A stretch of 33,040 bases of DNA, from contig JAFTXI010000058.1 of assembly GCA_017461665.1 (NCBI GenBank), positions 1 to 33,040 on the forward strand, in the 5' to 3' direction. This document shows, one piece after another, positions 1-33,040 of this stretch (positions are counted from its first letter, which is position 1; each line of letters begins with the position of its first letter). The translations under genes and the position numbers were made by a program. The stretch is from Bacteroidales bacterium. Lineage in GTDB: Bacteria; Bacteroidota; Bacteroidia; Bacteroidales; F082. The notes under the pieces are model-generated. The model was not told the DNA's origin, searched no databases, and was given only the letters and a program-made list of their open reading frames with translations.

Positions 1-687
1 ATCCAAATGACGGTAATATGCCGACAACTCGTCTTTGCTCATCAACGCCAACTCCAATTTCTTTCTCGCCTCATTCAAACCTGGTGCTGTGGACTCATTC
101 GTTATGTCGCCTGTGCTCAGATAATAAATCCATTCTTCTAATGGACTATTCGGTTCGCCTTTGAAATCGTTGACCTTCAAAATAAAATATTCGGGATATA
201 ACTCGCTCACAACATCGACATTGAACTTCTGTCGCTGGAATGGACTGAGATTCAAAACCTCGCCGGTGTTCACTCCCAAGAACTCAGTCTTGCCATGATA
301 GAGATAATCCTTGCCTTGACCCAAGTCGAAATAGACAATGTTGACGCTGTATATCTTCTTGATGTTTTGGTAACCCTCTCCTCTATTAATATATTCTGTC
401 ACCAATTTAGAAACACCGAATAACATTCTCTGGAAATAGGCGTACTCGTCGTTGTTTTGTACCTCGATGATAAACAGTTCGCCTTTGCTGTTCTCCGCAA
501 GAATATCGACTCTGTTGTATTTGTCGAACTCGTCTTCCTGGTTGCTCTCGCTTTCCAAGAGCCTGTTGATAGTGATTTGCTCTTTAAACAAGGTTGTTAG
601 GAGACCTTCTAATACTGCGTAATTGGCTTTATCGCGAAGCATGCGCTTCATAGCCCAGTCGAATCTAATGTATTTTTGTGTTTTCAT
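1..687 (-). CDS. Rpn/PD-(D/E)XK family nuclease (transposase-like), partial
   Basis: The frame opens at the ATG at 687 and stays open to the window edge, giving 229 residues of an incomplete protein; the C-terminus lies outside. It starts MKTQKYIRFDWAMKRMLRDK, the typical opening of the Rpn / PD-(D/E)XK 'nuclease family transposase' group common in Bacteroidota. The nuclease core is visible: D61 in NRVDIL, then E75-x-Q77 in FIIEVQ, the E-x-Q version of the motif. Later stretches (YFDLGQGKDYLYHG, ELYPEYFILKV) also fit this family. Relatives in Enterobacteria promote RecA-independent recombination through DNA cleavage; that this protein does so is inference. A -7 box at 713-720 supports the start. 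The gene stands alone on the minus strand next to glyQS. Confidence 0.85.
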   Translation of the reverse strand, partial: MKTQKYIRFDWAMKRMLRDKANYAVLEGLLTTLFKEQITINRLLESESNQEDEFDKYNRVDILAENSKGELFIIEVQNNDEYAYFQRMLFGVSKLVTEYINRGEGYQNIKKIYSVNIVYFDLGQGKDYLYHGKTEFLGVNTGEVLNLSPFQRQKFNVDVVSELYPEYFILKVNDFKGEPNSPLEEWIYYLSTGDITNESTAPGLNEARKKLELALMSKDELSAYYRHLD

Positions 688-994
688 AAAGTTTGAGTTT
701 AATGATTTCTTGCAAAGATAGTAATAATTAGGAATTATGAGTTAGGAATTAGGAATTATTTTTTTCTCGCGCAAAGGATTGATGAGGTCTCACGCAAAGA
801 CGCAAAGAAACGCAGAGAGTTAAAGTCTCCAAGTCTATGAGTCAATAAGTAGAGACGCACCAATGACACCTATAATATTAAACAATATGTCATTGATACG
901 TCTATGAGTCTATAAGTTTTGAAGTTCTGAAGGTTTTGAGGTTCTAAAAAAACTATAGAATTCTAGAGTTCTAAAATTCTATAGTTCTAAAATA
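688..994. repeat. Gene-free gap filled with three kinds of degenerate repeats
   Basis: This 307-bp gap holds no credible gene. It contains a TAGGAAT heptamer array at 726-759, an imperfect palindrome with AGAGACG and CGTCT ends at 849-903, repeated words like GTCTATGAGTC at 830-915, and repeats of TTCTAAAA/TTCTATAG at 940-993 ending at the glyQS stop codon. The same repeat types recur elsewhere in the window. Confidence 0.7.
713..720 (-). promoter_or_regulatory. Predicted -7 box for the Rpn-family gene
   Basis: On the minus strand this reads TATCTTTG, matching the Bacteroidota -7 consensus TAnnTTTG and followed by CA. It would place transcription start near 706, about 20 nt before the ATG at 687. 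A TAGGAAT heptamer array (726-759) covers the region where the -33 element should be. Confidence 0.55.
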
Positions 995-2515
995 TTATTT
1001 GCCGTTAACTTTCTTTCTGATGATATTGTAAAGTTCGTTGGCATTGACGCGTATTTGTTCCATAGTGTCGCGGTCGCGGACTGTCACTGTATTATCTTCC
1101 AATGTTTGGTTGTCGATAGTGACGCACAATGGAGTACCGATAGCATCTTGACGTCTGTAGCGTTTTCCGATGGAGTCTTTCTCTTCATATTGACACATGA
1201 AGTCAGGCATGAGTTCATTCATTATCTCGCGAGCTTTCTCCGGGAGTCCGTCTTTCTTGACGAGAGGGAGGATAGCTACCTTATAAGGAGCGAGGGCTGC
1301 TGGGAACTTCATCACCACGCGTTCAGAGCCGTCTTCAAGTTTCTCTTCTGTGTAAGCGTGGCTCAACATAGCGAGGAACATACGGTCCAAACCGATAGAT
1401 GTCTCAATGACGTATGGTATATAACTTTCGTTTGTCTCAGGGTCGAAGTATTGAAGTTTTTTACCGGAATACTTAGAGTGGCTGCCGAGGTCGAAGTCGG
1501 TACGGCTGTGGATACCTTCCAACTCTTTGAAGCCGAATGGGAATTCAAACTCGATGTCGGTTGCAGCGTTGGCGTAGTGAGCGAGTTTCTCATGATCGTG
1601 GTAGCGATATTTCTCAGCAGGGATGCCGAGTGAGAGGTGCCAGTTGAGGCGTTCTTCTTTCCAGCGTTTGAACCATTCCAGCTCGGTGCCAGGACGTACG
1701 AAGAACTGCATCTCCATCTGTTCAAACTCTCTCATTCTGAATATAAACTGACGAGCAACGATCTCGTTACGGAAAGCTTTACCTGTCTGAGCAATACCGA
1801 AAGGCACTTTCATTCTACCCGTCTTTTGTATGTTGAGATAGTTTACGAAGATACCTTGAGCTGTCTCAGGGCGTAAGTAAATCTCGTTGGCACCTTCAGC
1901 TACTGAACCCATCTGTGTAGCGAACATAAGATTAAACTGACGGACGTCGGTCCAGTTGCGTGAACCGGAGATAGGGCAAACGATGCCGAGGTCTTCGATG
2001 AGTTGTTTGATGCCTGCAAGGTCGTTAGCTTCCATGGCAGCATAAAGACGATGTCCTACTTCTTCAATCTCTTTCTTATAATCTAAAACGCGTGCATTAG
2101 TGCTGACGAATTGTTCTTTATCGAAAGCGTCGCCGAAACGTTTCTTGGCTTTCTCAACTTCCTTATTTATCTTCTCTTCTATCTTAGCGATATAGTCCTC
2201 GACGAGCACGTCGGCACGATAGCGTTTCTTACTGTCTTTATTGTCAATCATTGGGTCGTTGAAAGCATCGACGTGGCCGGAGGCTTTCCATACTGTAGGG
2301 TGCATAAAGATAGCTGCATCGACACCTACAATATTTTCGTGCATCTGCACCATAGCTTTCCACCAATATTGACGGATGTTGTTTTTAAGTTCGACGCCAT
2401 TCTGACCATAGTCGTAAACTGCAGAAAGTCCGTCGTAAATATCACTCGAAGGAAAAACAAAACCATATTCCTTAGCGTGAGATGTTATTTTCTTAAAAAA
2501 TTCTTCTTGATTCAT
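995..2515 (-). CDS. glyQS: Glycyl-tRNA synthetase, class II homodimer type
   Basis: This enzyme charges tRNA(Gly) with glycine in the cytoplasm. The 506-residue length fits the single-chain alpha2 type (archaeal/eukaryotic-like, also in Thermus and Bacteroidota), not the bacterial GlyQ+GlyS tetramer. Seen in the sequence: LRPETAQGIFVNY and GIAQTGKAFRNEI near residues 215-255 (motif 2 region), FRMREFEQMEMQFF just after, and ETSIGLDRMFLAML near 370-385 (motif 3), followed by an anticodon-binding domain from about 395 to the end (APYKVAILPLVKK). The CPISG stretch near residue 180 keeps only one cysteine of the zinc-knuckle CPxCG seen in some relatives. No clear -7 box was found upstream. A strongly word-repetitive sequence follows the stop codon. 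Confidence 0.97.
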   Translation of the reverse strand: MNQEEFFKKITSHAKEYGFVFPSSDIYDGLSAVYDYGQNGVELKNNIRQYWWKAMVQMHENIVGVDAAIFMHPTVWKASGHVDAFNDPMIDNKDSKKRYRADVLVEDYIAKIEEKINKEVEKAKKRFGDAFDKEQFVSTNARVLDYKKEIEEVGHRLYAAMEANDLAGIKQLIEDLGIVCPISGSRNWTDVRQFNLMFATQMGSVAEGANEIYLRPETAQGIFVNYLNIQKTGRMKVPFGIAQTGKAFRNEIVARQFIFRMREFEQMEMQFFVRPGTELEWFKRWKEERLNWHLSLGIPAEKYRYHDHEKLAHYANAATDIEFEFPFGFKELEGIHSRTDFDLGSHSKYSGKKLQYFDPETNESYIPYVIETSIGLDRMFLAMLSHAYTEEKLEDGSERVVMKFPAALAPYKVAILPLVKKDGLPEKAREIMNELMPDFMCQYEEKDSIGKRYRRQDAIGTPLCVTIDNQTLEDNTVTVRDRDTMEQIRVNANELYNIIRKKVNGK

Positions 2516-2544
2516 ATTATTTGTTTTTATTAATTGATAAGGTT

Positions 2545-2623
2545 TGTTAGTAATGGAGTGATGAAGTGATAAAGTAAGGTAGTGAGTGCTTCATCACTGC
2601 ATTTCTTCACAACTTCACAACTA
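2545..2623. repeat. Degenerate repeat between queA and glyQS
   Basis: This gap is built from related words (GAGTGATGAAGTGATAAAG, GTGAGTGCTTCATCACTGC, TTCTTCACAACTTCACAACT). GTGATGAAG and CTTCATCAC are inverted copies that could pair as a hairpin in the transcript. It lies just downstream of the queA stop codon. No gene is visible. Confidence 0.5.
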
Positions 2624-3673
2624 TTACAAAATGAGCATCGCGTCGCCGTATGTGAAGAAGCGATATTTTTCTTCGACAGCCACTTTATAAGCTTTCATCA
2701 GGAGTTCGTAGCCAGCGAATGCTGCCACTTCCATCATCATCGGTGATTTTGGAAGGTGGAAGTTGGTGATGAGAGCGTCGGCTGTGTTAAAGTCGTAATG
2801 AGGGAAGATGAACTTATTGGTCCAACCTTTGAACGGATTGACTTGTCCTGTGATTGCCACGGCTGTCTCGAGGGCCTTAAGAGATGTTGTTCCCACTGCG
2901 AATATCTTATTTTTTTCAGCCTTAGCATTGTTGATGATGTCGCAGGCCTCTTGTGTTATCTCCATTTCTTCGGAATCGGTTTTATGTTTGGTAAGGTCTT
3001 CCACTTCGATATCACGGAAGTTACCTACGCCGGTGTGGAGTGTAAGTTCCGCGAACACTACATCGCGGAGTTCTAAATGTTTCATGAGCGACTTACTGAA
3101 GTGCATACCTGCTGTTGGAGCAGCTACAGCGCCTTCGTGTTTAGCAAAGACAGTCTGATAATTTTCGGCGTCTTCTGGTTCTACTGGGCGAGCAATCTCT
3201 GGTGGTAATGGAGTGTTGCCGAGGTCGGTGATTGTCTTTTTAAATTCCTCTGGAGTGCCATCGAACAAAAAACGCAAAGTCCTTCCGCGTGAAGTGGTAT
3301 TGTCGATAACTTCAGCAACGAGTTCGTCGTTTTCACCGAAATAGAGTTTGTTGCCTATACGAATCTTACGAGCAGGATCGACGAGTACGTCCCAGAGGCG
3401 ACTTTCATGATTCAATTCGCGAAGAAGCATAACTTCAATCTTAGCACCTGTCTTTTCTTTTTCGCCATAGAGACGAGCCGGAAAAACTTTTGTGTTGTTA
3501 AGAACGAAGACATCTCCGGCGTTGACATAGTTTAAAATATCTTTGAAAATGCAATGTTCGATGGAACCATCTTTACGGTTTACGACCATCAAACGAGCTT
3601 CATCTCTGTTTTTTGCTGGATAAGAAGCAATGAGATTTCCTGGAAGGTTAAATTTAAATTGTGATAATTTCAT
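2624..3673 (-). CDS. queA: S-adenosylmethionine:tRNA ribosyltransferase-isomerase QueA
   Basis: QueA moves and isomerises the ribosyl group of S-adenosylmethionine onto preQ1 at the wobble position of GUN-anticodon tRNAs, giving epoxyqueuosine, the penultimate step of queuosine synthesis. The 349 residues match the usual length. Family signatures are clear: [20 protein letters not shown] at the N-terminus, [27 protein letters not shown] near the middle, [14 protein letters not shown], and a C-terminal [20 protein letters not shown]. The start is supported by a -7 box at 3708-3715. No other queuosine genes are in the window; glyQS lies 108 bp downstream on the same strand. Confidence 0.97.
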
Positions 3674-3707
3674 CTATATAGATTTTATATTATTTTCGAG
3701 AAAGTGA

Positions 3708-3715
3708 CAAATATA
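3708..3715 (-). promoter_or_regulatory. Predicted -7 box for queA
   Basis: Minus-strand TATATTTG matches TAnnTTTG. Predicted start of transcription is near 3701, about 28 nt before the queA ATG at 3673. Confidence 0.5.
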
Positions 3716-3796
3716 ATACAAGAATGAAATTTTGTCAAGAGATTTTTTAAAAAAAATTAAGAAATATTCTCGTATATAATTAAAATCATAACAGAT

Positions 3797-3852
3797 GAGA
3801 CGCATCAATTACATCTCTTTTATATTTTTAGGTGTAATTGGTACGTCTCTAC
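3797..3852. repeat. Imperfect palindrome with GAGACG/CGTCTC ends
   Basis: The left arm (3797-3816) and right arm (about 3830-3849) are inverted copies differing at about three of twenty positions, separated by an AT-rich loop. It resembles the element at 849-903 in arm sequence (GAGACGCA-C/T-CAAT), so both belong to one family. A second short inverted repeat (GACAC/GTGTC, 3855-3871) follows. It is too small to encode anything. Confidence 0.6.
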
Positions 3853-3880
3853 TGGACACATTCAAAGTGTCTCTACAATC

Positions 3881-3920
3881 ATTCCTAATTCCTAACTCCT
3901 AATTCCTAATTCCTAATTAA
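3881..3920. repeat. ATTCCTA heptamer array overlapping the EIIC stop codon
   Basis: Five consecutive heptamers (ATTCCTA, one copy ACTCCTA) run from 3881 and continue into ATTAA. On the minus strand the units read TAGGAAT. The array includes the last codons and the TAG stop (3906-3908) of the neighbouring membrane-protein gene, so the repeat defines that gene's C-terminus. Confidence 0.75.
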
Positions 3921-4919
3921 TAAGTCGTTCTCTTTAATCCAATTCAGTTTCCTGAATATCTCGCCAAATATCCAAGTCAATATTGCAGGAAGCACAAAAC
4001 ATATTAACAATATTCCAATCCACATTTTTGTTCCGCCGTCGGGCATTGCTGTTATCACACCGAGAGGACCGACAAGTCCGCAGGTTCCCATGCCGGCGCC
4101 GATAGGCACGTTTTCCATTTGGAAGATACATGTCGCGATTGGACCTGTGATGGCTGACGTCAATGTTGGAGGAATCCATATCAAAGGATTTTTTATGATG
4201 TTAGGCATCTGCAGCATCGAAGTCCCTATTCCTTGAGATATGATGCCGCTCCAACGGTTTTCTTTAAACGACATAACAGCGAAGCCTACCATCTGAGCGC
4301 AGCATCCTGCTGTGGCGGCTCCGGCGGCTATTCCTGAGAGGCCGATGGCGATACATAAGGCAGCGCTACTGATGGGAAGCGTCAAGGCGATTCCTACAGA
4401 GACTGACACTACTATTCCCATGATGAAAGGTCTCATCTCAGTAGCGTTTTCTATAAATCTGCCGAAGGCTTCCATGAAGGCGTTGATACCGGGACCGACG
4501 AACATCGCGAGGAGGACGCCGCTTATTATCACGACAGACGGTGTGACGAGGATGTCGATTTTTGTTTCTTTGGATACTAACTTGCCGAGTTCGGTACTTA
4601 TCACAGCAGCGACGTAAGCTCCAACGGGACCTCCGAGTGCATTACCGGCGATGCCACATACTGTTGAAGAGAACAATACAAGAGAAGGCGCATGTAGCGA
4701 ATATGCAATGGCGACACCTATGGCGGCACCGGTAGCCTGCTTGGCATATTTCGCTATCTCAATCAAAATAGGAATATTCAACTTGTCACCTAAAGTGGTG
4801 AAGATTGTTCCTATTAGTAACGAAGAGAAGAGACCAAAAGCCATTGCTCCGAGAGCATCGAGAAAGTAAGCCTTCGCACTTATTTCTATTTCTTTCTTTT
4901 TAAGGAAATCTTTAATCAT
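3906..4919 (-). CDS. PTS EIIC-like integral membrane protein
   Basis: A 337-residue, very hydrophobic protein with roughly eight to ten membrane segments and conserved glycine-rich loops (GNALGGPVGAYVAA, FVGPGINAFME, MGTCGLVGPLGVITAMPDGG). This pattern fits the PTS_EIIC_2 family of putative sugar-transporting EIIC proteins. Classical EIIC partners (EIIA, EIIB, HPr) are not in the window, so phosphorylation-coupled transport is unproven and the substrate unknown. The start MIKDFLKKKEIEISAKAYFL gives a short cytoplasmic N-terminus before the first helix. The last residues (IRN) and the stop come from a heptamer repeat, so the native tail may have been replaced. DUF3109 lies 73 bp upstream on the same strand. 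Confidence 0.8.
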   Translation of the reverse strand: MIKDFLKKKEIEISAKAYFLDALGAMAFGLFSSLLIGTIFTTLGDKLNIPILIEIAKYAKQATGAAIGVAIAYSLHAPSLVLFSSTVCGIAGNALGGPVGAYVAAVISTELGKLVSKETKIDILVTPSVVIISGVLLAMFVGPGINAFMEAFGRFIENATEMRPFIMGIVVSVSVGIALTLPISSAALCIAIGLSGIAAGAATAGCCAQMVGFAVMSFKENRWSGIISQGIGTSMLQMPNIIKNPLIWIPPTLTSAITGPIATCIFQMENVPIGAGMGTCGLVGPLGVITAMPDGGTKMWIGILLICFVLPAILTWIFGEIFRKLNWIKENDLLIRN

Positions 4920-4936
4920 AACTATATTTAATTAAT

Positions 4937-4995
4937 GAGACGTGTCTCTACTGAACGCAACAATGTGCCATTTGGAGGTATGCGATACGTCCCTA
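4937..4995. repeat. GAGACG-type repeat element overlapping the DUF3109 stop codon
   Basis: This stretch starts with the small palindrome GAGACGTGTCTC (4937-4948) and ends with ATACGTCCCTAC, echoing the arms of the elements at 849-903 and 3797-3852. It fills nearly the whole gap between two same-strand genes. The TAG stop of the DUF3109 gene (4993-4995) lies at its edge. Confidence 0.5.
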
Positions 4996-5553
4996 CATTC
5001 CTAATTGTTTAACAAATCTCTCATACCAATCTTCGCCGAAACGACGTATCATAGAACCTTTTAAAAATTTATATAAAGGTATGCCTTCTTTTTCGCCTTT
5101 ACGTTTGGCTGGCACACATACGCTCCACTCATGATAATTGACATAGATAAAGCCGTTTTTCTCTTCTAAGCGGATCGGATAAAGATGGCAGCTTATAGGT
5201 TTCCAGAAATCTATCTTACCTTCGAGATAGGCTTTCTCAATAGCACATAAAGCCGTGCCGTTTTCATGGAAATAGACGAAAGCACATTCTTCGTCATTGA
5301 TGAGACGTGTGACGAGAGCACCTTTTTCGTCATAGTCGTAAACGTCGTCATTCTCGATGGCTTCAATACCTTCGGGACGCATATAAGGCTTAATCTCTTC
5401 AAGGTATTCTTCTATCAAACCGACCTCATCAGGTTCTAAAGGAGCGCCTGCATCGCCGGCAATACAACATTCACCTTTACATCTCGCGAGATGACAGCAA
5501 AAACGAGCGTTAATGAACTCGTCAGAGACTATAACGTTATCAACTATTATCAT
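4993..5553 (-). CDS. DUF3109 family cysteine-cluster protein
   Basis: A 186-residue soluble protein matching the DUF3109 family of Bacteroidota, whose function is not established. It has nine cysteines: C19, C20, C25, C29 and C30 in RFCCHLARCKGECCIAGDAG, then C90, C103, C122 (PISCHLYPIR) and C146. The spacing resembles YkgJ-like cysteine clusters, so metal or iron-sulfur binding is likely (inference). The start is supported by a perfect -7 box about 37 nt upstream (5591-5598) and by an AAAGAGG ribosome-binding-like stretch, unusual for this genome. The last residues (QLGM) and the stop fall in a partial heptamer repeat followed by the GAGACG-type element. Confidence 0.88.
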   Translation of the reverse strand: MIIVDNVIVSDEFINARFCCHLARCKGECCIAGDAGAPLEPDEVGLIEEYLEEIKPYMRPEGIEAIENDDVYDYDEKGALVTRLINDEECAFVYFHENGTALCAIEKAYLEGKIDFWKPISCHLYPIRLEEKNGFIYVNYHEWSVCVPAKRKGEKEGIPLYKFLKGSMIRRFGEDWYERFVKQLGM

Positions 5554-5590
5554 AAAAATCCTCTTTAAAATTCATTCCGAGTTGAGAGTG

Positions 5591-5598
5591 CAAAATTA
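5591..5598 (-). promoter_or_regulatory. Predicted -7 box for the DUF3109 gene
   Basis: Minus-strand TAATTTTG matches TAnnTTTG and is followed by CA. Predicted start near 5584, about 31 nt before the ATG at 5553. Confidence 0.5.
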
Positions 5599-5673
5599 CA
5601 TCTTTTCGAGGATAAAACGATATGTTTTTGGATTAAAGTTTAAGTTTTGACACAGACTTTTTCTGATTGTTCA

Positions 5674-5707
5674 TAAAAAAAGAGAGGCCGTCATTTCTGA
5701 CAGCCTC
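5674..5707 (-). terminator. Rho-independent terminator of the giant T9SS gene
   Basis: On the minus strand the transcript reads GAGGCTGTCA, loop GAAA, TGACGGCCTC, then a run of T. The ten-base stem has a single G-U pair, a GNRA tetraloop and a U-tract. It lies 40 nt past the stop codon of the 2698-residue gene. Confidence 0.88.
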
Positions 5708-5713
5708 CCCTAA

Positions 5714-5748
5714 CATTCTAAAATTTTAAAATTCTATAATTCTAAAAT
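5714..5748. repeat. Low-complexity TTCTAAAATT words after the giant gene
   Basis: Repeated TTCTAAAATT / TTCTATAATT words occupy the space between the giant gene's stop codon and its terminator. The same vocabulary occurs at 940-993 next to the glyQS stop. Confidence 0.5.
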
Positions 5749-8700
5749 TTATTTTACAACTGTTACGCGTTCGACTGCTACGCCGTTTTCTGTTACGATA
5801 CGTACCATGTAAACGCCACCTTCATATTGTGACATGTTGATAATCTTGTTATCTGTATTAACTTCTTGGTCATACATAACTTGTCCCAATGCGTTGGTGA
5901 TAACGATTCTTGTGATACCTTCAGCTGAGATATTCAAATCACCTTGTGTTGGATTTGGATATACCATCATGCCATTTACACCGTTTTCATCGATTGCTGT
6001 AACATCAACGATTACGTAATCTTGACCAGAATTACCGTAAGCAGATGCTGGATCTGATTCACATTCGGCATCGTTAAGAGCATCTACGTAAACAGCTCTT
6101 ACTTGATAGTAGTAAGTACCTGCTTCTACTTCATCGAAGTAAGAACCTGTTGTGCTTTCACCGATTAATTCGTAGTTGCTATCGTTAGTTCCGCGGTAGA
6201 TGTTATAGTGGTCAAAAGCAGGAGCTTTAACATCCATATTAGCTTTAACCAATTCTCCGCCTGTAGCGATATTAACGAATTCGATTGGTTCGTCTGATAC
6301 TGTTTCAGATTTAGCGAGACCTGCGTAAGCACGGATCATCCATGTAACAGGTGAACCTAAAGCGCCAGGTGAAGCGATGTCCATCCATGTAGTACCATCT
6401 AATGAGCACCAGCTACCGTTAGCGTCACCAGTGAAGTTACATTGTGATGCTGGATATGTTGTTGGGTTACATCCGAATACCACCCAGAGGTTTTGTGTTG
6501 GGTCGATAGCTACAGGAGTATCCAATTCAAATTTAGCGAAATCTTGAATAGCTGTACATACGTAATCTTGTGAATATACCAATGTACCAGGAGCTGAATC
6601 GCCACCTTTGTAGATATGGAACTGACCAGTGTGAGCCAAGCAGTCGAATACAGACACCTTAGTGAGAGATTTACCTTCGTATGATGTGAGTGATGCAGCT
6701 GGGAACATGATACCCCAGTAGAATGAGCCGCCACCTGTACCGATAGCATCTACCATCATGCCATCATCATAGTATAACCAAGATGCTGGGTCTTCGTATG
6801 GCCACATCAATTCTGCTCCGAATGAACCATCGTTATTATATTTATATTGACCGAAGAGGTCTTTAGGAGCAACGCATGGCATGTTGTAAGTTGTTTCTGT
6901 GCATTTTGCTTCAGACATTGCATAGTATGTTGAATCTAATTCACCACCATAAACAACTTGTACGCAGTATTCATCGCCTCTGATACCTTTTGAGTCTGTG
7001 TATGTTTCACCTGCTACTGGAGTCTTAGTGATGAGTTCACCGTTACGATAGATCATAACGCCGAGTACTTCAGCTATAGCTGGCAATGGTTCTTCTACTT
7101 CTTCTTGTACTTCGAAGTAACCGCGAATCATCCATGTTGCATCGAGTCCAGCGCCAGTCAATACGTCGAACCAGCCATCGCTTGCTAAATAGATCCAGCG
7201 TCCGTCAGCATCGCCTGTATTTGCGCATTGTGCTGCTGGATAGTTGGTACCGTCATCGGTATTGAAGACGATCCATACGTTTTGACCTTCTGGGTCGATA
7301 GCTTCTGACAATTGAATTTCTACGAAGTCGTTAGCACCTGTGAAGGTATAAGTTTGGTTGAGCACTGATGCGCCTGGTTCGCTGTCGCCACCTAAGCAGA
7401 TGTCGAATGTACCGCTTGTAGCTACTCTGTCGAATGCAGCAATCTTTGTCAATGAACCGAGAGCTTCGATGTCAGCAGCGCGGAGTTTAATACCCCAGCT
7501 GAATGTTTGTGGGCCACCGATACCATCTACCATAACACCATCATCGTAGTATGCCCATGTACCTTCAGAATCTCTTGAACCTGGGAATATACATACATCG
7601 TCGATGTTAAGTCTGAATTCGTCATAGCAGTTAAAGTGACGGATTGCTACATAAATTTCTTGACCAGCATATTCGCTTAAATCAACTACATATTCAGTCC
7701 AAGCTGTGCCGCGTGAATTTTTAGCGCCGCGTTTTGCTACATTACCTTTTTCACCTTCTATAGTCCATTCTACAATTGTTGTATATGCCGAAGCAACTGA
7801 ATAGTTAGTTGTTGAAACAACAACTCCGAAGTGTTCTTCTGGATAGTTTTCATCTTGAGCACGAGCCATGAAGTAGAGTTTAGATCCTTCTGTAACAGCA
7901 ATCTTATTAGGGATGACCAAGTAGTTGTCTGGTTCGAGAGCACCAGCACCTTCTTGGTTGTAATATGATTCTGAATACATACAGTTAGTTCCGCTATAAG
8001 CTTCTACATCTTCATAGTCTGTTGAATATACCCAGTTGAAGCCGTCGCCATCAGCGTCGATCATTGGCCAGCCTTCATAACCTGATTCGAAGTCTGTATA
8101 GAATGAGTTAACTACTTCGAGTTCTACTTCTTCAATGATAGTATCGTTTTCGATGATAGTATCGTTTTCTTCGTAGATAACAGGTAATGTCCATGTCAAG
8201 ACAGCTTCATCGTTGATGATTTCTGATTTGAGATTTACAACTGGTGAGAAGAGATCTTGTGGAGCCTTTGTCCATGTGTATGACATTTCTTCACTATCTT
8301 GTAATGTGTAAGAAGCGATAACTGTTGTTGTGTATTCTGTACCGTCAACTAAGTTTTCATGTTGATAGTAAGGAACTGTCAAGCCTTCTACTTCAACAAC
8401 GCCATCTAACATAACTGTATAGCCTTCCAAAGCTCTATTGTCTTTACCTTCATTTGTCAATACGACATCGTCAACTAAGAGGATAAACATATCGGAAACG
8501 TTGAAGTGACGAATAGCGATATAAACTTCTTGACCTGCATAATCACTCAAATCAACTGAATATTGTACCCATGCTGCTTGTTCTTTAGAGCCACCTCTTA
8601 CAGCTGATTTTTCTGTTGTTGCACCTTTTGAACCATAGGTCCATTCTGCAATTGTAGTGAAATCTGCTGCTGATGTGTTACCTGCTGTTGAAACAGCTAC

Positions 8701-11700
8701 TCCGAAGTGTTCTGCTTGATAGTTCATATCTTGAGCACTTGCCCAGAATGTAAACACTGAAGTTGTACCTACTTTAACTCTTGAAGGACTTACAACATAA
8801 TCATCTGGAGAATAAACTCCAACTGCATTACAGAATGACTCTGAGCTGATGTAGCCTACACCTGTGTGTGCATCAACTGCAGATGTTCCGTGGAGAGATG
8901 CCTCTGATGAGTGATACCATGTATGGTCATCACCATTTGCATTGATTGTTGTCCAACCATCCATACCTTCTTCAAAGCCGTATTCAAATTCATCGCCAGT
9001 ACCTATAACTTTGCCTTCCCACATTGCCCAACCTGTTGGTGATACGTAGAGACCTTCAACAGCTAAGATGTCTTCTGTAAGGAATGCGCTAAATTCTGAT
9101 GCTTCCATAATTTCAACGACTTCATTTTCAACGCTTGAAGTGAAACCATTCTTCATGATTGACAACTCGTAAGTACCTTTACGGAAATCATCCCATGTAT
9201 AAGTACCTTCGCTACTCAATGTAATCTGATAATCTTTTCCTTCTTCAATTAAGTTGGTGAATGTAACAACTGTTCCTTTAACAGGGTCACCGCTGTCTGT
9301 TTGAGCGCTGACAGTTACTGAAGTTGTCATGTCTTTATCGATTGGTTTTGACCATAAGATTTCTGATTCTGGAGATTCGGCTGTGATTGTAATATCATCC
9401 AAACCAATACCGAAGCCTGCATAACCATACCATGAGTTAGGGTTAGGTATATGTTCGAATACCAAATAAACTACAGAATTAGCATAGTCTGCCAAGTCAA
9501 CTTGAATTTCATACCAATCATCAATATTTTGTGTTGTTGAAGAACCATCTGTTGACCATACGAGATTTGTCCATGGCCCTTGTGCTGATTCTGCAACATA
9601 AACATTCAAATATGAGAAATCATAACCCCAAATAGGATTGGTGTACATGAAGCTCAACACTGAGTTAGGTTTAACAGAAATTGCAGGTGTTATGAGACAG
9701 CTTTGTGTACCATACAAATAACCATTGGCTAATGGGACAGAGCTACTGAATGCTGAATAAGAGCCAGAGCCTGCAGAATAATCGAAGTCATAACCTGTCT
9801 CTAATAATTGACCAACATACCATTCTGATGGTTTTCCATAATATTGTTGATACCAGTCAGCTGCTGAGAAATATGTTGTCCAGCCTGTTGGCATTACACC
9901 ACCTTCGAAGTTTTCTGAGAAGATAACTTCTGTACCACGGTTGCCTTCATAAATTGCAGAAGCACCCCATTGATATGAACCTGGTTCGTCTGTTGCCCAT
10001 GCGTAGTCAGCGTATGTTGTATCGTTTGTCTTTTCTAAGAGAACTTCTACTTCGCCTGTAAGGATACTCTTCTTATATACGTTGTAAGATGAGAAAGCGC
10101 GAGTAGCCATATTATTCATAGCAGGTGTTTCTTCTGCTGGCATACCAACGTATCTTGGTTCTGCTGATGGGTCAGCTTTTGCAATACCTGTTGAGACACC
10201 ACCTTTGAATTCTTTCTTAGATTTTTCTGTTGTAAATACAACGCTTCTACCCTCAGCATCTTCCAAGTATGCTCTTAACATCCATGAGCAATTCAACTGA
10301 TAGTCGTTTCCGTGAACCCAAGTAGCACCATCAACTGAATAGTAGTCACTATCACTATTACCGTTATAGCTTGAAGCTGCTGCTGGGTATGGTATATCAG
10401 CTGTGTACATTGTCACCCATAATCTATCGACATCACCTAATGACAAAGGACTATCGAGTTCAATTTCCACGAAGTTACCTGTACCTGTCAAGTTAACAGC
10501 TTTACTCTCTATTAAAGTAGCTGGAGCATCTTGACCACCAACATAAACGTTAGCTGTGTAAGTACCTGCATAGTCAACACCTGTGTCATATACTGCAAGT
10601 TTAGTTACTGTATAAGGAGCATATTCTTCTGTTATATTGAATGCAACACCCCAATAGAATGGTGTATAGTCACCCATACCGATTGATGATGCGTAAGCAC
10701 CGTCGTCGTATGTAAGCCAGCCACCTGTGAATGGTTCTTTTTCTTTATAGAAAGAGATATTATCTACATAGTAAGCGTCATCGCCTTCTTGCCACATAAT
10801 ATCTTTTGAATATTCCCAACGATATGTGTGAACACCTTTTGATACTACTAATTCTCTATATGTCCAGTCCATTTCACCTGATACAGATGACATCAAGACA
10901 CCATCGATATAGAAGTAACCATAGTCATAATATAGTTCTGAAGATACTTTATGACAGAAACTTACCAAACCATCGTAAGGTACTTCAACTGTGATTTCTA
11001 TTGCTGACAAACCATAGTCTTGTTCTTCACATGCAGATTTCATTGCATAGTCGCCTTCATATGCGTTTTCTGTGATAACCCATGGATTTGAACCTGTTTC
11101 ATTGTTCCATTCATATAATGAGAAATCGCCTGTTTCGAAGTCTTCTACTTCATTGCCATATCTCTGCATACCCCAAGCAACGCTTACATGTTCTGAAGCT
11201 GGTTCTTCACCATCTCTTGTCTCGACAGCTTCTAATGTCCATGTTTCGATTGTACAATTGCTACCATCGCAATCGCCATAGATGTAATATTCTGTATAAT
11301 ACTCAGGTATTTCAACTTTGAAGTATTTGCTGTTGTCGGTATTCTTGATGTAATAAGTATCATTACCAGCATCTACCATTTCTAAGGCTGTCTTGTCTGA
11401 TGTGCTGTAAGCATCAACATTCCATTCCCAACATTTAACGTAGTTACCATTTGCTGAGAGGAGATATACTTGACTGCCATTTTCTTCCATTGTGAAGAGT
11501 TGAGAGTTATCTTCTGCATAATCAGCTAAACCAACGCCACCGATAGGACCAGTTACGTGTGATTCTGTATCGAATACAGTGATATATTTATTTGTTGAAA
11601 CAGATTTGATACGATATTGTGTAACTTCTGGTTGGTCCGGATCTTCTGGATCGATTGGATCTGTAGGTTCTGAAGAATCGACAACTTTTGCTGTGATATA

Positions 11701-13845
11701 CTTAACAGGATTATATGTTTCAACGATTGAGAAATCAACGACTGAATTCACGTTGTATTCAGCAACAAAATCTGCTTCTGCATTTTGATATTCAGGGACG
11801 ACAGCTGTTGCGATATAGTTACCAGCAAGAATTTCACCTGAGTATGCACCATTTTCGTCAATTTCTAATGAATAATAAGTACCGTTACCGTGTTCGTCGG
11901 TACCTGACAAGTAAACGTAGCCGCCACCTACTGGAGTAACGCCATCTTGTTCATAGATGTTACCAGAAACAGAGCTCATACCTGTAACATAAACTTTCGC
12001 TGGATAGCTATAGTCAGATTCACCTTCATCATATACTGCTGTAACAAAGATATCCCAACCGTAATACATATTGTATGTCAATCCTTCGACAATATATGAG
12101 GTACCTTTAATTACTTCGTCATTTACTTTGTTTGAATTTACATAGACGTTATATCCGATATGTGAGCGTTGTTCAATGCCTTTCCATGTAATCTCTGCTG
12201 TTTCGCCTTCATAAATATCTGATTCAGCAACAGCAACATCTGTTGGTTCTTGGAATGCTGTAGTAAATGCCCATATATCGCCGTATGTCGTACCACTGCT
12301 ATTACGTGTGTTAACTTGCCAGAAATAGTTTTTGTTCATTCCTGTCTCTGCATAATGATTGACTTCAAGATTATCTGTCCAATCAATCAACACATTTTGA
12401 GGAGGATATTGTGTTCCGAAGAGAACTTGATATTCAACTGTATTGTCACCAAATGTCCAATCTAAATAGCAATTAGTTACGCCTTTTTGTGTATGATATG
12501 GAGAAGGATTTGTAGCTTTTCCTGGAGCAGGTGCTGCTACTGCATTAACATTGAGAGTAAACTCTGATGTTGAAGAAGCTGCTAAATAGTATTTACCTGC
12601 TGGAAGTGTCATACTATCGATAGCATTAGATCTTAAAGCTGAACCAACTTGAGGACCTGTGTAGTTATTGTCTGCCATTGGGCCTTCTTTACCTGCGAAG
12701 TCTTCTGTATAAACAGCAACTTTAGCATTATCACCTACAACATCAGCTGTCAAAACAACATCATAGTTGAAATTCAATTCATAAACTACGTCTTTACCGT
12801 TTTCTTCGCTGCCTGGCAATGAGTAGTTGCCATATATTGTTGCCAAGTCAGGTGTTACGCTGAATGGGTATGAAGTAATTGCTTCTGCTGTTTCAAAAAC
12901 ATCGTTAGCGACAGGATTATATGCAAAAGCAGTCATATCGACAAGTTCGATAGATCTTGCATCATTGTAAGAAATCGCGAGTTGACCTGTTACATCACCT
13001 TCTGCGTTAGCATGAACAACATTAACAAACAAAGGCTCTACCATTGAAACTGTAACAGGACATTCAACATCTGACAATTGGAAATATGAATTTGTTGATT
13101 CAATTGCATTAATAACCAAGTCGTTTGATCTTGTAGCAACTTTCACCTCAACAGGAGCCATCCATGCTCCGTTTGGACGTGCGCCCAAATCAATTGGTGA
13201 AGGTTTAATTGTGATAGCTTTGTATTCACCTTGGATTGTCACATTGAACTTTACAACATTTTTACAATATTGTATTGTTCCCTCTCCTGAAAGACTTGCT
13301 ATGTTATATGGGTTACCATCTCTATGCATTTCCAAAGTATGTCTTTGATAATTTTCAAACGAATAAAACTTTGGATAATCACTACTCCAACCACCGGTAT
13401 GGTCATATAAACAGACTAAAAGATTTCCGCCCGCATAGTCAAATGGGGTTTGGAATTCAATAGTCATCCATTCGTCGGAAACTGCAGGTGGAGTTACTTG
13501 TCCGGAGAATACAAGATTGGACTCATCTAAAGAACGCCAATCGTATTCGTTTGTGAATGAGCTATCATCAATGTTTGCCAAATAGACAGAAACTGTACGA
13601 GTTAATCCCGTAGTGTTTGATTGTCTGAAAGCGATTGATGAAATTGTACCAGCTAATTCCTGCATTTCTTCAGCAGTATAGATCTGCTGCGAAACTGAGT
13701 ATTCATAGTAAGGATACGTTGGTAATTGGTTACACACTACAAGTGTCTTATCAGTACCAACATTAACCTCTACATTCGTTTGTGCATAAATTGAGCCAAA
13801 CAGCCCAAACAAGCACATAATCGTAAATAGAAAAGCTTTTTTCAT
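5749..13845 (-). CDS. Giant T9SS-exported cleaved-adhesin (gingipain/HagA-like) multidomain protein
   Basis: A 2698-residue extracellular protein. It has a signal peptide (MKKAFLFTIMCLFGLFGSIYA, cleavage near residue 21). A T9SS type A sorting domain lies at about 2620-2698 (MMVYPNPTQGDLNIS at 2626, then GVYMVRI and VERVTVVK). In between: an N-terminal beta module (25-205), fibronectin-III-like domains (about 437-530 and 534-620), a carboxypeptidase-regulatory-like domain (622-700), a D/P/E-rich linker near 736, a possible trefoil-like segment (740-885), four choice-of-anchor/cleaved-adhesin-like domains (896-1040, 1307-1490, 1617-1805, 1910-2090) and three copies of a module opening W-x-x-YDDG (1041-1194, 2096-2246, 2353-2509). 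The 1617 and 1910 domains strongly resemble Porphyromonas gingivalis gingipain/HagA adhesin domains (SEHFGV-type, DLS-YAGQE, AIRHFN). No protease domain was recognised. A role in adhesion or in binding host or dietary proteins is inference. Boundaries are approximate. Confidence 0.9.
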   Translation of the reverse strand: MKKAFLFTIMCLFGLFGSIYAQTNVEVNVGTDKTLVVCNQLPTYPYYEYSVSQQIYTAEEMQELAGTISSIAFRQSNTTGLTRTVSVYLANIDDSSFTNEYDWRSLDESNLVFSGQVTPPAVSDEWMTIEFQTPFDYAGGNLLVCLYDHTGGWSSDYPKFYSFENYQRHTLEMHRDGNPYNIASLSGEGTIQYCKNVVKFNVTIQGEYKAITIKPSPIDLGARPNGAWMAPVEVKVATRSNDLVINAIESTNSYFQLSDVECPVTVSMVEPLFVNVVHANAEGDVTGQLAISYNDARSIELVDMTAFAYNPVANDVFETAEAITSYPFSVTPDLATIYGNYSLPGSEENGKDVVYELNFNYDVVLTADVVGDNAKVAVYTEDFAGKEGPMADNNYTGPQVGSALRSNAIDSMTLPAGKYYLAASSTSEFTLNVNAVAAPAPGKATNPSPYHTQKGVTNCYLDWTFGDNTVEYQVLFGTQYPPQNVLIDWTDNLEVNHYAETGMNKNYFWQVNTRNSSGTTYGDIWAFTTAFQEPTDVAVAESDIYEGETAEITWKGIEQRSHIGYNVYVNSNKVNDEVIKGTSYIVEGLTYNMYYGWDIFVTAVYDEGESDYSYPAKVYVTGMSSVSGNIYEQDGVTPVGGGYVYLSGTDEHGNGTYYSLEIDENGAYSGEILAGNYIATAVVPEYQNAEADFVAEYNVNSVVDFSIVETYNPVKYITAKVVDSSEPTDPIDPEDPDQPEVTQYRIKSVSTNKYITVFDTESHVTGPIGGVGLADYAEDNSQLFTMEENGSQVYLLSANGNYVKCWEWNVDAYSTSDKTALEMVDAGNDTYYIKNTDNSKYFKVEIPEYYTEYYIYGDCDGSNCTIETWTLEAVETRDGEEPASEHVSVAWGMQRYGNEVEDFETGDFSLYEWNNETGSNPWVITENAYEGDYAMKSACEEQDYGLSAIEITVEVPYDGLVSFCHKVSSELYYDYGYFYIDGVLMSSVSGEMDWTYRELVVSKGVHTYRWEYSKDIMWQEGDDAYYVDNISFYKEKEPFTGGWLTYDDGAYASSIGMGDYTPFYWGVAFNITEEYAPYTVTKLAVYDTGVDYAGTYTANVYVGGQDAPATLIESKAVNLTGTGNFVEIELDSPLSLGDVDRLWVTMYTADIPYPAAASSYNGNSDSDYYSVDGATWVHGNDYQLNCSWMLRAYLEDAEGRSVVFTTEKSKKEFKGGVSTGIAKADPSAEPRYVGMPAEETPAMNNMATRAFSSYNVYKKSILTGEVEVLLEKTNDTTYADYAWATDEPGSYQWGASAIYEGNRGTEVIFSENFEGGVMPTGWTTYFSAADWYQQYYGKPSEWYVGQLLETGYDFDYSAGSGSYSAFSSSVPLANGYLYGTQSCLITPAISVKPNSVLSFMYTNPIWGYDFSYLNVYVAESAQGPWTNLVWSTDGSSTTQNIDDWYEIQVDLADYANSVVYLVFEHIPNPNSWYGYAGFGIGLDDITITAESPESEILWSKPIDKDMTTSVTVSAQTDSGDPVKGTVVTFTNLIEEGKDYQITLSSEGTYTWDDFRKGTYELSIMKNGFTSSVENEVVEIMEASEFSAFLTEDILAVEGLYVSPTGWAMWEGKVIGTGDEFEYGFEEGMDGWTTINANGDDHTWYHSSEASLHGTSAVDAHTGVGYISSESFCNAVGVYSPDDYVVSPSRVKVGTTSVFTFWASAQDMNYQAEHFGVAVSTAGNTSAADFTTIAEWTYGSKGATTEKSAVRGGSKEQAAWVQYSVDLSDYAGQEVYIAIRHFNVSDMFILLVDDVVLTNEGKDNRALEGYTVMLDGVVEVEGLTVPYYQHENLVDGTEYTTTVIASYTLQDSEEMSYTWTKAPQDLFSPVVNLKSEIINDEAVLTWTLPVIYEENDTIIENDTIIEEVELEVVNSFYTDFESGYEGWPMIDADGDGFNWVYSTDYEDVEAYSGTNCMYSESYYNQEGAGALEPDNYLVIPNKIAVTEGSKLYFMARAQDENYPEEHFGVVVSTTNYSVASAYTTIVEWTIEGEKGNVAKRGAKNSRGTAWTEYVVDLSEYAGQEIYVAIRHFNCYDEFRLNIDDVCIFPGSRDSEGTWAYYDDGVMVDGIGGPQTFSWGIKLRAADIEALGSLTKIAAFDRVATSGTFDICLGGDSEPGASVLNQTYTFTGANDFVEIQLSEAIDPEGQNVWIVFNTDDGTNYPAAQCANTGDADGRWIYLASDGWFDVLTGAGLDATWMIRGYFEVQEEVEEPLPAIAEVLGVMIYRNGELITKTPVAGETYTDSKGIRGDEYCVQVVYGGELDSTYYAMSEAKCTETTYNMPCVAPKDLFGQYKYNNDGSFGAELMWPYEDPASWLYYDDGMMVDAIGTGGGSFYWGIMFPAASLTSYEGKSLTKVSVFDCLAHTGQFHIYKGGDSAPGTLVYSQDYVCTAIQDFAKFELDTPVAIDPTQNLWVVFGCNPTTYPASQCNFTGDANGSWCSLDGTTWMDIASPGALGSPVTWMIRAYAGLAKSETVSDEPIEFVNIATGGELVKANMDVKAPAFDHYNIYRGTNDSNYELIGESTTGSYFDEVEAGTYYYQVRAVYVDALNDAECESDPASAYGNSGQDYVIVDVTAIDENGVNGMMVYPNPTQGDLNISAEGITRIVITNALGQVMYDQEVNTDNKIINMSQYEGGVYMVRIVTENGVAVERVTVVK
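8135..8170. repeat. 18-bp tandem duplication inside the giant gene
   Basis: Two adjacent copies of ATGATAGTATCGTTTTCG, the second differing in its last base. In the protein this gives a doubled ENDTII motif in the linker just before the cleaved-adhesin domain at about 1910. It is in frame and looks like recent replication slippage. Confidence 0.85.
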
Positions 13846-13900
13846 AATAATACAAATTAGTTAATAATAATGTTTATTTGTTGTATTTATTTTAATTCCC

Positions 13901-13908
13901 CAAATGTA
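13901..13908 (-). promoter_or_regulatory. Predicted -7 box for the giant T9SS gene
   Basis: Minus-strand TACATTTG matches TAnnTTTG. Transcription would start near 13894, giving a leader of about 49 nt before the ATG at 13845. Upstream DNA to 13985 is AT-rich with no gene. Confidence 0.5.
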
Positions 13909-13985
13909 CGCAAAATAAATTAACAAAAATTATTTTTTACTAATTTTTTAAAAAATTTTTCTACGGTAAAAAAAAAACAGATATA

Positions 13986-14885
13986 CTACAAATTGGTTTT
14001 ATTTTTTATCGGTGGTGTTTCTCCCGAAAAGCCCGTTACCACTGCATTTGTGTAAGTTTTTGAAACAGGAATTGGGTCTATTCCCTCAAAATCCAAATCG
14101 ATATAAAAGCCATCGGTTTCGTGTCGTAGTACTTTAATTTTTTTTGAATTGACGATATAAGTTCGATGACAGCGCATCAAAGGAGTGTTCTTAAACGTAT
14201 CTTCTATAGTTTGAATTTTACATCTTATCATATAACGGAACAACATTCCATTGCGTGTATAATAGACTATGGTGTAGTTATCTTCAGCTTTAATGTAATA
14301 AAGGTTATCTAATTTAATGGATAATTTCAGCACTCCCTTGTTGTCGGTTATGTTAATAATGTCTATATTTTGTGCTATAGCTTCTCCGTCGGAGGCTACT
14401 TTGTTCGTATCGGTAACAAGCAAAGTATTACGCATCTCCTTTATTATCGACCACATAGTAGTGATAACGTATGGCACTCCGAGTCCTAATAATGTTATCA
14501 GAATACTTTTGGTTAAAAGATATGATTCGGGATATTCATTCATTTTTACAAATACAATTGAAAGGATTGCATGAAATACACCTATTAATATAATTTCCAA
14601 TAAAAGCCAAATAGAATATTTCAGATAATTTATTTTGATAATTTTTTTTGACAAGAAGAACATGAGAGTCCGACTCAGTATTAGAAAGAGAACGGAAACC
14701 ACTACGAATGTTGTTGTTAGAAGGAAACTTTCTGATTTGGCGACGCCGAACCATGCGGTTTCAGAATATGGAGAATAGATTACGAGGAAGACTAAAGCAT
14801 ACAGAACCGAAAAAGTGAGACTTGAGACTATGTTTCCAGGTTCTATCAGAGTGGCGGTAAAATTATTTTTTTTACGTTTTTTCAT
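13986..14885 (-). CDS. Membrane-anchored LytTR DNA-binding regulator
   Basis: A 299-residue regulator starting MKKRKKNNF. Four hydrophobic helices (about 19-40, 54-78, 91-113, 125-147) anchor it in the inner membrane. A LytTR DNA-binding domain fills about 190-290 (LDNLYYIKAEDNYTIVYY, LMRCHRTYIVNSKKI, DPIPVSKTY). There is no receiver domain, so any signal probably acts through the membrane part or a separate kinase (inference). The frame stays open upstream to 14969, but a perfect -7 box at 14919-14926 lies inside that extension, so the start at 14885 is preferred. It is divergent from the fabH cluster and lies upstream of the giant T9SS gene on the same strand; either could be its target. 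Confidence 0.85.
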   Translation of the reverse strand: MKKRKKNNFTATLIEPGNIVSSLTFSVLYALVFLVIYSPYSETAWFGVAKSESFLLTTTFVVVSVLFLILSRTLMFFLSKKIIKINYLKYSIWLLLEIILIGVFHAILSIVFVKMNEYPESYLLTKSILITLLGLGVPYVITTMWSIIKEMRNTLLVTDTNKVASDGEAIAQNIDIINITDNKGVLKLSIKLDNLYYIKAEDNYTIVYYTRNGMLFRYMIRCKIQTIEDTFKNTPLMRCHRTYIVNSKKIKVLRHETDGFYIDLDFEGIDPIPVSKTYTNAVVTGFSGETPPIKNKTNL

Positions 14886-14918
14886 CAAACAAAATGTTAT
14901 TTCTGAGTTAATCGACTG

Positions 14919-14926
14919 CAAATTTA
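14919..14926 (-). promoter_or_regulatory. Predicted -7 box deciding the LytTR gene start
   Basis: Minus-strand TAAATTTG matches TAnnTTTG and is followed by CA. Transcription would start near 14912, after the upstream ATG at 14969 and about 27 nt before the ATG at 14885. This rules against the longer reading. Confidence 0.6.
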
Positions 14927-15031
14927 CAAAAAATTCACCCCATATTTTGAAATTTTGCCACATTTTCATTTAAAATGCATGGTTTCTCATCTGAAATGCC
15001 ACTTTTTTGATTATGATGTTTTTTTTGATTG

Positions 15032-15039
15032 TATTTTTG
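15032..15039 (+). promoter_or_regulatory. Predicted promoter of the fab-etf cluster
   Basis: TATTTTTG matches TAnnTTTG, with a TTTG at 15006-15009 as a plausible -33 element (22-nt spacer). Transcription would start near 15045, 17 nt before the fabH ATG. It is the only clear promoter seen for the eight-gene cluster and sits back-to-back with the LytTR gene promoter. Confidence 0.55.
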
Positions 15040-15062
15040 CATTCAAATTTTAAACTAAGAAA

Positions 15063-16010
15063 ATGAAAATTATCGGAACAGGACGTTCTCACCCTTCGTT
15101 AGTTGTGACCAACGATATGCTCTCACAGATTCTTGACACGAGCGACGAATGGATTACCACGAGAACGGGTATTAAAGAAAGACGCGTCATCTCAACAGAG
15201 AACTTAGAAGATTTATCTATTGATGCTGCAAAAAAAGCGTTAGCCGATGCCAACATGGACGCTAAAGATTTGGATTATATTATTTGCGCTAATGTTGTCA
15301 ACGAGTATATTTGTCCTGCTATGAGTTGTATAATACAAGGTGCCATCGGAGCCACCTGCCCATGTTTCGACCTCAACGGTGCATGCGTTGGTTTTATATA
15401 CGCACTCGAAATAGCAGAATCGTTTTATAGAAGCGGCAAATACAAAAACATACTCGTCGTCTGTGCAGAAGAACCTTCACGCATGGTCAATTGGCACGAC
15501 CGCACAGCCAGCGTATTGTTCGGCGACGGTGCAGGCGCAGTAGTGTTGACAGAAGGCGACAACATCAAAGCTACAAAGATGTCGGCTTCATGCAATTGGG
15601 ACAGGCTCTACCAAAAACACGAATTACAATATTCTCCTTTCAACAAGAAACCTAACAGCAACCTTCCTTTGGTAATGCACGGTCAAGATGTCTTCAAGTT
15701 CGCTACACGCGCTGCTATAAAAGACATCAGCCACGTAATGAAAGAAACAGGTTATCAACCTGATGAGATTAAACATTATTTGATACATCAAGCCAATCTC
15801 AGAATCATTAATAATATTAAGGAGTATTTGAATCAACCTGATGAGAAGTTCCCGTTGAATATCCAGAAATACGGCAACACTTCATCGGCAAGTCTTCCCA
15901 TCCTTCTTGACGAAACCAACAAAGAAGGCAGATTACAGAGAGGCGATTTAATAGTAATGAGTGCTTTCGGTTCAGGCTTTGTTTCCGGAGCATGTATTTT
16001 AGAATGGTAA
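15063..16010 (+). CDS. fabH: 3-oxoacyl-ACP synthase III (FabH family)
   Basis: A ketoacyl synthase III that would start chain synthesis by condensing an acyl-CoA primer with malonyl-ACP. At 315 residues it has normal length, and the start MKIIGTGRSHPSLVVTN is canonical. The catalytic triad is intact: C108 in DLNGACVGF, H242 in LIHQAN and N272 in YGNTSSAS. GDGAGAVVL and the C-terminal SAFGSGFVSGA are also typical. First gene of the cluster; fabF begins 4 nt after its stop, which indicates co-transcription. Primer specificity (acetyl, branched or other) cannot be read from the sequence, and it may be a pathway-specific copy rather than the housekeeping FabH. Confidence 0.92.
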   Translation: MKIIGTGRSHPSLVVTNDMLSQILDTSDEWITTRTGIKERRVISTENLEDLSIDAAKKALADANMDAKDLDYIICANVVNEYICPAMSCIIQGAIGATCPCFDLNGACVGFIYALEIAESFYRSGKYKNILVVCAEEPSRMVNWHDRTASVLFGDGAGAVVLTEGDNIKATKMSASCNWDRLYQKHELQYSPFNKKPNSNLPLVMHGQDVFKFATRAAIKDISHVMKETGYQPDEIKHYLIHQANLRIINNIKEYLNQPDEKFPLNIQKYGNTSSASLPILLDETNKEGRLQRGDLIVMSAFGSGFVSGACILEW

Positions 16011-16014
16011 CAAT

Positions 16015-17244
16015 ATGGAAAAAAGAGTAGTTATAACAGGAATGGGTGCTATCACCCCGCTTGGAAATGATGTTGAAACTCTATGGAACAACTTGCTCAA
16101 CGGAGTTTGCGGCATTGATTATATAACAAGAATAGACACATCTGATCTTCCGGTGAAGATCGCTGCAGAAGTAAAAGATTTCGATCCACTACAACACGGT
16201 GTTGACGCTGCTTTTGCAAGACGCAACGACTTATTTGCCATCTACGCTATGGCAGCATCCATCGAGGCGATGAAAGGTAATGAAGGCTGCTTCGACCCTG
16301 AACGTCTCGGTGTTTTTGTTGGTTCTGGTGAAGGTGGTTTTGACACTATCTTAAGAGAGATTGTTAAATGGAAAGAACAAGGTGCAAAGTGGGTCTCCCC
16401 TCTTCTCATCCCTAGCATGATTTCCAATATCGCATCAGGAACTATTGCTATACGTCACAACGCATGCGGTGTCTGCGTACCTATCGTAACAGCTTGTGCA
16501 ACAGGGACACACTCTATCGGTGAAGCTTATCGTGCTATCAAACACGGATATGCAGACGCTATCATCGCCGGCGGGAGTGAGGCTGCTGTTAACCCTATCA
16601 GCATCGCCGGCTTTGCTAACTGCAAGGCTCTCACACGCGCCGAAGATCCAAAATTAGCATCATTGCCTTTCGACAAACGTCGCGCAGGTTTCGTTCTTGG
16701 AGAAGGTGCAGGCATCGTTCTCTTAGAAGAATACGAACACGCCAAAGCTCGCGGCGCCAAGATTTACGCTGAAGTATGCGGCTACGGCAACACCTGCGAC
16801 GCACACCACGTCACAGCACCACATCCAGAAGGAAAACAAGCAGCCCGCGCCATCAAGATGGCTTTGGACGAAGCTGGATATAACGAAAACGACGTACTCC
16901 ACATAAACACACACGGAACAGGAACACCGCTCAACGACAGCTCAGAGACAGCAGCCATCAAGTTGGCTCTCGGTGAAGAAAACGCTCGCAAAGCACATCT
17001 CAACTCCACCAAGTCGATGACAGGTCACCTCCTTGGCGCAGCAGGCGGCGTTGAAGTGATAGCAGCCACACTCGCTCTCTATCACGGAATAGTACCTCCT
17101 ACTATCAATCTCAATGATCCTGATCCTGTATGCGATTTAGACTACACAGCAAATACAGCTAAAAAAGTCGACCTCACAATAGCAATATCAGAATCATTAG
17201 GATTCGGAGGTCATAATTCATGTATAGCATTAAGAAAAATTTAA
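16015..17244 (+). CDS. fabF: 3-oxoacyl-ACP synthase II (FabF family)
   Basis: The elongating ketoacyl synthase, condensing acyl-ACP with malonyl-ACP. The 409 residues match family length. The Cys-His-His site is intact: C161 in VTACATGTHS, H300 in NTHGTGTP and H338 in STKSMTGHLLGAAGG, with the conserved K333. C-terminal LGFGGHNSCIA is typical. There is no chain-length-factor partner as in aryl polyene or type II polyketide clusters, so a simple FabF role is most likely. In many Bacteroidota the housekeeping fabF lies beside acpP and rnc; here it sits with fabH and fabZ, suggesting a dedicated copy. Confidence 0.94.
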   Translation: MEKRVVITGMGAITPLGNDVETLWNNLLNGVCGIDYITRIDTSDLPVKIAAEVKDFDPLQHGVDAAFARRNDLFAIYAMAASIEAMKGNEGCFDPERLGVFVGSGEGGFDTILREIVKWKEQGAKWVSPLLIPSMISNIASGTIAIRHNACGVCVPIVTACATGTHSIGEAYRAIKHGYADAIIAGGSEAAVNPISIAGFANCKALTRAEDPKLASLPFDKRRAGFVLGEGAGIVLLEEYEHAKARGAKIYAEVCGYGNTCDAHHVTAPHPEGKQAARAIKMALDEAGYNENDVLHINTHGTGTPLNDSSETAAIKLALGEENARKAHLNSTKSMTGHLLGAAGGVEVIAATLALYHGIVPPTINLNDPDPVCDLDYTANTAKKVDLTIAISESLGFGGHNSCIALRKI

Positions 17245-17255
17245 TTTTATTGAAG

Positions 17256-17690
17256 ATGACAAAAGAAGAATTAAAACATTATCTGCCTCATCGCGAGCCT
17301 ATGTTGCTTGTAGATGAAATAAACATCGATGAGAATAAGGTAGCTCATTCCAAATATCATGTCACAGGAGAAGAATTTTTCTTGAAAGGACATTTCCCGG
17401 GACAGCCTACAGTACCAGGTGTTATCTTATGCGAAATCATGGCACAGTCATGCGCACTTCTCATGCTCGACGACTTAGTTGGCAAGATAACACTCTACAC
17501 AGGCATCGACAATGTTCGCTTTAAAGCTCAAGTTGTGCCTGGCGACACCATAGAAGTAGAAGCATCATTAACATCAAAAAGAGCAAATATGTATTTCTGC
17601 GAAGCTAAGGCTACCGTCGGCGGTCGTCTCGCAGCTAAAGGAAGTTTATCATTTGCATTAATCGAAGACACAAGAAAGAAAGATGAATAA
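17256..17690 (+). CDS. fabZ: 3-hydroxyacyl-ACP dehydratase (FabZ family)
   Basis: A hot-dog-fold dehydratase that removes water from 3-hydroxyacyl-ACP to give trans-2-enoyl-ACP. Counting from ATG 17256 (144 residues), LPHREPMLLVDEI is followed by the active-site motif HFPGQPTVPG with H46, and by the catalytic glutamate E60 in LCEIMAQ. The frame is open from an ATG at 17220, but that would add twelve residues atypical for FabZ and overlap fabF; the start at 17256 aligns with family N-termini. Its stop overlaps the etfB start (ATGAATAA, 17683-17690), a sign of translational coupling. Confidence 0.93.
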   Translation: MTKEELKHYLPHREPMLLVDEINIDENKVAHSKYHVTGEEFFLKGHFPGQPTVPGVILCEIMAQSCALLMLDDLVGKITLYTGIDNVRFKAQVVPGDTIEVEASLTSKRANMYFCEAKATVGGRLAAKGSLSFALIEDTRKKDE

Positions 17691-18570
17691 TAAAGAATTT
17701 CAAATAGTTGTATTGGCAAAACAAGTGCCTGACACACATAATGTCGGCAAAGACGCCATGAAAGAAGACGGCACCATCAACCGCGCTGCGCTGCCTGCAA
17801 TCTTCAACCCTGACGATTTGAAAGCCTTGGAAATGGCTCTCGCTTGCAAAGACGCACTCAAAGACATCATGCCTGTTAAAGTCACCATCATCACAATGGG
17901 ACCTTCACGCGCAGCAGACATCATCCGCGAATCATTGTTCCGTGGAGCCGACAACGGCTTCGTAGTAAGCGACAGAAGATTCGCAGGTTCTGACACATTG
18001 GCAACCTCTTACGCCTTGTCGGCAGCAGTGAAGAAATTAGGTAAAGTGGATTTAGTATTCTCAGGACGTCAAGCTATCGACGGCGACACCGCTCAAGTCG
18101 GTCCTCAAGTAGCTGAGAAACTTGACATACCTCAAGTGACTTACGCCGAAGAACTCGTCTCTATGACAGAAAAAGAGATAGTGATAAAAAGACGTTTAGA
18201 CAGAGGTGTCGAAACAGTGAAGACATCATTCCCTGCTTTAGTGACAGTTCACGGTAATGCTACAGACTGCCGTCCTCGCCACGCAGAACGCCTCATCTTG
18301 AATAAGAAAGCTTGCTCGGCTTCAGAAGCAAAAGAGAAAAACTTAGATATGGAAGCTCTCTGGGCTAAGAAACCTTTCCTCAAGATAGAAGAATGGAACG
18401 CCGACGACATCAATCCTGACTACGACAGATTAGGTATGACAGGCTCTCCAACAAAAGTGAAATCAATAGAAAATGTTGTTCTTACAAGCAAAGAAAACAA
18501 GAAAATAAATAACAGCGAAAGCGAAATTAACGAACTTATGAAAGAGCTCATCTCAGCTCACATTATTTAA
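17683..18570 (+). CDS. etfB: Electron transfer flavoprotein beta subunit, NADH-type
   Basis: The Etf beta chain, which pairs with EtfA and exchanges electrons with an acyl-CoA dehydrogenase-type flavoprotein. At 295 residues it is longer than many EtfB (about 250-265). The N-terminus has KQVPDT, then [12 protein letters not shown]. Residues 128-141 read [14 protein letters not shown], the form I recall from bifurcating, NADH-binding Etfs (Bcd or caffeyl-CoA reductase type) rather than the D-D-D-x-N-Q-T-G form of beta-oxidation Etfs. Electron flow from NADH toward an enoyl substrate is therefore plausible (inference). It overlaps fabZ by 8 nt, and acpP follows after 19 nt. Confidence 0.92.
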
Positions 18571-18589
18571 TCATTCAAAAAAAATTATT

Positions 18590-18829
18590 ATGGAAACAAG
18601 AGAAAAAGTTATAGACATTATAGTAAATAAATTAGGTGTTGAACGCGAAACTGTCGTCGATAGCGCAAGTTTCACAAACGACCTCGGTGCTGACTCATTA
18701 GATACAGTAGAACTCATCATGGATTTCGAAAGAGAATTTGAAATAAACATCCCTGACACAGAAGCTGAAAAAATCTCTACAGTAGCCGACGCTATTGCAT
18801 TCGTAGAAGAAGCTGTTAACAATAAATAA
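18590..18829 (+). CDS. acpP: Acyl carrier protein
   Basis: A 79-residue acidic acyl carrier protein. The phosphopantetheine attachment site is S36 in [14 protein letters not shown], and the flanking helices ([29 protein letters not shown]) are typical. It would carry the growing chain for the cluster's enzymes. Its position between etfB and etfA is unusual and ties the flavoprotein module to an ACP-bound rather than a CoA-bound substrate (inference). It differs from the common acpP-fabF-rnc arrangement of the housekeeping gene. Confidence 0.96.
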
Positions 18830-18853
18830 TAACATCACCTTAAAATTTGAAGT

Positions 18854-19876
18854 ATGAACAACATATTAGTATTCTGTGAGATAACAGAAGAGCAACAGAT
18901 AGCTGAGGTGAGTTTGGAGCTTTGTTCCAAGGCTCGCAAGCTCGCCGATAAGCTTGGTTCTCGCCTCGATGCTATCGTCATAGGAAACGATTTGAAAAAT
19001 ATAGAAGAACAATTATATCTATACGGTGTCGATTCTATTTTTTATGTAAACGACCCACGTTTATCATTCTATCAAACCCTTCCTTATTTCAGTACTATCA
19101 CAAAATTGATTCAAGAAGAGACACCGGATATTGTTCTTTTCGGAGCAACAGCAGCAGGTCGCGACTTAGGTCCACGCATCGCTTCTTATCTCCGTTGCGG
19201 ACTCACCGCCGACTGCACAAGCTTAGAAATAGGTAACCACACCGACGCTAAATCTGGTAAGGTTTATGAAAATATACTTTATCAAATCCGTCCTGCTTTC
19301 GGTGGCAACATCATCGCTACCATCGTCTCTCCTGAGACAAGACCTCAGATGGCTACAGTACGCGAAGGCGTCATGAAAAAAGAAATTTACAACAACGATC
19401 ATAAAGGCGAATTACGTAACCTCAAAGCTGAAGACTATATCAAAGACAGCGACTTCTGCATAGAGATCTTAAGCCGTCAAATTGAAGCTCAAAAGGTTAA
19501 CATCAAAGGCGCTCCTATCATCGTAGCCGGTGGTTACGGCATGGGCTCCAAGGAAAACTTCGCTCTCCTCCATGAATTAGCCGACGTTATCGGTGGTGAA
19601 GTAGGCGCTACACGTGCCGCTGTCGATGCCGGATTCGCTGAAGGCGAAAGACAAATAGGCCAGACAGGTATCACCGTACGTCCTAAATTATATATCGCTT
19701 GCGGTATCTCAGGTGCTGTTCAACATCGCGCAGGTATGGATCAATCTTCAATGATTATTTCCATCAATACCGATCCTAACGCACCTATCAACAGCATAGC
19801 CGACTACACTATCATCGGCGACGCTATGGATATTTTACCTAAGATGATCAAGAGTTATAAATCTAACATGTTATAA
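18854..19876 (+). CDS. etfA: Electron transfer flavoprotein alpha subunit
   Basis: The FAD-binding alpha chain of Etf, 340 residues. The N-terminal half (about 1-190) is the nucleotide-binding-like domain, with FGATAAGRDLGPRIA near 95-110. The C-terminal FAD domain shows GGYGMGSKENF, VGATRAAVDAG (R254), RQIGQTG, ACGISGAVQHRAGMDQS and INTDPNAPI, all standard FAD contacts. It would form a heterodimer with the EtfB encoded one gene upstream; acpP separates the two. The acyl-CoA dehydrogenase gene starts 11 nt after its stop, so the electron-transfer pair and the dehydrogenase are likely made together. Confidence 0.95.
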   Translation: MNNILVFCEITEEQQIAEVSLELCSKARKLADKLGSRLDAIVIGNDLKNIEEQLYLYGVDSIFYVNDPRLSFYQTLPYFSTITKLIQEETPDIVLFGATAAGRDLGPRIASYLRCGLTADCTSLEIGNHTDAKSGKVYENILYQIRPAFGGNIIATIVSPETRPQMATVREGVMKKEIYNNDHKGELRNLKAEDYIKDSDFCIEILSRQIEAQKVNIKGAPIIVAGGYGMGSKENFALLHELADVIGGEVGATRAAVDAGFAEGERQIGQTGITVRPKLYIACGISGAVQHRAGMDQSSMIISINTDPNAPINSIADYTIIGDAMDILPKMIKSYKSNML

Positions 19877-19887
19877 TCCACACGACT

Positions 19888-21588
19888 ATGAATTTTTACA
19901 GCGATAATAAAAGTCTAAAATTTTATCTCTCACACCCTGTGATGGATAAGATAATCAAGTTGAAAGAACGCGACTTCGTCGATAGCGATAACGACATATT
20001 GGCTCCGGTTGACGTAGAAGATGCCATCGACAACTACGACAAAGTCCTTGAAATAGTAGGTGATTTGGCTGCTAACGTGTTAGAGGCTAACGCTGAAGGC
20101 GTTGATCACGAAGGTCCGCAAGTAGTCAACAACGAGATAGTTTATGCTAAAGGCACACAGAGAAACCACGAAGTATTGCGCGACGCCGGTCTCTATGGAA
20201 TGTCGTTGCCTCGCAAATACAAAGGCTTGAACTTCCCTTACGTTCCTTACGTCATGGCAGCTGAAATAGTTTCACGCGCTGATGCTGGCTTCGCTAACAT
20301 CTGGGGTCTTCAAGACTGTGCAGAGACTATCTACGAATTTGCTTCAGAAGAAATTAAATCAAAATATTTACCTCTCATCAACCAAGGTTTCACCTGCTCT
20401 ATGGCTCTCACCGAACCTGATGCAGGCTCCGACCTTCAATCAGTAAGACTTAAAGCTTCCTTCGATGAGGAAAACAACTGCTGGAGACTCAATGGCGTAA
20501 AACGTTTCATCACCAATGGTGACGCCGACATCCAACTCGTCCTCGCTCGTTCAGAAGAAGGCACAACCGACGGCCGCGGTCTCTCTTACTTCCTCTATGA
20601 CAGAAGAGATAACGCAGTCACAGTGAGACGTATTGAAAACAAACTCGGTATCAAAGGTTCTCCAACAGCAGAATTGGTATTCAACAATGCTCCTGCTCTC
20701 CTCATCGGTGAACGCCGTATGGGTCTTATCAAATACGTGATGTCGTTGATGAACGGCGCTCGTCTCGGCGTTGGTGCTCAGTCTGTTGGTCTCGCCGAAG
20801 CAGCTTATCACGAAGCTTTAGAATATGCTCGTCAACGCGAACAATTCGGAAAAGCTATCATCAACTTCCCACAAGTTTATGAAATGCTCAGCAACATGAG
20901 AGCTAAAATCGATGCAACACGTACTCTCCTCTACGAAACATCTCGCTTCGTCGATTTATACAAAGCCTACGACTCAGTAAGCAAAGAAAGAAGCCTCACA
21001 GCAGAAGAACGTCAAGACATGAAATATGCTCAACGTCATGCCGACATGATGACTCCAATGCTCAAACTCTTCTCAAGTGAATACGCCAACCAGATAGCAT
21101 ACGACTGTATCCAAGTTCACGGCGGTTCTGGCTTCATGAAAGAATATAAATGCGAACGCCTCTACAGAGACGCAAGAATCTTAAGTATCTATGAAGGTAC
21201 ATCACAATTGCAAGTCGTGGCAGCTATCCGTTTCATCGGTAATGGATCATACCTCAAACGCATCGAAGAATACGAAGCAATGCCTATAGCAGACGAATTA
21301 TTGCCTATCCGCGAACGTCTCGCTAAGATGAAAGAAAGCTACATCAGAATAGTCGCTGCTGCCGATAAGTTCGGAACATCGTCAGAAACATACGACTTCT
21401 TAGCTCGCAGAATGGTAGAAGCAATGGGTCACCTCATCATGGGTCACCTCCTTCTTCAAGATACAAACCGCTGCTCCGACTTCAGAAGATCATGTGAATT
21501 GACAGTGGCAACGGGCGAAGCTGAAATAGCTAAAATCCTAACTTACGTAGAAAACTTCAAAGAAGAAGACTTACAATTGTATAAATGA
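19888..21588 (+). CDS. Acyl-CoA dehydrogenase family flavoenzyme (possible enoyl-ACP/CoA reductase)
   Basis: A 566-residue member of the acyl-CoA dehydrogenase family with the usual three-part core (about 30-460) and a C-terminal helical extension (about 460-566) seen in longer members. FAD-site motifs are present (MALTEPDAGSDL at 172-183; QREQFGKAI; QVHGGSGFMKEY), and the catalytic glutamate is E436 in SIYEGTSQLQ. Such enzymes remove hydrogens from acyl-thioesters and pass electrons to Etf. With an NADH-type Etf, as in Bcd-EtfAB, the reaction runs as enoyl reduction. The surrounding fab genes and ACP, and the absence of FabI/FabK, make an enoyl-reductase role attractive, but desaturation of an acyl-ACP is an alternative. 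Confidence 0.9.
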   Translation: MNFYSDNKSLKFYLSHPVMDKIIKLKERDFVDSDNDILAPVDVEDAIDNYDKVLEIVGDLAANVLEANAEGVDHEGPQVVNNEIVYAKGTQRNHEVLRDAGLYGMSLPRKYKGLNFPYVPYVMAAEIVSRADAGFANIWGLQDCAETIYEFASEEIKSKYLPLINQGFTCSMALTEPDAGSDLQSVRLKASFDEENNCWRLNGVKRFITNGDADIQLVLARSEEGTTDGRGLSYFLYDRRDNAVTVRRIENKLGIKGSPTAELVFNNAPALLIGERRMGLIKYVMSLMNGARLGVGAQSVGLAEAAYHEALEYARQREQFGKAIINFPQVYEMLSNMRAKIDATRTLLYETSRFVDLYKAYDSVSKERSLTAEERQDMKYAQRHADMMTPMLKLFSSEYANQIAYDCIQVHGGSGFMKEYKCERLYRDARILSIYEGTSQLQVVAAIRFIGNGSYLKRIEEYEAMPIADELLPIRERLAKMKESYIRIVAAADKFGTSSETYDFLARRMVEAMGHLIMGHLLLQDTNRCSDFRRSCELTVATGEAEIAKILTYVENFKEEDLQLYK

Positions 21589-21595
21589 TAATGTG

Positions 21596-21669
21596 GAATG
21601 AGGAATTAGGAATGAGGAATGAAGAAAACAATTCCTAATTCCTAATTCCTAACTCCTAATTCCTAATTA
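21596..21669. repeat. Inverted heptamer arrays between acyl-CoA dehydrogenase and fabG genes
   Basis: About four AGGAAT(G/T) heptamers (21596-21622) are followed by a short loop and five ATTCCTA-type heptamers (21631-21665). The two arrays are inverted relative to each other and could pair into a long hairpin in the cluster mRNA, just before the fabG start at 21681. It is the only large gap inside the cluster (92 bp). Confidence 0.75.
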
Positions 21670-21680
21670 AATTAAATGTT

Positions 21681-22427
21681 ATGAAATTATTATTGGAAAA
21701 TAAAACCGCTGTCATCACAGGTGCAGCAAGAGGAATAGGCAAAGCCATCGCAAAACGTTTTGCAGAAGAAGGTTGTAACATCGCTTTCACCGACTTAAAC
21801 GAAGAAAGTATAAAAGCTACTGAAGCTGAATTACAAGCTCTTGGCGTACAAGCTAAAGGTTATTTGTCGAACGCTGCTGACTTCAACGACGTTGAAAATA
21901 CAGTGAAACAAATACATCAAGACTTCGGTCGCATCGACGTTTTAGTTAATAACGCAGGCATCACAAGAGACAACCTCATGATGAGAATGACAGAGAAAAA
22001 CTGGGACGACGTTATCACCGTCAACTTGAAATCAGCATTCAACTTCATCCATGCCATCGTTCCTATCATGGCACGTCAACGCTCAGGTAGCATCATCAAT
22101 ATGGCTTCTGTAGTAGGCGTCTCTGGTAACGCAGGTCAATCCAACTACTCAGCTTCAAAGGCAGGTTTAATAGGTTTGGCAAAATCTATTGCTAAAGAAA
22201 TGGGGTCACGTAACATCAGAGCCAACAGTATCGCTCCTGGTTTCATCATCACAGAGATGACAAATCAAATCCCAGAGCAAGCTAAGGAAGAATGGATGAA
22301 ACAAATTCCTTTAAGAAGAGGTGGAACTCCTGAAGATGTAGCCGACACAGCTTTGTTCCTCGCAAGCGATTTGTCAAGATATGTCACTGGACAAACCATT
22401 CACTGCTGCGGCGGTATGAATTGCTAA
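21681..22427 (+). CDS. fabG: 3-oxoacyl-ACP reductase (FabG)
   Basis: A short-chain dehydrogenase reducing 3-oxoacyl-ACP to 3-hydroxyacyl-ACP with NAD(P)H. At 248 residues it has the normal FabG length. The cofactor motif TGAARGIG is at 14-20, NNAGI at 90-94, and the catalytic residues N115, S143 (MASVVG), Y156 and K160 (YSASK) are all present. The C-terminal VTGQTIHCCGGMNC fits FabG. It completes the ketoacyl synthase, reductase and dehydratase set of the cluster and is its last gene, followed by a strong terminator. Confidence 0.95.
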   Translation: MKLLLENKTAVITGAARGIGKAIAKRFAEEGCNIAFTDLNEESIKATEAELQALGVQAKGYLSNAADFNDVENTVKQIHQDFGRIDVLVNNAGITRDNLMMRMTEKNWDDVITVNLKSAFNFIHAIVPIMARQRSGSIINMASVVGVSGNAGQSNYSASKAGLIGLAKSIAKEMGSRNIRANSIAPGFIITEMTNQIPEQAKEEWMKQIPLRRGGTPEDVADTALFLASDLSRYVTGQTIHCCGGMNC

Positions 22428-22463
22428 GAAAGAATTTCCTTTTTCATTTTATATTAGTTTGGT

Positions 22464-22495
22464 AGAGACTGTCGATAATCGACAGTCTCTTTTTT
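22464..22495 (+). terminator. Rho-independent terminator of the fab-etf cluster
   Basis: A perfect twelve-base stem (AGAGACTGTCGA / TCGACAGTCTCT) with loop TAA is followed by a run of T, starting 37 nt after the fabG stop. It closes the plus-strand cluster against the convergent lipoprotein gene. Confidence 0.93.
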
Positions 22496-22502
22496 ATTCA
22501 TA

Positions 22503-22871
22503 TTATTCAAACTCTATAACATAACCCGATACAGTAACTTTTACGTTTGAATAAATTCCGCAGAATGTTGTCAGACTTGTTTCAACAGTCTCGTTGATGA
22601 CAGCCTTAGATGAACCTACCAAGTTGGCACTTTCCAACATATTGGCTCTTGCTTCTTCGATTAAACCTTTTTTACGAAAACCGCCCAAATAGAAGAAATA
22701 ATCTGCTTGAGCTTCACCTCTTACCTTTTGAACAATTTTATAATTGTCTTTAGATAAAACTACATTTGTTGTACTTTGATTCACGTTATGTGTCATTCCA
22801 TCATGAAGAGAACAACTTGTCATGCCCAAAATGAGAGCAAACAAAACCGAAAATATCAATGGCTTTTTCAT
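22503..22871 (-). CDS. Small lipoprotein, TRL/DUF6567-like
   Basis: A 122-residue lipoprotein precursor. The signal sequence MKKPLIFSVLFALILGMTSC has a lipobox (MTSC, lipidated C20). The mature part has VVLSKDNYKIVQKVRGEA, FFYLGGFRKKGLIEEARANM and a C-terminal beta-rich segment. This resembles small Bacteroidota lipoproteins of the TRL-like/DUF6567 group, whose function is unknown; the family assignment is from memory and uncertain. It is probably anchored in the outer or inner membrane facing the periplasm. It is convergent with fabG, with the cluster terminator between them. No clear -7 box was found. Confidence 0.8.
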   Translation of the reverse strand: MKKPLIFSVLFALILGMTSCSLHDGMTHNVNQSTTNVVLSKDNYKIVQKVRGEAQADYFFYLGGFRKKGLIEEARANMLESANLVGSSKAVINETVETSLTTFCGIYSNVKVTVSGYVIEFE

Positions 22872-22944
22872 AATTTAATTATTTAATTTAACGTTTATAA
22901 ATTCCTTATTATTCTGAGATTCTGAATTTTTGAGATTTTGAGTT

Positions 22945-25104
22945 TCATTCTACGATCGTCATTTCATTAACCAAATGTCCAGCTCCGGCATATTTGTCGA
23001 TGATGAACAAGACGTAACGAATATCGACAGAAATATTTTTACAGATAGAAGGATCGTAAATCAAGTCGCTCATCGTTCCTTCCCAAGTGCGGTCGAAGTT
23101 GAGACCGAGAAGATGTCCGTCGGCATTTAAGATAGGACTTCCCGAGTTGCCGCCTGTAGTATGATTTCCAGCGATGAAAGCAACGTGCATGCTGCCGTCT
23201 TTATCAGCATAACGTCCATAATCTTTACTTTCATAAAGCTCGCGTAAACGGTCAGTAACGACATAATCGTAGATATTAGGATTTTCCTTCTGCATGATAC
23301 CATCCAATGTTGTGAAGTGTTTATAAGTAACCGCGTCTTTTGGAGAGAAACCACCAATCCTACCGTAAGTAACGCGTAATGTGAAGTTTGCATCTGGATA
23401 CATCATCTTATCTGGATTTTGCTCGGCGTGATATTCCATCTGTCCGCGCATGAACACTCTCTGCATATCGGCAATCTGATTGTTCAACTCAATACTCTTT
23501 GGTCTGACATTTTCCATATAGAAATCCATCACATTATTGTATGCCATCAGAGCAGGATCCTTTGCAAGTTTCTTAGCTTTTGATGCTTTAAACTCATCTA
23601 AAAAATCATTAACATTTTCTTCTGAAGTAAACATTGTCTTTGTAAACAATTCATCAACGTATGATTGAACGCTAGGATATTTCTCAACTATCGTGTTAAG
23701 AAGTTCCGGACGGAAATCTTTAGGCTGATTGTCGATATATTCTTGAAGAACCATCGCAGCGACTTCTTCATCTATTGGTTGATAATAATCTTTGAAGAAA
23801 ACTTTTGTCGCTTCTTTTGCATCGGCGATGAGTTTATCTATTTCCTCTTGGGGAGTTTCTTTCGTTACTTGAGCAAGAGCGCTAAATTCTGCTGCGAAAG
23901 TCAATATCTCTATTTGGAGAGCTGTCTCTGAAAGATAAGTCGTTGCAAGTCTGTAAGGTTCATATTCTGCATAAACATTTCCAAAATCAGAGATTAGGTT
24001 AAGATAAGCTCCTCTTTGGCGGCTCTTGTAAGCCCATTCTGTAAAGTTTTTGTCGAAGTCTTTTTTCTTTTGGATACCTTTGAAGTTGTTGATACCTTCG
24101 ATGACGCCCATCCATTTTTTCCAACCGTTTCCAAGGTGAGCATGTTTCGATGCATATTGGATTCTGACCTTAGGATCTTTCTCTTGATGTTTGTTGTAGA
24201 TGTCTAATATCTTTCCACGAAGATTGACGCTGACAGGATAAATCACGTTAGCTTCTTGATGAACAGCAATTGCAGGAAGATATTCGTTGGTACGAGCAGG
24301 ATAACCGAACACGAAAGTGAAATCGCCTTCATTTGCTCCTTTTAAAGAAATTGGGAAATGATAGTTTGGTTTATAAGGAACGTTGTCTTCGCTGTAGTCG
24401 GCAGCTTTTCCGTCAGGAGAGACGTAGATACGGAAGACTGAGAAGTCGCCGGTGTGACGAGGCCATACCCAGTTGTCGGTGTCGCCGCCAAACTTACCTA
24501 TATTTGAAGGTGGAGCGCCAACCAAACGAACGTCTTTAAACACCTCGTTATAAATCATATAATATTTGTTTCCGTTATAGAAAGACCTGATGACAACTTG
24601 ATAATCGCTTTCAGCTTCGGCAGCTTCTTTAAGTTTTTTCATATTGTTTTTCACAATCTCAGCTCTCTCGTCGTTCGTCGTTTCTCTTGTCACGCCTTCT
24701 AAGATTTTCTCAGTGACATCGACCATGCTTTTGAGCATAACGGCGCTGATGCCTGGACAAGGGAGTTCTTCTTCTTGCGACATAGCCCAGAAACCGTTGG
24801 TGAGATAGTCGCGTTCCACTGTGCTATGATATTGAATCCAGTCGAAGCCGCAGTGATGGTTGGTGAGAAGAAGACCTTTCTCGCTTACTATTTCGCCTGT
24901 ACAACCGCCATCAAACAAAACAACAGCGTCTTTCATACTGCTGTTGTTGATGGAATAAATATCTTCAGCAGTGATGTTCATACCCATCTCCTGCATTTCT
25001 TTTTCGTTGTTTTGTAACAACATAGGAATCCACATTCCTTCATTGGCTCTCACATTGGTGAAGAGCGATGCCACGATAAATAATGTTAAAAGTGTTTTTT
25101 TCAT
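22945..25104 (-). CDS. dpp11: S46 family dipeptidyl-peptidase, DPP11-like
   Basis: A periplasmic serine exopeptidase that removes dipeptides from peptide N-termini. Starting at ATG 25104 (719 residues) gives a clean signal peptide (MKKTLLTLFIVASLFTNVRA). S46 signatures are strong: GLLLTNHHCGFD with catalytic H84, WPRHTGDFSVFRIY with probable catalytic D220, and TTGGNSGSP with catalytic S654. FDRTWEG carries R672 at the position that is Arg in DPP11 (Asp/Glu-preferring) and Gly in DPP7, so acidic-residue specificity is predicted. The frame extends upstream to ATG 25125, but the -7 box at 25137-25144 leaves only about 5 nt before that codon, favouring 25104. It fits a peptide-using lifestyle. 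Confidence 0.93.
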   Translation of the reverse strand: MKKTLLTLFIVASLFTNVRANEGMWIPMLLQNNEKEMQEMGMNITAEDIYSINNSSMKDAVVLFDGGCTGEIVSEKGLLLTNHHCGFDWIQYHSTVERDYLTNGFWAMSQEEELPCPGISAVMLKSMVDVTEKILEGVTRETTNDERAEIVKNNMKKLKEAAEAESDYQVVIRSFYNGNKYYMIYNEVFKDVRLVGAPPSNIGKFGGDTDNWVWPRHTGDFSVFRIYVSPDGKAADYSEDNVPYKPNYHFPISLKGANEGDFTFVFGYPARTNEYLPAIAVHQEANVIYPVSVNLRGKILDIYNKHQEKDPKVRIQYASKHAHLGNGWKKWMGVIEGINNFKGIQKKKDFDKNFTEWAYKSRQRGAYLNLISDFGNVYAEYEPYRLATTYLSETALQIEILTFAAEFSALAQVTKETPQEEIDKLIADAKEATKVFFKDYYQPIDEEVAAMVLQEYIDNQPKDFRPELLNTIVEKYPSVQSYVDELFTKTMFTSEENVNDFLDEFKASKAKKLAKDPALMAYNNVMDFYMENVRPKSIELNNQIADMQRVFMRGQMEYHAEQNPDKMMYPDANFTLRVTYGRIGGFSPKDAVTYKHFTTLDGIMQKENPNIYDYVVTDRLRELYESKDYGRYADKDGSMHVAFIAGNHTTGGNSGSPILNADGHLLGLNFDRTWEGTMSDLIYDPSICKNISVDIRYVLFIIDKYAGAGHLVNEMTIVE

Positions 25105-25136
25105 ATTGCTAAAAATTTGATTCATTTCAATTTCTG

Positions 25137-25144
25137 CAAAGATA
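25137..25144 (-). promoter_or_regulatory. Predicted -7 box for the S46 peptidase
   Basis: Minus-strand TATCTTTG followed by CA matches TAnnTTTG. Predicted start near 25130, about 26 nt before the preferred ATG at 25104. Confidence 0.55.
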
Positions 25145-25216
25145 GTATAAAAGTTTAGAGTTGGAAACTATTCCATAAATAATTTGTTGTCACAGCTTTT
25201 TTTTATAAGAAATTAT

Positions 25217-25224
25217 TATCTTTG
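25217..25224 (+). promoter_or_regulatory. Additional -7-like box without an obvious gene
   Basis: TATCTTTG followed by CA matches TAnnTTTG. The next start codon (25244) opens only a five-codon frame (MKYNY, then stop). It may be a distal fic promoter, a small-RNA or leader promoter, or a leftover from a lost gene. Confidence 0.4.
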
Positions 25225-25317
25225 CACGTTCAATCCAAAATTTATGAAATATAACTATTGAAATTTTCACCTCATATAATAATTATAAACATTTATCATA
25301 TTTCTGATAATTATTTG

Positions 25318-25325
25318 TATATTTG
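25318..25325 (+). promoter_or_regulatory. Predicted -7 box for the Fic gene
   Basis: TATATTTG matches TAnnTTTG. Transcription would start near 25332, leaving a leader of about 54 nt. A TTATCA/TGATAA inverted repeat (25293-25310) overlaps the spacer, and a perfect inverted repeat begins at the predicted start. Confidence 0.55.
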
Positions 25326-25332
25326 TAGGCAA

Positions 25333-25356
25333 TTTGGTGGTAATAGTACCACCAAA
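25333..25356. promoter_or_regulatory. Perfect 10-bp inverted repeat, likely operator of the Fic gene
   Basis: TTTGGTGGTA, a four-base spacer, and TACCACCAAA form a perfect inverted repeat immediately after the predicted transcription start. A third half-site, GTGGTA, follows at 25361-25366. No U-tract follows, so it is not a terminator. A dimeric regulator bound here would block transcription; the Fic protein's own C-terminal winged-helix region is one candidate (inference). Confidence 0.6.
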
Positions 25357-25385
25357 AAAAGTGGTAAAAACTAAATAATGAAACT

Positions 25386-26456
25386 ATGGAAAATAAAAAG
25401 CTACAATCAGTATTAGAGAATTGGCAGAAAATGCAGCCATTGTCAGAACAAGACCGTAAGAAATTAAGCAAGAGGTTTACTATAGATTTTAACTATAATA
25501 GTAACCATATTGAAGGAAATACGCTGACATACGGTCAGACCGAATTATTGTTATTGTTTGGCAAAGTGATAGGAGAGGCTGATTTCCGCGACTGTGAAGA
25601 GATGAAAGCCAGCAATGTTGGTTTACAAATGATGATATTAGAATCGAGTGAAAAGCAGGTTCTTACTCAGAATTTCATTCGTACGTTACATCGTACACTA
25701 TTACGCGAAGATTATACAGTATATCGTAATTTACCTGGAGGCATTCAAACAAGTTACATAATTCATGCTGGGCAATATAAGACACGTCCTAACAGCGTCA
25801 TCACTCGTTATGGCGACCGTTTTGATTATGCTTCTCCAGAAGAAACACCAGCATTGATGACAGACCTCATCGATTGGTATAATAAGGAGGAGCAAGAAGG
25901 TAATCTTTCTCCTATTGATTTGGCGATACTATTCCACTACCGTTATATTAGAATTCATCCTTTTGAAGACGGAAATGGACGTATCGCTCGTTTATTGATG
26001 AATTACATCCTATCGAGACATGGTTATCCGATGATAGTTGTACGTAGTAGATTAAAGTACGACTATTTAGAAGCGTTACACCGTGCTGATTTGAATGTTG
26101 GGTCCGCTCCTATAGATGGAGCAAATGCATCACTAAAAAGCATTCGACCTTTTCATAAATACATGCTTGATATAATCACTAAAGAAATCGGCAACGATAT
26201 ATTGTTTTTAACAGAACACGATGAAAATATTTGGTGGTATGATGGAGAGAGAGTAGTTTTCAGAACATCAACTTACAATAAGATATTACGTACTATGCAA
26301 ATAGAACCAAAAGCCACATTATCTTATTTACAGGGTGAGGTTGGTATTAATCGCTCGGCATTACAAAAGATGTTATCTTCATTGCAAGACAAAGGTTACA
26401 TTTCAAGGGATGATAACGTCTCTTGGCGTGTGTTTATTACTCCTTCTATTTACTAA
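25386..26456 (+). CDS. Fic family protein with N-terminal inhibitory motif and C-terminal winged helix
   Basis: A 356-residue Fic protein. The Fic core motif HPFEDGNGRIAR (H191-R202) is complete, so transfer of AMP (or another nucleotide-derived group) to a target protein is expected. Near the N-terminus SNHIEGNT (S39, E43, G44) matches the S/T-x-x-x-E-G/N inhibitory helix of self-restrained class II Fic proteins, which explains the lack of a separate antitoxin gene. The last 80 or so residues (about 275-356, YNKILRTMQIEPKATLSYL, INRSALQKMLSSLQDKGYI) look like a winged helix-turn-helix, common in this group and possibly autoregulatory. Targets are unknown. It is a single-gene unit between the S46 peptidase (divergent) and metG. 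Confidence 0.93.
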   Translation: MENKKLQSVLENWQKMQPLSEQDRKKLSKRFTIDFNYNSNHIEGNTLTYGQTELLLLFGKVIGEADFRDCEEMKASNVGLQMMILESSEKQVLTQNFIRTLHRTLLREDYTVYRNLPGGIQTSYIIHAGQYKTRPNSVITRYGDRFDYASPEETPALMTDLIDWYNKEEQEGNLSPIDLAILFHYRYIRIHPFEDGNGRIARLLMNYILSRHGYPMIVVRSRLKYDYLEALHRADLNVGSAPIDGANASLKSIRPFHKYMLDIITKEIGNDILFLTEHDENIWWYDGERVVFRTSTYNKILRTMQIEPKATLSYLQGEVGINRSALQKMLSSLQDKGYISRDDNVSWRVFITPSIY

Positions 26457-26485
26457 TTCTTATTAACATTTCTCAGAAAAATATT

Positions 26486-26493
26486 TATCTTTG
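26486..26493 (+). promoter_or_regulatory. Predicted -7 box for metG
   Basis: TATCTTTG followed by CA matches TAnnTTTG. Predicted start near 26500, about 27 nt before the metG ATG, so metG is probably transcribed independently of the Fic gene. Confidence 0.55.
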
Positions 26494-26526
26494 CAACTTA
26501 ATTTAAACTTATAAAACTCTATAAAA

Positions 26527-28587
26527 ATGGAAAATAACGACAAACAATTCAAGCGTTACACGGTAACGACAGCATTACCATACGCTAATGGTCCTGTGCA
26601 TATTGGTCACTTAGCCGGCGTGTATATCCCTGCCGACACTTACGTCCGTTATCTACGAATGAAGGGTGAAGAGGTTCTGTTTGTCGGAGGCTCTGACGAA
26701 CACGGCGTGCCAATCACTATCAAAGCTGAAAAAGAAGGCTGCACTCCTCAAGACATCGTCGATAGATACCACAACATAATCAAGAAATCTTTTGAAGAAC
26801 TCGGAATAAGCTACGACATTTATTCACGTACCTCGTCAAAAACTCATCACGAGACCGCCGCTGCTTTCTTCAAGAAACTCTACGACGACGGCAAATTCAT
26901 AGAAAGAGAATCAGAACAATTCTTCGACCCAGAACGTAATAAGTTCTTGTCGGACCGTTATATCATCGGTACCTGCCCAAAATGCGGCAACGACCATGCT
27001 TACGGCGACCAATGTGAGAAATGCGGTTCTTCAATGAGTCCCGACGAATTGATAAATCCTCACTCAGCTCTCAGCGGAGCAGAATTGGTGAAGAAAACCA
27101 CTAAACACTGGTATCTTCCTTTAGACCAATACGAACAATGGCTCCGCGACTGGATTATCGAAGGTCACAAAGAATGGAAACCAAACGTATATGGACAAGT
27201 GAAGAGTTGGTTGGACAACGGATTGCAGCCTCGCGCTGTCACACGCGACTTAGACTGGGGCGTGCCAGTACCTCTCCAAGAAGCCGATGGCAAAGTGCTC
27301 TACGTTTGGTTCGACGCTCCAATAGGTTACATCTCCAACACTATTGAACACTGCGCAGAAAATGGAACCGACTGGAAGAAATGGTGGAAAGACGAAGACA
27401 CTAAACTCGTCCACTTCATCGGAAAAGATAATATCGTGTTCCACTGCATCATCTTCCCTTGCATGTTGAAAGCTTACGGCGACTATATCGTACCAGAAAA
27501 CGTCCCTGCTAACGAGTTCTTAAATCTTGAAAACGACAAGATTTCAACATCGCGCAACTGGGCTGTCTGGTTACACGAATATCTCCAAGAATTTCCAGGA
27601 AAACAGGATGTCTTACGTTATGTGTTGACAGCCAACGCTCCTGAGACAAAAGACAACAACTTCACTTGGAAAGATTATCAAGATAGAAATAATAATGAAT
27701 TGCTCGCCATCTTCGGTAACTTCGTAAATCGCACCTTGGTTCTTACACATAAATATTTCGAAGGTAAAGTTCCAGCGATGGATAACCTCAACGAAAAAGA
27801 CAATGAAGCTATCGAAGAAATGAACCAATATCCAGAAAAGATTGGTCATCTCTTAGACACATACAAATTCCGCGAAGCTCTTTCTGAGTTGATGAACTTA
27901 GCTCGCCTCGGCAACCGTTATCTCACTGAAAACGAACCTTGGAAACAATTCAAGACAGACCCTGAAAGAGTAAAGACTGTACTCGCATTGTCGTTGCAGA
28001 TTGTCGCGAAACTCGCTATCTTGTCGGAGCCTTTCCTTCCTTTCTCAGCTGAGAAGTTACAAGCTATGATCGGCTTGAACGTAGAAGGATGGAATCAAGC
28101 TAAAGAGACAGTTTTGTTGCCAGAAGGCAGCGTCATCTGCGAAGTAGAATTGTTATTCACCAAGGTTGAAGACGAGACTGTCGCAGCACAAGTCAAGAAG
28201 TTGGAAGACACCAAGAAAGAGAACGAACTCAACGCTTGGGCACCAAATCCTATCAAGCCTAACACCAACATTGATGAATTTGGCAAGATGGACATCAGAG
28301 TTGGAACAGTGTTGGAATGCACCAAAGTTCCAAAAGCTGACAAGTTGTTACAATTCCTCATCGATGATGGCATGAACAAACGTACCATCGTTTCGGGCAT
28401 AGCAAAATATTATCCAAACCCGGAAGAGTTAGTTGGAAAACAAGTCTGCTTCATCGCCAACTTCGAGCCACGCAAATTGAAAGGCGTCACCAGCGAAGGC
28501 ATGATTCTTTCTGCTGAAGACAAAGACGGAAGATTAGTCGTCGTAACGCCAAGTCAACCAGTAGCTCCAGGAAGTAACGTCGGATGA
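26527..28587 (+). CDS. metG: Methionyl-tRNA synthetase with C-terminal tRNA-binding domain
   Basis: Charges initiator and elongator tRNA(Met). The 686 residues include the HIGH motif (HIGH, 25-28), a zinc knuckle with C150, C153, C163 and C166, and the KMSKS equivalent KISTS at 338-342. An anticodon-binding helical domain spans about 400-560, and a C-terminal EMAPII/Trbp111-like domain runs from about 580 ([13 protein letters not shown] to [11 protein letters not shown]). This four-cysteine, long form is usual for Bacteroidota. The stop is followed by degenerate GACTCATAGACT words before the convergent yraN gene; no hairpin terminator was seen. Confidence 0.97.
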
Positions 28588-28595
28588 TTGACTGT

Positions 28596-28645
28596 TGACA
28601 CAGACCAATGACTCATAGACTTATGGACTCATAGTCTCATAGACT
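28596..28645. repeat. GACTCATAGACT word repeats between metG and yraN
   Basis: Several variants of GACTCATAGACT are packed between the two convergent stop codons. The inverted form of the same words (AGTCTATGAGTC) occurs at 830-915. Confidence 0.5.
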
Positions 28646-29014
28646 TTATCTAATAGAAGGATAGAATGCATCTTCGATGTGTTCTATCTTTTTTTCGTCG
28701 TTTTTGTCGATGACGATAGAGATAATATCGAAGCGAACATCGTTGTCGTATTGAAATCTGTTGACGTAGCTGTTCGCTGCCCATATCAAATGTCGTTGTT
28801 TAAAGACATCGACGGTAGCTTCCGGCTCAACGAGGTAGGAGCTTCGTCGCGTCTTGACTTCCACAAAGACTATAGTGTCGCCATCTTTCGAGATAACATC
28901 GACTTCCTTATGTCCACAGACCCAGTTAGTCTCTAAAATCTGATAATTCTTTTCAAGGAGATACTCGACGGCGACTCTCTCGCCCATCGCGCCAATTTCA
29001 TTGTGTAGTGCCAT
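28646..29014 (-). CDS. yraN: YraN/UPF0102 family putative endonuclease
   Basis: A 122-residue protein of the UPF0102 family, which has a PD-(D/E)XK nuclease-like fold. GAMGERVAVEYLLEKNYQIL is the family N-terminus; HKEVDVI carries D39, and FVEVKTR carries E52 and K54 of the nuclease site. Biochemical function is not well established; roles in DNA processing or uptake have been suggested for the family. The start is supported by a -7 box at 29040-29047. It is convergent with metG and divergent from the DUF2148 gene. Confidence 0.93.
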   Translation of the reverse strand: MALHNEIGAMGERVAVEYLLEKNYQILETNWVCGHKEVDVISKDGDTIVFVEVKTRRSSYLVEPEATVDVFKQRHLIWAANSYVNRFQYDNDVRFDIISIVIDKNDEKKIEHIEDAFYPSIR

Positions 29015-29039
29015 TTTTCATAAATTTTGGATTATTTTG

Positions 29040-29047
29040 CAAAGGTA
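29040..29047 (-). promoter_or_regulatory. Predicted -7 box for yraN
   Basis: Minus-strand TACCTTTG followed by CA matches TAnnTTTG. Predicted start near 29033, about 19 nt before the yraN ATG. Confidence 0.5.
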
Positions 29048-29081
29048 TAAAAAATCCATATTTTCTTCTTCGATAATTTAT

Positions 29082-29089
29082 TATTTTTG
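29082..29089 (+). promoter_or_regulatory. Predicted -7 box for the DUF2148 gene
   Basis: TATTTTTG matches TAnnTTTG. Predicted start near 29096, about 12 nt before the ATG at 29108. Confidence 0.45.
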
Positions 29090-29107
29090 TGAGAAAATAA
29101 AAGCATC

Positions 29108-29629
29108 ATGATAACATTTGAAGAAGACATTCGTAACGAAAATATTAAAGACATCGCTAAGAGACTGATGACGGCAGCGCGTACTGCTCCAAAAGCGAGA
29201 GGCACCGACAATTTGATTCTTGCTGTAGCCACCGACGACAGCATCGTTAAGATAGCCGAGAAGATGCGACAACTTGCTGTAGAACGAGAGATGCCATTCT
29301 TTGAACGCGACGCCGAGAACGTCATAAACTCCAGAGCCATCGTTCTTTTCGGCATGAAGATAAGTCCGTTAGGACTGAACTGCGGAGCCTGCGGTTTCCC
29401 GTTATGCTCAGCAAAGCCTAAGAACGTGCCATGTTTCTTCAACGCTAACGATATGGGTATCGCCATAGGTTCGGCAGTCTCGCTCGCAGCCGACATGCGC
29501 ATCGACAACAGAGTGATGTTCTCCGTAGGACAAGCTGTCATGGCATTAGACATGATGCCTGAAGCCGAGATGGTTTTAGCATTACCTCTCTCCGTCAAAG
29601 AAAAGAGCATCTTCTTTGATAGAAAATAA
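29108..29629 (+). CDS. DUF2148 (ferredoxin-domain) protein
   Basis: A 173-residue protein of the DUF2148 family. The N-terminal half opens IKDIAKRLMTAARTAPKARG, characteristic of the family. A cysteine cluster follows, NCGACGFPLC and NVPC (C92, C95, C100, C109), likely binding an iron-sulfur cluster. The C-terminal half is GIAIGSAVSLAADMRIDNRV. A redox role is generally assumed, but no specific reaction is known. It is a single-gene unit between divergent yraN and downstream leuS, with separate promoters on both sides. Confidence 0.9.
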   Translation: MITFEEDIRNENIKDIAKRLMTAARTAPKARGTDNLILAVATDDSIVKIAEKMRQLAVEREMPFFERDAENVINSRAIVLFGMKISPLGLNCGACGFPLCSAKPKNVPCFFNANDMGIAIGSAVSLAADMRIDNRVMFSVGQAVMALDMMPEAEMVLALPLSVKEKSIFFDRK

Positions 29630-29710
29630 GAGTCTTCCGTAGATTTAAAAACAATCTATTTCAAAAGCTTTTGTCATTCAAAAAAGGCTTTATCGTATTA
29701 TTTTTTTCTT

Positions 29711-29718
29711 TATTTTTG
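29711..29718 (+). promoter_or_regulatory. Predicted -7 box for leuS
   Basis: TATTTTTG matches TAnnTTTG. Predicted start near 29725, about 18 nt before the leuS ATG. Confidence 0.5.
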
Positions 29719-29742
29719 TAATCTTATCAAAATATATCGGTT

Positions 29743-32700
29743 ATGGATTATAATTTTAACGAAGTAGAAAAGAAATGGCAAGAATATTGGCGTGAGAATA
29801 ACGTCTATAAAGTTGACATTGACAACAATAAACCAAAGTTTTATATCTTGGATATGTTCCCTTATCCTTCGGGAGCAGGTCTTCATGTGGGTCACCCTCT
29901 CGGTTATATAGCATCCGACATCTATGCTCGTTACAAACGCCTCAAAGGTTTCAACGTGCTTCACCCTATGGGCTACGATGCCTACGGTCTGCCAGCTGAG
30001 CAATATGCTATAGAGACAGGCACTCACCCTGCCATAACCACAGAGAAAAACATCAACCGTTATCGTGAGCAGATGGACAAGATTGGTTTCTGCTACGACT
30101 GGGACAGAGAGGTACGCACCAGCGACCCTCGCTATTACAAGTGGACTCAATGGACATTCATACAACTTTTCAATTCTTATTATTGTAATATTTCTAAGAA
30201 AGCTCAACCAATCAGTGAATTGGTAAAACGCTTCTCGGAACAAGGCACGGAAGGATTAGACGCTGCTTGTGGCAAACCGCTGCAATTAACCTCCGAACAA
30301 TGGAATGCCATGAACGAGAAAGAGCAGCAGGAAGTCTTGATGAATTACCGTCTCGCTTATCTCGCCGACACTATGGTTAACTGGTGTCCGCAACTCGGAA
30401 CGGTGCTCGCCAACGACGAAGTCGCTGACGGACTCTCAGTACGCGGCGGTCATCCTGTGGTACGTAAGACTATGAAACAATGGCTGCTCCGTATCACTGC
30501 CTACGCTGAACGTCTCTTAGAAGGACTCGAGACAATAGAATGGAGTGAGTCGATAAAAGAAGTACAACGCAACTGGATAGGCAAGTCGATGGGCGCATCA
30601 TTGTTCTTCGACATAGCCGATAAAGATATTAACATTGAAGTGTTTACCACACGTGCCGACACTTTGTTTGGCGCGAGTTTCATGGTGTTGGCTCCTGAAC
30701 ATGAGATTATCAGCAGCATCACCACCGACGAACAACGCGAGGCAGTGGAAGAATATGTCACATGGGCAAAGAACCGTTCCGAGCGCGAACGTATGGCAGA
30801 AGTGAAAAAAGTCTCTGGTGTATTCACTGGAGCTTACGGTATCAACCCGTTCACCGGAGCTAAGATTCCTATCTGGGTAGCCGACTACGTACTCATGGGT
30901 TATGGCACCGGTGCTATCATGGCAGTGCCTGCTCACGACAGCCGCGACTTCGCTTTCGCACGTCACTTTAACCTCCCTATCATTCAAGTCGTTGCTAAAC
31001 CAGGCGAAGAAGCTACCGACGCTTCTCAATGGACAGAGTCGTTCGACGCTAAAGAAGGCGTGATGGTGAATTCCGAATTCCTCAACGGCCTCAGCGTGAA
31101 AGAAGCAATCGCAACGATGATTCAAAAAATAGAAAAAGAAGGAATAGGAAAGGGAAAAACAAACTATCGTCTACGCGATGCTATCTTCAGCCGTCAACGC
31201 TACTGGGGTGAGCCTTTCCCGATATATTATAAAGGCGGTATGCCTTATGCCTTAGACGAAAGCCAACTTCCTTTGGAACTTCCAGCTATCGATGCATATA
31301 AACCTACAGAGGCAGGTGAACCTCCTTTGGCACGCGCCAAGAACTGGACAACAGAAGAAGGCTATCCTCTCGAAACCAACACAATGCCAGGCTTCGCAGG
31401 CTCCAGCGGTTATTACCTACGTTATATGGATCCGCACAACGATAACGAGTTTATCAGTAAAGAAGCTAACAACTATTGGCAACAGGTTGACTTATATATA
31501 GGCGGTGCTGAACACGGAACAGGTCACCTCATCTACAGCCGCTTCTGGAATAAGTTCTTATTCGACTTAGGCGTGACATGTAAAGACGAGCCATTCCAAA
31601 AGATGATTAATCAAGGTATGATACAAGGTCGTACCAACTTCGTATATCGCGTCAACTTCGAGAAAATGGCAGAATATAAGACATGGGAACTTATTAAGGA
31701 CAATAAACTCGGAGTGAAGTTCGTCAAAGATTTCAAGGTGGGTCATCGTAAGTTCGACTTCTTCTGCCAAGAGAAAAATATCATAATAGAAATTAAGAAA
31801 GTGTCGTCATTAGAGAAAGTGGCTGACGCTTACGAAAATATAGCAAAGGATTTGGGATGTAAGTTATTACTTATTCCTATCAGACAAGTCCTCGTTGATG
31901 AAGAGTTCTCTATAGTAAGACAGAAGATTCAAGACCTCGTCGACGGAAAAGACGTTCCTGCTTTTGAAGAAGTAGAGATGCTTGAGGCTCCGCGTTTGTA
32001 CGTCTCTAAGAACATCCCAGGAAGAGAATATTACGGCGACCCAATTCGCGTTGACATCAACATGGTTCATAACGACATCTTAGATACAGAACAATTTAAA
32101 CAATGGCGCTACGACCTCAACGACTCTAAGTTTATTTTTGAACAAGACAAAGACGGTAATCCAATTTACGTCTGCAGTTGGGAAGTAGAGAAGATGTCGA
32201 AGTCGAAGTTCAATGTTCAAAATCCTGACGACTTAGTTGAGAAATATGGTGCCGACACCTTAAGACTTTATGAAATGTTCCTCGGACCATTGGAACAATC
32301 TAAGCCATGGGACACTCAAGGTATTGAAGGCGTCTATCGTTTCATAAGAAAATTCTGGAGACTTTATACCGACGAAAATAACGAGTTCTGTTTCAGCGAT
32401 GAAGCTGCCAATAAAGAGGAACTGAAATCGTTACATAAACTCATCAAGAAGGAAGAAGACGATATTGAACGTATCTCATTCAACACTGTAGTGTCAGCCT
32501 TCATGATTTGCGTAAACGAATTGACAGACCTCAAGTGCAACAAACGCGAGATTCTCGAACCTCTCGCTATCATGATTTCTCCATACGCACCTCACCTCGC
32601 AGAAGAGTTATGGCATCAACTTGGACATAACGACAGCGTAGTGACACAGAAATATCCTGAGTTCGTGGAGAGTTACGTCGTTGAAAACAACTTCACTTAT

Positions 32701-32877
32701 CCGGTATCAATCAACGGAAAGAAACGCTTCGACTTAGATTTGCCTATAACTTTAAGTCCGACAGAGATAGAAAAAATCGCCGTGGCAACACCAGAAGCAA
32801 TAAAATGGATAGCAGATAAAAGCATAAAGAAAGTCATCGTCGTTCCTAAAAAGATTATCAACATCGTTGTGGGATAA
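29743..32877 (+). CDS. leuS: Leucyl-tRNA synthetase with inserted DUF559-like nuclease domain
   Basis: Charges tRNA(Leu) and edits mischarged tRNA. It has 1044 residues, about 110 more than I expect for Bacteroidales LeuRS (about 930-945). The HIGH motif is HVGH (48-51) after [14 protein letters not shown]1 editing domain includes TTRADTLFG near 302 and [13 protein letters not shown] near 395. KMSKS is at 817-821, followed by an anticodon-binding domain. The zinc region near 147 (YYCNISKKA) has lost the second cysteine of a C-x-x-C pair. Residues about 638-750, in the leucine-specific region before KMSKS, do not match LeuRS and resemble a DUF559/PD-(D/E)XK nuclease. The frame is unbroken and all LeuRS motifs remain, so the enzyme is probably functional. 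A terminator follows. Confidence 0.96.
31654..31992 (+). other. DUF559/PD-(D/E)XK-like domain inserted in LeuRS
   Basis: This encodes LeuRS residues about 638-750. The segment [20 protein letters not shown], then [18 protein letters not shown], then [10 protein letters not shown] follows the order of DUF559/Vsr-like endonucleases. D672, E683 and K685 form a complete D-x10-E-x-K set. It sits between FVYRV and LYVSKNI, stretches that I recall as contiguous or nearly so in other Bacteroidales LeuRS. Catalytic activity is not shown. Confidence 0.75.
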
Positions 32878-32905
32878 GAACAAATGACCAATAAAAAAAT
32901 AAGAG

Positions 32906-32940
32906 GCCGTCTAACAACAAAAAGTTAGGCGGTTTCTTTT
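32906..32940 (+). terminator. Terminator after leuS, probably bidirectional
   Basis: The stem CCGTCTAAC / GTTAGGCGG (one G-U pair) with an eight-base A-rich loop is followed by TTTCTTTTTT. On the other strand a T-rich run (ATTTTTTTATT) also follows the hairpin after a few bases, so it may also stop minus-strand transcripts. Confidence 0.85.
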
Positions 32941-33040
32941 TTCATATGATATTCGTTTCAAAAAAGGTTTTCTTGAAAGATTGTGTCTCAAATTTATAAA
33001 ACGAGATTCCGGTTGTGCAAAACTGCATATAAAGCGAAGA
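32941..33040. other. Window end: no supported gene
   Basis: These last 100 bases show no recognisable gene. On the minus strand a frame is open for about 33 codons, from the window edge to a stop at 32942-32944; it could be the tail of a gene starting beyond the window, but the residues are not recognisable. Confidence 0.3.

What the first reader, a model, noticed from the sequence alone, without database searches (positions are those of the whole stretch)
15063..22427. FAS-II-like cluster pairing ACP and fab genes with an Etf/acyl-CoA dehydrogenase module
Eight same-strand genes, mostly 4-24 nt apart or overlapping, encode FabH, FabF, FabZ, EtfB, ACP, EtfA, an acyl-CoA dehydrogenase and FabG, bounded by one promoter and one strong terminator. 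Every step of a fatty-acid cycle is present except a classical enoyl reductase (FabI/K/L/V); the flavoprotein trio is the only candidate for that step. All catalytic residues appear intact. acpP between etfB and etfA suggests the dehydrogenase acts on ACP-bound chains. Etf-acyl-CoA dehydrogenase gene sets are known in Bacteroidota and bifurcating Bcd-EtfAB is known in Clostridia, but I do not recall this fusion with an ACP pathway as a described system. Alternatives are acyl-ACP desaturation, or synthesis of a special acyl group for a lipid or metabolite.
Basis: partly seen in the sequence, partly recalled or inferred. Interest (0 to 1): 0.78.

Follow-up and report, generated by a model that had tools for sequence, protein, structure and literature searches.

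The report
Flavoprotein enoyl reductase in fatty-acid operon
A group of uncultured gut bacteria appears to have replaced the usual last-step enzyme of fatty-acid synthesis with a three-protein flavin module normally seen in fermentation, which would be a new type of enoyl reductase.

Summary
The eight genes are real; the order fabH-fabF-fabZ-etfB-acpP-etfA-acad-fabG holds in 30 of 30 loci of one genus, window included, one without acpP. The Etf/ACAD module sits where related loci carry an enoyl reductase: a congener has fabK there; 35 Bacteroidota loci hold FabK 9, FabI 1, Etf+ACAD 4 (two are repeats), none 21, never two kinds. Two distant MAGs have fabHFZG-etfBA-acad; their FabF lies apart, yet linked ACADs form one clade. 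No FabI was detected in 99 genus genomes, FabK in 5; 11 of 14 module-bearing genomes tested lack both. Against: the window's own genome encodes a FabK elsewhere, and five congeners without this FAS cluster also lack FabI and FabK. EtfAB keeps the beta-FAD motif of bifurcating Etf, but the NAD motif RxFxG is mostly changed to KxFxG/A in linked EtfB. Best reading: an NADH-driven Etf/acyl-ACP dehydrogenase working as enoyl-ACP reductase, perhaps bifurcating. Activity is untested; eight searches of open-licence papers found no description.

The parts
15063..16010 (+). FabH, beta-ketoacyl-ACP synthase III (initiation)
   Evidence: NF006829 347 bits over cut-off 249; C108, H242, N272 invariant in the 10 sequences of A1 (that these are the triad is recalled)
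16015..17244 (+). FabF, Clostridia-like beta-ketoacyl-ACP synthase II
   Evidence: TIGR03150 550 bits over 493.75; 45% identical to the genome's other FabF, 54-60% to the FabF of loci titled as other than Bacteroidota (one, L235, 63%)
17220..17690 (+). FabZ, 3-hydroxyacyl-ACP dehydratase (start possibly 17256)
   Evidence: NF000582 125 bits over 113
17683..18570 (+). EtfB, bifurcating-type sequence ([17 protein letters not shown])
   Evidence: PF01012; the 5 PDB sequences hit at E<=1e-20 are 6fah, 5ol2, 7koe, 7qh2, 4kpu (that all are bifurcating Etf is from papers and recall); motifs
18590..18829 (+). ACP with DSL phosphopantetheine site
   Evidence: NF002151 111.5 bits over 92
18854..19876 (+). 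EtfA, FAD-binding shuttle subunit, TVREGVM
   Evidence: PF01012 + PF00766; 281 bits to C. difficile EtfA 5ol2
19888..21588 (+). Acyl-CoA-dehydrogenase-family protein, 566 aa with PF12186 C-terminal domain; proposed enoyl-ACP reductase; YEGTSQ with E436
21681..22427 (+). FabG, 3-oxoacyl-ACP reductase; the only one of six SDR hits in this assembly that passes a FabG cut-off
   Evidence: TIGR01830 335 bits over 297.75; the five other SDR hits were scanned
22464..22490 (+). intrinsic-terminator-like hairpin
13986..14969 (-). LytTR-domain protein divergent to fabH, candidate regulator
   Evidence: PF04397; a LytTR gene is divergent to fabH in 29 of 29 module-type loci besides the window

Best explanation
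The locus is a type II fatty-acid-synthesis operon in which EtfA, EtfB and a dedicated acyl-CoA-dehydrogenase-family protein do the enoyl-ACP reduction otherwise done by FabK or FabI. Proposed mechanism (inferred): EtfB binds NADH and a second FAD (beta-FAD); electrons pass through the alpha-FAD of EtfA to the FAD of the dehydrogenase, which runs backwards and reduces trans-2-enoyl-ACP to acyl-ACP, closing the FabF-FabG-FabZ cycle. Whether a ferredoxin is reduced at the same time is open. Shown by calls: gene content, conserved order, the module's place in the enoyl-reductase slot, no detected FabI/FabK in 11 of 14 module-bearing genomes tested, beta-FAD motif. Inferred: ACP substrate, direction, electron donor.
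For: (1) Order conserved in 30 of 30 loci, with median gaps of -14 to 48 nt. (2) Slot swap: 19 sister-type loci of the genus (18 genomes) are fabH-F-Z-acpP-fabG without module; the 20th fetched (G287, L146) is fabH-F-Z-acpP-fabK-fabG. In the genome-contig scan, within 7 kb of fabF, 35 Bacteroidota loci hold FabK 9, FabI 1, Etf+ACAD 4, none 21; 45 loci of other groups hold FabK 31, none 14; no locus has two kinds, and none of the 30 module loci has a FabK or FabI hit of 40 bits. (3) Recurrence: on the FabF tree the module label needs two changes (starred branches force two; 0% of bootstraps give one), while the 15 linked ACADs are one side of a branch, 99/100, apart from 29 unlinked ones, those of the same genus included. 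(4) Co-occurrence in 75 genus genomes: cluster-type FabF and long ACAD both present 63, both absent 9, ACAD alone 2, FabF alone 1, and that one is G287 with fabK in the cluster (Fisher p 4e-9, relatedness not corrected). (5) FabI: no FabI-level match in 99 genus genomes (the 12 loci fetched match FabG better and show no real match to a Bacteroidales FabI), and 0 of 29 genus against 9 of 14 outgroup genomes. FabK: 5 of 99; 4 of 29 against 10 of 14, one of the ten weak (G060, 127 bits). (6) In 34 linked rows (two are repeats): Etf[10 protein letters not shown] 34/34, SPT 34/34, EtfA TVRxGVM 34/34, ACAD YEGT 34/34. (7) The genome has a separate Bcd-EtfB-EtfA set on C14 beside 3-hydroxyacyl-CoA-dehydrogenase-like and crotonase-like ORFs (the last two named by eye), so the CoA-level job seems taken.
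Against: No activity data. The window's own genome has FabK as well, as do two more of the 14 module-bearing genomes tested (G298, G290). Five congeners 96-100% complete (G272, G284, G289, G316, G286) have no cluster-type FabF and neither FabI nor FabK; four of them have no long ACAD either, so an undetected reductase or a need for outside fatty acids must exist there and could exist in the bearers. FabV was sought with a model that rang in no control; FabL only through FabI similarity. 21 of 35 Bacteroidota loci have no reductase in the locus. Nine of the ten outgroup genomes that have a long ACAD and were tested also have FabI or FabK, so the long ACAD family is not in itself an enoyl reductase. 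Unlinked EtfB and EtfA have the same beta-FAD motifs (32/32; 33/34), while RxFxG, mutated in PMC9232219 to probe NAD binding, is exact in only 4 of 34 linked against 30 of 32 unlinked EtfB (28 of the 34 have K for R and 7 of these also A for G). The branch to L262/L265 in the ACAD tree is long (1.04). No residue-level evidence for ACP over CoA.
Confidence: 0.7

Rival explanations
1. The Etf/ACAD module runs forwards: an acyl-ACP dehydrogenase that makes 2-enoyl-ACP (anaerobic desaturation or a special acyl group), with electrons leaving through Etf, while FabK or another enzyme does enoyl reduction.
For: ACADs are reversible and carrier-bound dehydrogenases exist (models MbtN and RedW are hit, both far below cut-off). 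The window's genome has FabK. RxFxG is mostly changed in linked EtfB.
Against: The gaps between fabH and fabG leave no room for a long extra gene (largest 454 nt); FabK or FabI takes the same slot in related loci; 11 of 14 module-bearing genomes tested have neither FabI nor FabK; EtfB keeps the beta-FAD motif of NADH-using Etf.
Confidence: 0.15
2. A CoA-level enzyme (fatty-acid or amino-acid fermentation) that merely shares an operon with FAS genes for co-regulation.
For: Unlinked sets are common in the order: in 34 unlinked loci fetched, ACAD and EtfA are both in view in 34 and EtfB in 32, with no FabH, FabF or FabZ; nine of ten outgroup genomes with a long ACAD tested also have FabI or FabK.
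Against: Linked ACADs are a separate clade; the association survives a change of gene order (L262, L265); a separate Bcd-EtfBA set exists.
Confidence: 0.1
3. The cluster is a second FAS that makes a special acyl chain for a lipid or metabolite, not bulk membrane fatty acids; the module still reduces enoyl-ACP. This concerns the product and can hold together with the best explanation.
For: A separate acpP-fabF locus exists; the cluster is missing in some congeners and has its own LytTR neighbour.
Against: The cluster's fabG is the only SDR found in the assembly that passes a FabG cut-off; no room for long tailoring genes between fabH and fabG. Whether other FabH or FabZ genes exist in the genome was not searched.
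Confidence: 0.35

Closest known systems
Bcd-EtfAB, electron-bifurcating butyryl-CoA dehydrogenase complex (C. difficile 5ol2; M. elsdenii)
   Same: Same three protein families; Etf[10 protein letters not shown] and SPT, EtfA TVRxGVM; NADH-driven reduction of a 2-enoyl thioester is the known chemistry (PMC9232219 and PMC12630350, passages; PMC5691135, listing and start of abstract)
   Different: There the substrate is CoA-bound; here the dehydrogenase is 566 aa with a PF12186 domain and lies among ACP and fab genes
Acryloyl-CoA reductase AcrABC of C. propionicum / Anaerotignum
   Same: Best NCBIfam hits for EtfA and ACAD, second best for EtfB; a reductase-Etf complex that appears not to bifurcate (PMC5861303, passage)
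   Different: All three hits far below equivalog cut-offs (316/600, 207/475, 235/640); no ACP or fab genes in that system (recalled)
FabK, FMN enoyl-ACP reductase II
   Same: Occupies the slot in related clusters (L146; 9 of 35 Bacteroidota and 31 of 45 other loci)
   Different: Unrelated family, one protein without Etf
FabI/FabL/FabV enoyl-ACP reductases
   Same: Same proposed reaction; a FabI follows fabG in L249
   Different: SDR-type proteins; not found here. The 2022 review of enoyl-ACP reductases covers FabI, FabK, FabV, FabL and metagenomic variants and has no occurrence of electron transfer flavoprotein or acyl-CoA dehydrogenase in its main text (PMC9260719, term search and outline)
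Carrier-bound acyl dehydrogenases of secondary metabolism (RedW, MbtN, PigA models)
   Same: ACAD family acting on carrier-protein thioesters
   Different: Scores 129/650, 26.9/700, 124/500, far below cut-offs; oxidative direction (recalled)

Membership tests
FabI/FabL (SDR enoyl-ACP reductase) | SDR-type enoyl reductase in the cluster or genome | tested here: not met
   No FabI-level match in 99 genus genomes (best 69 bits), 0 of 29 against 9 of 14 outgroup at E<=1e-20; no hit of 40 bits in the 30 loci; none of the five other SDRs has a FabI model among the families shown; they show YxxxK, not the Y-x6-K of FabI/FabL (motif recalled, read). FabL itself had no query of its own
FabK | FabK in the cluster | tested here: not met
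   No FabK hit of 40 bits in the 30 module-type loci. In the window's genome a FabK homologue lies elsewhere: 312 bits, below the 453 cut-off, 392 bits to P. gingivalis FabK 4iql
FabV | PF12241 enoyl reductase in the genome | tested here: inconclusive
   0 of 99, but the control rang in none of 14 genomes
Type II FAS | FabH, FabF, FabG, FabZ, ACP | tested here: met
   All over curated cut-offs
Type II FAS | enoyl-ACP reductase of a known class in the cluster | tested here: not met
Bifurcating-type EtfAB | EtfB beta-FAD motif DGDTAQVGP including the Gly | tested here: met
   34 of 34 linked and 32 of 32 unlinked EtfB; motif from PMC9232219, Gly from PMC12630350 (passages)
Bifurcating-type EtfAB | EtfB SPT and EtfA TVRxGVM | tested here: met
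   34/34 and 34/34 linked; 32/32 and 33/34 unlinked. That the Arg of TVRxGVM is the one of PMC9232219 is my reading
Bifurcating-type EtfAB | EtfB RxFxG (NAD site) | tested here: inconclusive
   Met in the window (RRFAG). Linked set: exact in 4 of 34; KRFAG 21, KRFAA 7, RRFAG 3, RKFAG, MRFAG, ARFAG 1 each; unlinked 30 of 32
Bifurcating-type EtfAB | ferredoxin reduction coupled to enoyl reduction | not testable with these tools
   An insertion before the SPT anchor is present in the window's EtfB and absent in the three 528-aa-clade rows printed and in L262/L265; an insertion is thought to block ferredoxin in C. propionicum Etf (PMC9232219)
Acyl-CoA dehydrogenase family | N, middle and C domains with catalytic Glu | tested here: met
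   PF02771, PF02770, PF00441; YEGT 34/34 linked; that this Glu is catalytic is recalled
Acryloyl-CoA reductase AcrABC | NCBIfam equivalog cut-offs | tested here: not met
Enoyl-ACP reductase (function) | NAD(P)H-dependent reduction of trans-2-enoyl-ACP | not testable with these tools
   needs assay

The most novel reading that the evidence does not exclude
Energy-conserving fatty-acid synthesis: each elongation cycle reduces enoyl-ACP with NADH through a bifurcating Etf, and part of the energy is kept as reduced ferredoxin, so that lipid synthesis also feeds the anaerobic energy metabolism of these gut bacteria.
Probability: 0.28. Interest if true: 0.93.

Novelty: new variant of a known kind. 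Interest (0 to 1): 0.78.

Why it matters
Enoyl reduction is a step at which fatty-acid synthesis is drug-targeted, and the known bacterial classes are FabI, FabL, FabK and FabV with variants (PMC9260719, abstract and passages). A multi-subunit flavoprotein class built from fermentation enzymes would be mechanistically unlike these, would explain genomes that seem to lack an enoyl reductase, and would link lipid synthesis to NADH/ferredoxin balance in anaerobes. It is directly testable with purified proteins.

Tried and rejected
Rejected: chance adjacency (30 of 30 loci). Rejected: 'no other enoyl reductase in this genome' (FabK on C17/C27). Rejected as proof: absence of FabI/FabK across the genus, because five congeners without the cluster lack both too. 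Considered: that the sister-type loci use the unlinked etfBA-ACAD, which in several genomes lies on the same contig as the FAS cluster, about 36-43 kb off in the five closest-looking cases (places); not resolved. Led nowhere: structure prediction of the ACAD (not completed); Rfam (no hit); sigma-70 promoter scan (no better than shuffles). Paper searches for a prior description and for enoyl-reductase reviews gave none; I saw listings and starts of abstracts, capped at 20 of 100, 20 of 96, 15 of 111 and 10 of 32, and passages of four papers. They cover open-licence PMC papers only. A residue comparison for CoA against ACP binding was not made.

Rows dropped or not seen: of 32 genus genomes with a module-type FabF score (790 bits or more) I looked at the neighbourhood of 30 (not G310, G350). 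Of the nine genomes called sister-type, seven were seen as loci; G288 and G308 are so called from the FabF score alone. The co-occurrence uses the 75 genus genomes, not all 99; ACAD hits split or cut by contig ends count as present. The ACAD tree uses 44 of 68 extracted proteins, the FabF tree 42 chosen loci. The split of the 80 loci into 35 Bacteroidota and 45 others is mine, from record titles. Loci with 'none' include some cut by contig ends (19 of the 35 'none' loci, 14 of them Bacteroidota, have 3 kb on both sides).

Full report
What is there. The window is one whole contig (C52) of a 2.49-Mb, 94% complete assembly. Eight + strand genes from 15063 to 22427 encode FabH, FabF, FabZ, EtfB, ACP, EtfA, an acyl-CoA-dehydrogenase-family protein (ACAD, 566 aa, with the PF12186 C-terminal domain) and FabG. 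Gaps are 4, -25, -8, 19, 24, 11 and 92 nt. A terminator-like hairpin follows at 22464-22490; no promoter stands out statistically. A LytTR-domain gene is divergent to fabH.

The rest of the genome. A second FabF follows an ACP and precedes a ribonuclease-III-like ORF (named by eye) on C9. Only one PF12186 ACAD was found. A second, shorter Bcd-EtfB-EtfA set lies on C14 beside ORFs that look like 3-hydroxybutyryl-CoA dehydrogenase and crotonase (the latter two named by eye). Of six PF13561 SDRs the window's FabG is the only one that passes a FabG cut-off, and no FabI model shows among the families listed for the other five. A FabK homologue (320 aa; 392 bits to P. gingivalis FabK 4iql) lies on C17 and, with identical flanking ORFs, on C27, probably one region assembled twice. 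Other FabH, FabZ or FabD genes of the genome were not searched.

Conservation. In the order, 185 of 198 genomes match the ACAD at E<=0.001, short ACADs included. Of 60 neighbourhoods read, 26 have the FAS genes and 34 have the etf/ACAD set without FabH, FabF or FabZ (EtfB in view in 32 of the 34). With three more and the window, 30 module-type loci were checked: all 30 keep the order, 29 with acpP between etfB and etfA; G256 lacks it. No FabK or FabI hit of 40 bits lies in any of the 30. All 30 genomes are of one genus by the tool's kinship. Some contigs are named through matching lengths: uncultured Bacteroidales from dairy-cattle colon (L212 = G326:C50), goat and buffalo abomasum, sheep reticulum (L214, L216, L255).

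The enoyl-reductase slot. Nineteen further loci of the genus, from 18 genomes, are fabH-fabF-fabZ-acpP-fabG with no module; the twentieth (G287, L146) is fabH-fabF-fabZ-acpP-fabK-fabG. At least five of the 35 repeat contigs counted elsewhere (L212, L213, L214, L216, L255). L262 (yak rumen, Bacteroidales) and L265 (Bacteroidetes, a RUG-named MAG, by recall also rumen) are of another lineage, with fabH-fabF-fabZ-fabG-etfB-etfA-acad and no ACP hit in the cluster; both also have a LytTR gene divergent to fabH, as have 29 of 29 module-type loci and 18 of the 35 in all.

Trees. FabF: module-type loci fall in two places, with FabK-type loci of Clostridia and a Spirochaete as outgroup; two changes are forced, and 0% of bootstraps give one. 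ACAD: all 15 linked proteins form one side of a branch (99/100) against 29 unlinked ones, those of the same genus included (midpoint root). Together they suggest a specialised ACAD lineage that entered FAS clusters more than once, or an old association lost many times. The branch to L262/L265 is long (1.04), so their place is less sure.

Other enoyl reductases in the genus. E. coli FabI as query: no match over 69 bits in 99 genus genomes. The 12 loci fetched from the best matches score higher with FabG than with FabI (closest: L167, 93 against 83 bits) and show no real match to a Bacteroidales FabI. The same query finds a FabI in 9 of 14 outgroup genomes, at 80-94 bits, and 0 of 29 genus genomes at E<=1e-20; five of the outgroup loci fetched are 71-74% identical to the sixth. 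FabK: 5 of 99; with TIGR03151, 4 of 29 genus against 10 of 14 outgroup, one of the ten weak (G060, 127 bits). Neither: 25 of 29 genus, 1 of 14 outgroup (G018). Among 14 module-bearing genomes tested, 11 have neither; G000, G298 and G290 have FabK. Nine genomes with sister-type FabF (seven seen as loci) have neither. G287 has the in-cluster FabK. The remaining five (G272, G284, G289, G316, G286) have no cluster-type FabF and neither enzyme; G286 has a long ACAD at 52% identity, the other four none. This is the main unexplained result and limits the argument from absence. FabV: 0 of 99 but with a control that never rang. Nine of ten outgroup genomes with a long ACAD that were tested have FabI or FabK too.

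Co-occurrence. In the 75 genus genomes, cluster-type FabF and long ACAD are both present in 63, both absent in 9; ACAD alone in G286 and G322; FabF alone in G287, the genome with fabK in the cluster (Fisher p 4e-9 without correction for relatedness).

Mechanism. EtfB of the window has [14 protein letters not shown] and SPT, and EtfA has TVREGVM. In PMC9232219 (passages read) the first is the beta-FAD recognition motif of bifurcating complexes, absent in non-bifurcating Etf; RxFxG and SPT were mutated to probe NAD binding and the anchor. PMC12630350 (passages) gives the invariant Gly of bifurcating EtfB. In 34 linked rows (two are repeats) the beta-FAD motif and SPT are in 34 of 34 EtfB, TVRxGVM in 34 of 34 EtfA, YEGT in 34 of 34 ACADs; unlinked proteins have these motifs as well. 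RxFxG differs: exact in 4 of 34 linked and 30 of 32 unlinked EtfB, the linked ones being KRFAG 21, KRFAA 7, RRFAG 3 and three single forms; mostly a conservative change, but it may touch NAD binding. The module should oxidise NADH and pass electrons to the ACAD flavin; reduction of a 2-enoyl thioester is the established chemistry of such sets. Against ready bifurcation: the window's EtfB carries an insertion before the SPT anchor, and an insertion is thought to block ferredoxin in C. propionicum (PMC9232219), whose acrylyl-CoA reductase appears not to bifurcate (PMC5861303, passage). The insertion is absent in the three 528-aa-clade rows printed and in L262/L265, so the forms may differ.

Verdict. 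Most likely an Etf-dependent enoyl-ACP reductase in a type II FAS operon (0.7). Rivals: dehydrogenation of acyl-ACP (0.15), CoA-level enzyme by mere co-regulation (0.1); that the FAS makes a special acyl chain (0.35) does not conflict with the main claim. It is not a member of FabI, FabK or AcrABC by the tests made. No description was found in eight paper searches (listings, open-licence PMC only), and the main text of the 2022 review of bacterial enoyl reductases does not use the terms electron transfer flavoprotein or acyl-CoA dehydrogenase.

Noticed in passing
G000:C17 and C27 (L068, L069): The FabK region with about 10 kb of flanking ORFs reads the same on two contigs, probably one region assembled twice.
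   Followed up: partly
window 13986-14969 (-): LytTR-domain gene divergent to fabH; in 15 of 20 sister-type loci fetched a LytTR gene lies convergent after fabG instead.
   Followed up: partly
L156, L157 (G307): One congener has two copies of the fabH-F-Z-acpP-fabG cluster.
   Followed up: no
G247:C31, G224:C5, G309:C27, G288:C14, G296:C4: In these genomes the unlinked etfBA-ACAD lies on the same contig as the cluster-type FabF, some 36-43 kb away.
   Followed up: no
G272, G284, G289, G316, G286: Congeners without cluster-type FabF, FabI or FabK: how they reduce enoyl-ACP is unknown.
   Followed up: partly
G018: An outgroup genome of the order with long ACAD but neither FabI nor FabK detected.
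   Followed up: no
L059 (G164): Unlinked-type set with a FabG-like gene (66%) just before etfB.
   Followed up: no
L048 and the other 528-aa ACAD loci: ACADs of this clade miss about 23 residues after position 359; matched acad and fabG sequence overlap by 8 nt in L048.
   Followed up: no
EtfB of module-type loci: The NAD-site motif RxFxG is KRFAG in 21 and KRFAA in 7 of 34 linked EtfB, while unlinked EtfB keep the R.
   Followed up: partly
window 5749-13845 (-): 2698-aa protein with Cleaved_Adhesin domains and a Por secretion tail.
   Followed up: no
window 21589-21680: The only long gap of the operon holds repeats of the type AATTCCTAATTCC (read).
   Followed up: no
window 25386-26456 (+): Fic-domain protein next to a methionyl-tRNA-synthetase-like gene.
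   Followed up: no
L013 (G000:C32): Aminotransferase-like ORF of the AONS/serine palmitoyltransferase kind between two SDRs, possibly sphingolipid synthesis (named by eye).
   Followed up: no
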